Assembly: GCA_016207165.1 (NCBI GenBank)
Contig: JACQQD010000012.1
Location: forward strand, 1-64,000
Source: Microcaldota archaeon
GTDB taxonomy: Archaea; Micrarchaeota; Micrarchaeia; Norongarragalinales; Norongarragalinaceae
DNA length: 64,000 nucleotides
Direction of reading: 5' to 3'
In this document: piece after piece, positions 1 to 64,000 of the stretch
Layout of the letters: each line of letters starts with the position of its first letter
Position numbering within the stretch: position 1 is the first letter of the stretch
Program-made: the position numbers and the translations under genes
The notes under the pieces: model-generated
Seen by the model: the letters and a program-made list of their open reading frames with translations, nothing else
What the model was told of the DNA's origin: nothing
Database searches by the model: none

Positions 1-247
1 AAGACAAAAGGGCGGCGGAACCCGTGGTCATGAAACGCTTTTTTCCCTCAAGAAACGCCGGAGCCACCAACCCGTTGGACGACAACAAAGAAACGGCGTC
101 GTACACCGTCCGGCGGTGGATGCCGGTGAACTGGGCCAAGCGTTCGGCGGTGGACGGGCCCAGTTCAGCCAGCGCCGCATAAATGCGGGCCTCCAGCTCG
201 CCCAAACCCAGCCGTCGGAGCGCCGAAATGCCCTCTTGAAATTCCAC
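1..247 (-). CDS. TrmB-family transcriptional regulator, N-terminal part (runs off left edge)
   Basis: A GTG-initiated minus-strand frame starts at 247 and continues beyond the window; 82 codons are visible. The reading LGLGELEARIYAALAELG followed by a winged-helix segment (TAERLAQFTGIHRRTVYDAV) is the usual N-terminal DNA-binding domain of TrmB-type archaeal regulators. A run of G lies about 6 nt upstream of the GTG. The TATA-like stretch at 266-279 is about 25 nt upstream, so the mRNA may be nearly leaderless. The gene is divergent from the small membrane protein at 333-638 and probably shares its promoter. The effector-binding domain lies outside the window, so the ligand is unknown. Confidence 0.75.
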   Translation of the reverse strand, partial: MEFQEGISALRRLGLGELEARIYAALAELGPSTAERLAQFTGIHRRTVYDAVSLLSSNGLVAPAFLEGKKRFMTTGSAALLS

Positions 248-265
248 AAAACCCCCAAAGAAGCC

Positions 266-279
266 GATATTTATATTTG
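266..279. promoter_or_regulatory. Shared divergent TATA box
   Basis: GATATTTATATTTG is AT-rich inside GC-rich surroundings and nearly symmetrical. It is positioned about 25 nt from the minus-strand GTG at 247 and about 55 nt from the plus-strand ATG at 333. It could therefore serve both divergent genes. Confidence 0.5.
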
Positions 280-332
280 TGGTGGTTTATCCCCCACAAT
301 CCAAGAAAAGCCGTCCGGACCAGTTTCATGGC

Positions 333-638
333 ATGGACGCCGTCATTTCCGGGAGTGGGTGGGAACACCATGCACTGGTATTTTTCGCGTTGATGCTGAC
401 CGTGGGCTTTGTTTCCGGTGAATCGCTTTCCGAAAACCCGGCGGTAGTGGCCGCTGGGCTTTTCATGGCAGTTCCCTCGGCCCTGCTTGGCGTGATCGGC
501 GCCACGGCGCCTCTGTTGGCCCCCGTGGCCTTCATCATCATGGTAGGGTACCTGTTCAATGGATATCGCGCGGCGTGGGGAGACGCGGGGTTCATGGTCA
601 TTGCCGGAAGCTTTCTTGCACTGGTAGCCGGGGTCTAA
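333..638 (+). CDS. Small three-helix membrane protein (copy A)
   Basis: A 101-aa protein starting at ATG 333, with three strongly hydrophobic segments at about residues 14-30, 37-70 and 80-101. An in-frame GTG at 279 lies almost on the TATA box, so I prefer 333. The segment LLAPVAFIIMVGYL and the glycine/valine-ending last helix resemble the proteins at 2449-2763 and 18829-19128 (LLAPLAALAFLWWL, LLTPLAALAVLAYL). This suggests a paralogous family. It is divergent from a TrmB-type regulator, and its stop overlaps the stop of the convergent HTH-ferritin gene. Function unknown. Confidence 0.65.
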   Translation: MDAVISGSGWEHHALVFFALMLTVGFVSGESLSENPAVVAAGLFMAVPSALLGVIGATAPLLAPVAFIIMVGYLFNGYRAAWGDAGFMVIAGSFLALVAGV

Positions 639-1375
639 GCTTTTTGTTCTTCAATCACGCGTTGCAACCCTTTGAGCAAAAGCACGTGCTTGCGTTCGTC
701 GGCTTCCACGGATTCAATCAAGAGCCTTGCCGCCGGGCCGAGCCGGGCTTTGAGGGGCCCCAGGTCCGCTTCGTCGGCGGCTTCTTCTTGTTGGATCATT
801 TTGTCCACCGCTTCCTTGGACGGCAGTTTCACGTCGAAGAAGGATTCGGGCTCTTCCAAGTGGTGAATCAATACGGACACGGTATCCGCGTGCCGCAGCG
901 AATCCGAAGCGATCTGCCGGAACATGGTCTGAATCAGTTCGTCCTCGCAGGATTGTGCGAATCGCATGCTTTCCGAGGCGGCGTGCTGTTCTTCTTCCAA
1001 CCGGTCACGCAACAACAACAAGTATTTCCGACGCGAACCTTCGTAGGACAAGCTGGATGACGGGGATTTGGGAATTTCGGAAACCTGGATTTTTTCCGCG
1101 GTTTTCAGAAGCAACGTCGCCGCATTCTTGCCGGGTTTTCCACTGGCGCGAAGCAGTTCGTCGGCCAGCTTCTTGACGTGCGCCATGTTTTGCTTGTCGT
1201 GTTCGATGTCCACAGCCAGCTTACCGCCGCGTTTTCCGGACACGTACTGGGAAACGGCGGGGGCCGTCACTCCTAAGACTTTGGCAGCTTTGGCCCTGGA
1301 AAGTCCCTTGCTTAACACCAGTTCCTTGGCTACGCAGGCGCGGACCGATTGAAGAATGGATTCCGTTGACGTCAT
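635..1375 (-). CDS. HTH regulator fused to a ferritin-like domain (candidate iron or redox sensor)
   Basis: 246 aa. Residues about 1-95 are an XRE/COG2522-like helix-turn-helix region (AAKVLGVTAPAVSQYVSGKR). Residues about 115-240 look like a ferritin/rubrerythrin-type helical bundle, with ExxH motifs in RLEEEQHA near the start and in EADERKHV near the end. The middle helix has SDSLRHAD, where one expected carboxylate is replaced. The gene is divergent from the 51-aa ORF and the FTR1 iron permease at 1632, with palindromes in the shared promoter at 1416-1456. Known fact: ferritin-like folds bind di-iron centres. Inference: metal occupancy of the C-terminal domain controls DNA binding. The domain fold is read from motifs only. 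Confidence 0.65.
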   Translation of the reverse strand: MTSTESILQSVRACVAKELVLSKGLSRAKAAKVLGVTAPAVSQYVSGKRGGKLAVDIEHDKQNMAHVKKLADELLRASGKPGKNAATLLLKTAEKIQVSEIPKSPSSSLSYEGSRRKYLLLLRDRLEEEQHAASESMRFAQSCEDELIQTMFRQIASDSLRHADTVSVLIHHLEEPESFFDVKLPSKEAVDKMIQQEEAADEADLGPLKARLGPAARLLIESVEADERKHVLLLKGLQRVIEEQKA

Positions 1376-1415
1376 GAGCGCTTACCTAACAGCGTTTTTG
1401 ATTGGATTCACATTG

Positions 1416-1456
1416 TAACGTCGTTATCCTTTTAAATGTTCTTAACAATGGTTAAG
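1416..1456. promoter_or_regulatory. Iron-module promoter: TATA box flanked by two palindromes
   Basis: TAAC-GTC-GTTA occupies 1416-1426, the TATA-like TTTTAAA 1430-1436, and the perfect palindrome CTTAAC-AATG-GTTAAG 1441-1456. Both palindromes share a TAAC/GTTA core and bracket the TATA box, an arrangement expected for a repressor. A further TAAC half-site lies near 1387, close to the start of the divergent regulator. The likely ligand is the HTH-ferritin protein at 635-1375. Confidence 0.6.
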
Positions 1457-1466
1457 TCCGGTTTTC

Positions 1467-1622
1467 ATGCGCGGGCACTCTGAAGTCATGTACCTGGAAA
1501 TGGTGGCCATGGCCATCGGCGGGTGGCTGATGTACACCGGTGACTTGATCACCGGCGGCATCTTGTTTGTCATCGGAGCCGCCGTACATTTTGGCTTGGG
1601 CGGCTTTGCCACCGGGTTTTGA
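1467..1622 (+). CDS. 51-residue hydrophobic peptide upstream of FTR1
   Basis: ATG 1467 opens a 51-codon frame, with an alternative in-frame ATG at 1488. Most of the product is hydrophobic and glycine-rich (GGILFVIGAAVHFGLGGF) and forms one or two membrane segments. It ends 9 nt before the FTR1 start at 1632 and begins about 30 nt after the TATA box at 1430, so it is the first gene of the iron operon. No family recognised. It may be a small permease partner or simply a coupled leader ORF. Confidence 0.5.
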   Translation: MRGHSEVMYLEMVAMAIGGWLMYTGDLITGGILFVIGAAVHFGLGGFATGF

Positions 1623-1631
1623 GGGAATGAA

Positions 1632-2444
1632 ATGGTTTCCGCGTTCGTCATTCCGTTCCGAGAAACGCTTGAGGCCACGCTGATTGTCGGCGTAGTCTTG
1701 GCGTATTTGCACAAGACGAACAACCAATCCCTATCCAGACACGTGTTTTTTGGGGTGGCCGCCGCCATCGTCGCGAGCGTCTTGACGGCCATCGGGTTCC
1801 AGGTGTTTGCCGGGGGCTTCTCCGGAGCCAACGAGCAAATCTTTGAAGGCGCGACCATGTTTTTGGCTGCCGGCGTCTTGACGTACGTCATCTTCTGGAT
1901 GGCGGCCCAAACCCAATTCTCCAAAAGAATCGAGCAGAAAGTCGATGAGCACCTGACTTCTGGAAAAGTTCTTGGATTGACGGCGTTGTCGTTTTTCGCA
2001 GTATACCGGGAAGGCGTGGAAACGATTTTGTTCATGGGGGCGACGCTTTTTGCCGCCGGCGGACACTTGGACGTGCCATTCGCTTTGGCGGGCGTCTTGA
2101 CCGCGGCGGGCATTGGCTTTTTGGTGTTCAAGTCTGCGCTTCGCTTCCAGCTCAAAACCATCTTCAACGCCACCAGCATTTTGTTGTTGCTGTTTGCCGC
2201 CGGCTTGACCGCGCACGGGGTTCACGAATTTCAGGAAGCCAACGTGTTGCCGACACCGCTTGGAAAAGTGTGGGACACCAACTGGCTTTTGGACGAAAAA
2301 AGCACGGCGGGCACGTTTGCCAAGGCGTTGTTCGGCTACAACGCCGACCCATTTGAATTGGAGGTCGGGGCGTACGCCGCCTACCTGGTGCTAGTCGGCG
2401 TTGCGTACTTGCATTGGGTCCGACCCAAAGCCAAGCCGACTTGA
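1632..2444 (+). CDS. FTR1-family iron permease
   Basis: 270-aa polytopic membrane protein. It carries two copies of the FTR1 R-E-x-x-E signature: RETLE near residue 10, in the first helix, and REGVE near residue 125. Members of this family move iron across the cytoplasmic membrane using these glutamates. About seven hydrophobic segments are visible, which is normal for the family. The start ATG 1632 follows a weak GAGGGAATGAA ribosome site. It is co-directional with the 51-aa ORF and divergent from the HTH-ferritin regulator, which suggests iron-dependent control. No multicopper ferroxidase is visible in the window. Confidence 0.88.
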   Translation: MVSAFVIPFRETLEATLIVGVVLAYLHKTNNQSLSRHVFFGVAAAIVASVLTAIGFQVFAGGFSGANEQIFEGATMFLAAGVLTYVIFWMAAQTQFSKRIEQKVDEHLTSGKVLGLTALSFFAVYREGVETILFMGATLFAAGGHLDVPFALAGVLTAAGIGFLVFKSALRFQLKTIFNATSILLLLFAAGLTAHGVHEFQEANVLPTPLGKVWDTNWLLDEKSTAGTFAKALFGYNADPFELEVGAYAAYLVLVGVAYLHWVRPKAKPT

Positions 2445-2448
2445 GAAC

Positions 2449-2763
2449 CTAGACACCCAAAAACATGATGAGGGCACCCGAAAAAATGCCCCAGTAAATG
2501 GCCTCGCCCAGCGTATCTTTTAGGAAGACCAGCCACCAGAGAAACGCCAGCGCCGCCAAGGGTGCCAAGAGGCCGCCGGAAGCCGTGGTGACCACTTTGA
2601 CCACCATCATGGGAATGGCGGCAAGCATGCCCAGCGACCAAATCCAGAAGCTCTGCGACGCGGAGACGCCGTGGACGTACATGTCGGACGCGACCAGAAT
2701 GAAAATCAGGGACAAAAACGTCCCCAACGGAAATCCGTCCCGCAAATCCACCATTTGTTTCAC
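2449..2763 (-). CDS. Small three-helix membrane protein (copy B)
   Basis: 104 aa from a GTG at 2763; an in-frame ATG at 2754 is an alternative. Three hydrophobic segments are separated by short loops. The C-terminal half (GGLLAPLAALAFLWWLVFLK, then a helix ending FLGV) aligns by eye with the protein at 18829-19128 along its whole length, including W-W-L/M-G-M/F in the middle. It resembles copy A less closely. It is divergent from the TrmB-type regulator at 2852, with a perfect inverted repeat between them. It converges on FTR1 with a 4-nt gap. Function unknown. Confidence 0.65.
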   Translation of the reverse strand: MKQMVDLRDGFPLGTFLSLIFILVASDMYVHGVSASQSFWIWSLGMLAAIPMMVVKVVTTASGGLLAPLAALAFLWWLVFLKDTLGEAIYWGIFSGALIMFLGV

Positions 2764-2799
2764 TTAAAAGTAGTTACATCTGATTTTGATTAAGAGAAT

Positions 2800-2820
2800 T
2801 TGTCCTCCTGAAAAGGACAA
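2800..2820. promoter_or_regulatory. Inverted repeat TTGTCCT-N7-AGGACAA (candidate operator)
   Basis: A perfect 7-bp inverted repeat with 7-nt spacer lies between the divergent genes at 2763(-) and 2852(+). A TATA-like TTTTTATTTAA follows at 2822-2832, about 25 nt before the GTG at 2852. This is a natural target for the neighbouring TrmB-type protein. Confidence 0.55.
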
Positions 2821-2851
2821 CGTTTTTATTTAACTCATCCGTGGGCAGTGG

Positions 2852-3601
2852 GTGGAGAAGCTGGACGCCGACCAATGGCAGACCCTGAAAGGCTTGGGGC
2901 TGACGGACAACGAAGTGCGCACGTATTTGGCGCTTTTGGAGCAAGGCGCCACGACCGTCGGCCCCCTGGTGCCGAAAACGCAGATGCACCGCTCGCGCGT
3001 GTACGCTTCCCTGGAGCGGTTGGTGGAAAAGGGGTTCGTCTCCGTCATCCGGAAAAGCCAGAAACACATCTACCAGGCGTTGGCGCCGGAATCGTTGCTG
3101 GAAATGTTGGAGGAGAAAAAGCGGGGCGTCACGGAACTCTTGCCTGCGCTTTCCGCCATGGCGACGCCCAGCGTCCTGTCGGCGGCCATGTACGAGGGCA
3201 TTCCGGCGATGAAGGCGGTGCGCATGAAGCTCTTGTCGGAAATGAAGGCCGGGGAAACCCTGCTGGTGCAGGGTGCGCCAAGCCTTGGCAACAAGCGCAT
3301 CGAGGCGTGGTACCTGGAGTTTCACCGCCAACGCGAGAGAAAGGGCGTGAACGTCAAGATTTTGTACAACGCGGACGCGCGGCAATACGGCGAAAAACGG
3401 TTGAAGTTGTTCAAGCGCCTGCAGTGCCGGTACATGGAGGAAAAAACGGTGACCCCCGCTTGGGTGGACGTCTTCTCGGACTCCATCATGATCGTTGTGT
3501 TCAAGCCGCCGGTAATTAGCTTCGTGGTCAAAGACCGGGGATTGCGGGATAGTTTTGCCGCCTTTTTTGACGTGCTTTGGAAGAATGCGGCGCGGCGGTA
3601 G
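2852..3601 (+). CDS. TrmB-family transcriptional regulator
   Basis: 249 aa from a GTG at 2852. Residues about 5-75 form the TrmB winged helix (LGLTDNEVRTYLALLEQG, then a recognition helix in MHRSRVYASLERL). After a short coiled linker, the C-terminal half has the PLD-like/effector-domain pattern of these proteins (ending in the VFSDSIMIVVFKPP and FAAFFDVLW regions). Known members sense sugars or metabolites and repress or activate transporter genes. The TATA box at 2822-2832 implies a leaderless transcript. It is divergent from small membrane protein B, its likely target. Confidence 0.8.
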   Translation: MEKLDADQWQTLKGLGLTDNEVRTYLALLEQGATTVGPLVPKTQMHRSRVYASLERLVEKGFVSVIRKSQKHIYQALAPESLLEMLEEKKRGVTELLPALSAMATPSVLSAAMYEGIPAMKAVRMKLLSEMKAGETLLVQGAPSLGNKRIEAWYLEFHRQRERKGVNVKILYNADARQYGEKRLKLFKRLQCRYMEEKTVTPAWVDVFSDSIMIVVFKPPVISFVVKDRGLRDSFAAFFDVLWKNAARR

Positions 3602-3641
3602 TATAAATCCGAGACGCTTAAAACCAAATGGCAACACCTGC

Positions 3642-3992
3642 ATGAATCCCGTGAAATGCCGGCTTTGGAAAGCGGACCTAAAACCCGAAGACCTTCGACT
3701 CAAGGAACGCTTTGAATTGGTTACCACGTACTTCAAAGACGATGACTGGTGGCGGTATTTGCTGAAGTGCCGGGAATGCGGGCAATTGTACTTTTTTGAA
3801 TTCTATGAGGAACGGGATTGGGAGAAAGGCAACGATCCCCAGTATAGCGTCTGGATTCCCGTGGCATCCGGGGAAGAAGGCAAGGAAATGGCGCACAAGT
3901 CCAAAGCCGAACTGCGCACCGTCGTGCCGCGCATTCAAAGCGATTGGCCGGCAGACCAAGAAAAAAAGGACGTTCGGTGGATCAGGGAATGA
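3642..3992 (+). CDS. Conserved-looking 116-aa protein with CxxC motif
   Basis: 116 aa from ATG 3642, with a TATA box (GTATAAAT) at 3601-3608. The protein is charged and aromatic-rich, with VKCRLW near the N-terminus and a CRECG knuckle in the middle followed by LYFFEFYEE. Two further ligands for a full zinc ribbon are not obvious. Its stop overlaps the next start as ATGA, so it is translationally coupled to the HD hydrolase. I do not recognise the family. Its role could be linked to nucleotide or stress signalling through its partner. Confidence 0.55.
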   Translation: MNPVKCRLWKADLKPEDLRLKERFELVTTYFKDDDWWRYLLKCRECGQLYFFEFYEERDWEKGNDPQYSVWIPVASGEEGKEMAHKSKAELRTVVPRIQSDWPADQEKKDVRWIRE

Positions 3993-4543
3993 AAAAAACT
4001 CCCAAGGACATCGTCGAGAAAGCCGCCCGAATTGCCGTGGTCGCGCACGCGAAGCAAAAACGCAAAGGCGACGGCTCGCCCTACATCGTGCACCCCTTCA
4101 GGGTGGCGTTAAAGCTTGCTCAGAACGGGTTTAGCGACGAAGTCATCGCCGCGGCGCTGGTGCACGACGTGCTGGAGGACACGACGTACCCGGAAAAAAA
4201 GCTCCGGAGAGAACTGGGCGAATCCGTGTACCGCATCGTCAAAGCCGTGACCAACGACGACTCGCTTTCCTGGGAGGAAAAAAAGAGGAAATACGTGCAA
4301 ACCGTGCGCGCCGGGCCCGCGGGCGCCAAAGCCGTATGCGTGGCGGACAAAATCCACAACATGGAAAGCCTGTTAACCGATTACCAAAAACAAGGCCCCG
4401 CCATTTGGAAGAAGTTCAACCGGGGCAAGAAACAGAAAAAGTGGTTTGAACGCATGGTGCTTGAAATGCTTCGGGAAACATTCAAGCACCCGCTGGTGGA
4501 TGAATACGCACAACTCATTGAAAGGGAAGAAAAACTCAAGTAA
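3989..4543 (+). CDS. RelA/SpoT-type HD-domain hydrolase (MESH1-like)
   Basis: 184 aa from ATG 3989, overlapping the previous stop. The HD metal-site residues typical of (p)ppGpp hydrolases are in order: YIVHPFRVA (first His), ALVHDVLEDT (His-Asp plus Glu-Asp), and VADKIHNM (last Asp). Length fits a stand-alone hydrolase (small alarmone hydrolase/MESH1) without synthetase or TGS domains. Known members remove the 3'-pyrophosphate of (p)ppGpp or act on NADPH. The archaeal substrate is uncertain. Confidence 0.75.
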   Translation: MKKTPKDIVEKAARIAVVAHAKQKRKGDGSPYIVHPFRVALKLAQNGFSDEVIAAALVHDVLEDTTYPEKKLRRELGESVYRIVKAVTNDDSLSWEEKKRKYVQTVRAGPAGAKAVCVADKIHNMESLLTDYQKQGPAIWKKFNRGKKQKKWFERMVLEMLRETFKHPLVDEYAQLIEREEKLK

Positions 4544-4657
4544 AAGGGGCTCCCGAAATTCAGTGCGGACAAAGGGGACCCGAAACCCTAAATAAACGCG
4601 GACGCCTAGAACGTATTCGGAAACGTTTTTTGTTGGCTTGAAGGGTTAGTGAAGGAC

Positions 4658-7402
4658 ATGGCGGAAAAATCAAAGGCCTTGTACGAGTTTAGAAAACAAG
4701 TCAAGGCCCTCAAAGAGTACCGCGGACGCGGGACGGAACTGGTCACCGTGTACATCACTCCGGGGTACCCCATCCACGAAATCGCGTCCAAACTCCGCGA
4801 CGAATACGGGCAGGCCGGCAACATCAAATCCAAGACCACCCAGAAAAACGTGCAAGGAGCGCTGGAACGCATCCTGAATCATTTGAAGACGTTCAAGAAA
4901 ACGCCGGAAAACGGGGTGGCCTTGTTCGCCGGCAACATTTCGGAGAAAGAGGGCCGCACCGACATCCAACTGTTCACCATCGAGCCGCCCATGCCGCTTC
5001 ACACGCAATTCTACCGGTGCGAAAGCATCTTCGTGACTGAACCGCTGGAGGAGCTCTCCGAGAAAACAGATTCATACGGGTTGGTGGTTTTGGATGGAAA
5101 GGAAGCCACCATCGCGGTTCTGGCAGGAAAGAAAATCAACGTGATCAAGCACGTGCACACCACGGCCCACCAAAAAGTGGCAAAGGGGGGGCAATGCATC
5201 CATGAAAGCGAGTTGGTGACGCTTGCGGATGGGTCCATCGTCCCCATTCTGGAAGCCACCGAAAAATGTGACTTGGCAAGCCTTGACTTTGCCTCTCAAA
5301 AAACGCTAATGGCCAACTGCGACGCCGTATTCAGGCGTCAAGCACAAAAAGCGTACATTTTGACGACCAAAAACCCGAAGACAACGATTCAAACAACGCC
5401 GGAACACGTTTTCTTCGTCATCGGGTCAGAAGGCATTGCGGAGAAACACGTAGAAAACCTCAAAGTCGGCGACCGACTGGTAAGCGTACGGGAAATTGCA
5501 GCACCGCTTGCAAGCTACGTACGCCTGGAAGCCTGCATCCCGCTGAGCACCCCCACGTTAAACGCCGCCGGATGCAACACGCTAACTATGATTCGGCAGC
5601 AACGGGGATTGCGTCAAAAAGACGTGGCCCGGTCAATCCAAACTGACCAAATGTCCGTTTCAGAACTTGAACGTGGAACGGCTAACTTCAAGAAAGAACG
5701 GCTAGCCCGAATCCTTTTATTCTACGGTTTGGACGAAGGGAAATTTTATTCAAAGTACGTTGTACAAAAGCCGTTAATCCAATTCCCGGAAACACTTAAC
5801 CCGCCTTTGGCGCAAATGCTCGGCTACCTCATCGGCGATGGGACACACGACGGAAACCGGTTCATTTTTTACGAACCGGATCGGCAATGCGTCCTGCACT
5901 ACAAGCAATTAATTGAGAACACATTTGGCGTCAAGTGTAAAGTTAAGCCAAAGCCGCACCGCGGGTACCATGAGTTGCGGGCCTACAGCAAGTATCTGGT
6001 TGAAGCCATTGAAACGCTCTTTCCGGAAGCCCTCGATAAAAAAGTACCCCGTAAAGTCATGCAGTCCCCCAGCGACGTCACCGCCGCTTTTGCAAAAGGC
6101 CTGTTTGATGCCGAGGGAAGCGTCGGCAGCGGACGCGTGGCCATTGCCATGGCCAACAAGCAAGTCATCCACGTCTTGCACGCCTTGTTGCTCCGCCAAG
6201 GCATCATTTCAAGCGTCGGACCCAAAAAAGCCAAACACCAGCCTCAATACCAGCTGGAAGTCAACGACTACACTTCCCTAAAGCGATTCGCGGAAGTGAT
6301 TGGCTTTTCTCACGATAGAAAACAACGCGCGTTGTACGCCGTTTTGGCCCGAAAAACGAATAGGAACTATACCGACCAGATTCCATTGAATGGCCGCCTC
6401 GTTTCCAGATTGGCAAAACAAATGGGACTGCGTCACGCCCGATTCAAGGGGTTGCCGGGTTTCCTTAATGGACAGCGAAACATCAGTCGCGAGATTTTCG
6501 CAAACCGCGTGCTCCCCGTTTTCAAGACTCAACTCCAGCGTTTAAGCGAAACACAAGACCTGGAAGACCCAAAGACCCAAGAAGCCCAGCGCATCCTCGA
6601 ATTCCTGGAAAAAACAGCCTCTGGAACCGTCATTCCAGCTATCCTGGCCAAAAAAACCAGCGTCAAACCCACCGGACAATTCATTGACTTGACGATACCT
6701 CAAACCCAAAACTTCATCGTTAACGGGCTGGTCGTCCACAACAGCGCCGCGCGGTACGACCGCCTGCACACCGAAGCCGTGGAATACTATTACAAGCGAA
6801 TCGGAGAAGCCATGGACGCGTTCTTGAACGTGAAAAACTTCAAGGGCGTCATCGTCGGCGGACCGGGGCCCACGAAAGAGAATTTCCTGAAAGCCAACGC
6901 ATTCAATTACCAACTCAACGTCTTGGGCACCGTGGACACAGGGTACACGGACGAATACGGCTTGCGCGAGTTGCTGGAGAAAGGCCAGGATTTAATTGCC
7001 CAACAGGAATCCGTCAAGGAAAAACAACTCATCGACCGCTTCATGAAGGAAGTCTCCACCAACGGTTTGGCGGCGTACGGCTATACGGACATCAAGCAAA
7101 AACTGGAGAACCACCAATTGGAGGCGTTGCTGGTCTCCGAGGATCTGGACTTGATGCAATTTGACGCGGTTTGCTCGCAATGCGGGAAAGTGCGGACGGT
7201 GTTCGGCGAAAAATTCGAGGAAAGCGAGTGCTCCTGCGGCGGCAAGTACAGACTGAAAAGCGATACGCACGCCTCCAACGCCCTGATCGAGGAAGCCGAA
7301 CGCCAAAACGTTCCCGTGGAACTCATTTCGCGGGACACGGCGGAAGGCGCCACGTTCTACGCCACCTTCAAGGGATTGGGCGCGTTTTTGCGATACCGGT
7401 AG
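4658..7402 (+). CDS. prf1: Peptide chain release factor aRF1, interrupted by an intein
   Basis: 914-aa precursor; removing the 516-residue intein leaves 398 aa, normal for aRF1. The N-domain has NIKS at residues 55-58 (stop-codon recognition). The M-domain has the catalytic GGQ at 177-179, which triggers peptidyl-tRNA hydrolysis. The intein starts directly after that glutamine, and the extein resumes with SAARYDRLHTEAVEYYYKR. The C-domain has two cysteine pairs (CSQC and CSCG) in a zinc ribbon. Start: ATG 4658; a GTG at 4649 would add three residues. Release activity should depend on splicing, since the GGQ loop is broken in the precursor. Upstream AT-rich CCTAAATAAACG near 4588 may be the promoter. 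Confidence 0.93.
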   Translation: MAEKSKALYEFRKQVKALKEYRGRGTELVTVYITPGYPIHEIASKLRDEYGQAGNIKSKTTQKNVQGALERILNHLKTFKKTPENGVALFAGNISEKEGRTDIQLFTIEPPMPLHTQFYRCESIFVTEPLEELSEKTDSYGLVVLDGKEATIAVLAGKKINVIKHVHTTAHQKVAKGGQCIHESELVTLADGSIVPILEATEKCDLASLDFASQKTLMANCDAVFRRQAQKAYILTTKNPKTTIQTTPEHVFFVIGSEGIAEKHVENLKVGDRLVSVREIAAPLASYVRLEACIPLSTPTLNAAGCNTLTMIRQQRGLRQKDVARSIQTDQMSVSELERGTANFKKERLARILLFYGLDEGKFYSKYVVQKPLIQFPETLNPPLAQMLGYLIGDGTHDGNRFIFYEPDRQCVLHYKQLIENTFGVKCKVKPKPHRGYHELRAYSKYLVEAIETLFPEALDKKVPRKVMQSPSDVTAAFAKGLFDAEGSVGSGRVAIAMANKQVIHVLHALLLRQGIISSVGPKKAKHQPQYQLEVNDYTSLKRFAEVIGFSHDRKQRALYAVLARKTNRNYTDQIPLNGRLVSRLAKQMGLRHARFKGLPGFLNGQRNISREIFANRVLPVFKTQLQRLSETQDLEDPKTQEAQRILEFLEKTASGTVIPAILAKKTSVKPTGQFIDLTIPQTQNFIVNGLVVHNSAARYDRLHTEAVEYYYKRIGEAMDAFLNVKNFKGVIVGGPGPTKENFLKANAFNYQLNVLGTVDTGYTDEYGLRELLEKGQDLIAQQESVKEKQLIDRFMKEVSTNGLAAYGYTDIKQKLENHQLEALLVSEDLDLMQFDAVCSQCGKVRTVFGEKFEESECSCGGKYRLKSDTHASNALIEEAERQNVPVELISRDTAEGATFYATFKGLGAFLRYR
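5195..6742 (+). mobile_element. Intein with LAGLIDADG endonuclease and internal HTH, inserted after GGQ
   Basis: 516 codons in frame. It begins with Cys (CIHESELVTLADGSIVPI, a splicing block A) and ends FIVNGLVVHN, followed by Ser +1 of the host, the residues needed for protein splicing. Two dodecapeptide motifs, LGYLIGDGT (about 5815) and GLFDAEGSV (about 6097), mark a LAGLIDADG homing endonuclease. Between splicing block B and the first dodecapeptide lies an XRE-like helix-turn-helix (about 5576-5740; IRQQRGLRQKDVARSI, then MSVSELERG). Codon choice looks less GC-biased than in the flanking exteins. Homing activity is inferred, not shown. Confidence 0.9.
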
Positions 7403-7416
7403 TCGAGTTAACCTCC

Positions 7417-8604
7417 ATGTTCCGAGCTCAAAACCCAAGCGAGTTCATCGTCGAGGAAATCCTTTCCGACGGCACCGTTTTGGAAATAGACAAGCCCATC
7501 GACTTGGGAAAGCCGGAAGACCAAGGCCTTGAACGCGACTACTTTACTCATTTCGTATTGCAGAAAACGGATTGGAACACCATGCAGGCCTTGGGGTCGC
7601 TGGCTCACCGCTTGAACGTTAAACCTGGCCGACTGAATTTTGCGGGCACCAAAGACAAAAAGGCGGTGACGGTCCAGCGGTGCTCCGCGTTTGCCGTGGA
7701 GCCTCAACGCATTTTGTCGGCGAACGTCAAGGACGTGGTGGTGTTGGGGGCGTGGAAGGCCAAGGAAAAAATGCGTTTGGGCGACTTGGGCGGCAACCGG
7801 TTCACCATTACGCTTACAAAGGAAAACACGGGGGCAACGGTTGACGCCGAACGCGTCCAGGAAAACGTGGAAGCATCCAAGTACACGATGAAGAACTTGT
7901 TTGGCGCGCAACGCTTCGGTTCCCTTCGCCAGAACACCGCCACCGTGGGAAAACACGTCGTCGCCGGAAACTTGGAGTCTGCCGCCTGGGAGTATTTGGC
8001 GGGTGAAGGCCCGGAACCGGAAAACTTCGCTTCCGTGCGAAAAAAGTTGCGCGAGGAAAAGGATTTTGCGGCGGCGCAAACGTATTTCCCGCATCCGTTG
8101 CGGTACGAAAAACAGATGCTGGCGCATTTGGCGGTAACATCCACGGATTTCGGTGGGTCTCTCCGCAGGCTTCCGCGGAACCTTCAGCTCATGTTCGTGC
8201 ATGCCTTCCAGGCCGAACTCTTCAACGAATACGTTGCAGAGAACGAAGGCGACTACTCGTGTCCGTCCAACCCGCTGGGTTTCCCGGACGTTCAAAAAGC
8301 CGTGCCTGGAAGCGAGTTGGAGTGGCCGTGCGCGCATGTCATCGGCTACGACGTGGAATTGTCGGAAAGCGAAGGAGCGTTTTTGGAGGAAAAGGGCGTG
8401 GACGCGTCGGCGTTCAAGCTCAAATCCATGCCGGAACTCAGCGCGAAGGGCGTTTTGCGTCCGACGCGCGTGCCGTTGAAAGACTTTCAAATCGTGTCGG
8501 AAGAGCCGTTGGTCGTCCGGTTTTCGTTGCCGTCGGGAAGTTATGCGACGACGGCGTTGGACGTGCTGCTCCAACAGGAAAACCTTAATAGCCAGGCATC
8601 ATGA
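7417..8604 (+). CDS. truD: tRNA pseudouridine synthase D
   Basis: 395 aa from ATG 7417. The TruD signature NFAGTKDKKAVTVQ is present, with catalytic Asp at residue 80. The central RFG(S) and NLQLMFVHAFQAELFNEYV segments are also family-typical. The enzyme isomerises U13 in the D-arm of certain tRNAs. The start was chosen because FRAQNPSEFIVEEI matches the normal family N-terminus. It lies 14 nt after aRF1 and is probably co-transcribed with it. A DUF998 membrane protein follows 7 nt later. Confidence 0.92.
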   Translation: MFRAQNPSEFIVEEILSDGTVLEIDKPIDLGKPEDQGLERDYFTHFVLQKTDWNTMQALGSLAHRLNVKPGRLNFAGTKDKKAVTVQRCSAFAVEPQRILSANVKDVVVLGAWKAKEKMRLGDLGGNRFTITLTKENTGATVDAERVQENVEASKYTMKNLFGAQRFGSLRQNTATVGKHVVAGNLESAAWEYLAGEGPEPENFASVRKKLREEKDFAAAQTYFPHPLRYEKQMLAHLAVTSTDFGGSLRRLPRNLQLMFVHAFQAELFNEYVAENEGDYSCPSNPLGFPDVQKAVPGSELEWPCAHVIGYDVELSESEGAFLEEKGVDASAFKLKSMPELSAKGVLRPTRVPLKDFQIVSEEPLVVRFSLPSGSYATTALDVLLQQENLNSQAS

Positions 8605-8611
8605 ACGGTTC

Positions 8612-9163
8612 ATGCAACCGCATAAAGCGGCTGGCGTCATGGCCGCCTTGGGGTCCGTGGCCTTCATTTTCCTTGTGATCCTGGCCACTGCCAAGTACCC
8701 CGGCTACTTGTTTTCGGAAAACTATTTGAGCGACTTGGGCGTGCACTCCGAAGCCGGGTTGTTCTTTTTCACGGCTACAATCCTAATGGGTTTGGCGTTG
8801 GCGGCGGTGGGCGCGCTTTGCTGGAAAAACGAGTTGGTGCCGAAGGCCGCGGCGGGGTTGCTGGTCGCGGCGGGCTTGGGGCTAATGGGAGTCGGTTTTT
8901 TTCCGAAGGAAGTGGAGCCGCACCACAGCGTTTCTGCGGGGTTGACGTTTTTAAGCGTGGGGCTGGCGGGACTGAATGTGGCGTGGAATTGGTTTCAAGA
9001 GAAGCAAAGCATGCTTTTGAGTTTGGGGGCCGCGGTGGTGGGCTTGGCCCCGTTGGCGTACGTGGCCTTCTTTCAGGATAGCCCGTTGGCGCAGAAAATC
9101 GCGGTCAGCGTCATGGTGCTGGGTTTTATTGGATTGGGTTTTTGGTTGCTGAAGAAAAAGTAG
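8612..9163 (+). CDS. DUF998-like polytopic membrane protein
   Basis: 183 aa from ATG 8612. Six hydrophobic helices are visible, with the conserved first-loop pattern SENYLSDLG of DUF998 proteins and a basic C-terminal tail (LLKKK). Proteins of this family are six-helix membrane proteins without a settled function. It follows truD by 7 nt in the same direction and converges on the histone-like gene at 9195. Confidence 0.72.
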   Translation: MQPHKAAGVMAALGSVAFIFLVILATAKYPGYLFSENYLSDLGVHSEAGLFFFTATILMGLALAAVGALCWKNELVPKAAAGLLVAAGLGLMGVGFFPKEVEPHHSVSAGLTFLSVGLAGLNVAWNWFQEKQSMLLSLGAAVVGLAPLAYVAFFQDSPLAQKIAVSVMVLGFIGLGFWLLKKK

Positions 9164-9194
9164 AAAAGGGGCAAAGAGCCCCTTCAAACGGATT

Positions 9195-9365
9195 TTACAA
9201 GTCGGCGGGGTACAGGGTTTGGCGCTTGTTGGCCTTGCAGCGCTTGACGGCTTCGCCCAAAAGCCACTCGACTTTCTTGTCCATTTCGTCGTAGAAGTCT
9301 GCCGAAACGCGGACGCCCGCTTTCTTGGCCTTCTCGCCGACCATTGACTTGACTACTAGAGCCAT
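9195..9365 (-). CDS. DUF1931-type histone-fold protein
   Basis: 56 aa from ATG 9365. The residues VSADFYDEMDKKVEWLLGEA and the following KRCKANKRQTLYPADL match the second half of a histone fold as found in the DUF1931 family. A strong ribosome site (AGGTGAT) and a clean TATA box lie upstream. These small proteins are DNA-binding candidates for chromatin organisation. The length is short but normal for single-fold members. An in-frame upstream extension to 9620 crosses the TATA box and is not credible. Confidence 0.8.
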   Translation of the reverse strand: MALVVKSMVGEKAKKAGVRVSADFYDEMDKKVEWLLGEAVKRCKANKRQTLYPADL

Positions 9366-9370
9366 AGAGA

Positions 9371-9408
9371 GATCACCTGCAGTGGATACGCATAACGTGT
9401 TTATAAAC
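9371..9408 (-). promoter_or_regulatory. Promoter and ribosome site of the histone-like gene
   Basis: The palindromic TATA element GTTTATAAAC occupies 9399-9408, about 36-43 nt from the start codon. A Shine-Dalgarno sequence reading AGGTGATC on the minus strand lies at 9371-9378, 5 nt from ATG 9365. Confidence 0.65.
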
Positions 9409-9459
9409 TTTTCAGAATTCGGGGGATTCAAGGCTCTGCGGCGCGTTTTACCCGTGGCT

Positions 9460-9918
9460 TTAAGTAGGCCTGCGGGTCCAGAAAAACGCCGAGAGCGCGA
9501 CAAGCACGACGAAAAGTTCGGGTAATTCAGGGATGGCCGACGCGTTCTCCTGTAAAACGGGGAACGCGCACGGGTTGCTGGTGGAGCCGTTGACTTGGGC
9601 TTGAAGCGAATAGTTGCCAAGCGTTCGCACGTCGACGATGAAGACGTGTTCGCCGGTTTGCGGGTACACGACGGAAGGAGAAAGAGTGACGGATCCGCCT
9701 TCGGATTGGTACCGCAATTGCATGGATTCGTTGGCCACCGGAGCGCCGTTGACGAAGTAAAACGCGGAGGCGCGCGTGGTGTTCACGCCAATTTGTGGCA
9801 GGGGGCAGTCCAAAGACAGTTGCTCGTGTCCACGGGTTGGGGGGTCAAACGATTCGGCGGCGCCGGCGACAAAAAGCAGGAACAGGACAGCGGCAACCGG
9901 CAGGCGATCCACGTGCAT
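9460..9918 (-). CDS. Secreted or surface-anchored protein with PEF-like C-terminal tail
   Basis: 152 aa. The N-terminal hydrophobic stretch (VAAVLFLLFVAGAAES) is a signal peptide. The middle is a beta-rich region with sequons such as NTT, NES and NGS that could be N-glycosylated by AglB. The C-terminus reads PELPEL, one transmembrane helix, then RRPT. This tripartite end resembles archaeosortase sorting signals of the PEF-CTERM type, with Leu in place of Phe. Two cysteines (one near the N-terminus, one in PCAF) may pair. The gene follows the MFS gene in the same direction. Function unknown. Confidence 0.6.
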   Translation of the reverse strand: MHVDRLPVAAVLFLLFVAGAAESFDPPTRGHEQLSLDCPLPQIGVNTTRASAFYFVNGAPVANESMQLRYQSEGGSVTLSPSVVYPQTGEHVFIVDVRTLGNYSLQAQVNGSTSNPCAFPVLQENASAIPELPELFVVLVALSAFFWTRRPT

Positions 9919-9946
9919 ACGGTGTGGGTAAAGGGAAAAACGGCTC

Positions 9947-11440
9947 TTAACGCCTTCGGTGGCGGGGCTTGGCGCGCCGACCCAGTTGCCGAAGTTTGTG
10001 CACGGACCCGCGCAGAGCGTGGGCGTTGAAGTACTCGACGCGGTCCAGGACTTGGTCTTCCCGGCGTTCCAGTACGCGCAAGCCGTGGCCGGTCACGCGT
10101 ACGGTCGAATACGCGTCTTGTTGCAGTACCAAGTACATGTTTTTCAGAGGCAAGTACGTCACGGATTTGAGGTAGTCGTTCAGTTGCCCGGCATTGGGAA
10201 GGGGCCGCGCACGCAATCCCGGCAAAAACAGTATGGCGGTGGCCAGCCGGAGGATGGCGGAGACTAAAAACACCCACAAGAGGCCGTGAATGCCAAAAAC
10301 CGTAAAACCGTTTTCCCGGAAGAAGCCGTACAAGACGGCGCCCGCCAAGGCACCGACGAACGCCGAGGCACTTACGGCGACGTTGTACCAGGCCACGAAT
10401 CGAGGGCGTCGAAGCGCGGGTGATGCCTCAATCAAGCGGTTGAACGCCGCCAATTTTTGGCCGGCCCAGAAAATGCCGCTGAACAACTCGATGACGAAAA
10501 AGTATGCGGCGTCGTGGAAGGGCATCAAAAACGCGAGGGGAATCAATGGGATGGCCAGCGCCGTGTACGTCAATACTTTTTGCGAACCCAAGCGATCCGA
10601 CATCTTGCCCCAGTACGGCATGCTCAAGTAGGAACCAAACGCGATGACCGTCAGCAAGGCGGCGTAGACGGGATACGAAAAACCGAGGTCCTCCAAGTAA
10701 TACACGACGAAAAACGGGGCGGCGACCCAGACTGAAAACGCGTACGCCGATGAATAAAAAACGTAATGGACGAAGTGGGGTGCTTGCTTCAAGTCCAGGC
10801 CCCAACCCGGGAAAACTACGGGGCACGTGGGATGCCGGCGTTCGGAAGAACGGAGGAAAAAATGCAGGCCCACCAACCGAGCCAAAGAGGCGCCGACGAA
10901 CAGAACGCCGAAACCGAAAAGCGCTTGGTTGAACGACTCGAAAACGCCGAGCACCAAGCCGCCCAAAAACGTGGCAAACACCAGCACAAAGCCCGTGAAC
11001 TTGTTTCTAACCGCAAAAAAACGGCCTCGCTGAATTTCGGGCACCCAATCGGAAATCCACGCCGTCCAAAACGGGTTGATGACTCCGGCGACCACCGTCA
11101 ACAACGCGTGAACCAGCAAAAGAAACGCCAGCGACTGGCTGAAACCAAAAAAAGAGATTGCCGCCAAACTCGTCCACAAAACCACTTGCAGAAACACGCC
11201 GGCTCGAATGACGGGCAAACGCGTGGCGGAAACCCTTCCCAACCGGATGGAGACGAACTGCGCCAACGCGTGGAGAAGCTGCGGCAAGGCGGAAAGAAGA
11301 CCGATGAACGCGGCGTCGGCGCCCAAACGCAAGGCAAACGCCGGGACAAAGTCGGTGCCCAAGCCCTGCATGACGGCGGCGGCGTTGCCTTCGGAAATGG
11401 ACTGCTTGAGTTGGCGGCTGCGCGTTTTCTTCAATGACAT
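9947..11440 (-). CDS. Major facilitator superfamily transporter
   Basis: 497 aa from ATG 11440. About twelve hydrophobic segments run to roughly residue 410. The intracellular loop reads MPYWGKMSDRLGSQKVL, a classic MFS G-x-x-x-D-R-x-G motif. An extra hydrophilic C-terminal tail of about 75 aa is rich in Arg and His. This resembles MFS proteins of unknown substrate found in many archaea. A tRNA-Ser gene lies upstream on the same strand. Substrate cannot be inferred from context. Confidence 0.85.
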   Translation of the reverse strand: MSLKKTRSRQLKQSISEGNAAAVMQGLGTDFVPAFALRLGADAAFIGLLSALPQLLHALAQFVSIRLGRVSATRLPVIRAGVFLQVVLWTSLAAISFFGFSQSLAFLLLVHALLTVVAGVINPFWTAWISDWVPEIQRGRFFAVRNKFTGFVLVFATFLGGLVLGVFESFNQALFGFGVLFVGASLARLVGLHFFLRSSERRHPTCPVVFPGWGLDLKQAPHFVHYVFYSSAYAFSVWVAAPFFVVYYLEDLGFSYPVYAALLTVIAFGSYLSMPYWGKMSDRLGSQKVLTYTALAIPLIPLAFLMPFHDAAYFFVIELFSGIFWAGQKLAAFNRLIEASPALRRPRFVAWYNVAVSASAFVGALAGAVLYGFFRENGFTVFGIHGLLWVFLVSAILRLATAILFLPGLRARPLPNAGQLNDYLKSVTYLPLKNMYLVLQQDAYSTVRVTGHGLRVLERREDQVLDRVEYFNAHALRGSVHKLRQLGRRAKPRHRRR

Positions 11441-11512
11441 GGTGGACCCCGAAGGAAGCTGAAGCGGTTAGGAAGCCGCAGAATAAAAAGAGCAATAACC
11501 GGGAGAAAAAAG

Positions 11513-11596
11513 CGCGGGGGGAGGGACTCGAACCCTCGGATCCTTTTGGGAAAACAGGTTAGCAACCTGCCGCCATAGCCACTAGGCGACCCCCGC
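11513..11596 (-). tRNA. tRNA-Ser(GCU)
   Basis: An 84-nt cloverleaf: acceptor GCGGGGG/CCCCCGC, anticodon loop TTGCTAA giving anticodon GCU, and a long class II variable arm. The T-arm is GAGGG-TTCGAGT-CCCTC and the discriminator is G, as expected for tRNA-Ser. CCA is not encoded. A TATA-like TTTAAAAG (minus strand, about 11637-11648) lies roughly 45 nt upstream. Confidence 0.95.
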
Positions 11597-11665
11597 AAAC
11601 GAATTCAAAAGGCGTTAGGCAGATAGTAGCCGCAACAACTTTTAAACCATGCTTGGCGGGTCCAG

Positions 11666-12403
11666 TTACGCTTTCGCAGTCAGGACGTCAAGAAGATGCC
11701 GGAACTGATTGTGCCCTTCAACCCGCTCCTTCAGGTAGGCCTGACCGTGAACGAATTGATCCGCGTACGGCGAGTCGTCGATGACATGAAGCGCTGAAAC
11801 GGGTTGGCCCAACTGGTGTGCCATGTCCACGCCATGGATGCCTCCGACGACCACGGCATCCAGACGGTCCGCCGCCGCATTGGAGAGCATGAGCGTGGAG
11901 TGGTGGTACGTCAGAGCAAGGTACAAATCCGTCAATTGCTGGTGCGTCAAATTAGGACAGTGTTCGGTAATCGTGTCCCATAAAGCCGGTAAACGTTCCG
12001 CCCGTTTTACGTGGTCTTTAAACTCGGGCAGCTTGTCCTTCATTCGTTTGACAAACAAGTTCCATGAAATCGCATCGCGAACGGGGAAGTTTCGGGCAAT
12101 GGAAAGCGAAGCGTTCAGGCTCTGCAAGGCTTCTTCTTTGGGGCCTTCAAGAGGCACTACGTCAACGCCTTCTTTCTTCGCACGCAAAAAAACGTGGCGC
12201 CAGTACAGGTTTTCCGGGTCCCGTTCTTGTTCGGGAGTAAGCGGCTTGTCGGAATAGTACTCAACCCCGATGCGCGTGATGCGGTGCTGTTTGAGTTGCT
12301 CAAACAAGCGGTCAACGTAGTTTGTGGGAGGATGATGGATTGAATACGCGTCATTTATCATCTTGTGGGTGCTGTGCTCGACCGCAAAAATGTGTTCAAC
12401 CAT
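11666..12403 (-). CDS. Uncharacterised 245-aa protein, possibly TraB/ChaN-like
   Basis: Starts at ATG 12403. Notable segments are AVEHSTHKM at the N-terminus, RIGVEYYSD near residue 50, and VVGGIHGVDMAHQLGQPV near residue 190. The spacing of an early histidine, a GVE strand and a late G-x-H is reminiscent of the TraB/TIKI/ChaN superfamily of metal-dependent membrane or secreted proteins. No transmembrane helix is visible, and the resemblance is weak. The rest is helical and charged. It sits alone between tRNA-Ser and a Lon-like protease. Confidence 0.5.
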   Translation of the reverse strand: MVEHIFAVEHSTHKMINDAYSIHHPPTNYVDRLFEQLKQHRITRIGVEYYSDKPLTPEQERDPENLYWRHVFLRAKKEGVDVVPLEGPKEEALQSLNASLSIARNFPVRDAISWNLFVKRMKDKLPEFKDHVKRAERLPALWDTITEHCPNLTHQQLTDLYLALTYHHSTLMLSNAAADRLDAVVVGGIHGVDMAHQLGQPVSALHVIDDSPYADQFVHGQAYLKERVEGHNQFRHLLDVLTAKA

Positions 12404-12438
12404 AGAAAACAGTTGGGAGTCGCCAGCAGATATAAGCC

Positions 12439-13212
12439 CTAGGAGACTTTCATGAGGTTGTAGGCGTCCAAAACGTTTTCCACTTCAAGAATAGTTAGGC
12501 CAGGTACTTGGGAGGAAACGTCGACTTTTTTTGTCGTGGACGAGCATTCGCGAACGAACGTATTGCCGACGCGGCGGTCGCGGCATTCTTCAACCACGAC
12601 GTTCTGCGTGGATTCGCCGACGGGTACCAGCAACGTCGGGTAACCGGCTTGCCGGACTGCCTGCGCTTTTTCCAAAATCTTGCCTACGGGTCCGATGCGT
12701 CCGTCCGCCTCCACGGTGCCGGTAAACAAGACGTCGGAGCGGAGTTTTTCGCCGCGAAGCGCCGCCATGGTGGCCACCGTCGCCGCGGCGCCGGCGGAGC
12801 GGCCTCCGACGACGTCGGATTCCGTGGAAAACGAGTAAAACACGTCCAGGTTGCGGGTGGAACCGGAGGCGGCGTTCTTCGCGACGTCCAACGCGATGCG
12901 GAGGCTGGACTGCGTGTCGGCGTTCACCAATGGGCTGTCGTTGACGCCGATGTAGACTTTACCGGAACCGGTTTTGACTTCCACGGAAAACGACGCCAAC
13001 GCCCCGGAGCCTTGGCGGTCAACGGCCGGCAATTCCAACGTCACTTTGCGGGAGATTTCAGGCGGCGAGACGAATTCCTGGGCGGCGGGAGCGGGAAGAG
13101 GCTGGAATTCGGGTTGGGCTTGAAGGGAGACGTTGGAGGCGTAACCCAGGAAAAACGCCATCAAAACCGAGATGACGAGCAATCCAATGAAAATGGTGCG
13201 CATGCAATCCAA
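12439..13212 (-). CDS. Membrane-anchored Lon-like (S16) serine protease
   Basis: 257 aa. One N-terminal transmembrane helix (residues about 5-24) is followed by a Pro-rich linker and a Lon proteolytic domain. The catalytic Ser lies in GGRSAGAAAT (Ser139) and the Lys in PVGKILEKAQAV (Lys182). This is a Ser-Lys dyad without an AAA ATPase domain. The hydrophobic N-terminus suggests the protease faces outward or is membrane-tethered. Start: ATG 13212; ATG 13203 is an alternative. A cysteine pair near residues 209 and 223 could stabilise an insert. Confidence 0.8.
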   Translation of the reverse strand: MDCMRTIFIGLLVISVLMAFFLGYASNVSLQAQPEFQPLPAPAAQEFVSPPEISRKVTLELPAVDRQGSGALASFSVEVKTGSGKVYIGVNDSPLVNADTQSSLRIALDVAKNAASGSTRNLDVFYSFSTESDVVGGRSAGAAATVATMAALRGEKLRSDVLFTGTVEADGRIGPVGKILEKAQAVRQAGYPTLLVPVGESTQNVVVEECRDRRVGNTFVRECSSTTKKVDVSSQVPGLTILEVENVLDAYNLMKVS

Positions 13213-13254
13213 TAATCAAGCCGCAAAGCCAATAAAAACGTGCGTCCTTGAAGC

Positions 13255-13794
13255 GTGTACCAAATGGATCAATTCATTGCCGATTTGGGGCGGCTGCATG
13301 GATGGCAGTACATGGGTTCCGAGGGAAGTAAAACCGGCCGTGTGGAAAACCCGTCCCGCCAAGCGCCGCTGATGTACTTCCAAGCTCCCTTGAAAAAACT
13401 TTTGAAACAGGTGGAAGCTAACTGCTGGAAGTTACGCGATTCGGCCCTCAAGGGCGACAAGCCGCAGAAAGCGCGGAAGTGGGCTGAACGGGCCGCTTAC
13501 TATGGAGCGTGCGGTGCCGGCCTACCCGACAGCGCCCAAGAGAAGGAATTGCTTGCCCAACTGAACGCCGATGTCCGGGCGCACCTGGCACCGGCAATTC
13601 TGAACTTGTTTAACCGGAAAGGGTTGCCAGGCAATGCCTCGTTCGTCACGGTTTTTGCCATGGTGCACAAAGAGAAACAAAAAACATGGGTCCACTTGGC
13701 GCTGCTTGCCTTCGCTCGCGCTTTAAATGGAAAAGTGCAACGGGCGTTCCCAGCCGTGGAGCGCGGTTTTGCACGCAAGAGAGTCCAGGTTTAA
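13255..13794 (+). CDS. Uncharacterised 179-aa helical protein
   Basis: GTG 13255 or ATG 13264 (MDQFIADLGRLHG). The protein is soluble, Ala/Lys-rich and mainly helical, with aromatic patches (RKWAERAAYYGACGAG) and a basic C-terminal end (ARKRVQV). A TATA-like CAATAAAAACG lies about 25 nt upstream. It is divergent from the Lon-like gene and converges on the candidate SRP RNA. I do not recognise a family. Confidence 0.5.
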   Translation: MYQMDQFIADLGRLHGWQYMGSEGSKTGRVENPSRQAPLMYFQAPLKKLLKQVEANCWKLRDSALKGDKPQKARKWAERAAYYGACGAGLPDSAQEKELLAQLNADVRAHLAPAILNLFNRKGLPGNASFVTVFAMVHKEKQKTWVHLALLAFARALNGKVQRAFPAVERGFARKRVQV

Positions 13795-13804
13795 GCTCAG
13801 TCTT

Positions 13805-14010
13805 GGATCTTGCAAGCACGCGTTTCAATGCTTAGAGTTGCTCCTTCCGGCCTGGCTCGGTTCGCGTTGGACCGCGTAACGCAAGGCAAAACGTCGACGC
13901 CGCCACCCGGGCCTGCGCGCAAGCGCCACGCCCGCCGACCGGGATTCGTCCACCTCAAAGGAGTTGGTGCGGGAGAGGATCCTTAGCCCTCCGACTAGCC
14001 CGTTGCAAGG
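13805..14010 (-). ncRNA. Signal recognition particle RNA (7S), candidate, compact
   Basis: On the minus strand the sequence CCAGGCCGGAAGGAGCAA is the near-invariant helix 8 of SRP RNA: GGAA tetraloop, symmetric CAGG/AGCA internal loop, and a GAG/CTC closing stem. The 5' CTTGCA and 3' TGCAAG ends pair as a terminal helix (14004-14009 with 13809-13814). A TATA-like CTTTTAATT at 14031-14039 (minus strand) places transcription start near 14010. Upstream GGGCTAGTCGGAGG and CTCTCC pairings look like an Alu-type domain. The ends are approximate. About 206 nt is short for an archaeal SRP RNA. Confidence 0.72.
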
Positions 14011-14060
14011 AAAAACAATGTCGTTGATACAATTAAAAGCCGTGCGTTCGCGGTCGCCTA

Positions 14061-14459
14061 CTACAGGGTTTTCAGCCGGTCGCGGACGTTCCGCATGGGG
14101 GGCAACAACGAAGTGGGCGGGCCGTGCGCGGAAAAGCGTACCACCGTGCGCGAGGGCACGTGATCCTCTTCGTACTTGTGGAGCCACGGACTGGAGTGGT
14201 TTTGGAAGTGCCGGTCCAAAATGGCGTCAAGTTGTCTCTCGAATTCCTCTGCGGTGGCGGGATTGGGGTGTTGAATTTCGACGGAGAGCGTGTTTTGGTG
14301 TTCGGCCACGTTCCGTACCGGGCCGCTTGGGGACCGGACATAGCCATGGATGCGGGAATCCACTGTGACGTTCAGGATGCGGCTTCCCTTTTCTCGGACG
14401 AAGCGTTGGAAGTGGCCGAACAAGTCACCGTGAAACTCCGACCAAGCGCCAAGGCCCAT
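14061..14459 (-). CDS. Uncharacterised 132-aa protein
   Basis: ATG 14459; the stop is 50 nt upstream of the SRP RNA start. It is a small soluble alpha/beta protein with alternating strands (RILNVTVDSRIHGYV, NTLSVEIQHPNP) and a central helix (EEFERQLDAILDRHF). No catalytic motif or family is recognised. It is divergent from ftsZ. Confidence 0.5.
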   Translation of the reverse strand: MGLGAWSEFHGDLFGHFQRFVREKGSRILNVTVDSRIHGYVRSPSGPVRNVAEHQNTLSVEIQHPNPATAEEFERQLDAILDRHFQNHSSPWLHKYEEDHVPSRTVVRFSAHGPPTSLLPPMRNVRDRLKTL

Positions 14460-14558
14460 GTCCTGTAATCGGGGAAGAAACCTTTATTAAAACGCCTGGA
14501 AACTAGAGTTGCAACGTTGAATTCAACGCGTTTTCTTTTTTCAAAAGGGGGTTTTCGA

Positions 14559-15638
14559 ATGGAGGACTTGGTCAAGGAAGCAATGGACAAGAAGATGGCT
14601 TTGGATGTCCGCGGAAGCGACGACATTTTTGAAACTCCCCGCATCATGGTCGTTGGAACGGGGGGAGCGGGCTGCAATTCCGTGAACCGGCTGGCCAAAG
14701 CAGGCATCAAGGGCGCGGAACTCATTGCCATTAACACCGACAAAATGCATTTGCTGACTATTTCCGACTCCGTCAAGAAGCTCTTGATTGGCGCGTCGCT
14801 CACGCGGGGCCTTGGGGCAGGAGGGTATCCTGAAATGGGGGCCAAGTGCGCCGACGTCTCGCGGGAAGCGTTGGAAAAGACGTTTGACAAGGCGGACATG
14901 GTGTTTCTCACGTGCGGTATGGGCGGCGGGACCGGTACGGGTTCGGCTCCGGTGCTGGCGGAAATCGGGAAATCCAAGGGGGCCATCGTCATCTCGATTG
15001 TCACGTATCCTTTTGCGTTGGAGCGCGCGCGGCTGGCGAAAGCCGACCAAGGCATTGACAACCTCAAAAGCCAATCCGACACGCTGATTGTCATCGACAA
15101 CAACCGCTTGGTGCAGTTGGTGCCGAATTTGCCCATTGACCAGGCTTTTAACGTGGCCGACGAAATCATTGCGCGCGCAGTCCGCGGCATCACGGAAACC
15201 ATCACGACTCCAAGTTTAATCAACTTGGATTTTGCCGACGTGCGGGCCGTCATGTCCAACGGCGGCGTGTCCATGATTGCCGTTGGCGAATCCAAGGGAA
15301 ACAATCGCGTGGACGACGTCGTGAAAAACACGTTGCACAACGTGCTGTTGGATGTTGACTACGCTGGCGCGCGAGGCGTTTTGCTGCATGTGACGGGCGG
15401 TCCGGACATGACGTTGGGTGAATGCAACCAGATTGGCGAGATGTTGACGGAGAAAGTGGATCCGAACGCCACCGTGATTTGGGGGGCGCGCATTGACCCC
15501 ACCATGGAAGGCAAAATCGAGGTCATCGCGATTTTCACCGGCATCCAGTCGCCGTATGTCTTGGGCAAGAAAGTCGTGGCCCAGGAAACCGGTCGCAAAG
15601 CCATGGCTGGCCACGTGGACGACATCGAGTTTCTGTAG
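14559..15638 (+). CDS. ftsZ: Cell division GTPase FtsZ
   Basis: 359 aa from ATG 14559, preceded by AGGGGG; a TATA box CTTTATTAAAA lies near 14480. The N-terminal nucleotide motif VVGTGGAGCNSV and the tubulin signature GGGTGTGS (residues 122-129) are present. The T7/catalytic region contains NLDFADVRAVMSNGG. The C-terminal tail is short. It polymerises with GTP into the cytokinetic ring. Archaea often have two FtsZ paralogues; only one is in this window. It is divergent from a small unknown gene and followed by a long structured non-coding stretch. Confidence 0.96.
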   Translation: MEDLVKEAMDKKMALDVRGSDDIFETPRIMVVGTGGAGCNSVNRLAKAGIKGAELIAINTDKMHLLTISDSVKKLLIGASLTRGLGAGGYPEMGAKCADVSREALEKTFDKADMVFLTCGMGGGTGTGSAPVLAEIGKSKGAIVISIVTYPFALERARLAKADQGIDNLKSQSDTLIVIDNNRLVQLVPNLPIDQAFNVADEIIARAVRGITETITTPSLINLDFADVRAVMSNGGVSMIAVGESKGNNRVDDVVKNTLHNVLLDVDYAGARGVLLHVTGGPDMTLGECNQIGEMLTEKVDPNATVIWGARIDPTMEGKIEVIAIFTGIQSPYVLGKKVVAQETGRKAMAGHVDDIEFL

Positions 15639-15935
15639 ACCAAATCAAAAGAGATTTAGGGCATCAGACTCTCAAGGCAAAACGGCTGACTCCAACTGGA
15701 TTTAGGGCTTCAGCGCGTCGTGGGCCATACGCGCCGAGTCATCAAAAAGTATACGGCAAACGCCTAAACGACGAACAAGTGGGAGAGGGCCCGGGTGCAT
15801 CGATCTTCTCGGTGGGGAGAGAATCAGAAAAGCGCACCCGGAACCCAAATTTTTCTGTTGGTGGGGTTAAACCAGTTTTCCTGCCTGCAAAGGCCGGTTA
15901 AACCGGTTTAAATGTGATTCTTGGCCTGCATCCAT
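15639..15935. other. Non-coding region between convergent genes, with hairpins and repeats
   Basis: This 297-nt stretch separates the 3' ends of ftsZ and the gene at 15936. It contains a direct repeat GATTTAGGGC (15653-15662 and 15699-15708). It has a strong hairpin GGG-c-CCGGGTGC ... GCACCCGG-aa-CCC spanning 15787-15846. Short palindromes with the core GGTT-A-AACC follow (around 15865 and 15895), then AAACCGGTTT just before 15911. No ORF is convincing. It could terminate both transcripts or encode a small RNA. The 34-nt interior of the hairpin and the AAA after the stem would fit a box H/ACA guide, but this is speculative. Confidence 0.45.
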
Positions 15936-16337
15936 CTACTTCGTCGTGAAGTAGACTTTCTTTCCCGCCTGGTGCTTGACTAGCAAACCCAAACGGAAAA
16001 GCGCGTTGAGCCGCGCGGAGGCGGCATTGCTTCCTTTGTAATTGAATTTCTCTTGGACGTCCTGCGCCGTCACCTTCGACGCTGTGGAAACGAAATCCAT
16101 GATGTCCTGGTCCACGTCGGCAATGATGGGTTGAGCGTTGGAAGGCGTTAACGCGGAGTTCGCGGCGGAAAGCCGGGATTCGATGCGGTCCAGTTTCGCG
16201 TTGATTTCCTTGAGGACCAAGTTCGTCGAAGTCCGCTCCTCGTGCAATGCTTGAAGCAGGGCGCCGACGACCAAGGGGTCTTTCATGTCGGCCTGGAACT
16301 TGTGAAAGTCCTTTGCGATTTCCTCAAACCCAGCCAT
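15936..16337 (-). CDS. Coiled-coil plus winged-helix DNA-binding protein
   Basis: 133 aa from ATG 16337. Residues about 1-70 are helical with heptad-like character (VLKEINAKLDRIESRL). The C-terminal half is a winged helix (KVTAQDVQEKFNYKGSNAAS, then LNALFRLGLLVKHQAGKKVYFTTK). This fits a dimeric transcription regulator. The upstream region 16379-16455 has three palindromes and a TATA element, which suggests autoregulation. Confidence 0.65.
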   Translation of the reverse strand: MAGFEEIAKDFHKFQADMKDPLVVGALLQALHEERTSTNLVLKEINAKLDRIESRLSAANSALTPSNAQPIIADVDQDIMDFVSTASKVTAQDVQEKFNYKGSNAASARLNALFRLGLLVKHQAGKKVYFTTK

Positions 16338-16378
16338 TGGAAAACCCTTTTATTTCCCGCCGCAGTAAGGGGGAGAGT

Positions 16379-16455
16379 GTTCGTGAAATGCGTCAAGACG
16401 TTGTCTTGAAACAATCACGAACAAGTCATGATATCATCATGACACATATTTAAAC
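16379..16455 (-). promoter_or_regulatory. Promoter with stacked palindromes upstream of the winged-helix gene
   Basis: Nested, nearly concentric inverted repeats: GTTCGTGA/TCACGAAC (16379-16386, 16415-16422) around TCAAGAC-GTT-GTCTTGA (16393-16409). Next to them lies GTCATGAT-ATC-ATCATGAC (16425-16443), and the TATA-like TTTAAATAT occupies about 16445-16453. On the minus strand the last palindrome is just downstream of the TATA box and the nested pair would fall in the 5' leader. The first gene on the other side (16554) has its own TATA box near 16523. Confidence 0.6.
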
Positions 16456-16553
16456 CTTTTGCTTGCCTTTCATTTGGTATTCAGGCCTATTACCAGGCGG
16501 TTTGCGGGCATGGGGGCGGCGGTTTTAAATGGGTTCGCCGCGTAGGTGGGGTC

Positions 16554-17081
16554 ATGGGGTTGGCGGATGACTACGTGCTGCGGCTTTTGGAAGCCTTCAA
16601 ACAGGGCCGCATGAATGACGTGAAGACGTTTAGCGGGGACGCGGCGCGCGAGGCGTTCGTGCATGAAGACGTCGACTTAGTCAATGTTTCCCTGATTGCC
16701 TACGCGTTGTACAAGTTGGACCAGAAAAGCTACATCCGCGACAGCAAAGCCTGGAAAAAGTTCCGCCAAAAGGCGTTGGATGTCTTGGAAGCCTGCAAGA
16801 AAAAGGAGTCCGACAACCACCAAATCCACGACTTGCTTCACGGCGTGCACGAGTTAAGCCTCAAGTTCGGGCGTTTTGCGCAAAGCGTGGTGGAAAAGGG
16901 AAGGCTGAAAGCCGCGGCGCAAATGTACGCACACGGCGCTTCCCTGGGAAAAGCCGTGGAGCTTTCCGGCGCGCCCATTCAAGAAGTCGCCTCCTACATT
17001 GGGGCCACGAACATTGCGGAAAAGTATGAGACGCAGCCCATTGCCAAGCGCCTCAAGACCGTCCGGAGCTTGTTTTCATGA
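16554..17081 (+). CDS. Helical partner protein of a PIN-domain gene
   Basis: 175 aa from ATG 16554. GGTTTTAAATGGG at 16520-16532 is a TATA box about 26 nt upstream, so the mRNA is probably leaderless. The protein is all-helical. A C-terminal segment (GKAVELSGAPIQEVASYIGA) looks like a helix-turn-helix. Its stop overlaps the PIN gene start as ATGA. Such tightly coupled pairs are common with PIN proteins, either as antitoxin/toxin or as RNA-processing partners. Which applies here cannot be decided. Confidence 0.6.
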   Translation: MGLADDYVLRLLEAFKQGRMNDVKTFSGDAAREAFVHEDVDLVNVSLIAYALYKLDQKSYIRDSKAWKKFRQKALDVLEACKKKESDNHQIHDLLHGVHELSLKFGRFAQSVVEKGRLKAAAQMYAHGASLGKAVELSGAPIQEVASYIGATNIAEKYETQPIAKRLKTVRSLFS

Positions 17082-17755
17082 ACTTTGTCTGCGACAGTTC
17101 GACGCTCATCTCGTTGGGCGAAACCTGCACGTTGGGCGCGTTGACGTTTTTGAAGGAGAAGACGGGCGCGCGGTTCTTGGTGCCGCCGGCGGTGGTCTTT
17201 GAAAGCATGCAGCACCCCGAACAAATCAAGCGGTACGCGTTTTCGGGGTACAAAATACAGCATCAACTGGAAGCCGGCGTCCTGGAGGCCACGCCGCCGA
17301 CGAAGAATTTGGAGCAAAATGCCCGTGAAATCCTGGGGCAAGCCAACCGCGTGTTTTCCGTCAACAAGAAACCCCTTAAAGTGCTTCAAATCGGGGAAGC
17401 AGAGTGCCTGGCCGCATACAACGCAGAAGCGGCGAAAGGCGTTCTGGTGGACGAGAAGACGACGCGGCTGTTCATCGAGGACCCCACGCTTCTCAAGGAG
17501 AGTCTGTCCGCGGAGTACCACCGGCCCGTGGAAGTCAACCGGGACGCCTGGGAGGCCGTTCGGAAGTTCACCGGCGGCATGGTGGCGGTTCGGTCCACCG
17601 AGATTTTGGCCATGGCCTACGAATACGGTTTTTTTGACGGGTACCAACAAAACGCCGCCAACGCCTTTCATTCCGCGTTGTACGCCCTGCGCAACGCCGG
17701 GTGCTCCATTACGTCGCACGAACTCTTGGAGTACCAGCGCGTCCAAAAGACCTAG
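17078..17755 (+). CDS. PIN-domain ribonuclease-like protein
   Basis: 225 aa from ATG 17078, coupled to the upstream gene. The N-terminal FVCDSSTLISLGE gives the first PIN aspartate (Asp6). IGEAECLAAYNAE near residue 110 gives the central Glu, and GVLVDEKTTRLF gives the next acidic residue. About 75 residues beyond the PIN core are helical. PIN domains are Mg-dependent RNA nucleases found in toxins and rRNA processing. It overlaps the Lrp-like gene tail to tail by 4 nt. Confidence 0.72.
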   Translation: MNFVCDSSTLISLGETCTLGALTFLKEKTGARFLVPPAVVFESMQHPEQIKRYAFSGYKIQHQLEAGVLEATPPTKNLEQNAREILGQANRVFSVNKKPLKVLQIGEAECLAAYNAEAAKGVLVDEKTTRLFIEDPTLLKESLSAEYHRPVEVNRDAWEAVRKFTGGMVAVRSTEILAMAYEYGFFDGYQQNAANAFHSALYALRNAGCSITSHELLEYQRVQKT

Positions 17756-18744
17756 CGCGGCTTTTTCGTGCGCATCGGATAGAAGTCGAATTTGAAAACG
17801 CGGTAAATGGTGAGCACCGAATAGTCTTTGAGCACGTCGGAAAACAGGCTCTTGAAATCCATGAGGATGCGCCGAAACTCGGCGGCGTTGGACACTTCCA
17901 CATTGAACTCGGCGTCAAAAGGCCCCAGGGCCTGGCTTGAAAAATAGATGCGGGGTTGCGCACGCAAGTACGCGTCCAAGTCGCGTTTCCGTTTTTTGTC
18001 CATGGGGTGCAATCGCAAAAGAAGCTTGTAGTGCGGCTGGCCCAGTGCCTCGTTGTCCAGCACCAATGCATAATGTTGGATCACTCCGGTTTTCTCCATT
18101 TTTTTGATGCGAAGGCGAACCGCGTCCGCGGACACGCCGACGGCTTGAGAAATCCGAACATACGGAAGGCGCGCATCCTGGCATAAAACCCCCAGAATCG
18201 ACAAGTCCACGTCATCCAGTCGGGCCAACGCCTCACGCGAGCCAAACCGAACCGGCTTGAACAATTCCGAGGAAGGCGCGGACACCAGGTAGGCGCGCGT
18301 GTAAAACTGGGCATCAAGCAGCACGACGATTTGGCGTTCGGAAATGTAGGCGCCGAATTCCTGGTTTAGGGCCTGAAGCTGGTCAAAGGCGTCCTCCGAC
18401 GAGCGGGCAAACAGGTTGAAAACGACGTCAAAGGCGCCATCGGTGCCCGCCAGCCACTGCACGCGCGGATGGCGCATCAAGTAGTCGAGGATTTTTTTCT
18501 CGGTGTGCGGATCCGCGTCCTGCAGCCGCAGGAAAACCTTGTAGCCGGTGTAGCCCAGCTTGGCCAGATCCACGATGGCCAAATACTTCTGGATGGCCGT
18601 TTTTTCCAGTCGGGAAAGCCTGTGGAACACGGCTTGTTTGCTTAATGACGCGGCATTCGCCAAGGCGGCCAGGGGCTGGCGGGCGTTTTGGTCCAACGCG
18701 TACAAAATCTTTCGGTCCTTGACGTCAAGAGGCATGATTAACAA
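17752..18744 (-). CDS. Double-Lrp/AsnC-type transcriptional regulator
   Basis: 330 aa; ATG 18744, with ATG 18735 (MPLDVKDRKIL) an equally good start. Two tandem Lrp units are present. The first HTH is at about residues 6-55 (LAALANAASLSKQAVFHRLS) with a following sensor-like region. The second HTH is at about 185-230 (VDLSILGVLCQDARLPYVRI) with its own sensor region ending in VLTIYRVFKFDFY. Lrp proteins bind amino acids or other small ligands. It is divergent from small membrane protein C across a very AT-rich promoter. Confidence 0.75.
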   Translation of the reverse strand: MLIMPLDVKDRKILYALDQNARQPLAALANAASLSKQAVFHRLSRLEKTAIQKYLAIVDLAKLGYTGYKVFLRLQDADPHTEKKILDYLMRHPRVQWLAGTDGAFDVVFNLFARSSEDAFDQLQALNQEFGAYISERQIVVLLDAQFYTRAYLVSAPSSELFKPVRFGSREALARLDDVDLSILGVLCQDARLPYVRISQAVGVSADAVRLRIKKMEKTGVIQHYALVLDNEALGQPHYKLLLRLHPMDKKRKRDLDAYLRAQPRIYFSSQALGPFDAEFNVEVSNAAEFRRILMDFKSLFSDVLKDYSVLTIYRVFKFDFYPMRTKKPR

Positions 18745-18828
18745 AAATGATTTTTTGATATAAATTACTTTGTTTTGTCAAATAATTTAGTAGAATCAAT
18801 TAAATTTATCTGATTTCACGTTCAAGCC
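18745..18828. promoter_or_regulatory. AT-rich divergent promoter
   Basis: 84 nt, mostly A/T. GATATAAATTAC at about 18757-18768 can act as the TATA box for the Lrp-like gene. TTAAATTTA near 18800 can serve the plus-strand gene starting at GTG 18829. The segment TTTG-N6-CAAA lies between them and could be a regulator site. Confidence 0.5.
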
Positions 18829-19128
18829 GTGGCACTCAGCGAATTCCAGACAGGCACCGTGGTCTCCGTGCTCATGGTCATCGCCGTGGGGCACGCCGCG
18901 TTTGTGGGGGGCTCGCCTATGGACAGCGTGTGGATGTGGGGGCTGGGCTTTTTGTCTTACGCGCCCGTCATGCTGCTGAACGCGTTGGCCTCCTCGTCAT
19001 GGGCGTTACTGACTCCGCTGGCCGCGTTGGCGGTACTGGCGTACTTGATGGAATTGCAGAAAGCGGTCGGGGAAGGAATCTACTTGGTTATTTTGGCCGC
19101 CGGCATCTTGATGGGTTGGGGCGTGTAG
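18829..19128 (+). CDS. Small three-helix membrane protein (copy C)
   Basis: 99 aa from a GTG at 18829. Three hydrophobic helices are visible. WMWGLGFLSYAPVML and LLTPLAALAVLAYLMELQKA align by eye with WIWSLGMLAAIPMMV and LLAPLAALAFLWWLVFLKDT of copy B, and more loosely with copy A. It ends GWGV where B ends FLGV and A ends VAGV. It is divergent from the double-Lrp regulator. A GAAGCC-N7-GGCTTC hairpin at about 19135-19153 follows the stop and may terminate the transcript. Confidence 0.65.
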   Translation: MALSEFQTGTVVSVLMVIAVGHAAFVGGSPMDSVWMWGLGFLSYAPVMLLNALASSSWALLTPLAALAVLAYLMELQKAVGEGIYLVILAAGILMGWGV

Positions 19129-19254
19129 CGTCCAGAAGCCTTAAAACGGCTTCACCTCCATATACCCTTTTTCTCCGGGGCCCAAAGCAAAGACCGTAAT
19201 GTTCCTCGGTTAGTTTGCCATCGCGCCCGGCAGGGCCGATGGGTTCGCTCAAAA

Positions 19255-19326
19255 GGGCTCGTAGTCGAGTGGTAAGACGCCGCCTTCGCAAGGCGGAGAC
19301 CGCGGGTTCAATTCCCGCCGAGTCCA
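19255..19326 (+). tRNA. tRNA-Ala(CGC)
   Basis: A 72-nt cloverleaf: acceptor GGGCTCG/CGAGTCC with the G3-U70 wobble that identifies tRNA-Ala. The anticodon arm CCGCC-TTCGCAA-GGCGG gives anticodon CGC. The T-arm is GCGGG-TTCAATT-CCCGC and the discriminator is A. No CCA is encoded. The last 22 nt are repeated at 19473-19494. Confidence 0.95.
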
Positions 19327-19472
19327 TAGTAGTTTGAGTAACCGCAAGTCTTTCAGTTCTGCGGCTGCTCGGACACGGGCCTTACGTGCGGTCGCTTCCC
19401 TGCAAAAAAGAGGGAGGGGATCGGGGTAACGTAGGACTAAGGGGAACCGTAGGTGCCCCTTAGTCCCGGCGT
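19327..19472 (+). other. Structured spacer between tRNA-Ala and its duplicated 3' end
   Basis: No ORF. Several stems are visible: CCGCA/TGCGG (about 19341-19363), TCCCT/AGGGA (about 19397-19415), and a perfect 11-bp hairpin GGACTAAGGGG ... CCCCTTAGTCC around 19434-19466. It directly precedes the duplicated tRNA 3' end. It may be a remnant of an integrated element or a small structured RNA. Confidence 0.4.
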
Positions 19473-19494
19473 GGTTCAATTCCCGCCGAGTCCA
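19473..19494 (+). repeat. Duplicated 3' end of tRNA-Ala (att-like direct repeat)
   Basis: A 22-bp segment beginning GGTTCAATTCCCGCC is identical to positions 19305-19326 of the tRNA-Ala gene, 168 nt away. It covers the T-loop, T-stem 3' strand, acceptor 3' strand and discriminator. The upstream half of a tRNA is missing here, so it is not a functional gene. Such partial tRNA copies typically mark integration sites. Confidence 0.7.
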
Positions 19495-19499
19495 TTTTC

Positions 19500-20612
19500 A
19501 TGGAGAGTCGGCCGAAACGCATCGCGATTGCCGCCATGGGTACCGGCGGCCACATTTATCCAGGAATCGAGATCGCGCGCAAGCTTCGGGAACAGGGTCA
19601 CGAGGTGCTGTTCGTGGGCACCACGGACCGCATGGAAAAAGAGTTGGTGCCTGCGCAGGGGTTTCCGATTGAGTTGATTCGGGCCGAGCCGTTTGCCGGC
19701 GAAGGGGTTCTGGGAAAAATCCGGGCGCTGGTGAACTTGGTTCCGGCGACGGCGAAAAGTTTTCGGATTTTGAGGGACTTCAAGGCGGATGGCGTAGTGG
19801 GCACTGGGGCGTACGGCTCGGTGCCAGTGGCTTTGGCGGCCAAGCTTCGGGGCTTGCCGTTGGTAGTGTATGAACCCAATGGGCATCCGGGGTTGGCGAA
19901 CCGCGTTTTGTCGTGGCTGGCGGACTCGGTGTTCACTCCTTTTTCGGCGTTTGTGGACCGGTTTCCGAAGTCCAAGGTGAAAGTAGGGGCCGTGGTCAAG
20001 AAAGAGGCTTTATCCGCGGAAAGGAACCTGGGGCGGAACGGGTTTACGGTTTGGGTGTTTGGGGGAAGCCAGGGGTCGCGGGTGTTGAATCAGGCGGTGG
20101 TGGAGGCGTTGCCGCATTTGGAAGAAGGAATCAGGGTATCTCACATGACGGGGCGCAACGAGTTTGACGCGGTGCGGCGGCAGTACCCGGTGGATGGGGG
20201 GCATCGCGTGGTGCCGTACGTGGATGACGTTGGGAATGCGTACGGGGAAGCCGACGTGATCGTGATGCGGGGAGGCGCTACCAGCCTCACGGAAATCTCG
20301 GTTTTTCGGGACCCGCATGGAAAATCCAGGCCGGTCATCGCGGTTCCGTTCGAGGGACAAGGCGGCCAACAGACCACGCCCAACGTGTTGGCCGAAAAGG
20401 GGGCCCTTTTGGTCATTCCGCAAAGCAGGCTTTCCGGTCCCGCGTTGGCGCAAGCCGTCAACGGGTTGTATCGGGATGGAAAGACTCGGAAAGCGTTGGC
20501 GGACGCGTTGGCAGGGCAAGTCACGTCAAGCGAGGGCGCGCACGCTATTGCCGGCGAAATCGTTTCGCTGGCAGAGCGGCGGAACGGCGAGAAAATCCGG
20601 CAGCCGCGTTGA
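19500..20612 (+). CDS. MurG-like GT28 glycosyltransferase
   Basis: 370 aa from ATG 19500, five nt after the tRNA-end repeat. The N-terminal glycine loop IAAMGTGGHIYPGIEIA corresponds to the MurG G-loop. The C-domain has VWVFGGSQGSRVLN (second G-loop) and MRGGATSLTEISVF (sugar-nucleotide site). Bacterial MurG adds GlcNAc to lipid I at the inner membrane face. No other murein genes are in the window, so here it more likely acts on an isoprenoid-linked intermediate of the surface glycan. It opens the glycan island. Confidence 0.85.
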   Translation: MESRPKRIAIAAMGTGGHIYPGIEIARKLREQGHEVLFVGTTDRMEKELVPAQGFPIELIRAEPFAGEGVLGKIRALVNLVPATAKSFRILRDFKADGVVGTGAYGSVPVALAAKLRGLPLVVYEPNGHPGLANRVLSWLADSVFTPFSAFVDRFPKSKVKVGAVVKKEALSAERNLGRNGFTVWVFGGSQGSRVLNQAVVEALPHLEEGIRVSHMTGRNEFDAVRRQYPVDGGHRVVPYVDDVGNAYGEADVIVMRGGATSLTEISVFRDPHGKSRPVIAVPFEGQGGQQTTPNVLAEKGALLVIPQSRLSGPALAQAVNGLYRDGKTRKALADALAGQVTSSEGAHAIAGEIVSLAERRNGEKIRQPR

Positions 20613-20664
20613 CGGTCTTCGGAATTCTGGAAAGGTTTTAACGGGGCGCCGCCCTTTTTTTGTG

Positions 20665-21594
20665 ATGAAGAAGCAATTGCTTTTGTTGGCCAACGTGTTG
20701 GTGGCGTTGGCGCTGGCTTATTTTTTCCTTCAGTCCGCGGGCTTGGAGCGGGTGGGCGACTTTCTGTCGCGGGCGCGGCTTGAATTCGTGGTGTTGGGCG
20801 CGTTGTTTTACTCGGGCATGAATCTAGTGAACTCGTTTCGCATTGCGTGGGGGGCGAAAAGGCCGTGGCAACCGGCGTTGTTTTTCAAGCACATGACGTC
20901 CATGCTGGTGTCCGATTTCACGCCGGGGCGGGCGGGTTACTCCACCATCATCTTAAAGCTTCGGGCCGTTGGCGTGGAAAGCGGGTTGGCTATCAAGGCG
21001 TTGGGCATGGTGTTTGCCTCCGATTTTTTCAGCCGGGCCGTTTTGGCGGCCGCGGCGGTGCTGTATTTTGCGGGGCGCGTGGATGGCGCCGTGTTGTGGG
21101 TTACCGTTGGAGTCATGCTGGGTTTGGGCGTGGCGGTGTTGGGCGTTCTGGTGTTCCGCGTCAAGCTCGTGGAAAAGTTGTTGGCGTGGTTGCCGGGAAT
21201 CGGCGTGCGGCTGCAAGGGGCGTACCGGCACGTGATTTCCGCGCGATCCAGTCCGCGTTTTTTGGCGGGAAACGTCGCATTGAGCCTTTTTGGGGCGCTG
21301 CTGCGGGGAACGGCGTGGATGCTGGTTTTTTGGGCGATTGGGGGTTTTGGGCTGGAAGTCTGGGTGCCAGCGATTCTGGTGAGCGCGTTGGTGACGGCGT
21401 TAAGCTTTGTGCCGGTGTCGTTGGCTGGCCTTGGGTTGCAGGAGGGCGCGGGCGCGTATCTTTTTTCGGTGGCGTTGGGCGCGTCCTTGGAGCTTTGCGC
21501 GGCGGCCATGGTTCTTATTCGCGTCATGGAATTTGGTTCGAACGCGTTTTGGGGTTGGCGGGAGTTGTTGACGAACTGGCGGAAAAAGCGGTAA
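20665..21594 (+). CDS. YbhN/LPG-synthase-TM-like membrane protein
   Basis: 309 aa from ATG 20665 (the GTG 3 nt earlier, at 20662, is an alternative). About eight hydrophobic helices are present. FVVLGALFYSGMNLVNSFRI and SFVPVSLAGLGLQEGAGAYL are the typical UPF0104/lysylphosphatidylglycerol-synthase-TM motifs. Proteins of this type (including archaeal AglD relatives fused to GT2) are linked to lipid or lipid-linked glycan handling. It is 52 nt after the MurG homologue and co-directional. Confidence 0.75.
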   Translation: MKKQLLLLANVLVALALAYFFLQSAGLERVGDFLSRARLEFVVLGALFYSGMNLVNSFRIAWGAKRPWQPALFFKHMTSMLVSDFTPGRAGYSTIILKLRAVGVESGLAIKALGMVFASDFFSRAVLAAAAVLYFAGRVDGAVLWVTVGVMLGLGVAVLGVLVFRVKLVEKLLAWLPGIGVRLQGAYRHVISARSSPRFLAGNVALSLFGALLRGTAWMLVFWAIGGFGLEVWVPAILVSALVTALSFVPVSLAGLGLQEGAGAYLFSVALGASLELCAAAMVLIRVMEFGSNAFWGWRELLTNWRKKR

Positions 21595-21610
21595 AGCGAT
21601 TTGACGGCGT

Positions 21611-22678
21611 TTAGCGGTAAAACGATTTGACGGCTTCCGCGATTTCCTGGATTTGGGCTTCGGTGACGGACGGGTGGACGGGCAAGCTCAACACGGTTTG
21701 ACAGAGTTTTTCCGTGATCGGGGTTTGCGCGTTCGCGTTGAAGGTTGCCAGCGAGTGAAGCGGGTGCGGGTAGTAGACGTTGGCCCCAATTTCCTTCTTT
21801 TTTAGGTGTTCCCAGAGCGCGTCGCGGTTTTCGGCTTTGACGGTGTACTGGTTAAAGACGTGGAACGCGTGCTCGCGTTCGGTTGGCGTTTGGATTTGGG
21901 GGACGCTGGAGAGCAAATCGTTGAGTATCCGAGCGTTCTTGCGGCGGGCCTCCGTGAATTTCGGAAGTTTTTGGAGTTGCGCGGAGCCCATGGCGCAGTT
22001 CACAGCCGGCAGGCGGTAGTTGTAGCCGGCGCAGGCGTAGTCGTAGGGCTTGCGTTGGCCGATGTTGCGCCACAGCCGGCATTTTTCCGCCAAATCGCTG
22101 GAGTCAGTCAATATCGCGCCGCCTTCGCCGGTCGTCATGTTCTTGGTGGGGTAAAAGGATTGGATTTGGGCGGCGTCGCCGAGGTTGGCGTTGGACTTCC
22201 ATTTCGCGCCGATGCTTTGGGCGTTGTCGCTTATCACGAGAAGGTCGTGTTCTTTGGCGATTTTGGAGATTTCATCCACGTCGTAGGCTTGGCCGTACAG
22301 GGAAACGGGGACAATGGCTTTGGTCTGGGAAGTGATGGCGGCCTCCAACGCGTGCGGGTCCATGGTGAAAAAGTCCGGGTCCACGTCCACGAACACGTTG
22401 TTCGCGCCGACGTAGCGGGCGGCGTTGGCGGTGGCGATGAAGGTGAAATCCGGGACGATGACCTGGTCGCCGGGACCGATGCCCAAGGCGTGGAAGATGA
22501 CGTGGAGGGCGGCTGTTCCACTGGACACGGCCACCGCATGCGGGTAACTGCAGTAATGGGCGAGTTCTTTTTCGAATTGTTCGACGAAGGGGCCAGCCGT
22601 GAGTTTGCCGCTTTCCAAGACTTTTTGCATGGCGGAAAGCTCTTCAGAACCAACCAATGGTTTGGCAATGGGAATAAT
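21611..22678 (-). CDS. DegT/DnrJ/EryC1/StrS sugar aminotransferase (probable ATT start)
   Basis: 355 aa if read from ATT at 22678. The PLP lysine lies in SFYPTKNMTTGEGG, and the aspartate site in VISDNAQSIGAKW. These enzymes put an amino group on a keto-sugar nucleotide. The family N-terminus IPIAKPLVGSEEL is encoded only upstream of the first conventional start (TTG 22657). A stop lies directly before ATT-ATT at 22678, leaving ATT as the likely initiator. The sequence GGAAGTGA of the previous gene's end serves as ribosome site 6 nt upstream. It follows the acetyltransferase, a WlbB/WbpD-type pairing. Confidence 0.88.
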   Translation of the reverse strand: MIPIAKPLVGSEELSAMQKVLESGKLTAGPFVEQFEKELAHYCSYPHAVAVSSGTAALHVIFHALGIGPGDQVIVPDFTFIATANAARYVGANNVFVDVDPDFFTMDPHALEAAITSQTKAIVPVSLYGQAYDVDEISKIAKEHDLLVISDNAQSIGAKWKSNANLGDAAQIQSFYPTKNMTTGEGGAILTDSSDLAEKCRLWRNIGQRKPYDYACAGYNYRLPAVNCAMGSAQLQKLPKFTEARRKNARILNDLLSSVPQIQTPTEREHAFHVFNQYTVKAENRDALWEHLKKKEIGANVYYPHPLHSLATFNANAQTPITEKLCQTVLSLPVHPSVTEAQIQEIAEAVKSFYR

Positions 22679-22684
22679 TCAACG

Positions 22685-23293
22685 TCACTTCCGGAGTTTC
22701 TCGTAGTCGGAAAGGGGAATAAAGTGAGGGGATGCGCAGGCGGTGCAAGACATTTCCGCGTTTTTTTCGTTTTTCTTGTCGAGTTTTAGTTTGTGGCCGC
22801 AGGCGCAGACAAAACCCATGACGCGCGCGGGGTTGCCTACCACCAAGCCATGGTCGGGGACGTCTTTGGTCACCACGCTCCCGGAGCCAGTCATGGCCCA
22901 TTTTCCGACGGTCACGCCGCAAACCAGGATGGTGCCGGCGCCCAGGGCCGCGCCGTCTTTGATGTGCGTAGTGGACACCTGCCAGTCGGAGCCACTTTTT
23001 AGGGAACCGTCGGGGTTGACCGCTCTGGGGAAGCGGTCGTTGGTGATCACGCAATGCGGGCCGACAAAGACGCCGTTTCCCAGGGAGGCGCCGTGGTAGA
23101 TGGAGCAATTGTTTTGGATTTTGCAAAAGTCGCCTATTTTCACGTCAAAGTCGATGTACACGTTTTTTCCGACGATGCAATTTTTTCCAAGGGAGGCGTT
23201 TTCGCGGATTTGGCTTTGGTGCCAGACTTGCGTGCCATCGCCCAGGTTGGCTTTGGGCGAGACGTCGGCAGTGGGGTGGATGCGGACGGTCAT
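22685..23293 (-). CDS. Hexapeptide-repeat sugar N-acetyltransferase (WlbB/WbpD-like)
   Basis: 202 aa from ATG 23293, overlapping the stop of the epimerase upstream. Repeated LbH hexapeptides fill the first 160 residues (IGDFCKIQNNCSIYHGASLG; ITNDRFPRA; VGNPARVMG). These build a left-handed beta-helix trimer that N-acetylates 3-amino sugar nucleotides. The C-terminal tail carries two cysteine pairs (CACG and CTAC) forming a zinc-ribbon-like end often seen in this subfamily. It precedes the DegT aminotransferase that would supply its substrate. Confidence 0.85.
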   Translation of the reverse strand: MTVRIHPTADVSPKANLGDGTQVWHQSQIRENASLGKNCIVGKNVYIDFDVKIGDFCKIQNNCSIYHGASLGNGVFVGPHCVITNDRFPRAVNPDGSLKSGSDWQVSTTHIKDGAALGAGTILVCGVTVGKWAMTGSGSVVTKDVPDHGLVVGNPARVMGFVCACGHKLKLDKKNEKNAEMSCTACASPHFIPLSDYEKLRK

Positions 23294-24201
23294 GTCACCA
23301 CGGTTTTCAGCCAGGCATGCGTTTTTTCCAGGCCTTCGTCCAGACTGGTTTGAGGCTCAAAGCCCAGGGCGGAAAGCGAGGAGACGTCGGCGAGTCGGTG
23401 GGCGATGTGGTCCCAGTCGCGGCGCGGTGTGAATTCAATGGGAGCAGGGTTGCCGGTGAGATCGTTGATTTTCTCGGCTAGAACTTTGATGGGAGTGGGT
23501 TGTCCGTTGCCGATGTTGGTGACTTTACCCGAGGTTTTCTCCGAACACAACAGCGTGGCTTTGACGGCGTCATCCACGTACGTGAAGTCGCGGGACTCGT
23601 CTCCGGTGCCGGTGATGGTCAGCGGTTTTTTTTTCATGGCGGCTTGAAAGAATTTGGGGATGACGTTGCGGTACGGTCCCGGATGCTCGCCGGGTCCGTA
23701 GACGTTGAAGTACCGAACCGACGTGGCCTTCAACCCGTAGTAGTCGTGGAAGTATTGCGAATAGTATTCACCCAAGAGCTTGGTGATGCCGTAAGGGGTT
23801 TCGGGTTGGGGCCGCAGGTCCTCGCGCATCGGCGGCTTCGCGGCCCCGTAGACGCAGGAGGAAGAAGAGTAGAGAAACCGTTCGACGTCGTATTTTCGGG
23901 AAAGTTCAAGCAATCGGAGGGTGACTTCGCCGTTGACTTCCAAGTCCATGAAGGGGTCCTCCACGGATTTCTGGTTGGCGAAATGCGCGGCGAGGTGGTA
24001 AACGTGCGTGAACTCGTTTTTTTTGAAGAGGTTTTCCACGAACGCGGCGTCGCGCAAGTCATGCGGAATGAAGGACGCGTTTGGGGGGACGTTTTCGCGG
24101 TGGCCTTCGGAGAGGTTGTCCACCACCACGACGTCGCCTTCCAGCGCGGCGGCCAGGCGGGATGCAATGAAGCCGGCGCCACCGGTAACCAGGGAAACCA
24201 T
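23290..24201 (-). CDS. NAD-dependent sugar-nucleotide epimerase/dehydratase (SDR)
   Basis: 303 aa from ATG 24201. An extended-SDR Rossmann start LVTGGAGFIASRL, catalytic Ser in YSSSSCVYG, and YGITKLLGE for the Tyr-Lys pair. The C-terminal substrate region contains DFTYVDDAVKA. Likely acts on UDP-hexoses or UDP-HexNAc; exact specificity cannot be read from sequence. First gene of a minus-strand operon with the acetyltransferase and DegT genes, under a TGTAAAG palindrome at 24211-24232. Confidence 0.85.
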   Translation of the reverse strand: MVSLVTGGAGFIASRLAAALEGDVVVVDNLSEGHRENVPPNASFIPHDLRDAAFVENLFKKNEFTHVYHLAAHFANQKSVEDPFMDLEVNGEVTLRLLELSRKYDVERFLYSSSSCVYGAAKPPMREDLRPQPETPYGITKLLGEYYSQYFHDYYGLKATSVRYFNVYGPGEHPGPYRNVIPKFFQAAMKKKPLTITGTGDESRDFTYVDDAVKATLLCSEKTSGKVTNIGNGQPTPIKVLAEKINDLTGNPAPIEFTPRRDWDHIAHRLADVSSLSALGFEPQTSLDEGLEKTHAWLKTVVT

Positions 24202-24210
24202 CCAAAAACC

Positions 24211-24253
24211 AATGTAAAGCTTTATTTACATTAAGTATATATGTCTTTACATC
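24211..24253. promoter_or_regulatory. Divergent promoter with glycan-regulon palindrome (site 1)
   Basis: AATGTAAAG-CTTT-ATTTACATT (24211-24232) is an 8-bp inverted repeat. AAGTATATATG (24234-24243) is the shared TATA region. A half-site CTTTACA (24245-24251) follows on the plus side. For the minus gene the palindrome lies between TATA box and start; for the plus gene the half-site does. This matches the sites at 38154, 42173, 42217, 44375 and 48285. Confidence 0.7.
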
Positions 24254-24293
24254 CGTTCAGCGTCTTTTAAGCCTTTGGAGATGAAAGCGTAGC

Positions 24294-25376
24294 ATGAAAA
24301 TCGTCAGCGTGGTGGGGGCGCGGCCCAACTTCATGAAGATGGCGTCGCTGGATGCGGCATTTCGGAAATCCGGGAAGGTCCAGAACGTCCTGGTGCACAC
24401 CGGCCAGCACTACGACGACGCGATGAGCCAAGTGTTCTTTGACGAACTGCAGTTGCCCAAGCCCGACCAGTACCTCGGCGTGGGTTCCGGGTCGCATGCA
24501 CAACAGACGGCGGAAGTCATGAAACGATTCGAGCCGGTCATGGATCTGGAAAAACCGGATGCCGTGCTGGTAGTGGGAGACGTGAATTCGACGCTGGCGT
24601 GCGCGTTGGCGGCAGCAAAAAAACAGGTGCCGGTGGCGCACGTGGAAGCGGGGTTGCGGTCGTTTGACAAAAACATGCCGGAGGAAGTCAACCGCCTGGT
24701 GACGGACCATTTGTCCACGTGGCTGTTCACGTCGGAGCCCTCCGGAGCAAAAAACCTGGAAAAAGAAGGTATCACGGACGACGTTTTTTTTGCTGGAAAC
24801 ACCATGATTGACACCCTCCGGTTTTTCCATAAAAAAGCCAGAGACTTGAACATGAAGGAGAAGCTGGATTTGGAGGGATACGGATTGGTAACGCTTCACC
24901 GGCCCGAGAATGTGGACGATTCAAAGACATTGGCTAAAATCGTGGCGCTTTTGGAAGTGGCGTCCCGGCATGAAGAATTGGTGTGGCCCGTCCACCCCCG
25001 GACGAAAAAACAGTTGGAGCACACGGGCCTCAACCAACGCATCGCCGACAACAAAAAAATTCGGTTGCTGGAACCCCAAGGATACCTTGAATTCTTGAGT
25101 TTGCAAATGGACGCGCGCTTCGTGCTGACGGATTCCGGCGGAATCCAGGAGGAAACCACGTTTTTGGACGTACCCTGCCTGACTCTCCGCGAGAACACGG
25201 AGCGGCCGGTGACGGTGGAACAAGGATCCAACACCCTGGTCGGGTCCGACAAAGGGAAACTCAGGGCTGCCCTGGAGCAAATCGGCCGGGGCACGTACAA
25301 GCACGCCACGGTTCCAGAGAACTGGGATGGCAAAGCCGGGCAACGCATCGCCGAGTATTTGGAGGCCACGGAATGA
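24294..25376 (+). CDS. wecB: UDP-N-acetylglucosamine 2-epimerase
   Basis: 360 aa from ATG 24294. It has the family N-terminus VVGARPNFMKMA, the VEAGLRS motif in the middle, and the catalytic/UDP site TLHRPENVD and DSGGIQEET in the C-domain. It converts UDP-GlcNAc to UDP-ManNAc, the first step towards mannosaminuronic acids. It heads a long plus-strand operon whose next genes overlap as ATGA. Its partner dehydrogenase is two genes downstream. Confidence 0.93.
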   Translation: MKIVSVVGARPNFMKMASLDAAFRKSGKVQNVLVHTGQHYDDAMSQVFFDELQLPKPDQYLGVGSGSHAQQTAEVMKRFEPVMDLEKPDAVLVVGDVNSTLACALAAAKKQVPVAHVEAGLRSFDKNMPEEVNRLVTDHLSTWLFTSEPSGAKNLEKEGITDDVFFAGNTMIDTLRFFHKKARDLNMKEKLDLEGYGLVTLHRPENVDDSKTLAKIVALLEVASRHEELVWPVHPRTKKQLEHTGLNQRIADNKKIRLLEPQGYLEFLSLQMDARFVLTDSGGIQEETTFLDVPCLTLRENTERPVTVEQGSNTLVGSDKGKLRAALEQIGRGTYKHATVPENWDGKAGQRIAEYLEATE

Positions 25377-26299
25377 AACTGGTGACCGGAGGGGCGGGAT
25401 TCATCGGCAGCCACTTGTGCGAGGCTTTGGCAAAAAAAGACGATGTGCGCGTCCTGGACAACTTCAGCGTGGGCACGCAGAACAAGGCGTGGTTGGAAGA
25501 AAAAGGCGTGGACGTGGTGGAAGGCGACATCCGGGACCTGGAAATCGTGAAGGAAGCCATCGCGGACTGCGACGCGGTGTTTCACCTGGCGGCGATGAAC
25601 CGCGCGGCGCGCAGCATCGAAAACCCGTTGGAGGCCAACGCCGTGAACGTGGACGGGACGCTTAACGTATTGGAGGCGTGCCGGAAAGCGGATGTGGAAA
25701 AACTCGTTTTCGCCTCGTCTTCCTCCGTGTACGGCGGCGGAACGGAATTGAACCGCGAGGACCAAGCCTGCCGGCCGCTTCACCCCTACGCCGTTGGAAA
25801 GTTGGCGGGCGAAGAGTACAGCCGCGTGTACTATTCTCTGTACAATCTCAAGACGGTCGTGTTGCGGTACGTCAGCGTGTACGGGCCCCGCCAGCGCGGC
25901 GACATTTCGTATGCCGCCGTGGTCCCGAAATTCATCGAGCAAATCACGGCCGGGAAAAAAGTGACGGTGTACGGCTCGGGAGACCAGACGCGTCAGTTCA
26001 CGTACGTGGCGGACACCGTGGCGTTGACTTTGGCGGCCGCGAAAAGCCCAAAAGCGGTGGGACACGTCTTCAACGTGGCATCGGAACAACCCAGACGCGT
26101 CAACGAAATCGTTTCCTGCCTCGAAAAAATCACGGGAAAAAAAGCGAAGGTCACCCACGAACAAAAAAAGCCGGGTGACCCCGACGCCAACCCCATTGAC
26201 ACGAAAAAAAGCCGGGAGTTCCTCGGCGTTTCCGCGACCACGGCCTTGGAACAGGGTTTAAGCGAAATGGTGGAATGGTACGAGAAAACGAGGGAATGA
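25373..26299 (+). CDS. UDP-sugar 4-epimerase-like SDR protein
   Basis: 308 aa from ATG 25373, overlapping wecB by 4 nt. LVTGGAGFIGSHLCEAL is the NAD site, FASSSSVYGG and YAVGKLAGEEY carry catalytic Ser, Tyr and Lys, and RQFTYVADTVA the substrate region. GalE/WbpP/Gne-like epimerases interconvert C4 of UDP-hexoses or UDP-HexNAc(A). The position between wecB and wecC suggests a uronic or amino sugar substrate. Confidence 0.87.
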   Translation: MKLVTGGAGFIGSHLCEALAKKDDVRVLDNFSVGTQNKAWLEEKGVDVVEGDIRDLEIVKEAIADCDAVFHLAAMNRAARSIENPLEANAVNVDGTLNVLEACRKADVEKLVFASSSSVYGGGTELNREDQACRPLHPYAVGKLAGEEYSRVYYSLYNLKTVVLRYVSVYGPRQRGDISYAAVVPKFIEQITAGKKVTVYGSGDQTRQFTYVADTVALTLAAAKSPKAVGHVFNVASEQPRRVNEIVSCLEKITGKKAKVTHEQKKPGDPDANPIDTKKSREFLGVSATTALEQGLSEMVEWYEKTRE

Positions 26300-27609
26300 C
26301 GATGAATTTGCTTGAAAAAATTGCTTCCAAGAAAGCCACGGTGTGCGTGGTGGGCGCAGGCTACGTGGGGCTTCCCACCGCGCTTCTATTCACCGAAAAA
26401 GGATTCACCGTGATTGCCGCGGACAAAAACCCGCGCGTAGTGGATCTGACCAACCAGGGAAAAAGCCACATCAATGACTCGGAGTTAAACGAACGCGTGC
26501 CGAAGGCGTTTGAAAGTGGAAGGCTTTCGGCCACGGTGGACGTAACGGAAGCCGTTCGAAAAAGCGACGCGGTGCTGGTCTGCGTGCCCACGCCCGCGGA
26601 GAACGGCGAACCGGACCTCCAATTCGTCATGGCCAGCGGAAAAGACATTGGCGCGGGACTCAAAAAGGATTCCTTGGTCGTGTTGGAAAGCACGGTGTAT
26701 CCAGGGGTAACGGAAAACGTGTTGGGACCCATCTTGGAAAAGCAAACCGGAATGAGGAAGGGAAGCGGCTTTTTCCTGGCGCATTGCCCGGAACGGTTGA
26801 ATCCGGGCGACGCCAAACACAAAATCGACAATACGCCGCGCATCGTCGGCGGCGTCAACGCGAAATCCCTTCAAGCGGCCAAGGCGTTGTATGAATCCGT
26901 GGGTTTGAACATGCACGCCGTGCCGGATCTGCACACGGCGGAATTGGTCAAGCTCGTGGAGAACACGCAACGGGACGTGAACATCGCGTTCATCAACGAG
27001 ATGGCGCTTCTGTGCGAAAAAATCGGGGTGGACGCCAAGGCGTTGGTGGAGGCGTGCGGCACCAAGTGGAACTTTTACAAACTCTTGCCGGGCCCGGGAG
27101 TGGGGGGACATTGTTTGCCGAACAACCCGTACTACATCGCTAAAAAAGCAAAAGAAGTGGGTTTTGACCCCAAGTTGATGTTGTTGGCGCGAGAGCGCAA
27201 CAACGAAATGCCGTTGCACGTGGTGGATCTTCTGGAAGAAGGACTGAAAAAAGCCGGGAAAAAAATCCAGGGCACGCGCATTGCCCTGGTTGGAGTGGCG
27301 TACAAAGCCAACGTCGACGACGTCCGGCAAGCCCCATCGCGGACCATTGCGGAGGCACTCCGGGAAAAAGGTGCGGACGTCGTCATCACGGATCCGTACG
27401 TGAACGAAAGCAACATGAAAAAAGTCCACGGGCAAACGGTTTCCCTCAATGAGGCGCTTTGCTCCGAGGCCGTGGTGTTCTTGTGTGCGCACGACGCGTA
27501 CAAGAACGTCAAGCCGGCCGACGTCAAGGCGGACGTCGTCGTGGACGCCGCGTTTCTGTTCAATCCCGGCGAATTCAAGGGCGTATACAAACGGGTGGGC
27601 CTCGGATGA
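26296..27609 (+). CDS. wecC: UDP-N-acetyl-D-mannosaminuronate-type dehydrogenase
   Basis: 437 aa from ATG 26296, which overlaps the previous stop (ATG 26302 is also possible). N-terminal Rossmann VCVVGAGYVGLPTALLF; catalytic Cys in GPGVGGHCLPNNPYYI; C-terminal UDP-binding domain. Four-electron oxidation of a UDP-HexNAc to the uronic acid. Together with WecB it would give UDP-ManNAcA. The next start overlaps its stop as ATGA. Confidence 0.87.
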   Translation: MTMNLLEKIASKKATVCVVGAGYVGLPTALLFTEKGFTVIAADKNPRVVDLTNQGKSHINDSELNERVPKAFESGRLSATVDVTEAVRKSDAVLVCVPTPAENGEPDLQFVMASGKDIGAGLKKDSLVVLESTVYPGVTENVLGPILEKQTGMRKGSGFFLAHCPERLNPGDAKHKIDNTPRIVGGVNAKSLQAAKALYESVGLNMHAVPDLHTAELVKLVENTQRDVNIAFINEMALLCEKIGVDAKALVEACGTKWNFYKLLPGPGVGGHCLPNNPYYIAKKAKEVGFDPKLMLLARERNNEMPLHVVDLLEEGLKKAGKKIQGTRIALVGVAYKANVDDVRQAPSRTIAEALREKGADVVITDPYVNESNMKKVHGQTVSLNEALCSEAVVFLCAHDAYKNVKPADVKADVVVDAAFLFNPGEFKGVYKRVGLG

Positions 27610-28694
27610 GAATCCTCGTCTTGAATGCCGGACGGTTCTCGAGCCTGGACGGGGGAGCCGTCCGGTGCCGGGAACTCGTGGTCAAGGCGGGCCACGACGT
27701 GACGTGGGTGGACCCCGTCACGTCCAAAAACTACTACAAAACGGAGGAGGTCGTGCACGGCGTGCCGAAAAACGTGGAATGGGTTCCCGGACGGTACGTA
27801 AAGGCCAATCCATTGGGCGAATGGTGGGCCCGCGAAAAGCACTTTTTGTCCGCGGCCAAAAAATTTGACGGAGACGTGGCGGTGTTCTACAACGCGTGGG
27901 GCACGTGGCGCGCGCGGAGGCACTTGCAGGAAAAGGGCGTTCCGGTGGTGTTTGACTACATCGACTTGATGCACGCCTTCCGAAGCAACGCGGTGGAGCG
28001 AGCGGTTTCCCGAAAAGCCACCGTGCAAGCACTCCGGCAGAGCGATGCCGTGGTGGCCACGGCCACGGATCTGGTGCGAGACGCGAAGCCATTCAACGAC
28101 TGTGTGGCGTTGGTGCCCAATGGCGTGGACACGGCGTTTTACGCCTCGGCCAAGCCCTTTAAAACCAAAAAGCCGTGCGTGGGATTCGTCGGAGGATTCG
28201 GGCCATGGCTGGATGTGGCGGCCGTAGCGTTGGCCGCCAAGGAGAATCCACAAGTTCAATTCCACGTCATCGGCGACGGGTTGCAGCGAAAGACGTTGGA
28301 ATCCGTGGCCAAAAAGCAGTCCAACGTCACGGTGTCGGACGGCTTTGTTGCACCGGGACGGGCCCGTCGGTGGATGGCGTCGTTTGACGTGGGACTGATT
28401 CCCTTCAAGCAAAATGCGTTGACGGACGCCGTGTGCCCGTTGAAGTTGTTTGAGTACTGGGCCACCCAAACCGCGGTGATTGCCGCGCCCAACAAGGAAG
28501 TCAAGCACGTGGCCGGTGACGCGGCGTATTGGGCCAAAACGCCTGGGGAACTTGCCGACGCGGTGCGTAAAGTCACGCACAACGCGTCCAAGCGCAGGGC
28601 ATTGGTGCAAGCCGGAAGCAAAAAAGTGGCGGCGTACGACTGGAAGACGCTCCGCAAAAAGTTTTTGGCGGTGCTGGAGGACGTGGCGGCATGA
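27606..28694 (+). CDS. GT4-type glycosyltransferase
   Basis: 362 aa from ATG 27606. GT-B fold: N-terminal ILVLNAGRFSSLDGGAVRC, middle VALVPNGVDTAFY hinge, and C-domain VGFVGGFGPWLDVAAV. The donor-site region (CPLKLFEYWATQTAVIAAPN) carries the Glu usual for GT4 retaining enzymes. Adds one sugar of the glycan; donor unknown. Overlaps its neighbours on both sides. Confidence 0.8.
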   Translation: MRILVLNAGRFSSLDGGAVRCRELVVKAGHDVTWVDPVTSKNYYKTEEVVHGVPKNVEWVPGRYVKANPLGEWWAREKHFLSAAKKFDGDVAVFYNAWGTWRARRHLQEKGVPVVFDYIDLMHAFRSNAVERAVSRKATVQALRQSDAVVATATDLVRDAKPFNDCVALVPNGVDTAFYASAKPFKTKKPCVGFVGGFGPWLDVAAVALAAKENPQVQFHVIGDGLQRKTLESVAKKQSNVTVSDGFVAPGRARRWMASFDVGLIPFKQNALTDAVCPLKLFEYWATQTAVIAAPNKEVKHVAGDAAYWAKTPGELADAVRKVTHNASKRRALVQAGSKKVAAYDWKTLRKKFLAVLEDVAA

Positions 28695-29587
28695 AAAAAT
28701 TGTTGCGCCGCGGCGCGGCGTGGGCGGCCCCGCTTTTGTGGAGAAAATTCTTCCACGGCGGGACGAAACCGGTTTGGCCGCATGGTAAAAAAGCGGCGGT
28801 GACCGTGAGCTTCGACCCGGATTACCCCGAAGACGTGCAAAGCATTCCACGGCTTTTGGAAATATTCAACGGCGCGGGTTTCAAGTCATCGTTTGCGTGC
28901 ATTGGCCGGTGGATCGAGAAATACCCCCGCGTCCACCACCAAATCCTCGACGAGGGCCACGAGATCATCAACCACACGTACAGCCACCCCAACAATGAGT
29001 TTCTCAACGCCGAACAATTCTTCAACAAAATGCCGGAAAAAGAGCAGGAGCAGGAAATCGCCGGATTTGAAGCCACGGCCAAAACCGTGTTGGACTACAC
29101 GCCTGTGGGTTTTCGGTCCCCGCATTTTGGGGACTTGCATACGCAGAGCGTGTACAACGTGTTGGAACGGCGGGGGTACGCCTACTCCAGTTCCACGAAC
29201 ATGACGGTGACGGACAGTCACGGATTGCCGTATCGGCCGTCCAAGGGAAACTTCCGGAAAAAAGACGAGAACGGGTACAACGTATTGGAGTTGCCGATGG
29301 TGGCGTGCCCGGAGCACTTTTTCCCGGTGTTTGATACGTGGCACTGCTACCGGACCCAGCCTCCGGCGCACCCGGAAGACGGGGAGTTCTCGCGGTTATT
29401 CAAGAAAGCCATCACGCTTGCGGAACGCCATGGCACGTACGCCAACTTCTATTTCGACCCCCGCGACGTGGCGCACCGAAACGAATTTCAGGAGTGCATG
29501 GATTGGTTGAAGGGGCGTTGCGTCTGGGTGGCGTCCAGCCGCGACGTGGCGCACTATTGGAATAAGACGGTGACGTCAAGGACATGA
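28691..29587 (+). CDS. Polysaccharide deacetylase (NodB domain)
   Basis: 298 aa from ATG 28691. The NodB metal site is visible: Asp in VSFDPDYPED, His-x4-His in NHTYSHPN, and the later RSPHFGDL strand. Such enzymes remove N- or O-acetyl groups from sugar chains or nucleotide/lipid-linked sugars. The basic N-terminus with one weak hydrophobic stretch does not look like a clear export signal, so it may act in the cytoplasm on an intermediate. Located inside the wecB operon with 4-nt overlaps. Confidence 0.82.
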   Translation: MKKLLRRGAAWAAPLLWRKFFHGGTKPVWPHGKKAAVTVSFDPDYPEDVQSIPRLLEIFNGAGFKSSFACIGRWIEKYPRVHHQILDEGHEIINHTYSHPNNEFLNAEQFFNKMPEKEQEQEIAGFEATAKTVLDYTPVGFRSPHFGDLHTQSVYNVLERRGYAYSSSTNMTVTDSHGLPYRPSKGNFRKKDENGYNVLELPMVACPEHFFPVFDTWHCYRTQPPAHPEDGEFSRLFKKAITLAERHGTYANFYFDPRDVAHRNEFQECMDWLKGRCVWVASSRDVAHYWNKTVTSRT

Positions 29588-30903
29588 AGCTTTTCGGTTT
29601 GACTCGCGCGGCCGCACAAAAGGCGTTCACGAAAGGCCAAGTCACCGTCAGCGTGTTTGGGTTGGGTAAAATGGGGTTGCCGTTGTCGGCGGTCATGGCT
29701 GACGTCGGCGCGAAAGTCATCGGCGTGGACGTGGATGCGCAACGCGTGCACCAAGTCAACGATGGAAGAAATCCGTTTCCCGAAGAGCCACAGCTTTCGG
29801 AACTCATCGCCGGAAACGTCAGGCAAAAGCGTTTTTCCGCGACGACGAACGCTTCGCACGCCGTGGAAAAAGCCGACGTGCACGTCATCTTGGTGCCCAC
29901 CACCATGCAACATCAAAACGCCAAGAACTCGCCGGTGTTTGCCGCCGCACGCGTCATTGCCAAAAGCCTGCACCCAGGCGACGTCGTCATCACGGAGTGC
30001 ACCCTTCCGCCGGGCACAACCGACGAATTGGCTGAAGTCCTCGAACAAAGCGGTTTGGTTTGCGGGAGGGACTTCGGGGTGGCGCATTGTCCGGAGCGCA
30101 CCATGTCCGGAACCGCGATTCGGGACATCCGGGGCCAGTACCCCAAAATCGTGGGAGCCAACGACGAAAAAACGCGTCAAGCCGTGGCGGGCATGTACGC
30201 CGCGTTCAACCAGAACCAAGTCGTGGTCCTGGAAAGCGTCAAGGAGGCGGAATGCGTCAAAGTGTTTGAAGGCGTGTACCGGTTCGTCAACATTTCGCTG
30301 GCCAACGAGTTGGCGGACGTGGCCGAGCGGATCGGCGTGGACGCTCGACGCGTGTTTGCCGCGGCCAACACGCAGCCGTTCTCCCACATTCATGCTCCTG
30401 GCGCGGGGGCCGGCGGGCACTGCATTCCGGAGTACCCCAAATTCATCGCGTCCAAGCAAACCCGCGTCATCCATGCGGCGACGCAAGTCAATGACGGCCG
30501 ACCCAGGCACGTGGTGGACTTGCTGGAATCCGGATGGGGTGCGGCTGGACTCAAGGCGAAAAGCGTGGCGGTGTTGGGGTTGACGTTTCGGCCCAACGTC
30601 TTGGCGTTTGAGAACACGCCGGCTGGGCCCATCATAGCGGAACTTAAAAAACGCGGAGCCCACGTCTCGGCATTGGACCCGCTCTGCCGCGATGCGCAAT
30701 ACGAAAAGTTCGGCGTGCCGAAGATGAACCGCCTTGCGGACGTGGATGCCGTGGTGATCGTCAACAAGGATGCGGCGTTCTTGGAATTGGATTGGGCGGC
30801 GTTTTCCGGGAAGGCCATGGTTGACGCCGCCGGATTGCTGGACCGGCAAAAAATGGAGGGGTACGGCATCCGATACAAAGCGGTTGGAGGCGGCGGGCCG
30901 TGA
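29584..30903 (+). CDS. Second nucleotide-sugar dehydrogenase (UDP-Glc/GDP-Man DH family)
   Basis: 439 aa from ATG 29584. About 20 residues precede the Rossmann motif VSVFGLGKMGLPLSAVMADVG. The catalytic Cys lies in GAGAGGHCIPEYPKFI. Paralogous to the 26296 gene but divergent from it, so a different substrate is likely (for example a diaminated or 4-epimeric UDP-sugar). In the same operon as wecB, overlapping neighbours by 4 nt. Confidence 0.85.
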   Translation: MKLFGLTRAAAQKAFTKGQVTVSVFGLGKMGLPLSAVMADVGAKVIGVDVDAQRVHQVNDGRNPFPEEPQLSELIAGNVRQKRFSATTNASHAVEKADVHVILVPTTMQHQNAKNSPVFAAARVIAKSLHPGDVVITECTLPPGTTDELAEVLEQSGLVCGRDFGVAHCPERTMSGTAIRDIRGQYPKIVGANDEKTRQAVAGMYAAFNQNQVVVLESVKEAECVKVFEGVYRFVNISLANELADVAERIGVDARRVFAAANTQPFSHIHAPGAGAGGHCIPEYPKFIASKQTRVIHAATQVNDGRPRHVVDLLESGWGAAGLKAKSVAVLGLTFRPNVLAFENTPAGPIIAELKKRGAHVSALDPLCRDAQYEKFGVPKMNRLADVDAVVIVNKDAAFLELDWAAFSGKAMVDAAGLLDRQKMEGYGIRYKAVGGGGP

Positions 30904-32060
30904 AGTTGGCGGTGGTCGCCGGCCAGCCCATGGAGGCGTTCGTCCGGAAAGGCGAAGTCAAGGCGCGGTACTACAACCCTGGAAACGTTTTTGACGAAGT
31001 GCATTTCCTGACCTTCGCAAAAAGCGACGTGGAACCCAAAAAAATCAAGAAAACGGTGGGAAACGCCAAGGCGTTCATCCACGTCTTGGGTCCGTTGAGT
31101 CTGGGCCAAATGCCTGCCGGGGGACGCCGCGTCAAGGAAGCGCTTTTGGAGATTCGGCCGGATGTGGTGCGCAGTTTTACTCCGGGTCCCAAGGGGAGGT
31201 TGGCGGCGGAGGCGGCCTTGGCGGTGGGCGTGCCGTTCGTCTTGTCGCTTCACTCCAATTTTGACGACTTGCGGGACTTGGCTAAAACGCAGGGGCGGTT
31301 GGGCGAGTACGCGCGGCTGTTGTTTTCCAAGGTGTACGCAGAACGCAAGACGGTTTCCAGTGCGGATGCCGTCATCGCCGTGTACCCCTTCATCGTGCCT
31401 TACGCCGAAAAGTTCGGTGCGAAGCATGTGGACGTCATTTACAACAAGGTGTACCCGGAAGACTTTGAAAACGTCCATCCGGTATTGCCGCGGGATGGAC
31501 GAACGGTCATCGGCGTGGGCCGCTTGATTCCGGAAAAAGACCCGACTCCCATCGTTCAGGCCGCGGCGAAAGTGGGGGCGCGGTTGATTTGGGTGGGCGA
31601 CGGCCCGCTGAAAGACAAAGTCCTGGAATCCGCGGCGGAATGCGGCTGCCATTGGGTGCACCGTGCATCCGTTCCCAACGAAAAGCTTCCGGGATACTAC
31701 GCCAGCGCGGACGTATACGCGCAAAACCTTTCCATTGGCGGCGTGTCCATTCCGACCCTTGAAGCCATGGCCGCGGGGTTGCCGGTCGTCGTGTCTGCGC
31801 CCAAAAAATACCCTCGGCCGGATTTGGTGGCAAAAGCCGGCGTCGTGGTGGAGGGTTCACCAGCCGGGTTTGCGCATGCGTTTTCGGAATTGTTCTCCGA
31901 CGCGGCGCGGCGGAAAAAACGGGGCCGGGCGTCGAGAAAAACGTTGCAGGAAATCAACGGCCACCACATGGAGGCTTGTGAAGCCTCGGTGTACCGGCGC
32001 GTTTTGGCGCAACGGGGGATGGGGGTCCGTAAACCGAGAAGAGGCGGCAAACCATTTTAA
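30900..32060 (+). CDS. GT4-type glycosyltransferase
   Basis: 386 aa from GTG 30900, overlapping the previous stop as GTGA. GT-B signs: RTVIGVGRLIPEKDPTPIVQ, LIWVGDGPLKDKV, and GVSIPTLEAMAAGLPVVVSA with the nucleotide-binding Glu. The first half is rather divergent. The basic C-terminal tail (RKPRRGGKPF) may contact the membrane. Donor and acceptor unknown. Confidence 0.8.
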   Translation: MKLAVVAGQPMEAFVRKGEVKARYYNPGNVFDEVHFLTFAKSDVEPKKIKKTVGNAKAFIHVLGPLSLGQMPAGGRRVKEALLEIRPDVVRSFTPGPKGRLAAEAALAVGVPFVLSLHSNFDDLRDLAKTQGRLGEYARLLFSKVYAERKTVSSADAVIAVYPFIVPYAEKFGAKHVDVIYNKVYPEDFENVHPVLPRDGRTVIGVGRLIPEKDPTPIVQAAAKVGARLIWVGDGPLKDKVLESAAECGCHWVHRASVPNEKLPGYYASADVYAQNLSIGGVSIPTLEAMAAGLPVVVSAPKKYPRPDLVAKAGVVVEGSPAGFAHAFSELFSDAARRKKRGRASRKTLQEINGHHMEACEASVYRRVLAQRGMGVRKPRRGGKPF

Positions 32061-32154
32061 ACACGGAAAGGGCCTATGGTAGACAGCGGCCCGCGTTCAA
32101 CATGCACATGGGCCCATGCGCCGTTCAAACAGGCGGCGGCTTCAAGGTAACGAA

Positions 32155-33900
32155 ATGATTATTTTAGGCGTATCCAACACCAAGGACAGCGGGGCGGCGT
32201 TGATCAAGAATGGCGAAATCGTGGCCGCCGCCAACGAAGAACGCTTCACGCGAAAGAAATTGATTCGGGCGTTTCCGCTGCACTCCATCCAATACGTGTT
32301 GGAGGAAGGCGGCGTGAAGTGGGAAGACGTCGACGCGATCACCACCGGCGCCTGGAAGGGCTTGAACCAGGATGAAATCCTGATGGGTTTGGTTGAGGAC
32401 GTGATTTGGAACGCGAAAAATGACCCGGAATCCGGGGCCATCATCATGCAACGGACGAAAGTCGCCGTTCAACGCGACGCCACGTTCAAAAAAGAGCTGG
32501 TGGAGGAACTGGGGAAGCGAAACGTCTTGGACAAACTGCACTACGTCGATCACCACCTGGCGCACGCGGCGTCCGCGCATCACTGTTCGCCTTTCAGCGA
32601 TTCGCTCACCGTGGTCATGGATGGGCGGGGGGACTTCAAGGCCAACAGCGTCTATTGCGTTCGAAACAACGCGTTGGAACTCGTGGATTGCAGCAGTCAC
32701 TTGAATAGCTTGGGATTCGTGTACGCGTTTGTCACCCGCTACCTGGGCTTCACGCCGGACAAACACGAAGGAAAAGTCACGGGGCTGGCGGCGTTTGGCG
32801 ATGCGCAAAAAACCGTCGACATTTTCAGGAAAATGGTTTCCATCGATGAAAACGGCCGGATTCGCGCCCACGTGGGGAAGTATTACTCGCCGTTTTTGAC
32901 CGCCCAAATTCCAGTCATCGAAGAGGAGCTGGCCAAACACAAAAAGGAAGACGTGGCCGCCGGAGTTCAAGCGTGGTTGGAGGAAACGGTCGTGAAATTC
33001 GTGTCCTTTTTCCTCGAAAAGTACCCCATGCGCCACGTTTGCTTGGCGGGCGGCATTTTCGCCAACGTGCGAGTCAACCAGAAAGTCCGGGAAATTCCGG
33101 GCGTGGACAACGTGTACATTCACCCGCACATGGGCGACGGCGGGCTGAGTTTGGGAAGCGCGTTGGCGTATTGGTACGAGCACGGCGGGCGAACCGAAAA
33201 ACCGCTGGAAACCGCGTTTCTGGGGCCTGAATTTTCCGACGATAAAGTCGAAGAGACGCTCCGGAAAAGCTCGGAGGCGCTCGCGTACGTGAAGGTGCAG
33301 GACAAGGCCAAGGCCGTGGCGAAACTGCTTTCAGAAGACCAAATCGTGGGCTGGTTTCAAGGCAGAATGGAGTACGGTCCCCGCGCCTTGGGTCACCGAA
33401 GCATCCTGGCGGCCGCCACGGACAAGAACATCAACCACAACCTCAACCAGCGCCTGCACCGAACCGAATTCATGCCGTTTGCCCCCATGACGCTGGAAGA
33501 ATACGCGTCGTCAAGTTACATCGACTGGAATAAAGACCACATCAGCAGCCGCTTCATGACGATCTGCTATTACTGCCACCCCATCGTCAAAAAGCAGTCC
33601 CCGGCCATCGTCCACGTGGACAACACGGCGCGGCCCCAGATTGTGGGGCCGAAAGACAACCCCGACATTCATGCCCTCATCACGCAATATCATCGGCTCA
33701 CCGGCATCCCGACCATCGTCAACACCAGCTTCAACAACCACGAGGAACCGATTCTGTGCTCGCCGCAGGACGCCGTCGACAGCTTGCTTCGGGACAACGT
33801 CGACGTTCTGTGCATCGGCAACTTCCTGGTGGTTCCCAAGGGCAAGGAGTTCCGAATCGCGTCGGTATCCGATTCAACGGCCACAGACGGCATAAAATAG
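32155..33900 (+). CDS. NodU/TobZ-family O-carbamoyltransferase
   Basis: 581 aa from ATG 32155. Kae1-like N-terminal domain with LGVSNTKDSGAALIKNGEIV, DHHLAHAASAHHCSPF (metal His) and VMDGRGDF. The C-terminal domain contains the hallmark GRMEYGPRALGHRSILA and TSFNNHEEPI. These enzymes transfer a carbamoyl group from carbamoyl phosphate via carbamoyl-AMP to a sugar or antibiotic hydroxyl. Predicted to decorate the glycan. A gap of 94 nt separates it from the preceding GT. Confidence 0.9.
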   Translation: MIILGVSNTKDSGAALIKNGEIVAAANEERFTRKKLIRAFPLHSIQYVLEEGGVKWEDVDAITTGAWKGLNQDEILMGLVEDVIWNAKNDPESGAIIMQRTKVAVQRDATFKKELVEELGKRNVLDKLHYVDHHLAHAASAHHCSPFSDSLTVVMDGRGDFKANSVYCVRNNALELVDCSSHLNSLGFVYAFVTRYLGFTPDKHEGKVTGLAAFGDAQKTVDIFRKMVSIDENGRIRAHVGKYYSPFLTAQIPVIEEELAKHKKEDVAAGVQAWLEETVVKFVSFFLEKYPMRHVCLAGGIFANVRVNQKVREIPGVDNVYIHPHMGDGGLSLGSALAYWYEHGGRTEKPLETAFLGPEFSDDKVEETLRKSSEALAYVKVQDKAKAVAKLLSEDQIVGWFQGRMEYGPRALGHRSILAAATDKNINHNLNQRLHRTEFMPFAPMTLEEYASSSYIDWNKDHISSRFMTICYYCHPIVKKQSPAIVHVDNTARPQIVGPKDNPDIHALITQYHRLTGIPTIVNTSFNNHEEPILCSPQDAVDSLLRDNVDVLCIGNFLVVPKGKEFRIASVSDSTATDGIK

Positions 33901-33951
33901 GACGCCGACTCACAGAAGGTGCCGGCATGGCGATGCGGTGACCCAGGGAAC

Positions 33952-35178
33952 ATGACATCGAACGAATCCACGTGGGAAAAGGCGGTGGCGCTCTCCAGAA
34001 AGTTTTACCGCATTGCGTTTGCGCACGCCGACTTCCGCCACGGGGAACTGGGTAGAGCCGTTGACTTGATCTTGCAAGGTAAAGCCGTGCAAGGGCCGTA
34101 CATCGCCGAAGCCGAACGCGTTTTTTCGCCGTGGACGCAAAAAGAGGCGGCCGGCACCAGCAGCGGCGAAGCCGCCATTCACGCGGCCATCCAAAGCATT
34201 GGAAGAACCGGCGACGTCATTATTCCGTCGTATTGTTGTGGAAACGTTTACTTTGCCGTCACGAAGGCCGGAGGCCGGCCGCGTTACGTGGACGTAAACG
34301 ATTCCTACAACGTGGACGCCTCAGACTTGGAAGACAAGATTACGTCCAAGACCATCGCGGTGGTGGCGCCCAGCCTCTACGGGTTGCCCGCGGAATTGGA
34401 GAAAATCGAGGCGATCTGCCGCCGGCACGACGTGTTCATGGTGGATGACGCGGCCCAGTGCCTGGGGGCGTTTCGTCGGGGCCTGCCCACCGGAAGTTTT
34501 GGCGATGCGGGAGTATACAGTTTCGCCGGAAAGACGATTACGGCCACCGGAGGCGGCATGCTGGTGGGCAAAAAATCAGTGATGCTGGAAGGCGTCCGAA
34601 GCGCCGCGCCTGAATCGGCGTCCAGCGTCGCAAAGGCGTTTTTGGGCATGCTGGCGCATTACCGGTACCGGAGGCACGCGTTGCCGTTTTTGATCCTGAA
34701 AAATTTGGCCCGGCAGGCCGTTGGACGCACCACGCAGCGACGGTATGGCCGGATCTGCAATTTGGACGCCTTTTTGGCGGTCAGTCAGCATGCCGACGTG
34801 GATTGGGTCAACGCGAAGCGTACCCGGAACGCGTCGCTGCTTTGCGAGGCGTTAAACGGCGTCGTGGAATTGCCGCAGAAATCCCGTGGACACGTGTACA
34901 GCAAGTTCGTCGTGCAACTGCCGTTTCGCGCCAAAGCGGAAAGGACGCGGCCGCCGGAGATGGTGCGGTTCGTGCGAGAGATGGCCAAAAAAGGAATCGA
35001 GTGCGAGTGGTGCTACGTGCCCCTGCATTTGCGGTTTGGCGGAGGCAAGAACTTGGAAAACACGGAGCGCGTGGCGGCCACGGCCATGGCCCTTCCCAAC
35101 CACGTTGGCTTGACGGAAGGCCAAGTGCATCAAATCGCCAACGCCGTCAAGGACACGCTGAAATCCATGAACGCGTAG
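33952..35178 (+). CDS. DegT/DnrJ-type PLP aminotransferase (second copy)
   Basis: 408 aa from ATG 33952. The PLP fold is clear: AGTSSGEAAIHAAIQSI phosphate-binding loop, FMVDDAAQCLGAF aspartate, and YSFAGKTITATGGGM with the Schiff-base lysine. It differs from the 21611 protein by an extra basic helical insert in the middle (HYRYRRHALPF). It could aminate a second keto-sugar. Last gene before the hairpin array. Confidence 0.82.
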   Translation: MTSNESTWEKAVALSRKFYRIAFAHADFRHGELGRAVDLILQGKAVQGPYIAEAERVFSPWTQKEAAGTSSGEAAIHAAIQSIGRTGDVIIPSYCCGNVYFAVTKAGGRPRYVDVNDSYNVDASDLEDKITSKTIAVVAPSLYGLPAELEKIEAICRRHDVFMVDDAAQCLGAFRRGLPTGSFGDAGVYSFAGKTITATGGGMLVGKKSVMLEGVRSAAPESASSVAKAFLGMLAHYRYRRHALPFLILKNLARQAVGRTTQRRYGRICNLDAFLAVSQHADVDWVNAKRTRNASLLCEALNGVVELPQKSRGHVYSKFVVQLPFRAKAERTRPPEMVRFVREMAKKGIECEWCYVPLHLRFGGGKNLENTERVAATAMALPNHVGLTEGQVHQIANAVKDTLKSMNA

Positions 35179-35213
35179 CGTGGAAAAACCAAGTCCCTTG
35201 CGCCAGCCGCAGG

Positions 35214-35370
35214 TTATAGCAAACCGCGAAAGTTTCCCGAAACTTTCGCGCCGTGAAGCAAATTCGCAAAGCGAATTTGCTGCATGCAGCAAGTCGCCCG
35301 ACGACTTGCTTCATTTGCTAGATAGCAATCCCCGACTAGTTCGTCGGGTTACTTTCGGGGATTGCTATAA
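35214..35370. repeat. Hairpin-array element with TTATAGCAA/TTGCTATAA termini
   Basis: 157 bp bounded by the inverted repeat TTATAGCAA (35214-35222) and TTGCTATAA (35362-35370). Inside are four successive stems. A 12-bp arm starting CGCGAAAG (35225-35250) comes first. Next is AGCAAATTCGC-AAA-GCGAATTTGCT (35257-35281). Then AGCAAGTCG-N5-CGACTTGCT (35288-35310), and a 13-bp stem beginning TAGCAATCCCC (35323-35367) with a 19-nt loop. Three of the four share the base AGCAA/TTGCT while the inner stem changes. The element lies directly upstream of the methyltransferase, whose TATA box may be the TTGCTATAATAAG at its end. Confidence 0.75.
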
Positions 35371-35422
35371 TAAGCGGTCTTTTCTTTGGATGTAAGAAAA
35401 ACGGAGGAGGCGAGATTTTTTT

Positions 35423-36028
35423 TTGGTGGACATCGTCGGGTACTGGAAGCGTCAAAGCCAGACGACCGAGCGTATCGGCGAGTACACGGAAGAAAAAGTC
35501 GTCGGATTGGTGACGCGCTTGCTTGGGCTTAACCCCAAGAAAACGTTGTTGGACGTGGGGTGCGCCACCGGAAAAATGCTCTCCCGACTTAGGGCCAGAC
35601 GAAAAACGGGCGTGGATTACTCGGAAAAGTACGCCAAGAAGGCGCGGAAAAAAAATCCCTCCGCAAAAATCGTGGTGGCGGAAGCGGCAGAGTTGCCTTT
35701 CAAAAACGCGTCGTTTGACGCGGTGTTGTGCCATTCCCTGATGCACTTGATGGATCCCGCGTACGCGGCCCGCGTGGTGGGCGAGTTGGAACGCGTGTGC
35801 AAGAAAGGCGGCCGCATCGTGATTGGCGACGTGCCGGATCCTCGGACGTACCCCGGAGGAAAATGGGTGTACCGGTTGCGCACGGAGGCGCTCAAGGCAG
35901 TCAACAAACCGCATTACACCATGTTTTCCCCGGCGTTTTTCAAAGAGAAGGGGTACGCGATTGTGGCGGGGCCGGTCAACGACCGGTACTACGCGTACAA
36001 GCAAAAGTACAGCAAACCAAGAAAGTAA
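35423..36028 (+). CDS. Class I SAM-dependent methyltransferase
   Basis: 201 aa from TTG 35423 (GTG 35426 equally possible), with GGAGGAGG upstream. Motif I LLDVGCATGKMLSRL; acidic VDYSEKYAKKA; motif IV-like FDAVLCHSLMHLMDP. It belongs to the UbiE/small-molecule methyltransferase group and may methylate a glycan sugar. The last codons (YSKPRK-stop) lie in the left arm of a downstream hairpin. The gene is bracketed by two related hairpin arrays, like a cassette. Confidence 0.8.
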   Translation: MVDIVGYWKRQSQTTERIGEYTEEKVVGLVTRLLGLNPKKTLLDVGCATGKMLSRLRARRKTGVDYSEKYAKKARKKNPSAKIVVAEAAELPFKNASFDAVLCHSLMHLMDPAYAARVVGELERVCKKGGRIVIGDVPDPRTYPGGKWVYRLRTEALKAVNKPHYTMFSPAFFKEKGYAIVAGPVNDRYYAYKQKYSKPRK

Positions 36029-36103
36029 CCCGACAAAATAGTCTTGGTTTGCTGTCTAGCAAGACCGGCCTATTCGTCGTGAAATTTGCCGGTCTTGCTA
36101 TAA
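36010..36103. repeat. Second hairpin-array element downstream of the methyltransferase
   Basis: Two 13-bp stems. CAGCAAACCAAGA pairs with TCTTGGTTTGCTG (36010-36022, 36042-36054), and TAGCAAGACCGGC with GCCGGTCTTGCTA (36057-36069, 36088-36100). The element ends TTGCTATAA (36095-36103) as at 35362. Loops resemble the one at 35336-35354: the first in inverse orientation (AAGTAACCCGAC), the second direct (CTATTCGTCG). The base AGCAA/TTGCT is constant and the inner base pairs differ between copies. Confidence 0.75.
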
Positions 36104-36128
36104 TGTCAACGCGTTTTTGAACGGGCCG

Positions 36129-36647
36129 CTAACTTTTCTTGAACAGCCAATAGAATTTGGCCAAAATTTTGCTGAACAGTCCGCCGGTGAGGCTGCGTCC
36201 GGCTTTCAGGCTGTTTTGAGCGGGGTGGGGGTTCCACTTGTGCTTCCAAGTGCCTTCGCCGGCCAAGTCCAGGCCGACTTTTCCGCTTTTGAGGCTTAAA
36301 TCCAGGCCGCAGTAAACCAAGTATGAAAACGCGTAGTAAGGACTTTTCTCGTCGATGGAAACGCCTTGTACGACGAGGCGGTCATCCAGGGGGTAAAGCG
36401 CCATGGAGCACAAGTACGTGCCGTCGGGAGTGAACGCGCCGTAGTAGGTGCGCGGGATGTCCAGGTCAAACGGCGGCATCAACAGCCCTTTTCGCTTACG
36501 GTATTGCCGCAAGTGTGTTTCGTGCTCGGAGTCGGGGATGACTCGGACTTGGAGGTTTTCGCGTTGGGCGCGGTTCACTTCGTTGCGGATGTTTTTGGAG
36601 ACGGCACTCAAATCCAAATGGCTTGCGTCCAGCACCAGGGTTTCCAT
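36129..36647 (-). CDS. GNAT/FemAB-like acyltransferase-fold protein
   Basis: 172 aa from ATG 36647. The pattern SKNIRNEVNRAQRENLQVRV, then YRKRKGLLMP, then GTYLCSMALYP and a final FDLDLAGEG-like stretch (VGLDLAGEGTWKHKWNP) resembles a single GNAT/FemAB-type domain as in peptidoglycan-like aminoacyl or acyl transferases. The C-terminus is basic (FYWLFKKS). It lies 6 nt after the flavoprotein gene and is probably co-transcribed with it. Substrate unknown. Confidence 0.55.
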   Translation of the reverse strand: METLVLDASHLDLSAVSKNIRNEVNRAQRENLQVRVIPDSEHETHLRQYRKRKGLLMPPFDLDIPRTYYGAFTPDGTYLCSMALYPLDDRLVVQGVSIDEKSPYYAFSYLVYCGLDLSLKSGKVGLDLAGEGTWKHKWNPHPAQNSLKAGRSLTGGLFSKILAKFYWLFKKS

Positions 36648-36653
36648 GGAAAG

Positions 36654-38087
36654 TCACACGTTGTTGTAGATGTCTTTGGTGCCGTCCAAGACGTCCAAGC
36701 CGCCGACGTCCGTTTTGCGGCCCAAGAGATGGTCGGCGGCCAAAAGCCCGGACTCGACGGCGTGGCCCATGTTGTTGTAGCGGTAGATGGCGGAGCGGCC
36801 GATGGATTGCAGGTTCTTGAATCCGGCGAGGTACTCCGTCACGGTTTGGACGTGGTCTTGGTAGCCGATGAAGTAGACGGGGTACGCGTTTTTCGCCCGA
36901 AGCACCGACGAGCCCACGACGCGTTGGGTTTGAACCAAACCCGATTTCTCAAGTTCATCTTTGGCGAGTTCAATGATTTGAGCGTCGCTTTTCCTCCAGA
37001 AATCGTCGCCGCGGAAGCAGTTGTACTCCACGGAAAGGGGGCACAACGGGCCTCGGCCCATGGCGTCGGAGAGGTTGCGGAAGTTGGTGATGCGGTAGGC
37101 CTGCAAGTCGTCGGAAATGATTTGCAGCCATTGGCCGTCAAACGGGTTGCCGTCCACCACGAAATTGACCATGACGAGGTCACGGAAGTAGAGCTTGGAC
37201 GCGGCGTCAATAACGTCTTGGGGCGGTTTTGGCTTAAGCATTCCGACGAAGTCGTTCAGCGGCAACGTGGAAATAAAGTGTTCACCGGTTACGGCATGGG
37301 TGCCGTCCCGCGTTTGGGTGTCCACGGCGGTGATGCGATCGTGCTGGTGGTGGATGCCGGTTACTTCGGATTGCAGGTGGAATTTCGCGATACCGGTTTT
37401 CTCCGTGATTTCCTTGAGGTGGTCGTACAGGTGTCCGGACCCGTTTTTGTGGTGGAAAAAGACGTGGCCGGCGCCGGTGGGCTCCGCGTCCGCCTTGGCT
37501 TTGGCTTTCTTGGATTGGTTCATCCATGCGTGAATCATCCGCTTCGCCATGGCCAAAAACGAGGGGCGCGAAAGCATGCGGTGCGCCCACTTGCGCTCGA
37601 TGTGTCCGGGGTCGACGCCCCAGAATTTCTTCTGGGGGCCTTCGTGAAATACCGAATACATTTTATCGCCGTAGTCGTTGACCATTTGATCCCGGTAAGA
37701 GGAGGGACGTGGTTTGGGAAGCAGGCTGCGTCGAAGAAAACTGGCGGCAATGGAGGCTTGTTCAGTGACCGGCAGACTCAGGAAAATCTCAGAAAACGAG
37801 CCGAACGCTTTGCCGCGAAAGTACTGCTTCGAGTTTTCGTGCAGGGAAAACATCTGGTTTTCTCCGATGAGCTTCCAGAAGTTGACGATGCGCTCGTTGC
37901 GCCGGATGAAGATGTGGGGGCCCAAGTCAAACTGGCAGCCCAGCAATTCCGTGGTGCGCGAGAGGCCGCCGACCGCCTGGCTTTTCTCGACGACGTCCAC
38001 GGGTTTTCCATGGATGGAAAGTTCATAGGCGGCGGCAAGTCCGGTGGGGCCGGCACCCAAAATCACGGTGTTCAATGGAGAAGTCAT
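36654..38087 (-). CDS. FAD-dependent amine-oxidase-fold protein (UDP-galactopyranose-mutase/PPOX-like)
   Basis: 477 aa from ATG 38087; an in-frame upstream ATG at 38150 would add 21 hydrophobic residues but falls on the TATA region. Dinucleotide motif TVILGAGPTGLAAAYEL, then VVEKSQAVGGLSRT, and the conserved RGPLCPLSVEY region. Related proteins in sugar clusters act on UDP-sugars or isoprenoids. The C-terminal GHAVESGLLAADHLLG is the second FAD-binding end. Under the operator pair at 38132-38169. Confidence 0.78.
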   Translation of the reverse strand: MTSPLNTVILGAGPTGLAAAYELSIHGKPVDVVEKSQAVGGLSRTTELLGCQFDLGPHIFIRRNERIVNFWKLIGENQMFSLHENSKQYFRGKAFGSFSEIFLSLPVTEQASIAASFLRRSLLPKPRPSSYRDQMVNDYGDKMYSVFHEGPQKKFWGVDPGHIERKWAHRMLSRPSFLAMAKRMIHAWMNQSKKAKAKADAEPTGAGHVFFHHKNGSGHLYDHLKEITEKTGIAKFHLQSEVTGIHHQHDRITAVDTQTRDGTHAVTGEHFISTLPLNDFVGMLKPKPPQDVIDAASKLYFRDLVMVNFVVDGNPFDGQWLQIISDDLQAYRITNFRNLSDAMGRGPLCPLSVEYNCFRGDDFWRKSDAQIIELAKDELEKSGLVQTQRVVGSSVLRAKNAYPVYFIGYQDHVQTVTEYLAGFKNLQSIGRSAIYRYNNMGHAVESGLLAADHLLGRKTDVGGLDVLDGTKDIYNNV

Positions 38088-38131
38088 GGACAGTGGATTC
38101 AACCTGGAAAAGACAACACCAACAACAAGAA

Positions 38132-38169
38132 AGTAAAACTTTATATACATTTTGTAAAGTAATCTTTAC
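38132..38169. promoter_or_regulatory. Divergent promoter with glycan-regulon palindromes (site 2)
   Basis: TGTAAAG-TAAT-CTTTACC (38153-38170) lies between the TATA region (TTTATATAC, 38141-38149) and the flippase start at 38214. On the minus side TGTATAT-AAAG-TTTTACT (38132-38149) is a degenerate version that covers the TATA box of the flavoprotein gene. Confidence 0.65.
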
Positions 38170-38213
38170 CTATCGGGCGTAGAGTTTGGAAGGATTTGGG
38201 TTAGTTTCAAGCC

Positions 38214-39632
38214 ATGGCAACGGAGCGAACCACATTTGTCAAGAACACGGCCCTGATTTTGGCGGCCAACGTCTTGGTCTTGGCCATCAGCTTTTTTTTG
38301 CGCCCCCTCATCGCACGATTCATTGGCCCTGACCAGTACGGCGTGTTCGCGTTGATTCTGACCACGTCGATGGTAGTCACTGCGTTCACCGCGTTTTCCA
38401 TGAACAGCGCCGTACTTTACTTCGTATCCAAGCACCACGGCCAGCGACAAAAAGTGGGCCAAACCATGGGCTCGGCTTGTTGGTTCGTCACCGCACTTTT
38501 TGCCGCGTTCTTCGTGCCGCTGTGGCTGCTGATTCCGGCGTTGGTCTCGGAAATCACGTGGTGGCCGTTTGCCACCGCGTACGTCCTTTCGTACGCCAGC
38601 GTCATGCTGTACCTGCTTCAAGCCGGCCAACAGGGCCTCGAAAAATTCAGGGACTACAGCGCCACCCTTTTCCTGTCAACGTTTTTGGCCGGCGTTTTGT
38701 CCGTGGGCGCCGCCTATTTCTTCGGCGACGCATTGGCGGCCGCCGCGCTCCGGGTAGCGGGACTGGCCGCGGTGGTCATCGCCGGATTTTCCATGCTGAA
38801 ACTCGCGTGGGGTTTCAATCGCACACCCCTCAACACGTTACTTCGGTACGCGACGCCCCTGGCCGTCGGCGGGTGGTTTGGATCCTTTTACGCGGTGGTG
38901 GACCGCTACCTCATCGCCCACTTTCACCCGACCGCGGAAGTCGGCTTCTACGACGTGTCGTATGCACTGGTCGTCGCCGTGATCCCGTTTGCGTCCACGT
39001 TTTTCACCGTCATGTCACCCCGCGTCATCAAGAACACGGAATCCTTTCCCACGTATTTCAAGAACATTTCGCGGGCCACGACGTTGGCCGTCACCGGGTT
39101 TGCCTTGGCGGCGTTTTACTTCTCCGACGTCATCGTAACCCTGTTGCTGGGTTCCGAGTACCTGGCGGCGACTCCCATGATCAAAGTATTGGCATTGGCC
39201 GTGCCGTTCATGGCGCTTTACGGATTGAACGCCACGTCGCTTAACGCCTTGGGTAAAACCAAGCTGTCGTCGGGCCTGGCGGTTTTGCTGTTGGCCAGCC
39301 TTCTGGCGCTCAACCTGTTCCTGGTCCAGCCGTTGGGCGGAGTGGGGGCGGCGTGGGCCACCGTGGCCGCGTACGCCCTGGTGACGGGACTGGGAATCGC
39401 GTACGTGCGGGTGAGGCACCGCGTCACCGTGCGGCCGGTGGCGACACAGCTAGCCCTGTTTTACGCGTTCGTGTTGGCGTACGGGTTCCTGGTCGAGCCA
39501 TGGGGTTTCAAAGCCAAGGCCGCGGCTTTCGTGGCGTTTAGTTTGACGACGCTGGCGCTCAACCGCGACCTGATTCAATCCGTGCTCGCCGACGCCCATC
39601 TAAGCCGGTTCATTGAAAAGTGGAAGCGGTAA
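38214..39632 (+). CDS. Wzx/MATE-type polysaccharide flippase
   Basis: 472 aa from ATG 38214. About fourteen hydrophobic helices, with the MOP-superfamily N-terminus KNTALILAANVLVLAISFFL, then FIGPDQYGVFAL and the later NATSLNALGKTKLS segment. Family members flip isoprenoid-linked oligosaccharides to the outside, here most likely the AglB substrate. Single gene, facing the HisF-like gene tail to tail. Confidence 0.87.
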   Translation: MATERTTFVKNTALILAANVLVLAISFFLRPLIARFIGPDQYGVFALILTTSMVVTAFTAFSMNSAVLYFVSKHHGQRQKVGQTMGSACWFVTALFAAFFVPLWLLIPALVSEITWWPFATAYVLSYASVMLYLLQAGQQGLEKFRDYSATLFLSTFLAGVLSVGAAYFFGDALAAAALRVAGLAAVVIAGFSMLKLAWGFNRTPLNTLLRYATPLAVGGWFGSFYAVVDRYLIAHFHPTAEVGFYDVSYALVVAVIPFASTFFTVMSPRVIKNTESFPTYFKNISRATTLAVTGFALAAFYFSDVIVTLLLGSEYLAATPMIKVLALAVPFMALYGLNATSLNALGKTKLSSGLAVLLLASLLALNLFLVQPLGGVGAAWATVAAYALVTGLGIAYVRVRHRVTVRPVATQLALFYAFVLAYGFLVEPWGFKAKAAAFVAFSLTTLALNRDLIQSVLADAHLSRFIEKWKR

Positions 39633-39640
39633 GACCCGTT

Positions 39641-40405
39641 CTATCGTTTTTCGTTCAGCACAACGGAGAGTTCATGGGCGTTGGGAAAATTGATGAGCAC
39701 CGCCCGGTTTCTGCCCATGTATACGGCCATGCTTCCGGCGGCCACCGCCGACGCACCGGCGTCCACGGCTTGCTTGAAATGCATGAGTTCCCAGGCACCG
39801 CCGCAAGCGATGACGGGAATGGAGACGGCGCGGGAAACTTGGCGTATGAGTTCCAAGTCGTAGCCTTGCAGGGTGCCTTCGCGGTCAATGGACGTGAGGA
39901 AAATCTCGCCGGCGCCCCGCTTCTGCACGTTCAACGCATGGGCGGCGGGATCCAGGCCCGTGGGCGTCGTACCGCTGCGAGTAAAGACTTCGTAGCCGGA
40001 ACCGGTTTTTTTGGCGTCGATGGAAACCATTACGGCTTGCGCCCCGAACACCTCGGAGGCCTGCGTGATGAAGGAGGGGTTTTCCACGGCATGGGTGTTG
40101 ACCACGATTTTCTCGACGCCCAAGGCGAAAAGCCGGCGGGCGTCGTCCAAACTCGTTATGCCGCCGCCGTACGTAAGCGGCATGAAGCACTCGTCGGCAA
40201 TCTGCTGGATGGCCTCAAACGCAGGTTTTCGGTTCTCCCGCGTCGCGGAAATGTCTAAAACCACCAACTCGTCCACCTGCTTTTCGTTGTAAATCTTGAT
40301 GGCATTCACCGGGTCGCCGACGTAGTTGGCGTCCTTGAATTGGATGGTCTTGACGAGCCGGTCGTTCTTCAAAAGCAGGCAAGGCATGACGCGGGTTAAC
40401 AACAT
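39641..40405 (-). CDS. HisF-like subunit of a sugar amidotransferase (WbuZ type)
   Basis: 254 aa from ATG 40405. A TIM barrel with HisF motifs (VVLDISATRENRKPAFEAI, LTYGGGI, VSIDAKK, VIACGGAWE). In surface-glycan clusters such proteins work with a HisH-like glutaminase and a WbpG-like protein to convert an N-acetyl group to an acetamidino group. Here it is 4 nt after the HisH-like gene, and the WbpG-like gene is 2.7 kb away. No other histidine genes are present. Confidence 0.85.
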   Translation of the reverse strand: MLLTRVMPCLLLKNDRLVKTIQFKDANYVGDPVNAIKIYNEKQVDELVVLDISATRENRKPAFEAIQQIADECFMPLTYGGGITSLDDARRLFALGVEKIVVNTHAVENPSFITQASEVFGAQAVMVSIDAKKTGSGYEVFTRSGTTPTGLDPAAHALNVQKRGAGEIFLTSIDREGTLQGYDLELIRQVSRAVSIPVIACGGAWELMHFKQAVDAGASAVAAGSMAVYMGRNRAVLINFPNAHELSVVLNEKR

Positions 40406-40409
40406 ACCG

Positions 40410-41036
40410 TCACGCCTTCCTGACGAAGTTTTCCAACAGCTTCATTCCAAACGAGTGGCTTTTTTCGGGGTGGAACTGGACGCCGAAGATGTTGCCTTTG
40501 GCCACCGACGAAGTGAAATCGTAGCCGTAGGGCGTGGTGGCGGCCACGTCCGACGGGTTTTGGCAGACGACGTGGTAGGAGTGCACGAAGTAAAACCGCG
40601 AGTCGTCGGGCATGCCCGAAAACAGGGGGTCTTCTTGCTGGATGGACACGCGGTTCCACCCCATGTGCGGGATTTTCAGTCCCATCTTCGGGTTGAACTT
40701 GAATCGGACGGTCTCTCCTTGAATCCAGCCCAGGCCCGGAAGTTTTCCTTCCTCGCTTTTTTTGCTCAAGAGTTGCATGCCGAGGCAAATGCCCAGCACC
40801 GGGGTCTTGTCTTTGAGGACTTTTTTGTTCAATACCGGGATCAGCCCGCTTTGGTTCAACGCCTGCATGCCGGAGTCAAAAGCGCCCACGCCCGGCAAGA
40901 ATAGTTTTTCCGCGGCCTCGATGACGGCGGGATCCGACGACACGGTGGCCCGGACGCCGATGCGTTTGAGCATGTTCTGAATGGAACCCAAATTGCCGAT
41001 GCCGCAGTCCACGATGACCAGCATGGGCTTACTCAT
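40410..41036 (-). CDS. HisH-like glutamine amidotransferase subunit (WbuY type)
   Basis: 208 aa from ATG 41036. Class I glutaminase triad: Cys in LGICLGMQLL, His-Glu in GVQFHPEKSH. Oxyanion strand VDCGIGNLGS at the N-terminus. It releases ammonia from glutamine and channels it to its HisF-like partner. In the same minus operon as a GT4 gene upstream. Confidence 0.87.
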   Translation of the reverse strand: MSKPMLVIVDCGIGNLGSIQNMLKRIGVRATVSSDPAVIEAAEKLFLPGVGAFDSGMQALNQSGLIPVLNKKVLKDKTPVLGICLGMQLLSKKSEEGKLPGLGWIQGETVRFKFNPKMGLKIPHMGWNRVSIQQEDPLFSGMPDDSRFYFVHSYHVVCQNPSDVAATTPYGYDFTSSVAKGNIFGVQFHPEKSHSFGMKLLENFVRKA

Positions 41037-41089
41037 GGCAAGTACCCCATAAAACCGTCGCCATGGAATCGAAATCCGGTGTCTTCACG

Positions 41090-42136
41090 TCAGGTCAGCC
41101 CCTCATACGCTTGAATGAGTTGGCGGGTAATGGGTTGCCACTGGTGGTGCTTGAGCACGAATTTTCGGGCGCGCTCGCCCATTTTTTCCCGGTAGGCCGG
41201 ATCGGCCAAGGCCAACAGTCCGGCCAGGATTTCCTCCTGCGTGTGGGCGTTGGCAATGGGCGGTTTTTCCCCGTAGAAGCGTTCGCCGAGTTTTTCGTCG
41301 ATGTACCGCAGGACCGGTTTTCCGCAAGACATGGCCTCAAGCGCCACCAACCCAAAGGAGCCGATGTTGAACTCGTCAGCCAAGAAATCGGCTTTTCGGT
41401 ACCACGAAAGCATTTCGGCTTGGCTGAGCCAATTTAGAAACGTGACGTTGCGTCCGATGCCCAATTCGGAAACCAGCGCCTTGCTTCTCTCTTTATGGAT
41501 GTCCCAATCCACGGCAAACAACTGCGCATCGGGATGGGTCTTGAGAAATTCGGCGAAGGCCCTGAAGAACTTGTCGTTGCCTTTCGTCACCCAGGAATGC
41601 CGGGTGGGATAGAAAATGGTCAGCCGCGGGTCGGCTCGCGCGACGGAACGCGGCGAATACGTTTCCGTGTCAATGATTTGGAAGACGAATTCCGCATCCA
41701 GGCCCATCTTTTCGAACAACCCCACCTGATCCGGCTGGGAAAAAAGGAGGTGGTCGCACGACGCATACGCGCGCCGCAACAAGAAACCCAGCAAGGTATT
41801 TTCCTGTGCGAACAACCTCAAATCGCTTCCCACGGGTTGCGCGATGAACGGCTTCCCCAAGAGTTGCGCGTAGACGACGCGGCCCCCATGCGCGTGGATC
41901 ACGTCGTATTTCCGCGTGTTTTTCCAGAGCGTGTACAGCGTCTTTGCCGGGTTCTGGGGCCGCCAGTATTTGACCCAAAAATGCCGCTGGTCTTCCGGTG
42001 GCAGTTCCACATCGCTTGGATCGCTGGAGACCATCAACTCGCAGTCTACGCCAGCCTGCCGCAAGTATTTAGCGTAATTGAACGACAGGTTGCAGACGTT
42101 GCCCAGCTGAAGCACTTTCACGACCCATGCACCCAC
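41090..42136 (-). CDS. GT4-type glycosyltransferase
   Basis: 348 aa from ATG 42136 (an internal GTG start after WV is possible). VIHAHGGRVVYAQLLGKPFI and RLTIFYPTRHSWVTKGND mark the two GT-B halves; the nucleotide-site Glu is in GSFGLVALEAMSCGKPVLRY. First gene of the operon with the HisH-like and HisF-like subunits. It may transfer the acetamidino sugar. Site 3 palindrome lies just upstream. Confidence 0.8.
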   Translation of the reverse strand: MGAWVVKVLQLGNVCNLSFNYAKYLRQAGVDCELMVSSDPSDVELPPEDQRHFWVKYWRPQNPAKTLYTLWKNTRKYDVIHAHGGRVVYAQLLGKPFIAQPVGSDLRLFAQENTLLGFLLRRAYASCDHLLFSQPDQVGLFEKMGLDAEFVFQIIDTETYSPRSVARADPRLTIFYPTRHSWVTKGNDKFFRAFAEFLKTHPDAQLFAVDWDIHKERSKALVSELGIGRNVTFLNWLSQAEMLSWYRKADFLADEFNIGSFGLVALEAMSCGKPVLRYIDEKLGERFYGEKPPIANAHTQEEILAGLLALADPAYREKMGERARKFVLKHHQWQPITRQLIQAYEGLT

Positions 42137-42172
42137 GCCGGCGTCTTGCGGCCGACACCACGCTCAGAGAAA

Positions 42173-42234
42173 TGTAAAGTTTGTTTTACATGCCCCTATT
42201 TAACGGTTTTTAGAGATGTAAAGTTTATTTAACA
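42173..42234. promoter_or_regulatory. Divergent promoter with two glycan-regulon palindromes (sites 3 and 4)
   Basis: TGTAAAG-TTTG-TTTTACA (42173-42190) and TGTAAAG-TTTA-TTTAACA (42217-42234) sit symmetrically around one TATA-like CCTATTTAACG (about 42195-42205). Each lies between that TATA box and the start codon of one divergent gene (42136 minus, 42248 plus), the classic repressor position. Confidence 0.75.
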
Positions 42235-42247
42235 TGGCGTCGCCGGT

Positions 42248-43108
42248 ATGCCCATGGAGAAAGTGCTCATCACCGGCGCCAACGGCTATCTGGGAGCGCG
42301 GCTTGCCGAACAACTGCAATCCGGCTACGACGTCATCGGACTGGTCCGAAGCCAAAAAAAAATGCCGTTTGAAAGCGTCGTTCACGACTTAAGCTCGCCG
42401 GACCAGCTGGAAGTGGACTTTGACGCCGCCATCCACGTGGCCGCCATGGAGCCGGACGCATGCCGAAAAGACCCGGTACAAGCGGAGCGCACCAACGTTT
42501 TCGGAACCATCAAACTCCTGGAAGCCGCCAGGAAAAACAAGGCCGAAAAGTTCATCTACGCATCCACCGGATCCGTATACGGCCCAAACGAAAAGCCCGC
42601 CCGCGAAACCATGGCCGTGAATTGCCAGGACGCGTATTGCAGAACCAAATACGGGGGGGAATTGGCCGCGCGACGCTTCAGCCGGTTCTTCCCGGTTTGC
42701 ACGCTGCGTTACTTTTTTCCCTACGGCCCCGGAACACACCCCAGCCGGCTAGTGCAACGAATGGTCAAACACATCCAAACAGGGCAACCCGTTGAACTAA
42801 ACAACGGGAATCGCCCGCAACTCAATCCCCTGTACATCGATGACGTGGTGGCCGCCACCCGCCTTGCGTTGGAACAGGACACCGGCGCGCATGCCGTTCT
42901 GAACGTGGCCGGCGAGGAAAAAACGGACATCCGGGACTTGGCGGAAAAAATCGGCCGCGCCCTCGGCGGGAAGAAACCGGTTTTCAAAAGAACCGGGAAA
43001 ACGTGCTCCAATTACTTGGCGGACATCACCGAGCTAAAAAAAACAGGCTTCCGGCAACGATACTCGCTGGAAGAAGGAATCCTCAAGACGGTTCAAGCCA
43101 CGGCGTAG
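42248..43108 (+). CDS. NAD-dependent epimerase/dehydratase (SDR)
   Basis: 286 aa from ATG 42248. VLITGANGYLGARLAEQL, YASTGSVYGP and AYCRTKYGGELAARRF give the cofactor loop, catalytic Ser and the Tyr-x3-Lys pair. Shorter than GalE; closer to dTDP-sugar or UDP-sugar reductase/epimerase types. Monocistronic, converging on the WbpG-like gene. Confidence 0.82.
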   Translation: MPMEKVLITGANGYLGARLAEQLQSGYDVIGLVRSQKKMPFESVVHDLSSPDQLEVDFDAAIHVAAMEPDACRKDPVQAERTNVFGTIKLLEAARKNKAEKFIYASTGSVYGPNEKPARETMAVNCQDAYCRTKYGGELAARRFSRFFPVCTLRYFFPYGPGTHPSRLVQRMVKHIQTGQPVELNNGNRPQLNPLYIDDVVAATRLALEQDTGAHAVLNVAGEEKTDIRDLAEKIGRALGGKKPVFKRTGKTCSNYLADITELKKTGFRQRYSLEEGILKTVQATA

Positions 43109-43112
43109 GCCA

Positions 43113-44282
43113 TCACGTGGCCGGCCGCGTGTACTTGATGTAGAAACTCTTGGGAACCAGTTCCGTTTTGTACATGAGCCAGAAAAGCGGCCGCAGCATG
43201 CGGAACGTGGGGTGATACGTCTCAAAGTCCTTGTGCGTCCGATGCGGCGCACGCAGTATCTCTTCAAACTCCTCGTCGCTTAAGTTCAACCGTTTCTTGA
43301 CTTCCTCCGTGACTTCGTCGTCGTAGGGCACCGGAGTCTTGAGTTCTTCCAGGGCCGCCTCGCGGCTTAACTGCCCGGAGCGGACCATGGCGGCCAATTC
43401 CGTGTAACGCAGGTCCCGGCCGAATTTGCCGGCGAGAATCAAGTTATCCCCAAAAATCGTGTAGCGGTTTTCCATGTGGTGGCCGCCGTACCACTGCCAA
43501 CCAAATTCTTTCGACAGAAACGTCTTGGTTTCCTCCTTCTGGTAGTCCACGTAGTACAAAGGCCGGGCCCGCTTGATGCCTTTCAACAGCCACTTCATCC
43601 ACTTGGACAGCCACAAGTTCGGGTAATGCTTGATTTTCATCGTACCGTAGCGTTTGTGCACGCTTTCCACGTACTTGCCGTCAAAATAGAACCACCCCAA
43701 CGGCGCAAAGCCCTCGGTGCGAAACGAGTGCCCGTCCAGAATGTACTTGACGTGGTGCTTGTCCGCCGCCTCGTACAACGTGGTAATCAAGCCGATGTCG
43801 GTGACGCAATCCGCTTCCGGCACCGAAGCCTTGAGAAAGGCCCGAACCAAGTCATTGAATTCGTCGTTGTCCATGACATACGTGTACAAGTCAATGTCCA
43901 GCTTCCGAAGCACGCGGTGGATGTTCTCCACGGCGATGCGCGAATTCCACGTATTGTCAAAATGAACGGCCAAGGGGCGCAGCCCCAACTTGACTTTCGC
44001 CAGGTACAACAAATACGAGGAATCGCACCCTCCGGAAACGCCGATCACGCAATCATACTTGTTGTTCTTGCCGGAAGCCTTGATACGCTCGGCCAACTCC
44101 ACCAACTTTTTCCAGCCAGCCTCGCCCGTGGGGTACTCGCGATCCATTTGGTCGTGCATGGCGCAGTAATTGCACACGCCCCGATCGTCAAACGTGGTGC
44201 GGGGAATGGTCGTGTCATACACGCACCTCACGCAGGTTTGCCGGGGGCCGGAGCCTCGTTTTTCGTCCATCACAAAAGTCAC
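43113..44282 (-). CDS. WbpG/WbuX-type N-acetyl sugar amidotransferase
   Basis: 389 aa from ATG 44282 (ATG 44270 possible). N-terminal zinc-like cysteines (CVRCVYDTTIP, CNYCAMHD). PP-loop ATPase motif CVIGVSGGCDSSYLLYLAK, and the family segment ILDGHSFRTEGFAPLGW. It activates the acetamido oxygen with ATP so that ammonia from the HisH/HisF-like pair can form an acetamidino group. Together these three genes define an acetamidino-sugar pathway. Confidence 0.88.
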   Translation of the reverse strand: MTFVMDEKRGSGPRQTCVRCVYDTTIPRTTFDDRGVCNYCAMHDQMDREYPTGEAGWKKLVELAERIKASGKNNKYDCVIGVSGGCDSSYLLYLAKVKLGLRPLAVHFDNTWNSRIAVENIHRVLRKLDIDLYTYVMDNDEFNDLVRAFLKASVPEADCVTDIGLITTLYEAADKHHVKYILDGHSFRTEGFAPLGWFYFDGKYVESVHKRYGTMKIKHYPNLWLSKWMKWLLKGIKRARPLYYVDYQKEETKTFLSKEFGWQWYGGHHMENRYTIFGDNLILAGKFGRDLRYTELAAMVRSGQLSREAALEELKTPVPYDDEVTEEVKKRLNLSDEEFEEILRAPHRTHKDFETYHPTFRMLRPLFWLMYKTELVPKSFYIKYTRPAT

Positions 44283-44374
44283 ACTATAGGGTCAAGCCAA
44301 TCCAAACCAAGCGGCGGACCATCGAGTCGAAGCCACGATGCCACCCCGCCTTTTGAAGCAAACCTAGGAACGAA

Positions 44375-44392
44375 TGTATATAAAACTTTACA
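44375..44392. promoter_or_regulatory. Glycan-regulon palindrome overlapping TATA (site 5)
   Basis: TGTATAT-AAAA-CTTTACA keeps a perfect right half and a degenerate left half that doubles as a TATA box (TATATAAAA). It lies between the divergent genes starting at 44282 (minus) and 44472 (plus) and resembles the minus-side element at 38132-38149. Confidence 0.6.
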
Positions 44393-44471
44393 TCCTCACG
44401 TACCATGGGAAATCGGAAAAAAAGAAAAGCGATCAAAAAGATTCGAACACGAAAAACCGTGGACAAACGAT

Positions 44472-45446
44472 ATGGCGAAAAACCAGGTGTTGGTAACCGG
44501 CGGCGCCGGATTCATTGGCAGCTTCGTGGTCGAACAACTCGTGCGACGAGGCAAAGACGTCGTGGTATTGGACAATTTCCGCTCCGGAAAACGCGGGAAC
44601 CTCTCGGCGGTGGCCAACCAAGTCAAAATCGTGGAAGGCGACATCCGGAGTCTGGACACCTTGGACCGCGTCATGCGGGGAATTCAAACCGTGTACCACA
44701 TGGCCGTCGAGCCCTTGACCATTGGATTGATTGACCCGTTCCTGATGGATTCCGTCAACAGCACCGGAACGCTCAACGTGTTGTACGCCGCCAAAAAACA
44801 CAAAGTCGTGCGCTTCAACTACGTGTCGTCATCCGAAGTATATGGCACGGCGAAGCATGTGCCCATGGACGAAGGCCACCCCTTGGATCCGTACACCACG
44901 TACGCGGCGTCCAAAGCCGCCGGCGAAGCGTACACGCGGGCCTACCACAACTGCTACGGCATGGACTACACCCTGATTCGGCCGTTCAACGCCTTTGGAC
45001 CCAGGCACCGCATGGACAGCTACAGCGCCGTGATCTTCCGGTTTTTGGAGCGCTTTTTGGCCGACAAACCGCCCATCGTCTACGGAACTGGAGAGCAGAC
45101 GCGGGACTTGAGCTTCGTCAAGGACTCCGCGCGCGGCATCGTGTTGGCGGGAGAATCGCCGGCCACCATCAACGACGCCATCAACATCGGCACCGGAACC
45201 GAGGTCAGCGTCAACGAAATCGCGCGCGTCATGGGGAAAGTGATGGGAAAAGACTTCGCGCCCCGGTACGAAAAAGAGCGGCCAGGCGACGTCATGCGCC
45301 ACTTGGCCGACGTGTCCAAAGCCAAGAAAGTCTTGGGCTTCAAGCCGGAACACACCTTTGAACAGGGCATCCGGGAAACGGTGGCTTGGTACAAAAACGC
45401 CCACGAGAACCACAGGCCGATTTCCGTCGGGGAAAAGAAAACGTGA
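44472..45446 (+). CDS. NAD-dependent epimerase/dehydratase (SDR)
   Basis: 324 aa from ATG 44472. The frame is open far upstream, antisense to the WbpG-like gene, but the conserved N-terminus VLVTGGAGFIGSFVVEQL begins here. NYVSSSEVYGT and TTYAASKAAGEAYTRAY carry the catalytic residues. Likely a UDP-HexNAc(A) epimerase or 4,6-dehydratase of the glycan pathway. Followed after 60 nt by aglB. Confidence 0.85.
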   Translation: MAKNQVLVTGGAGFIGSFVVEQLVRRGKDVVVLDNFRSGKRGNLSAVANQVKIVEGDIRSLDTLDRVMRGIQTVYHMAVEPLTIGLIDPFLMDSVNSTGTLNVLYAAKKHKVVRFNYVSSSEVYGTAKHVPMDEGHPLDPYTTYAASKAAGEAYTRAYHNCYGMDYTLIRPFNAFGPRHRMDSYSAVIFRFLERFLADKPPIVYGTGEQTRDLSFVKDSARGIVLAGESPATINDAINIGTGTEVSVNEIARVMGKVMGKDFAPRYEKERPGDVMRHLADVSKAKKVLGFKPEHTFEQGIRETVAWYKNAHENHRPISVGEKKT

Positions 45447-45506
45447 GCAAACCAAAGGGTTTTAACTCATTGACGGAAACAGTCCCTTTCAGCGTGTGAC
45501 CATCCA

Positions 45507-48254
45507 ATGCCTGTCGAGTTCTTGCCTTTGTTGTTGGCCTTTACCGTCTTGACGGTGCCCGGCATCGCGATGAGCTTCGCGCTCTTGCGAGGCACGTCAC
45601 TGAACCGGGCGGACAAGGCGCTCTTGGGCGCGGTTTTGGGTTTTGTCGCGGTGCCGCTTCTTTCATTCGTTGAATACTTGTTTCTGGGCATCGGCTTTAG
45701 CGCGCAACTGGTTTTGGCCAATTCGCTTTTGGTGTTGTTGGCGTCGCTTTTCGCCATGCACCTGCAGGGCGCGAAAATAAAAAAGCCCTCCCTGGGCGTG
45801 GATCTTTCAGGGGGTGCCCTGGACGTCCTCAAACGACACAAGAAACCCGCCATCTACCTCGCGCTTCTGGCCATCATGGCCCTGACGTTCTACGTGCGTT
45901 TTGCGCCTGCCTTTGACGCCACGTTTTTCGAGTTTGACCCGTATTACTACGAAAAACTCACGGAGCGGCTCGTCACCGCGGGGCACATCGACGCGTTTAG
46001 CGGCGACGCGTACTACCCGGAAAAGGCGTTCCAAGCCTGGCCGCCTTTGACGCAGTACCTCACCGGATCCTGGTACCTCTTGCACCAGTTCTTCGCCGGC
46101 CAATCCTACGACAAGACCACACTGATTTTGGTTTCCCAACTTTATCCCCCGGTGGTGGCCGCGTTCATGGGCTTTGTCGCGTTTTTGCTGGTGCGCACGG
46201 AATACAACGCGTACTACGGCCTAGTTGCCGCCGGCCTCATGGCGTTCACGCCGCAATTGGTCAAAAAATTCGGGGCCGGCGTGGCCGAGACGCAGCCGTG
46301 GGCGCTTTTTGCCGCCGTGCTTTTGTTTGCGCTGGTGCTTTTGATGCTCAAGGAAAAAAGCTACCGACTCGGCGCCCTGGCCGGCATCGCCGCACTTTCC
46401 AACCTGCTGGGCAGCCAGCAATACATTTGGCCCATCATCGTGCTGGGCGTGTTCATCGGCATCCAAGGCGTCCTGTACTTCTTGTCCAACTCGTTTGACG
46501 CCAAAAAATGGCAGCTCTTGGGCCTGGTGACCGCCGGCGTGCTTTTGGGCAACACGATTTTGGCCCTGTATCAAGGCCAGTACATCATCACGTTTACCGA
46601 CCCCATTCCCATGACGCTGTTGGCGGCCTACGTTTTTGGCACCATCCTTTTTGCCGCCGCCAAGTTCCTGCCATTAAAGACCATGACGCACCGCGTCGGA
46701 GCCCTCGGCGCGATTACCGTTCTTGGAATTGTCGCCTCCAGCTTCACGCCGCTTCTGAACATTTTGGCCAACACCGTGTTAAGCCAGTCCCGCGCCGCGT
46801 TTGCGCGAGGCGCGTTGGGTCAAACCATTGCCGAGGAAGGCCGAACCGTGCCCAGCCTCTTTGAGCCCTCGTTTGGCTCATTGAATCCCCCGCTTTTGCT
46901 GGGATTGGCGGCTCTGGTCACCCTGCTGTTGGCCGTCGTGTGGCTGGCCCGCCGCGACCACGTCAAATCCGCCGGAGTCTTGGCGGTTTTCGGCTTTTCC
47001 TTGATTTTCCTCAACCCCGTGGTGGACTCCGGTCTTTCAGCCCTGGAAAAAGCCATCCAGAACCCCGACGTTTCCGGATTGATCAACCTGTTCATCCAGA
47101 ACGACGTCTTCGGATACCTGCTGATCGCCTTGGTTTCCGTGTCCGCCTTGTACCTGACGTTGCCGGAAAACCAGCGAAGCGAAACCACGCTCTTGATGGC
47201 GCTCATCGTTTTTCCCATCGCGTTTGTGGGCCTGAACAAACTCAAGTTCATCGTGCACTTGTCCGTGGGGTTGACCCTCGCTCTGCCGTACGTCTTGGGC
47301 GAAAGCCAGCGGCTCTTGGAAGCCCTCAACGAATGGTTCAAGGTGTTTGCCAATCCGGCATCGTTCCGCATCGGCGTGCTGGCGTTTTTACTAGCCATCG
47401 GAGCCTTCGGCGTCTTCGCGCAAAGCCAAACCGTGGGGCAGAGCATGACGGAATTGCAGTTCACGCGCATCCCATCGGATTGGGTGCAAGCCTACCAATG
47501 GATGAACGCCAACACCCCCGTGGATTCCCGCATCATGTCGTGGTGGGATTACGGGCACTGGACGAACTTTTTTGGCGACCGGGACTCGGTGCTGGCCCCC
47601 ACGAACTTGTACGGCAAATTCAACCACGGAGTGGCGCGGGCGTTCGTCAACGGCGACGTCGACGAGCTTTACGACCGCATGGATTTTCACCAGGCCACGC
47701 ACGTGCTGGTGGACGCCGACTTGGTCGGCAAATGGGGGGCGCTGGTGTACCTCAGCGGCACCTGCCAGCAATCCGACGTGGCCTTCTGCCCTAAAGCTCC
47801 GGACGTGAACCTCTCCAACAGCCCCGGACAAAGCAAGTACGAAACGGAACACTACTTTGAAACCCTCGCCGTGGTGGGCAACTGCCCGGCATCGCTGACC
47901 GGCGTGCCGGTTCCGGCCATGCAAAGCAGCTTCGGCCTGGTGTACTGCGTAACGCAAAACGAGTTGCTGTTGGTGACCAACGACGGCCAACTCTCCGGCA
48001 CGGCCAGGTCCTACAAACTGGTCGGCCGCGACAACATCACCCAACTCTCCGAAAACGAGTCCTACTTGTTTGCCATCGGCGAAAACCAGTTCATCAACGT
48101 CAACCCCGACCTGGAACCCTTCAACATGAAAAGCAACGTCTTTAACGCGGCATTCACGCGCCTGTACTTCTTCGAATCCCTGCCCGGCTTTGAACTGGCG
48201 TACCGGTCCCCCAACAGCCAAGTCAAAATCTTCAAGTACACCGGCCGGCCTTGA
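45507..48254 (+). CDS. aglB: Oligosaccharyltransferase AglB (STT3 family)
   Basis: 915 aa from ATG 45507. The catalytic-loop acid is in FFEFDPYYYEK (about residue 144). About twelve or more hydrophobic helices follow, then the signature WWDYGHW at residues 679-685 and a soluble C-terminal domain with several cysteines. It transfers the lipid-linked glycan to Asn in N-x-S/T sequons outside the cell. The first ~105 residues form three extra hydrophobic segments before the usual STT3 start. A separate TATA-like GGTTTTAACTC lies near 45460; no TGTAAAG palindrome is present. Confidence 0.95.
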   Translation: MPVEFLPLLLAFTVLTVPGIAMSFALLRGTSLNRADKALLGAVLGFVAVPLLSFVEYLFLGIGFSAQLVLANSLLVLLASLFAMHLQGAKIKKPSLGVDLSGGALDVLKRHKKPAIYLALLAIMALTFYVRFAPAFDATFFEFDPYYYEKLTERLVTAGHIDAFSGDAYYPEKAFQAWPPLTQYLTGSWYLLHQFFAGQSYDKTTLILVSQLYPPVVAAFMGFVAFLLVRTEYNAYYGLVAAGLMAFTPQLVKKFGAGVAETQPWALFAAVLLFALVLLMLKEKSYRLGALAGIAALSNLLGSQQYIWPIIVLGVFIGIQGVLYFLSNSFDAKKWQLLGLVTAGVLLGNTILALYQGQYIITFTDPIPMTLLAAYVFGTILFAAAKFLPLKTMTHRVGALGAITVLGIVASSFTPLLNILANTVLSQSRAAFARGALGQTIAEEGRTVPSLFEPSFGSLNPPLLLGLAALVTLLLAVVWLARRDHVKSAGVLAVFGFSLIFLNPVVDSGLSALEKAIQNPDVSGLINLFIQNDVFGYLLIALVSVSALYLTLPENQRSETTLLMALIVFPIAFVGLNKLKFIVHLSVGLTLALPYVLGESQRLLEALNEWFKVFANPASFRIGVLAFLLAIGAFGVFAQSQTVGQSMTELQFTRIPSDWVQAYQWMNANTPVDSRIMSWWDYGHWTNFFGDRDSVLAPTNLYGKFNHGVARAFVNGDVDELYDRMDFHQATHVLVDADLVGKWGALVYLSGTCQQSDVAFCPKAPDVNLSNSPGQSKYETEHYFETLAVVGNCPASLTGVPVPAMQSSFGLVYCVTQNELLLVTNDGQLSGTARSYKLVGRDNITQLSENESYLFAIGENQFINVNPDLEPFNMKSNVFNAAFTRLYFFESLPGFELAYRSPNSQVKIFKYTGRP

Positions 48255-48269
48255 CGGGCGGCAACGGCA

Positions 48270-48302
48270 CCTATAAAAACACAATGTAAAGTATACTTTA
48301 CA
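48270..48302 (+). promoter_or_regulatory. Promoter with perfect glycan-regulon palindrome (site 6)
   Basis: CTATAAAAAC (48270-48279) is the TATA box. TGTAAAG-TATA-CTTTACA (48285-48302) is a perfect palindrome whose last base is the A of the start codon of the next gene. Transcription should begin at or very near the ATG, so a bound protein would cover the start site. Confidence 0.75.
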
Positions 48303-49414
48303 TGCATTTTTTGGTGTTGGGCTCCAAAGAGTACCCGGTGGGGCAAGGACAAAACGCGGACCCCTTGCCTTCGGGAGGTATGGAACGATACACCCAGGAA
48401 CTAGCCGACGGCCTGAAAAAAGCCGGTCACGACGTGACGGTGGTCACCCGAAGATTCGGACGAAAAAAATACGAGGACCTCCGGGGCATCCGCGTCGAAC
48501 GCGTAGGCTGGATTTCGGGATTTTTCCTGCGCAATCCGTCGTTCAACCTCAACGCCTACCGCCGCGCGCGAAGCCTGGACTACGACGTCTGCATCGCCCA
48601 AGGCGCCCTGGCGACGTTGGCGGCGCTGGCCTTGAAGGCTGAAAAGAAAAAACCCGTCATCGCCCGGCCCGCAGGCGTGGCGTTTCTCCAACCTCAATAC
48701 CCCGCCTGGCTGAAGGCACTGCTTTACCGGTTGGAGCGGTTCGCGTACCGCCACGCCGACGCCGTCGTATTTCCCAACCCGCAAGAGCAAGAAGCGTTCA
48801 AAAAGAAACTCGGCTTCCGCCCGTCCCGCGCCGTGCTCATCCCGACGGGCGTCAACGCAAAGCGGTTCCGTCCCCGCAAAAAGGCCAAGAAACGCCAGCC
48901 CACCGTCGTGTTCGTCGGACGGCTCCAAAAAGTCAAAGGCACGCAATACCTCATTGACGCCATGGCGGGGCTGGACGCGAGACTGGACATCGTGGGAAGC
49001 GGTCCTGAAGAAAAGCACTTGAAGAAACGGGTGGCTGAAAAAGGCCTTGAAAAAAAAATCCGGTTCATGGGAAACCAAACCAATGTTGAACCCCTTCTTT
49101 CCAAAGCCGACGCATTCGTCCTGCCATCGCTGTCCGAAGGCCTGCCCATCGCGCTTCTGGAGGCCTGGGCCGCGAAGGTGCCGGCCGTGGTCACAGACAT
49201 CGGTTTGCCCGCCGAGAATGGAAAAGATGCCTTGGTCGTGAAACCCGGAGACTCCAACGCCCTGCGCCAAGCCATTGGACGCATTCTATCCAATGAGAAA
49301 CTGGCCCGCCGACTTTCAGAGAATGCGTACCGGCGCGTCATGCGGGAATACAACTGGGACCACGCCGTCAAAAAATACGTTGAGGTGGCCAAGCGCCTGT
49401 GTGCGGCATCGTAG
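48302..49414 (+). CDS. GT4-type glycosyltransferase
   Basis: 370 aa from ATG 48302. SGGMERYTQELADGLKKAGH is the GT4 acceptor-side start, VVFVGRLQKVKGTQYLIDAM and PSLSEGLPIALLEAWAAKVP the donor side with the nucleotide-site Glu. Probably leaderless and directly under the site 6 palindrome. First gene of an operon with the asparagine-synthetase-like gene, overlapping it by 16 nt. Confidence 0.85.
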   Translation: MHFLVLGSKEYPVGQGQNADPLPSGGMERYTQELADGLKKAGHDVTVVTRRFGRKKYEDLRGIRVERVGWISGFFLRNPSFNLNAYRRARSLDYDVCIAQGALATLAALALKAEKKKPVIARPAGVAFLQPQYPAWLKALLYRLERFAYRHADAVVFPNPQEQEAFKKKLGFRPSRAVLIPTGVNAKRFRPRKKAKKRQPTVVFVGRLQKVKGTQYLIDAMAGLDARLDIVGSGPEEKHLKKRVAEKGLEKKIRFMGNQTNVEPLLSKADAFVLPSLSEGLPIALLEAWAAKVPAVVTDIGLPAENGKDALVVKPGDSNALRQAIGRILSNEKLARRLSENAYRRVMREYNWDHAVKKYVEVAKRLCAAS

Positions 49415-51225
49415 GCGTGCTGGGTCTTTCGGACCGGCGGCTCATTGAACGCATGAAAAAAGCCGTGGCCCACCGGGGGCCGGACCAGCATGGCACGTAC
49501 ATGGGAAAAAGCGTGATGCTGGGCCACCAGCGCCTCAGCATTCTGGACCTCTCCGAGAAAGGACGCCAACCCATGGCAGACCACGAAGGAAACGTCGTGG
49601 TGTTCAACGGAGAAATCTACAACCACAAAGCCCTGCGAGGCGAACTGGAAAAAAAAGGATACCGATTCGTCAGCCAAAGCGACACGGAAGTCCTGGTACA
49701 CGGCTTTTCCGAATGGAAGAATGCCTTGCCCGAAAAGCTGGACGGCGAATACGCGTTTGCCGCCTGGAACGAAGACCGCCGCGAACTCCTGCTGGCCCGC
49801 GATGCCCTCGGCGTCGTGCCTTTGTACGTGGCGAAAACCCGCGACGCATTCTTCTTCGCTTCCGAACCCAAGGCGTTTTTTGAATTCGAAGGCATTCAAC
49901 CCAAACTCAATTCAAGCGCGCTGGATTCGTACCTCACGTACCGCTACCCCGTGGCCCCGGACACCTTGTTTGAAGGCATCCAAAAAGTCCGGCCCGGACA
50001 CGCCCTGACGGTGAACGCCAAAATCCGTCAACGACGGTTCTACGTTCCCCCCACGCAAGAAACCGCGGTAACGGCCACCGAAGCCCAAGCCCGCATCCAA
50101 GCGCTTTTCGCCGCTTCAGTCAAAAAGCGGCTGCAAAGCGACGTTCCGTTGGGTGCGTACCTCTCCGGGGGACTGGACTCAAGCTTCATCGTCGCCCAAA
50201 TGAGCCAATGGACCAAACCCCGCACCTTCTCCGTGGCATTTGGGGCGGAAGACGACGAGACGCCGTTTGTCGAGGAAATCGTCTCCCACTACGACACGAT
50301 CCACACCCCGCTTCATGTCGAGGCGGACCGCTTCGACTTGTTGCCTCAAATCACGTGGCACCTGGACGCGCCGGCCGCGGACATCGCCGCCCTCCCGACG
50401 TACCTCATGGCGCAAGCCACCAAAAAGTACGCCACCGTGGTGTTGACCGGCGACGGCGGCGACGAAGTGTTCGCCGGCTACAACCGGTACCAGCGGCTGT
50501 TGGCCTTGGAGCGCATCCGAAAAATTCCAGCGACTTGGACGCGTGCCGCCGCCCTCTTTCTGCCGAAAACCACGGCCGCCCGCCTAACGGAAGCCATGCA
50601 CGCGAAAAGCCGCGCCGAACTGGTCGTCGCGTACAGCGCCGCGTACTCGGAAAACGAGAAAACCGCGATGGGCGTAAAACCTTCCGGCATGGCGGTCCGC
50701 TTGGCGGAAGAGTTCTTCAAAACCGACCAGACCTTTCTCAACCAAATGCTGGCCATGGACCAAGCCACGTTGCTGCCGGACGACTACCTCTTGAAAGTCA
50801 ACACGCAAAGCATGGCGCACGGCGTCGAGGCGCGCGTGCCCTTCTTGGACACGGCATTGGTCAATTACGCCGCCACCCTTCCCGCGTCGCTCAAGGCCAC
50901 GTGGAAAACCACGCGCATCATCCAACGCCGCGCCATGAAAGCCATGGGCGTGCCGGAGAAAATCCTGAAACGGAAAAAACACGGCTTCAACGTGCCCACC
51001 GCGTCCTGGCTGAAACAAGGACTGATCGGAGTGGCGGAGCAATGCTTTGAAAGCCTGGACCAAAGAAAACTCATGAAACCCGGTGCAGGCCAACGCGTGC
51101 TGAAACAATTTGACGAAAGCCCGGCGTACTTTACGCGCCAGTTCTGGACGCTGTTGGGCCTGGAACTCTGGTGCCGTGTTTACTTGGATTGCGGAAAGCC
51201 CGTCAAACCAAAGTGGAAACTCTGA
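49399..51225 (+). CDS. asnB: Asparagine synthetase-type glutamine amidotransferase
   Basis: 608 aa from GTG 49399, which places the nucleophile at Cys2 (MCGIVGVLG). N-terminal Ntn glutaminase (HRGPDQHG, FNGEIYNHKALRGEL), C-terminal synthetase with the PP-loop LSGGLDSSFIV and TGDGGDEVFAGYNRY. It could make asparagine, but inside this cluster an amide on a uronic acid of the glycan is more likely, as for related WbpS-like enzymes. The start overlaps the GT4 gene. Confidence 0.87.
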   Translation: MCGIVGVLGLSDRRLIERMKKAVAHRGPDQHGTYMGKSVMLGHQRLSILDLSEKGRQPMADHEGNVVVFNGEIYNHKALRGELEKKGYRFVSQSDTEVLVHGFSEWKNALPEKLDGEYAFAAWNEDRRELLLARDALGVVPLYVAKTRDAFFFASEPKAFFEFEGIQPKLNSSALDSYLTYRYPVAPDTLFEGIQKVRPGHALTVNAKIRQRRFYVPPTQETAVTATEAQARIQALFAASVKKRLQSDVPLGAYLSGGLDSSFIVAQMSQWTKPRTFSVAFGAEDDETPFVEEIVSHYDTIHTPLHVEADRFDLLPQITWHLDAPAADIAALPTYLMAQATKKYATVVLTGDGGDEVFAGYNRYQRLLALERIRKIPATWTRAAALFLPKTTAARLTEAMHAKSRAELVVAYSAAYSENEKTAMGVKPSGMAVRLAEEFFKTDQTFLNQMLAMDQATLLPDDYLLKVNTQSMAHGVEARVPFLDTALVNYAATLPASLKATWKTTRIIQRRAMKAMGVPEKILKRKKHGFNVPTASWLKQGLIGVAEQCFESLDQRKLMKPGAGQRVLKQFDESPAYFTRQFWTLLGLELWCRVYLDCGKPVKPKWKL

Positions 51226-51235
51226 AGGATTAAAA

Positions 51236-51295
51236 ATGCAGGAGACCTACCTGAAGAAAACGCCGCGCGTCCATGAAGTGAAAAAAATCAGATGA
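51236..51295 (+). CDS. 19-codon micro-ORF coupled to the AglH-type gene
   Basis: ATG 51236 follows AAGGA by a suitable distance. The 19-residue product is strongly basic (ends EVKKIR). Its stop overlaps the ATG of the next gene as ATGA, exactly the coupling used elsewhere in the cluster. It may be a translational coupler or leader rather than a functional peptide. Confidence 0.4.
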   Translation: MQETYLKKTPRVHEVKKIR

Positions 51296-52290
51296 ACGAG
51301 TCCATCATCCTGACAGGCCTCCTGGTGGCACTGGTCACCACATGGGCACTGACACCCTTGGTCATCAAGGCCGCCACGCGCCGCGGATTTTTGGAACACG
51401 ACGACAACAAGAAGAAAAGGCCCCTGGTTCCGGGAATGGGCGGATTCGCTATTCTCGCCGGAATGATGGCCGGCATCCTCGTCGGCATCCTGTACGGCGC
51501 CTACGCCGAACCAGACCCCTTGCTGCAACGCACGCTTTTGGCCGGGCTTTCCACCGTGGCCATGGTCGCCATCGTCGGCGCCCTGGACGACTTGTTCAAG
51601 ATCCGTTTGTGGTTCAAAACGTTGCTGCCGGTGTTGGGTTCACTTCCCCTGGTGGCCACCAAAGCCGGTCAAAGCGTGATGAACCTGCCGCTTTTAGGTA
51701 CCGTGAGCCTGGGGCCGCTGTACAACTTCGTCTTGGTGCCCTTGGGCGTCACCGGCGCGGCCAATGCCGCCAATCTGACGGCCGGCTACAACGGCTTGGA
51801 AGCCGGCTTTGGCGTGGTGGCGTTCTCCACGTTGTTGATCATCGCCGTGCAAAGCGGCGCATTTCCAGCCGCCGTTTTGTTGGCTGCTGGCCTGGGCGCG
51901 TGCATCGGTTTCCTGAAGTACAACTGGTTTCCAGCCAGAATATTTCCAGGCGACGTCGGCACGCTTTCCATCGGCGCGCTTCTGGCATCCGCGGCCATCG
52001 TGGGAAACATGGAAAAATACGCCGTCATCCTCGTGCTTCCCGTCCTCTATGAGTTGACCGCCACAGTGTACTATTCCCTCAAAGGCGTTTCCCGCCGAAA
52101 AGCCGTGCACAGCCCCGTCATCGCCATGGACGGAACCCTTTCGCCGCCCCGAGGATCAAAGTACTACAACCTGCCGCATTTCATCCTGTCACGAAAACCC
52201 CTCCGCGAACCGCACCTCGTCCGGGTTTACTTGAGCCTGTTTGCGGCATCCGGCCTTTTGGCGCTGGCGACGTTTTGGCTGGGAATCTGA
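51292..52290 (+). CDS. aglH: UDP-GlcNAc:dolichyl-phosphate GlcNAc-1-phosphate transferase (Alg7/AglH-like)
   Basis: 332 aa from ATG 51292. About ten hydrophobic helices with the family motifs GALDDLFKIRLW, NAANLTAGYNGLEAG and FPARIFPGDVGTLSIGALLA. It starts glycan assembly by placing GlcNAc-1-phosphate on dolichyl phosphate in the membrane. The NLTAGYNGLEAG form is nearer to eukaryotic/archaeal DPAGT1 than to bacterial WecA. Last gene of the operon starting at 48302. Confidence 0.87.
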   Translation: MNESIILTGLLVALVTTWALTPLVIKAATRRGFLEHDDNKKKRPLVPGMGGFAILAGMMAGILVGILYGAYAEPDPLLQRTLLAGLSTVAMVAIVGALDDLFKIRLWFKTLLPVLGSLPLVATKAGQSVMNLPLLGTVSLGPLYNFVLVPLGVTGAANAANLTAGYNGLEAGFGVVAFSTLLIIAVQSGAFPAAVLLAAGLGACIGFLKYNWFPARIFPGDVGTLSIGALLASAAIVGNMEKYAVILVLPVLYELTATVYYSLKGVSRRKAVHSPVIAMDGTLSPPRGSKYYNLPHFILSRKPLREPHLVRVYLSLFAASGLLALATFWLGI

Positions 52291-52347
52291 CGGGTTTTTC
52301 AAAACACGAAACCACATCAATGCAACGAATTCTTGCGAGACGTTTCC

Positions 52348-53433
52348 ATGGGCATCACCGAAAAAATCAAGGAAATCGAAGACCAGATGGCCAAGACCCA
52401 GAAGCACAAGGGCACCGAACACCACTTGGGCATGCTGAAAGCGAAACTCGCCAAACTCAAAAAGGAACAACTCGGGGGGTCGGCAGGAGGAGGCGGAGCC
52501 GCCGGCGGGTTTGCCGTCAAGAAATCCGGGAACGCCACCGTCGCCTTCATTGGTCTGCCTTCCGTGGGAAAATCCACGCTCTTGAGCGCCTTGACGGGCG
52601 CGAAAAGCAAGGCCGCCGCCTACGCCTTCACCACGCTGACGTGCATCCCCGGCATGCTGCAATACAACGGCGCCAACATCCAATTACTGGACTTGCCCGG
52701 CATCATCGCCGGCGCCAAAACCGGCCGGGGGCGCGGACGGGAAGTGCTCGCCGTGGCCCGCTCCGCCGACCTGGTTTTGTTGATCGTCGACGTGTTTGAC
52801 CCCCATTACGCGTCCAAGCTCAAGGAAGAACTTTACGGCATCGGCATCCGGGTGGACGAGAACCCTCCGGACATCGTCGTCGAGACGGCCGTCCGCGGCG
52901 GATTGAACGTCGAGTTCACGAAAAAGCAGTCGGAACTCGACGAAAAAACCGTGACGGGCGTCGTCAACGAGTACGGCATCTTCAACGGCTCCGTCATCAT
53001 CCGTCAAAACGCCACCGTCGACGAACTCATCGACGTCTTGACCGCGAACCGGCGCTACATTCCCTCTTTGACCGTGGTTAACAAAGTGGATTTGGCCAAG
53101 GCATCCGATCTAAAGAAATGGGATAAAGGCTTCGTCGGCGTCTCGGCGCAGAACCGCGAGAACATCGAGCAACTCAAGGAAGCCATCTTCCAAAAACTGC
53201 AGTTAATCCGCGTCTACACCAAGACCCGCTTCAAAGGCCCCGATAAAGACGAGCCCATGATGCTCAAACGGGGCGCCACCATCGCGGATTTTTGCGACCA
53301 AGTGCACCGCGACATGCGTTCCCTCTTGAAGTACGCCCAAGTTTGGGGGGCGTCCGCCAAGCACCCCGGCCAAAAAGTCGGCTTAAGCCACGTCATTGCC
53401 GACGGCGACGTCGTGCAACTACACAAACGCTAG
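52348..53433 (+). CDS. DRG/Obg-family GTPase (Rbg-like)
   Basis: 361 aa from ATG 52348 (a TTG at 52333 is less likely). N-terminal helical basic region, then G1 GLPSVGKSTLLS, G3 DLPGIIAGA and G4 NKVD. Between these lies the S5D2L-like insertion of DRG proteins, and a TGS domain forms the last ~75 residues (ending VIADGDVVQLHKR). Eukaryotic DRG1/2 and archaeal relatives bind ribosomes and support translation. It ends the glycan island. Confidence 0.9.
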   Translation: MGITEKIKEIEDQMAKTQKHKGTEHHLGMLKAKLAKLKKEQLGGSAGGGGAAGGFAVKKSGNATVAFIGLPSVGKSTLLSALTGAKSKAAAYAFTTLTCIPGMLQYNGANIQLLDLPGIIAGAKTGRGRGREVLAVARSADLVLLIVDVFDPHYASKLKEELYGIGIRVDENPPDIVVETAVRGGLNVEFTKKQSELDEKTVTGVVNEYGIFNGSVIIRQNATVDELIDVLTANRRYIPSLTVVNKVDLAKASDLKKWDKGFVGVSAQNRENIEQLKEAIFQKLQLIRVYTKTRFKGPDKDEPMMLKRGATIADFCDQVHRDMRSLLKYAQVWGASAKHPGQKVGLSHVIADGDVVQLHKR

Positions 53434-53775
53434 TCGTTTTTGCCATGACCCACGGCGTCAACAAAAAAGTCAGTTCCCCCCCCCACAAGAAGGATTTCCG
53501 TTGAGGCTTAAGATCGGTCCTTTTTCGACAAATAATACCATAACGCCAATGCGTGTGCCAGCATTTCCTCCCCCCACCTTCTCTGCCGTTTGGCTGCCAA
53601 CAGAACCGTATTAAGTGTTAAAACAATTATCAGCAAAATGATTTCAAAAAAGGAGAGTTCAGGCAAAAATACTTTAAAAAAAATACAAAAAACAGCATGG
53701 TATTTATATTAATGGAAGTGGGGGGTGGGACAAGCAAAGTCCTATTACCCGGCTTGATGAAGGTATTCCAACGGC
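53434..53775 (+). other. AT-rich non-coding stretch with promoter
   Basis: 342 nt without a credible gene. Composition shifts sharply from the GC-rich neighbours: A/T runs from about 53595 to 53712, and C-runs near 53476 and 53570. TATTTATATTAAT (about 53700-53712) is a TATA-like element and could start the transcript of the radical SAM gene with a leader of about 40 nt. No stable hairpin array or repeat is evident. Confidence 0.45.
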
Positions 53776-54513
53776 ATGAAGCTGAAGTTCTCCAGCATTT
53801 TAAGCGAAGTCCGGGACGAGTTCTCGCCTTACTCCGCCGACGTGCTGTACTTGGGCGGCTGCCCCCTTCGGTGTCCGTACTGCTTCGTGCCGGACTTGTT
53901 GGACACGAAAACCTGTGAAGAAAAAGACGTCGAAGAACTGGCCGCCTATTTTTTGAAGAAGAACACGCGGGCGCTCTCCGTCAAAGGAGGCGAACCCTTC
54001 ACGCAAGGCAACGCCCTGCTGCAACTGCTTCGCATGCTGAAAGGACACGGCGTCAAGACCAAAACGGAAACCGCCGGCTACTTCCCCGAAAGCCTGCGGG
54101 CCGCACTGGAGTGGCTGGACCACGCCGCCGTCGACGTCAAGACGCGCTTGGAGCCAAAAGCCTACCATGAAATGACGGGCGTCAAAGGCGACTTGGCGTT
54201 GATGAACCTCCTCAAAACGCTCGCGTTTTTGGAGTCCACGCCCTTTCCGGTTTTCCGGGAAATCCGCTTTACGGTGGTGCCGGGAAAAAACGATGACCCC
54301 AAAACCGTTCAGGACGTGGCGTCCTACGTGCGGAACTACTGCGATTTGTTCGTCCTCCAGCAATTCGACCCAAAACCCCGTTTAGTAGATGAACGCTACC
54401 GCGCCATGGCGGCAACCCCCATCCAAAGCCTAACGGACCTAGCCATGCTGGCGCGCAACCTGGTTCCCAACGTCGCCATTAAAACGGCAAACGGCGTGCA
54501 ATACCTGAAATGA
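53776..54513 (+). CDS. Radical SAM activating-enzyme-like protein
   Basis: 245 aa from ATG 53776. The cluster motif is GGCPLRCPYCFVPD (C-x3-C-x2-C), followed by SVKGGEPFTQGNALLQLL and a GGE-type motif for SAM binding. It resembles NrdG/PflA-type activases and PqqE-less small radical SAM enzymes. It is translationally coupled to a P-loop protein rather than to a glycyl-radical enzyme, so its substrate is open. Separate from NrdG at 63577. Confidence 0.83.
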   Translation: MKLKFSSILSEVRDEFSPYSADVLYLGGCPLRCPYCFVPDLLDTKTCEEKDVEELAAYFLKKNTRALSVKGGEPFTQGNALLQLLRMLKGHGVKTKTETAGYFPESLRAALEWLDHAAVDVKTRLEPKAYHEMTGVKGDLALMNLLKTLAFLESTPFPVFREIRFTVVPGKNDDPKTVQDVASYVRNYCDLFVLQQFDPKPRLVDERYRAMAATPIQSLTDLAMLARNLVPNVAIKTANGVQYLK

Positions 54514-55256
54514 TGCGGAAAATCAAGGAGTGGGGATACCAAGTCTACCACGGCAAGTTCCCGCCCGGCGCGATCCGCTTCCAATACAACGTGTCACTGG
54601 GACAAGAACTCACTGAAGAAAACCGCCGAGAAATCCAGGGAATCAAAGAACGCTTCGACTTGACGGACGTCTACGTCGGCCACGGCACCACCATCCAACG
54701 CAACGGGTCCGCCCACGCAATCTTGGGTCCGCCCGGCATCGGAAAAACCCGGCTATTGAAAAACCTGGAAAAAACCGGTGCCCTCACCGGCTTGGATGAC
54801 GGCCTCATCGTCCTGGGAAAAATGCGGGACGGCCGCATGGTCACCATCACCACCGGAACGCTTCGAACCAACCTGCGCAAAGCGTTCGTCGAACAAAAAC
54901 TCCGCGGCATGGCCGACTACAAAAGCCCGTACTTGGGGGAACCAAGCGGCAGAGAACTCACGACGCGCCTGAAAAAAGACGCCATCATTGCACGCATCGC
55001 CCAACTGGCCAGCTTGTTTCTATGGAAAGACCGAAAACCGTTCGAACCGCAAGCCATTGAACTGGGAAACGGCGTGTACGTCCAACACCCCAAAAACCCC
55101 TTCGCCTTCCGCCACGTCAACGAGTCCGGCCAAACCCGGAAACTAAACCAAGAGGAAATCGAAGAAGTCTTCGGCACCCACCTCCAATCCATCCCAAGCC
55201 AGCCCGGCTGGCACCATGAAGCCGCCGGGAGAATCAATGCGACGCCGGTGACTTGA
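54510..55256 (+). CDS. P-loop ATPase/kinase-like protein (HPr-kinase-like)
   Basis: 248 aa from ATG 54510, ATGA overlap with the radical SAM gene. Walker A AILGPPGIGKTRLLKNL near residue 70 follows a short beta-hairpin (GNGSAH-like), then LDDGLIVLGKMRDGRM, an order similar to the HPr kinase/phosphorylase C-domain. No PTS proteins are in the window. The remainder is basic and helical. Likely a small-molecule or protein kinase with unknown substrate. Confidence 0.6.
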   Translation: MMRKIKEWGYQVYHGKFPPGAIRFQYNVSLGQELTEENRREIQGIKERFDLTDVYVGHGTTIQRNGSAHAILGPPGIGKTRLLKNLEKTGALTGLDDGLIVLGKMRDGRMVTITTGTLRTNLRKAFVEQKLRGMADYKSPYLGEPSGRELTTRLKKDAIIARIAQLASLFLWKDRKPFEPQAIELGNGVYVQHPKNPFAFRHVNESGQTRKLNQEEIEEVFGTHLQSIPSQPGWHHEAAGRINATPVT

Positions 55257-55259
55257 ACC

Positions 55260-55958
55260 ATGCGGAAGCCCGCGGCCGAGACAGCCCAAATCCTGGCTGA
55301 ACTCAAACGCCAAACCAACTTGAAAAACGTCGCCGGCATGAAGCGCTTCGGCATTTCCGGATCAAAAATGCTCGGCATCTCCATGCCCGTCTTGCGCCAA
55401 ATCGCCAAAAAAACCGGGAAAAACCACGCCTTGGCGCTAATGCTTTGGGAGTCCGGCTACCACGAAGCCCGGATTTTGGCCTCCATCGTGGACGAACCCG
55501 GCAAAGTGACCCCCCGACAGATGAACCAATGGATGGAAGAACTTGACTCGTGGGACGTGTGCGACCAAACGTGCGGAAACCTGTTCGATAAAACCCCGTT
55601 TGCGTGGAAAAAGGCCGCCGAGTGGGCCAAACGAGAAAAAGAATTCCAGCGCCGAGCCGGTTTTGCGTTGATGGCGACTTTGGCATGGCACGACAAGCAA
55701 AGCCCGGACAAGCAGTTCGAGGCCTTCTTACCACTCATCGCAAAGTACGCCACGGACGAACGCCGCTTCGTTCGGAAAGCCGTGAATTGGGCCTTGCGGC
55801 AAATCGGCAAACGAAACGAACGGCTTCGAAAAAAAGCCATACAAAACGCGAACCAAATCCTGAAAGTGCATCCGGATTCCACATCCGCAAAATGGATTGC
55901 CAAAGACGCCCTCCGGGAACTTGAAAATCCGGCCACCATCCAACGATTAAAATCCTAG
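55260..55958 (+). CDS. AlkD-like DNA alkylation repair protein
   Basis: 232 aa from ATG 55260. HEAT-like repeats with the family signatures WDVCDQTCGNLF, RRAGFALMATLAWHDK and DERRFVRKAVNWALRQIGKR. AlkD proteins are glycosylases for bulky or positively charged alkylated bases. Runs in the same direction as nucS, 16 nt later, forming a small DNA-maintenance group. Confidence 0.87.
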   Translation: MRKPAAETAQILAELKRQTNLKNVAGMKRFGISGSKMLGISMPVLRQIAKKTGKNHALALMLWESGYHEARILASIVDEPGKVTPRQMNQWMEELDSWDVCDQTCGNLFDKTPFAWKKAAEWAKREKEFQRRAGFALMATLAWHDKQSPDKQFEAFLPLIAKYATDERRFVRKAVNWALRQIGKRNERLRKKAIQNANQILKVHPDSTSAKWIAKDALRELENPATIQRLKS

Positions 55959-55974
55959 CAACCAAAGCCATATC

Positions 55975-56730
55975 ATGCAATTGGAGGAAGGCCAACGCGT
56001 CATCCAGCAGGCGCTTTTGCGCGGAAGGCTGTGCGTGGTGGTTGGGCACTGTCATGTCAAGTACCACGGTCGCGCCGCGTCCAAACTCTCGCAAGGCGAC
56101 CGGCTTTTGGTTGTAAAACCCGACGGCACGTTCTTGGTGCACCAAGGCAAGAAAATGGCGGCGATTAACTACCAGGGCCCCGGCGCCATCGTGTCCGCCG
56201 AATTGAAGGAAGGCGCGCTCTTGGTGAAAGCCGAGCGGTCCAAACCCATGAACGAAGTCATCGAAGTCTCGTTTGATTCCCTGCAGGCCGCGCACAGTTT
56301 TACGTTGAAAGACGACGAGAACCTCCGGCTTTTCGGCTCGGAACGCCAGTTGGCCGATCTTTTGGAACAGGACCTCGCCTTGATTGAACCTGGGCTGAAA
56401 CCCTTGAAAAAGGAGGCGTTCATGCGGAAAGGCCGCATCGACTTGATGGCCCAAGACAAAAAAGGCGCCCTGGTCGCCATCGAACTGAAGCGCCGAAACG
56501 CGGGCTTGGATGCCGTGACGCAATTGAAGCGCTACGTTGACGAACTCTCCAAGCGCCAGAAATTCGAAGTCCGGGGAATTTTGTGCGCCCCCGAAATCAC
56601 GGCAAACGCCTTGAAAATGCTGGAACGCGAGGGACTCGAGTTTTTCAAGTTGGATTACGAGGTATCCAACCCTTCCGCAAAAATTAAAGGGCTGGAAAAG
56701 AAACAGAAGATGCTCAACGAATTCAGGTGA
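55975..56730 (+). CDS. nucS: Endonuclease NucS/EndoMS
   Basis: 251 aa from ATG 55975. The C-terminal RecB-like nuclease has the motifs RKGRIDLMAQDKKGALVAIE and LKRRNAGLDAVTQLKRYVDE, with the Asp, Glu and Lys of the active site. The N-terminal beta-domain is present. NucS cleaves mismatched double-stranded DNA (or branched DNA) and interacts with PCNA. The tail (KKQKMLNEF) resembles a weak PCNA-binding end. Confidence 0.92.
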   Translation: MQLEEGQRVIQQALLRGRLCVVVGHCHVKYHGRAASKLSQGDRLLVVKPDGTFLVHQGKKMAAINYQGPGAIVSAELKEGALLVKAERSKPMNEVIEVSFDSLQAAHSFTLKDDENLRLFGSERQLADLLEQDLALIEPGLKPLKKEAFMRKGRIDLMAQDKKGALVAIELKRRNAGLDAVTQLKRYVDELSKRQKFEVRGILCAPEITANALKMLEREGLEFFKLDYEVSNPSAKIKGLEKKQKMLNEFR

Positions 56731-56734
56731 AAAA

Positions 56735-57202
56735 ATGCCGAACGTGCACTTCACGAAAAAAGACGGAAAATACGCCATCGCGTTGTCGTATTCCCCAAAC
56801 GAAATCAAGGACTTGGCGGAGAAAGGCCTGTTTTTGGAAGCATTTGGCAGGCTGGATAAAATGATGGACCAAGCCTGCTTCGGGTTGATGCACCAGCACT
56901 TCAACGACGAGAAACTCGTTTCCGCATTGGTCGACGACGAATTGTCAGGGTTGGAAGCGTGCAAAGTCCTCTACCGAACCGGCGTCTTGGACAAGAAAAC
57001 CTTTCAGGACATCAAAAACTTCAAGAACGACCGCAACACCGTCACGCACGACATCTACGGCCACTACGCCCTGGCTTTGCGCCAAGCCGGCGAAATCCGA
57101 GACGAAGCGGATTTGAGGAAAAAAGCCGACGCGAAAGCCCAAAGCGCACTGCAAAAAGGGCTGGACGCATTCCATTTCCTCATGGCGTCGCTGAAGCGCT
57201 AA
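56735..57202 (+). CDS. HEPN-like helical protein
   Basis: 155 aa from ATG 56735, 4 nt after nucS. All-helical, with FKNDRNTVTHDIYGHY near residue 105 containing R-N-T-V-T-H, the R-x4-H motif of HEPN ribonucleases. No MNT nucleotidyltransferase partner adjoins it. It could be a solitary RNase-like effector or a structural HEPN domain. Overlaps the 3' end of the convergent gene by 23 nt. Confidence 0.55.
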   Translation: MPNVHFTKKDGKYAIALSYSPNEIKDLAEKGLFLEAFGRLDKMMDQACFGLMHQHFNDEKLVSALVDDELSGLEACKVLYRTGVLDKKTFQDIKNFKNDRNTVTHDIYGHYALALRQAGEIRDEADLRKKADAKAQSALQKGLDAFHFLMASLKR

Positions 57203-57584
57203 GCGCCTCGCAGTACGCACCCAATTGGGGCGCGCCGTCCGGAAAATCCGTGCTCCCCGTAAACGGAAACGCCAGGCAATCAATGAAGCGGTCCTCCAAC
57301 AAATTCGCCAAATCCCGGCACGAGGCTTGCCGGTCCTCGGGATACCACACGCAAATTTGGGGGTCCACGTTCTTGAGGCGCTGGCGGTAGGCACTGCAAA
57401 ACTCTTTCGTGGTTACAGCCCCATACGTGTACGAGCCATTGACATTCTCGCAGAACAAGTCGGTGAGCACCGGCGACGCGGCCTGCCTAAGGCCGGGAGT
57501 CAACAACCACACCCCAACCACCGACGCGCCGACGATGACCAGCGTGGCGGCCAACAAAACCGTTCGTACCGACGACTCATCCAT
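57180..57584 (-). CDS. Membrane-anchored cysteine-rich extracytoplasmic protein
   Basis: 134 aa from ATG 57584. One N-terminal helix (VLLAATLVIVGASVVGVWLL) followed by a soluble domain with six cysteines, spaced as three probable disulphides (FCEN, FCSAY, ICVWY, SCRDL, DCLAF, YCEAL). A sequon NGS is present. Outward orientation is inferred from the cysteines. No family recognised. Divergent from the membrane protein at 57620. Confidence 0.6.
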   Translation of the reverse strand: MDESSVRTVLLAATLVIVGASVVGVWLLTPGLRQAASPVLTDLFCENVNGSYTYGAVTTKEFCSAYRQRLKNVDPQICVWYPEDRQASCRDLANLLEDRFIDCLAFPFTGSTDFPDGAPQLGAYCEALSASATP

Positions 57585-57619
57585 ACCCTTTAAAGGGCTT
57601 CACGCCGTTTTAATGCGTT

Positions 57620-58588
57620 ATGGCTTTCGGAGACGTCATCAAGGCCCCGCTTCGGTGGCTCAAAGAAGACCCCGTCCTGTTTTTGCCGGCGATTCTCACC
57701 TGGATTCCCTTGATTTTGGCCGCCGCCTTGGCGCTGGCCATGTTCGGCCCCTTCATCTCCGGACTGCTATCCAGCGGGGACGCCTCGCAATACTTCCTGA
57801 ACAACGCAGGCCAAATCCTGGGCCTCGTCGTGCAACTCTTCATCCTGATTTTGGTGGTCGGCGTCGCTTCCTTCTTCATCGGCGTCTTTGTCAACCTGGC
57901 CTACGCGTACGCCGCCAAACAAAAACACGACGGACAAAAATTGTCTCTCTCCGATGCCTTCCGCGAAGCGAAAACCAAACTGGCGCACGGAATTTGGAGC
58001 CAGTTCTTGGGGGGCGTCGTCTACGGCGCGGCGTTTTTGGTCTTAATCATTCTGGTGGTGGCCGCCATTTTCTCGGCTTCCATCCCCGCTGTCGGAATCC
58101 TCATTGCCGTCTTGTTGGGGCTGGTGGCCGCCATCGGATTGCTGGCCCTGATTTTCCTGGGCTCCGCGACGTTCTACTACCTCATGCCGCAAATCGCCTT
58201 TTCCGACATGAAAGGCTTTTCCGCGTTCAAGACGTCCTGGAACCTCGTCTGGAAGTACAAACTGCAAAGCGTGGCCCTCGTTTTATTGTTGAGCATCGTC
58301 AGCAACATCTTGTCTCAAATTGCCACGGCCGCGCTTTCCACCATCTGGTTGTTCGTCATCTTGTTCGCCATCGTCTCGCTTTTCATCACGGCGTGGGTGG
58401 CGCTGACGGCCGCGGAATTCTGGCTGGTTTACTCCGGCGGTTCCCTGCCGAAAAGTGCACCCACCCCAAAACAGTCTACCCCCGCTGAAGCCAAGAAACC
58501 CGACTATACCAAAACATCCACGCAAAAACCGGTGCCGAAGCCCGCGGGCCGTACCGTGAAAGTCAAAGTCGTGCCCAAGAAAAAGTAG
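57620..58588 (+). CDS. Polytopic membrane protein, DUF7847/GDPD-membrane-domain-like
   Basis: 322 aa from ATG 57620. Six hydrophobic segments, the first loop starting APLRWLKEDPVLFLPAI. A FSAFKTSWNLVWKYK repeat-like segment is typical of the glycerophosphodiester-phosphodiesterase membrane-domain group. The last 50 residues are a charged Pro/Lys tail (KPVPKPAGRTVKVKVVPKKK). Function unknown; possibly an accessory to membrane transport. Confidence 0.6.
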   Translation: MAFGDVIKAPLRWLKEDPVLFLPAILTWIPLILAAALALAMFGPFISGLLSSGDASQYFLNNAGQILGLVVQLFILILVVGVASFFIGVFVNLAYAYAAKQKHDGQKLSLSDAFREAKTKLAHGIWSQFLGGVVYGAAFLVLIILVVAAIFSASIPAVGILIAVLLGLVAAIGLLALIFLGSATFYYLMPQIAFSDMKGFSAFKTSWNLVWKYKLQSVALVLLLSIVSNILSQIATAALSTIWLFVILFAIVSLFITAWVALTAAEFWLVYSGGSLPKSAPTPKQSTPAEAKKPDYTKTSTQKPVPKPAGRTVKVKVVPKKK

Positions 58589-58618
58589 AATTCCAAAGAA
58601 GGCACTTGGAAAAAACAA

Positions 58619-58754
58619 TGGAGGGGGAGGGATTTGAACCCTCGAACCCACAAAGGGAACAGATTCCCCAACCCGGCCGAAAAGCCGGAACGTTCATGGG
58701 AGTTGGCCTGGGATCTTGAGTCTGTCGCGTTTGACCAGGCTTTGCTACCCCTCC
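58619..58754 (-). tRNA. tRNA-Leu(CAA) with a 50-nt intron
   Basis: Minus strand; exon 1 58754-58715, intron 58714-58665, exon 2 58664-58619. Acceptor GGAGGGG/CCCCTCC, D-arm GC-AAAGCCTGGTCAAAC-GC, anticodon stem ACAGA/TCTGT, loop CTCAAGA giving anticodon CAA. Long class II variable arm and discriminator A as expected for Leu. The intron sits after position 37 and holds a CCGGC...GCCGG hairpin. It would be removed by the archaeal splicing endonuclease at a bulge-helix-bulge. Confidence 0.92.
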
Positions 58755-58765
58755 ATTTGAGCGAA

Positions 58766-58835
58766 GCGATTGGTCTACCTGACCAATCGCGGGCTCCGAT
58801 TAAACGAAGCGATTGAACCCATTTGGCTCAATCGC
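58766..58835. repeat. Pair of related hairpins with GCGATTG/CAATCGC base
   Basis: GCGATTGGTC-N5-GACCAATCGC (58766-58775, 58781-58790) and GCGATTGA-N11-TCAATCGC (58809-58816, 58828-58835). Both are preceded by CGAA and share the stem base GCGATTG while loop and tip differ. They lie immediately upstream of tRNA-Leu (minus strand) and before the SDR gene. The design parallels the AGCAA hairpins near 35.3 kb. Confidence 0.6.
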
Positions 58836-58918
58836 GATCTACACGGAACCGTAGGCGCGACTGGAAACGCTTATGCCGCACCCAGTTATTAAAGCCTTTT
58901 TACCTCGTTTTAAACGAA

Positions 58919-59908
58919 ATGAAAAAAACAAGGAGCGTGTTTGTCACCGGTGCCACGGGAAGGCTGGGCCGAGTGTTTGTGCGTTGGGCCCAGAAAAAGG
59001 GCTGGAAAGTAACGGCGTTGGTGCGCAACCCCGCCAAAGCCAGAAAGGTGTTGCCCCAAGGAGTTCACATCGTGAAAGGCGACTTGGATTCCATGCCGTT
59101 TCTGGAATTGTGCCGGGCGCTTCGGGGCAAAAGCGTGGTGCACATGGCCGGAGTCGTGGATTTCCGCGCGAACGCCGAACGGTTTTTCCGCATCAACGCC
59201 GCGGGAACACTCAAAATGGTGCAGGCCGCGGAACGCGAGCGAACGCCGCGGTTCGTGCACACGTCCAGCACGTCCATCTACCACTACGTCAACCGGCTTC
59301 CCATCACGGAACAGTTTGACCCGTCGCCGGCCAACGCGTACGGCAAAAGCAAGCTGGAAGCGGAAGCCGTCGTGCGCCGAAGCCAACTTAACTACGCCAT
59401 CATCCGGCCCTGCGCCATCTACGGCCCGGGGTTTGACGAGGGATTCAGTCAGGTGATGCAATGGGTAAAGAAAGGCAAAATGCCGATTCTGGGTTCCGGG
59501 AAAAACCACATCCCATTGATTCACGTTGAGGACGCCGCGCAGGCGTTGTGGCTGGCGTTGGAGAACGACGCCTACCAAGAGGACTTTATTGTCAGTAGCG
59601 GCGAACAATTCACGCAGGAAGAAGCGCTTTGCATGCTGGCAGACGCCCTCAAGGCGCCAAGGCCCACGCGTCACGTGATGAGGCCCCTGGCGTACGCGCT
59701 GGCGGGATTGGATGCCTTGAACGGCTTGTTCACCGGAAAAAGAAAGCTGTTGCGCACGCACGTGGACTTTTTGATGGAGGACCGCGTGTTTGACATTTCC
59801 AAAGCCCGGCGAATCCTGGGCTTCAGACCCAAAATCACGTTACAGCAAGGCATCCGGGAACTGGTCCGCGACACGTCACGCCGAACACCGCGTCAGCATG
59901 GGTCTTAA
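58919..59908 (+). CDS. NAD(P)-dependent SDR epimerase/reductase
   Basis: 329 aa from ATG 58919. VFVTGATGRLGRVFVRWA, VHTSSTSIYHYVNR and NAYGKSKLEAEAVVR give the cofactor loop and catalytic Ser/Tyr/Lys. Closest to steroid/hopanoid- or sugar-modifying extended SDRs. A TATA-like CGTTTTAAACG lies about 8-15 nt upstream of the start, suggesting a leaderless or alternative start. Separate from the glycan island. Confidence 0.8.
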   Translation: MKKTRSVFVTGATGRLGRVFVRWAQKKGWKVTALVRNPAKARKVLPQGVHIVKGDLDSMPFLELCRALRGKSVVHMAGVVDFRANAERFFRINAAGTLKMVQAAERERTPRFVHTSSTSIYHYVNRLPITEQFDPSPANAYGKSKLEAEAVVRRSQLNYAIIRPCAIYGPGFDEGFSQVMQWVKKGKMPILGSGKNHIPLIHVEDAAQALWLALENDAYQEDFIVSSGEQFTQEEALCMLADALKAPRPTRHVMRPLAYALAGLDALNGLFTGKRKLLRTHVDFLMEDRVFDISKARRILGFRPKITLQQGIRELVRDTSRRTPRQHGS

Positions 59909-59968
59909 AAAAACCGCCTGCACTAATGCATGAAATGAATAAAGCAAGTCGCACGAGGAGAGCCAATC

Positions 59969-61075
59969 ATGGTTGACGTGTTGGGCGCCGTGTTGCCGGA
60001 TTGGGCGGCGGCCCTTGGAATCTTCATCGGATCCATCGTCTTGGCCGAGGGCGTCATCGTCGTCATCGACAAGCTCATCCGGCCGCTTTTGTCCAAGACC
60101 AAGACCGTCTTGGACGACTACCTCTTTGAAAACCTCCGGGGGCCCCTGAAACTCTTGTTCTCGGTGTTCGGAGCCTACTACGGCATCAAACTGCTGTACA
60201 GCGATTTCCAAGTTTGGGGATACGGACTGGACGCGTTGCTGGGCTTTGCCCTCATTGTTTCCGTGGGGCACGCCGTCGCGCGCGCGCTTTCCGCCGTCCT
60301 GAAGTGGTACGTCCAAGAAATCGGCATCCAGCAAAAAAGCCGGGTCGGCGACGTGTTCCCCATCCTCTCCAAAATCCTCAAGGCCGCCGTCTACTTCGGC
60401 ACCCTCATCGTTCTGTTGAGTGAATTGGGCGTGGAGATTGGGCCCCTCATTGCAGGACTTGGCGTCGCGGGGTTGGCCGTGGCCTTGGCCCTGCAAGATT
60501 CGCTGAAAAACTTTTTCGCCGGCGTGTACCTGTTGGCCGACAAACCCATTCGGCAAGGCGACATCATCGCCTTGGATAGCGATAAATCGGAAATCAAGGG
60601 AACCGTCGAGGAAATCGGTTGGCGGGCCACCCGCATCCGGGGGGTTGCCAACGCCATCCACATCATTCCCAACGAAAAACTCGCGCAAAGCGTGATCGTC
60701 AACTACAGCAAAGGACGAGATACGCGGACGCTCATGGTGAAAGTCGGCGTGCCATACGGCGAAGACCCCCAGAAAGCCCTGGACGCCCTGAAGAAAGCGG
60801 CGGAAGAGGCTATTGCGTCCTCGCCGGCTACCGACCAAAGCGTCCCCGCCGAAGTGCGAATCAACGAGTTCCTGGATTCCTCCGTGGAACTGGCGGCGTT
60901 GGTACGCGTCAAAGACTACGGCGAACGCTTCAAAGTGGCCACGGAACTTCGAAAAAACATCTTGCGCATCTTCAAAAAGCAACGCATCGAGATACCGTTT
61001 CCCATCCGGACCATTCATTTGAACGACGGGCGCGCCACCCCAAAGCAAAAGCACACGGCCAAAAAAACCCAGTAA
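59969..61075 (+). CDS. mscS: MscS-family mechanosensitive channel
   Basis: 368 aa from ATG 59969, preceded by GAGGAGA. Several N-terminal helices, then the pore helix GLGVAGLAVALALQDSLKNF and the beta-domain DKPIRQGDIIALDSDKSEIK, VEEIGWRATRIRGVANAIHI, IPNEKL typical of MscS. It opens under membrane tension to release solutes. Basic C-terminal tail. A separate transcription unit. Confidence 0.92.
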   Translation: MVDVLGAVLPDWAAALGIFIGSIVLAEGVIVVIDKLIRPLLSKTKTVLDDYLFENLRGPLKLLFSVFGAYYGIKLLYSDFQVWGYGLDALLGFALIVSVGHAVARALSAVLKWYVQEIGIQQKSRVGDVFPILSKILKAAVYFGTLIVLLSELGVEIGPLIAGLGVAGLAVALALQDSLKNFFAGVYLLADKPIRQGDIIALDSDKSEIKGTVEEIGWRATRIRGVANAIHIIPNEKLAQSVIVNYSKGRDTRTLMVKVGVPYGEDPQKALDALKKAAEEAIASSPATDQSVPAEVRINEFLDSSVELAALVRVKDYGERFKVATELRKNILRIFKKQRIEIPFPIRTIHLNDGRATPKQKHTAKKTQ

Positions 61076-61170
61076 CGCGGCACCAAAACCCCAAGACAGA
61101 CCACAGAACCCCCGCATCAAAAGGACGCGGCAAAGCATAACGCCGTTATTTTTATTGTCGAAGACATAAC

Positions 61171-61227
61171 GCTTATATACCTACATATGGTATCTGATCA
61201 TACAAAAAACACAAGATATTGTGTTTT
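61171..61227 (+). promoter_or_regulatory. nrd promoter: TATA box and NrdR-box-like palindrome
   Basis: CTTATATAC (61172-61180) is the TATA box, putting transcription start near 61200. ACACAAGATATTGTGT (61209-61224) closely matches the bacterial NrdR-box consensus ACACWATATATWGTGT, and the flanks extend the palindrome to 9-bp arms (61206-61227). It lies in the leader of nrdD, 14 nt before the start codon. Confidence 0.65.
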
Positions 61228-61240
61228 CGGGGGAGTGGGC

Positions 61241-63295
61241 ATGGTCATCCGGAAAATCAGGAAACGCGACGGCCGGTTGGAGGACTTTGACCACAAGCGC
61301 ATTTCCACCGCGATTTTCAAGGCCGCCAAATCCGTGGGGGGCCAGGACTGGTCGCTGGCGGAAAAACTGACGGACGACGTGGTCCGGCAACTGGAAGCCC
61401 AATTCGCGGGCCAGACGCCGACCGTAGAGCAAGTCCAGGACCTCGTGGAAAAGACGCTCATTGAATCCGGGCACGCCAAGACCGCGAAAACCTACATTTT
61501 GTACCGCAAACAGCGCGCCGACATCCGCGACGTGCGGAAACTCATGGACTCCGACGAACTGGTGGACGGGTACCTGGGGGAAATGGATTGGCGCGTCAAG
61601 GAAAACGCGAACATGAGCTACAGCCTTCAGGGTCTTAACTTCCACATCTCTTCGGCCGTGATTTCCAGGTACTGGCTGAACAAGTTGTACCCGGAAAAAA
61701 TCGCTTCCGCCCATTCGTCCGGGGACTTCCACATCCACGACCTCGGCATTCTGGGGCCGTACTGCGTGGGCTGGGACCTCAAGGACCTTTTGTTGAACGG
61801 GTTTGGCCACGTGTCCGGAAAAATTTCAAGCAAGCCCGCCAGGCACTTCCGCACGGCTCTGGGCCAAGTCGTCAATTTCTTCTATACCTTGCAAGGCGAG
61901 GCCGCCGGAGCGCAGGCGTTTTCCAGCTTCGACTCGTATTTGGCGCCGTTCATCCGCTACGACGGACTGGACGAAAAGCAAGTCAAACAAGCCCTCCAGG
62001 AATTTGTTTTCAACATCAACGTGCCCACCCGCGTGGGCTTCCAGACGCCGTTTACCAACATCACCATGGACTTAAACGTGCCGAACATGATGAAAGGCGA
62101 GCCCGTCATTGCGGGCGGAACATTCCAGAACGAGGTATACGGCGACTTTCAGCCGGAACTGGACGTCTTGAATCAGGCGTTTGCCGAAGTCATGATGGAA
62201 GGCGACGCGCAAGAAAGGGTGTTCACGTTTCCCATTCCCACGTACAACATCACGAAAAACTTCAATTGGGACGCGCCGGTCGTGAAAAACGTGTTCGAAA
62301 TGACGGCCAAGTACGGCGTGCCATACTTTTCCAACTTTGTCAACTCCGACATGTCGCCGGAAGACGCCAGGAGTATGTGTTGTCGATTGAGGCTCGACAA
62401 CCGGGAACTGCGCAAACGCGGCGGAGGACTCTTTGGAGCCAATCCGCTTACCGGAAGCGTGGGGGTCGTCACCATCAACTTACCCCGCATTGGCTTTACG
62501 TGCAAGACCGAAGACGCGTACTTTGAAAAACTCGACGCCTTAATGGACTTGGCCAAAGAAAGCCTGGAAACCAAGCGCCACGTATTGGAAGGCTTCACGG
62601 AAAAAGGGCTGTACCCGTATTCACGGTACTACCTGCGCGACATCAAAAGCCAGTTCGGCCAATACTGGAAAAACCACTTCGCCACCATCGGCCTCATTGG
62701 AATGAACGAGTCCGTCCAGAACTTTTTGGGCGTGTCCATCGCCGACATCCAAGGCAAAGCCTTTGCACTCAAAATCCTCACCCACATGCGCAACCGCTTG
62801 GGCCAGTACCAGGAGGAAACCGGAAACATCTATAACCTGGAGGCCACTCCCGGCGAAGGCACGTCGCACCGCTTGGCGCGGCTGGACGCCGCCATGCACC
62901 CCGGCATCCGCGTGGCCAACCAAAACGCCGTCAACGTCCGCCAGGCCGCGGCATACTACACGAATTCCTCGCACCTACCCGTAGGCCACACGACGGACGT
63001 TTTCGAAGCCTTGGAACACCAAGACGAACTCCAAACCCAGTACACCGGCGGAACGGTGCTCCACGGATTTTTGGGAGAACAAGTCTCGGACTGGCGGACT
63101 GCCCGGGACTTGGTGCGCAAAATCGCGGAAAACTTCCACCTCCCGTACTTCACGTTGACACCCACGTTTTCCGTCTGCCCCAACCACGGGTACCTTGCGG
63201 GCGAGCATTTCTATTGCCCCACGTGCGACGAAGAAATCGGGTACGTTCAAGAAAAGGAGGAGAAAACCCATGGAAGCGCAATGCACCCCACATGA
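61241..63295 (+). CDS. nrdD: Anaerobic ribonucleoside-triphosphate reductase, large part without glycyl-radical end
   Basis: 684 aa from ATG 61241; an in-frame ATG at 61187 lies before the predicted transcription start. N-terminal ATP-cone (VIRKIRKRDGRLEDFDHKRI). The barrel has FSSFDSYLAPF, PTRVGFQTPFTNITMDLN, SMCCRLRLDNRELRKRGGG and GSVGVVTINLPRIGF. The C-terminal zinc site is CPNHGYLAGEHFYCPTC. The family normally ends with a glycyl-radical domain ~60 residues later. Here the frame stops at 63295 and that domain is on a separate small ORF at 63440. Known role: dNTP synthesis in anaerobic conditions, activated by NrdG. Confidence 0.92.
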   Translation: MVIRKIRKRDGRLEDFDHKRISTAIFKAAKSVGGQDWSLAEKLTDDVVRQLEAQFAGQTPTVEQVQDLVEKTLIESGHAKTAKTYILYRKQRADIRDVRKLMDSDELVDGYLGEMDWRVKENANMSYSLQGLNFHISSAVISRYWLNKLYPEKIASAHSSGDFHIHDLGILGPYCVGWDLKDLLLNGFGHVSGKISSKPARHFRTALGQVVNFFYTLQGEAAGAQAFSSFDSYLAPFIRYDGLDEKQVKQALQEFVFNINVPTRVGFQTPFTNITMDLNVPNMMKGEPVIAGGTFQNEVYGDFQPELDVLNQAFAEVMMEGDAQERVFTFPIPTYNITKNFNWDAPVVKNVFEMTAKYGVPYFSNFVNSDMSPEDARSMCCRLRLDNRELRKRGGGLFGANPLTGSVGVVTINLPRIGFTCKTEDAYFEKLDALMDLAKESLETKRHVLEGFTEKGLYPYSRYYLRDIKSQFGQYWKNHFATIGLIGMNESVQNFLGVSIADIQGKAFALKILTHMRNRLGQYQEETGNIYNLEATPGEGTSHRLARLDAAMHPGIRVANQNAVNVRQAAAYYTNSSHLPVGHTTDVFEALEHQDELQTQYTGGTVLHGFLGEQVSDWRTARDLVRKIAENFHLPYFTLTPTFSVCPNHGYLAGEHFYCPTCDEEIGYVQEKEEKTHGSAMHPT

Positions 63296-63437
63296 AAACC
63301 TGGAAAACAAGCGAACGAAATGCGAAGTCTACAGGCCGCGGAACCGCGGGGGACACCTCCGCTTCGCTCCGGTTTCCCCCTCAGTTCTACGTTCCTCCGG
63401 ATCCCCCTTCCCACGAAAAGAGGACCAAGAGGTGTAA
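63270..63437 (+). CDS. Small ORF at the NrdD end: start of the glycyl-radical protein, disrupted
   Basis: ATG 63270 has a strong ribosome site (AAGGAGG, 8 nt upstream) and overlaps nrdD in another frame. It reads MEAQCTPHENLENKRTKCEV, which matches the beginning of the 63440 ORF from ENLEN on. It then diverges into a low-complexity Arg/Pro-rich tail and stops at 63437. Best explained as the original start of a separate glycyl-radical subunit, cut off by the insertion/duplication at 63294-63486. It may be nonfunctional. Confidence 0.5.
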   Translation: MEAQCTPHENLENKRTKCEVYRPRNRGGHLRFAPVSPSVLRSSGSPFPRKEDQEV

Positions 63438-63486
63438 GCATGCAGGAAAACCTGGAAAACAAGCGAACGAAATGCGAAGTCTACAG
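63294..63486 (+). repeat. 41-bp direct duplication flanking a 111-bp insert
   Basis: Positions 63294-63334 and 63446-63486 are identical over 41 bp (begin GAAAACCTGGAAAACAAGCG). The 111 bp between them contain CCGCGG repeats, a GGGGGA/TCCCCC stem, and the GAGGTG ribosome site of the downstream ORF. The offset of 152 bp changes reading frame. Confidence 0.8.
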
Positions 63487-63580
63487 CCGAGTCGTCGGAT
63501 ACCTTCGACCCGTAGACCAATGGAATGAAGGCAAGCAAGCCGAGTTCTCGGAACGCAAAACATACCGGGTCCAACCATGA
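63440..63580 (+). CDS. Detached glycyl-radical domain of NrdD
   Basis: 46 aa from ATG 63440, preceded by GAGGTG at a good distance. After the duplicated N-terminus comes YSRVVGYLRPVDQWNEGKQ, the conserved C-terminal loop of class III ribonucleotide reductases. The glycine of VVGYL is the radical site, and the tail FSERKTY is also conserved. It would act as a separate radical-carrying subunit for NrdD, comparable in principle to autonomous GrcA/YfiD for pyruvate formate-lyase. Its stop overlaps the nrdG start as ATGA. Confidence 0.75.
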   Translation: MQENLENKRTKCEVYSRVVGYLRPVDQWNEGKQAEFSERKTYRVQP

Positions 63581-64000
63581 GAATCGGCGGCTTCCAAAAG
63601 ACGACGCTGGTGGACTATCCCGGAAAAATCGCCTCGATCGTCTTTTTGTCGGGGTGCAACATGCGGTGCGGGTACTGCTACAATGCGCCGTTGGCCACAG
63701 GAAAACTGCCGGATTTAGGCGAGGAAAACGTTTTCCGCGAGATCTCTCAGAGAAAAAAGTACGTGGACGCCGTGGTCATCACCGGAGGCGAGCCCACGAT
63801 TTGGCCCGACCTGCCCCAACGCCTCCAACAACTCAAAAAAGAAGGGTTCCTGGTGAAGTTGGACACCAACGGCTTGAACCCCGAGAAACTCCGGCAAATC
63901 CTTGAATCCGGCGACGTGGACTTTGTCGCCATGGACGTCAAGGCGCCTTGGGCCAAGTACCAAGGCGTGTGCGGGGCCAGGCTTGACGAACGCCGCATCC
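63577..64000 (+). CDS. nrdG: Anaerobic ribonucleotide reductase activating enzyme (runs off right edge)
   Basis: ATG 63577; 141 codons visible. N-terminus GGFQKTTLVDYPGKIASIVF, radical SAM motif SGCNMRCGYCYN (C-x3-C-x2-C), then VVITGGEPTIW. NrdG reduces SAM with its 4Fe-4S cluster and puts the radical on the NrdD glycine. Coupled to the detached glycyl-radical ORF. The C-terminus is outside the window. Confidence 0.9.
   Translation, partial: MRIGGFQKTTLVDYPGKIASIVFLSGCNMRCGYCYNAPLATGKLPDLGEENVFREISQRKKYVDAVVITGGEPTIWPDLPQRLQQLKKEGFLVKLDTNGLNPEKLRQILESGDVDFVAMDVKAPWAKYQGVCGARLDERRI

What the first reader, a model, noticed from the sequence alone, without database searches (positions are those of the whole stretch)
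35214..36103. Methyltransferase gene bracketed by arrays of hairpins with constant base and variable stems
Five stems share the base AGCAA/TTGCT (35257, 35288, 35323, 36010, 36057) but have different, fully compensated inner stems. Three carry similar 18-19-nt loops, one of them inverted. The arrays begin TTATAGCAA and/or end TTGCTATAA. The last codons of the gene form one arm of a hairpin. Compensated variation means selection for structure, or repeated generation by a dedicated mechanism. Candidates are a REP/MITE-like element, a recombination site of a gene-cassette system, or a regulatory RNA.
Basis: seen in the sequence. Interest (0 to 1): 0.8.

Follow-up and report, generated by a model that had tools for sequence, protein, structure and literature searches.

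The report
Mobile double-hairpin DNA repeats in Micrarchaeota
The hairpins around this gene are copies of a previously unlisted, patchily spread family of tiny (about 92-base) jumping DNA elements in the archaeal group Micrarchaeota; each is a pair of DNA hairpins whose stems change but always stay matched, and whatever moves them was not found.

Summary
The two arrays are two copies of one dispersed family. A copy is 93-95 nt: TA-[hairpin 1]-GA-[hairpin 2]-TA, with hairpin 2 roughly the reverse complement of hairpin 1. There are about 30 places in this 1.27-Mb genome and copies in 10 of 60 relatives, all Candidatus Micrarchaeota where named, patchily. The family is mobile. In relative G008 a host repeat exists empty (at least 4 copies) and filled (3 copies, three stem types) at the same TA. 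No copy examined lies at an orthologous site in G001. A copy is 98% identical to one in another species whose neighbouring genes do not align. Stem changes are two-sided and Watson-Crick (133 two-sided, 0 one-sided cells; 1 G-U), which favours recognition as a DNA hairpin over an RNA function. The target is symmetric (RRRY-TA-RYYY). The methyltransferase is not cargo; the right-hand copy landed in the TA of its stop codon. The left copy carries a nested second hairpin element. Y1, DDE_3, resolvase, DDE_Tnp_1 and IS110-type genes do not track the elements, so the mobiliser is unknown. Closest known: REPINs and Haloquadratum small mobile repeats. New variant of a known kind.

The parts
35215..35369 (+). 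Class I double-hairpin element, left copy, interrupted by a nested insert (155 nt; 95 nt without it)
   Evidence: TATAG...CTATA ends, GA linker
35215..35216 (.). TA, left copy of the target dinucleotide (left element)
   Evidence: TA on both sides of filled sites shown for other copies
35217..35320 (+). Hairpin 1 of the left element (stem CGCGAAAGTTTC/GAAACTTTCGCG, base TAGCAA/TTGCTA), split by the insert
35254..35313 (+). Nested class II element, 60 nt: TGA-hairpin-GCATGC-hairpin-TCA; removing it restores an uninterrupted hairpin 1 (CCG|TTTGCTA)
   Evidence: 57-nt versions in L019, L021, L042
35321..35322 (+). GA linker between the two hairpins of the left element
   Evidence: GA in 61 of 75 copies
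35323..35367 (+). Hairpin 2 of the left element (stem TAGCAATCCCCGA, 19-nt loop CTAGTTCGTCGGGTTACTT)
35368..35369 (.). TA, right copy of the target dinucleotide (left element)
35423..36028 (+). SAM-dependent methyltransferase gene (TTG start, 201 aa); its last six sense codons and stop lie in the right element; without the element the frame ends AAG-TAA at the target TA
36008..36102 (-). Class I double-hairpin element, right copy, intact, 95 nt, 113 bits
36010..36054 (-). Hairpin 2 of the right element (read on the - strand; stem CAGCAAACCAAGA, 19-nt loop)
36055..36056 (-). GA linker (TC on + strand)
36057..36100 (-). Hairpin 1 of the right element (stem TAGCAAGACCGGC, loop AAATTTCACGACGAATAG)

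Best explanation
These are copies of a non-autonomous mobile DNA element, about 90 nt between two TA dinucleotides, made of two inverted hairpin units. SHOWN: copies insert at TA in such a way that TA flanks both sides; they are absent from matching sites in relatives; smaller hairpin elements insert into them; their hairpins are kept by two-sided Watson-Crick changes while the loop motif (about AAAGTWWNNCGAC) is kept by sequence. INFERRED: an enzyme acting in trans recognises each end as an extruded or single-stranded DNA hairpin plus its loop, cuts at TA and inserts into a symmetric RRRY-TA-RYYY target in double-stranded DNA. Mismatched copies move poorly, so active lineages keep paired stems while stem letters drift. 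Copies survive mainly between genes or at stop codons, where the element supplies a new stop. The methyltransferase gene is a bystander.
For: Genome-wide family: TTGCTATAA occurs 13 times per strand, against 0-1 for the control read backwards; 51 model hits in G000. Patchy: 10 of 60 relatives, up to 65 hits; all 20 pattern hits among 84,980 species' genomes are Micrarchaeota. Up to 98% identity to a G001 copy while the surrounding 6 kb does not align. Empty and filled host repeat in G008: GGGT-TA-AGTT against GGGT-TA[TAG..CTR]TA-AGTT. No orthologous copy between G000 and G001. Tandem G001 copies sharing one TA. Termini 75/75 and 73/75 TA. Structure: A1 95.8% paired with 0 one-sided cells; A2 96.7% paired, 133 two-sided, 0 one-sided, 1 G-U. 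Symmetric target. 54 of 61 copies intergenic; of those facing a stop codon, half lie within 20 nt of it against 17% of random TA sites.
Against: No mobiliser or autonomous copy was found. A symmetric TA target suggests a DDE or serine-type enzyme, which normally needs sequence-specific double-stranded ends rather than hairpins, so the inferred chemistry is an unusual mix. TA duplication of a 90-nt element and blunt insertion of a 92-nt element cannot be told apart from the sequence. Cells in the pair counts are not independent, because copies fall into subfamilies. In the full set of 75 copies 6.5% of stem cells are not Watson-Crick (104 mismatches, 23 G-T). The MAGs are 71-90% complete.
Confidence: 0.75

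Rival explanations
1. REP/REPIN-type element moved by a Y1 tyrosine (RAYT, HUH) transposase acting on single-stranded hairpins.
For: Same architecture: two inverted hairpin units, compensatory changes, mostly extragenic (PMC3116915); dimers with different stems are common among REPs (PMC3733652).
Against: No Pfam Y1_Tnp in G000, G001, G002 or G008, the copy-rich genomes; only 2 of 10 element genomes have one, against 8 of 50 without elements. No unpaired GTAG/CGTC head. TA flanks on both sides and a symmetric target. G-T pairs, reported as often observed in GTAG stems, are rare here.
Confidence: 0.15
2. MITE of an IS630/Tc1/mariner- or IS427-like transposase that reads double-stranded ends; hairpins are incidental.
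For: TA at both ends, TA flanking filled sites, symmetric target. TATAG-type ends recall Neisseria Correia elements (own knowledge).
Against: DDE_3 absent from G000, G001, G002, G008; DDE_Tnp_1 not associated, and the G008 copies are unrelated single ISs without these ends. The terminal bases vary between subfamilies (TATAGCAA, TATACCAA, TATAGTTG, TATAGCGG) while stems stay paired, which a dsDNA reader does not require.
Confidence: 0.25
3. A structured RNA or transcription terminator/stabiliser at gene 3' ends.
For: Strong hairpins and enrichment near stop codons.
Against: Near-absence of G-U pairs and one-sided changes; gene-orientation contexts equal random TA sites (27/16/11 tandem/divergent/convergent against 51/31/18%); sites not shared between congeners; no Rfam match.
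Confidence: 0.07
4. Recombination sites of an integron-like cassette system flanking the methyltransferase.
For: Hairpins with constant bases next to one gene.
Against: Copies are scattered singly beside unrelated genes; the two window copies are different subfamilies with complete ends of their own; precise empty sites lack any gene. A linked tyrosine recombinase was not searched for.
Confidence: 0.03

Closest known systems
REPINs / REP dimers (BIMEs) with RAYT transposase
   Same: Pairs of inverted DNA hairpin units of similar size, compensatory variation, high copy number, extragenic, non-autonomous (PMC3116915, PMC3733652)
   Different: No Y1 transposase in the copy-rich genomes, no GTAG/CGTC tag, TA on both sides, symmetric target, long loops with a conserved motif, very few G-T pairs, archaeal
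Small mobile repeats (SMR-A/B) of Haloquadratum walsbyi
   Same: Archaeal, 80-110 bp, inverted terminal repeats, no transposase, mobiliser called enigmatic, nesting among elements (PMC3119063)
   Different: SMR-A are reported to target PATE palindromes and to make no target duplication; class I sites here are not palindromic on average and show TA on both sides. Sequences not compared
PATEs (IS605-derived palindrome elements)
   Same: Near-terminal palindromes, no coding capacity
   Different: PATEs lack terminal inverted repeats and relate to IS605-type transposons; here ends are inverted and no Y1 gene accompanies them in the copy-rich genomes
TA-target MITEs such as NEMIS/Correia (from own knowledge) of the IS630/Tc1 type
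   Same: TA flanks, TATAG-like start, about 100 nt
   Different: Two internal hairpins with variable paired stems instead of one long conserved terminal repeat; no DDE_3 gene found

Membership tests
REP/REPIN | Two inverted palindromic hairpin units forming one replicative unit | tested here: met
REP/REPIN | GTAG or CGTC tag at the hairpin foot | tested here: not met
   consensus TA-TAGCAA with TAG paired to CTA
REP/REPIN | RAYT (Y1) gene in the genome | tested here: not met
   none in G000, G001, G002, G008
MITE (general) | Short, non-coding, inverted ends, multicopy, mobile | tested here: met
IS630/Tc1/mariner MITE | TA on both sides of the insertion | tested here: met
   a blunt 92-nt insertion would look the same
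IS630/Tc1/mariner MITE | Related DDE transposase with matching ends | tested here: not met
   DDE_3 absent from the four copy-rich genomes
PATE / IS200-IS605 | Ends related to an IS605-type transposon, insertion without duplication | tested here: inconclusive
   no Y1 gene in the copy-rich genomes; TnpB not searched; duplication ambiguous
Haloquadratum SMR | Sequence relation to HqIRS40-43/55 | not tested
   sequences not held in the paper text that was read
Integron attC | Cassette array of hairpins with genes between them | tested here: not met
   copies lie singly beside unrelated genes
Integron attC | Integron integrase (tyrosine recombinase) in the genome | not tested
Known RNA family | Match to an Rfam model | tested here: not met

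The most novel reading that the evidence does not exclude
A mode of DNA transposition in which an as yet unknown archaeal enzyme recognises both element ends as folded DNA hairpins (structure plus loop, stem letters free) but inserts into a symmetric double-stranded TA target, leaving TA on both sides: a combination not known to me from the IS200/IS605-REP or IS630/Tc1 groups.
Probability: 0.3. Interest if true: 0.85.

Novelty: new variant of a known kind. Interest (0 to 1): 0.62.

Why it matters
It adds a patchy but widespread family of miniature mobile elements to Micrarchaeota, whose repeats are hardly described in the papers searched. Paired stems that drift while loops hold give a natural record of what a mobilising enzyme sees, with copies, empty sites and subfamilies ready for testing. 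If hairpin recognition and a TA target are really combined, the enzyme behind it would be new.

Tried and rejected
Kissing loops between the two hairpins: own pairs no more complementary than shuffled ones (4.49 against 4.59). Avoidance of equal stems in one element: not supported (3.58 against 3.42 identities of 7). Orthologous, conserved copies between G000 and G001: three intergenic regions hold a copy in both, but at different distances, orientations or stem types, so they are read as independent insertions. Insertion into palindromes as for SMR-A: no excess of palindromes at empty sites. A transposase next to a copy in G008 (L303): a single IS with no matching end on its other side. Autonomous copy with hairpins flanking a gene: none in the stretches held. 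Multi-copy protein genes as mobiliser candidates: one adjacent pair only. Phage, plasmid and viral collections: no match.

Full report
Observation. The window lies in a 1.27-Mb genome (G000). All pattern hits in the species-level genome collection are Candidatus Micrarchaeota MAGs, so the host is very probably a Micrarchaeon. Two of the named hairpins (35257, 35288) belong to a separate 60-nt element nested in the left array.

The unit. Collecting copies from the genome shows a unit of 93-95 nt: TA-[TAGCAA N7 loop N7' TTGCTA]-GA-[the same, inverted]-TA. Of 75 collected copies from several genomes, 52 are 95 nt and 17 are 94 nt; 75 begin and 73 end with TA; 61 have the GA linker. The two hairpins share a loop motif, about AAAGTWWNNCGAC, in inverted orientation. 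The left window copy (35215-35369) and the right window copy (36008-36102) are two such units with different stems.

Structure. In 14 copies 95.8% of stem cells pair, with two-sided changes in 11 of 26 pairs and no one-sided cell. In 40 diverse single hairpins 96.7% pair; 133 cells differ on both sides, none on one side, and one is a G-U pair. In the larger set of 75 copies, 1823 stem cells are Watson-Crick, 23 G-T and 104 mismatched, with mismatches gathered at a few positions of certain subfamilies. Pairs of hairpins with identical 18-19-nt loops can differ by three or four fully paired stem positions with no unpaired change. Selection through an RNA would be expected to leave more G-U pairs; G-T pairing is reported as often observed in bacterial GTAG repeats (PMC3733652). 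I read this as selection on a DNA hairpin. Copies fall into subfamilies, so the cells are not independent events.

Mobility. A covariance model finds 51 hits in G000 (both strands counted), 65 and 29 in two congeners, 46 in a different genus of the family, and fewer in six others; 50 of 60 relatives have none. A G001 copy is 98% identical to the right window copy, while the genes in the 6.1-kb query do not align at DNA level. In G008 a host palindromic repeat occurs empty at least four times (GTTTACGGGTTAAGTTCACG) and filled three times, each with a different stem subfamily, exactly at the TA, with TA then on both sides. Two tandem copies in G001 share one TA. Comparing G000 with G001, about seven syntenic sites are empty in G001; three intergenic regions hold a copy in both, but at different distance, orientation or type, so no copy is read as orthologous (emptiness rests on the absence of a model hit, since intergenic DNA is diverged). 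A 90-nt element with TA duplication and a 92-nt element inserted bluntly predict the same sequence.

Where they sit. Of 61 copies in G000 and G001, 54 are outside predicted genes, though most TA sites are inside genes; among those facing a stop codon half lie within 20 nt of it, against 17% for random intergenic TA sites; tandem, divergent and convergent contexts match the random ones. Fifteen of 74 empty sites restore a stop codon of an open frame at the TA, against 10% of random TA sites. The right window copy is one: without it the methyltransferase ends ...AAG-TAA; with it the gene gains six codons and an element-borne stop. That explains why the gene's last codons form a hairpin arm. The empty-site consensus is symmetric, RRRY-TA-RYYY, as expected of a dimeric enzyme on double-stranded DNA.

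Mobiliser. Y1_Tnp, DDE_3, Resolvase, DDE_Tnp_1 and Transposase_20 do not follow the elements; the first two are absent from all four copy-rich genomes. No copy with a gene between its hairpins was seen, and the G000 and G001 stretches hold almost no multi-copy genes. The enzyme is therefore unknown, borne elsewhere, or of a family not tested (tyrosine recombinases and TnpB were not searched).

Comparison. REPINs share the architecture and compensatory changes (PMC3116915), but the tag and the Y1 gene are not met. Haloquadratum small mobile repeats share size, lack of a transposase, nesting among elements and an enigmatic mobiliser (PMC3119063), but SMR-A are described as making no duplication and targeting palindromes, which class I copies do not. 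No paper found describes such elements in Micrarchaeota or DPANN archaea. I file it as a new variant of miniature non-autonomous mobile DNA, not as a member of any of these families.

Confidence. That it is a mobile element family: very likely. That its ends are recognised as DNA hairpins: likely, inferred from covariation. That hairpin recognition is combined with a double-stranded TA target: possible, and the most novel reading.

Noticed in passing
window 35254-35313; L019 1447-1503, L021, L042: Class II nested elements, 57-60 nt, TGA-hairpin-GCATGC-hairpin-TCA, again with stems that vary but pair; seen only inside class I copies. One loop is inverted between L021 (CCAAG) and L042 (CTTGG).
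   Followed up: partly
L148 3855-4058, L163 3819-4022, L166 14596-14798, L042: Class III: an insert of about 112 nt with four hairpins of variable stems, found at the start of hairpin 2 of class I copies in G000 and G001.
   Followed up: partly
L247, L248, L249, L250 (G008): A further palindromic repeat of G008 (TTCAAACCCGCGCGAATCCC...GTTTACGGGTTAAGTTCACGCGCGAATTAC), the host of three class I insertions at one TA.
   Followed up: partly
G047 and G042 loci L273-L288: Variant copies with longer (60-nt hairpin) or almost loop-less hairpins and GC or no linker: the family is structurally broader than the model built here.
   Followed up: partly
window 13740-14003 (-), 58619-58754 (-): SRP RNA matching the bacterial large model, and a tRNA hit of 136 nt that probably holds an intron.
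   Followed up: no
window about 27400-45400: Cluster that looks like glycan/surface genes (glycosyltransferases, nucleotide-sugar dehydrogenase and epimerases, DegT aminotransferase, carbamoyltransferase-like, flippase-like, hisH/hisF-like pair); mostly named by eye from the translations.
   Followed up: no
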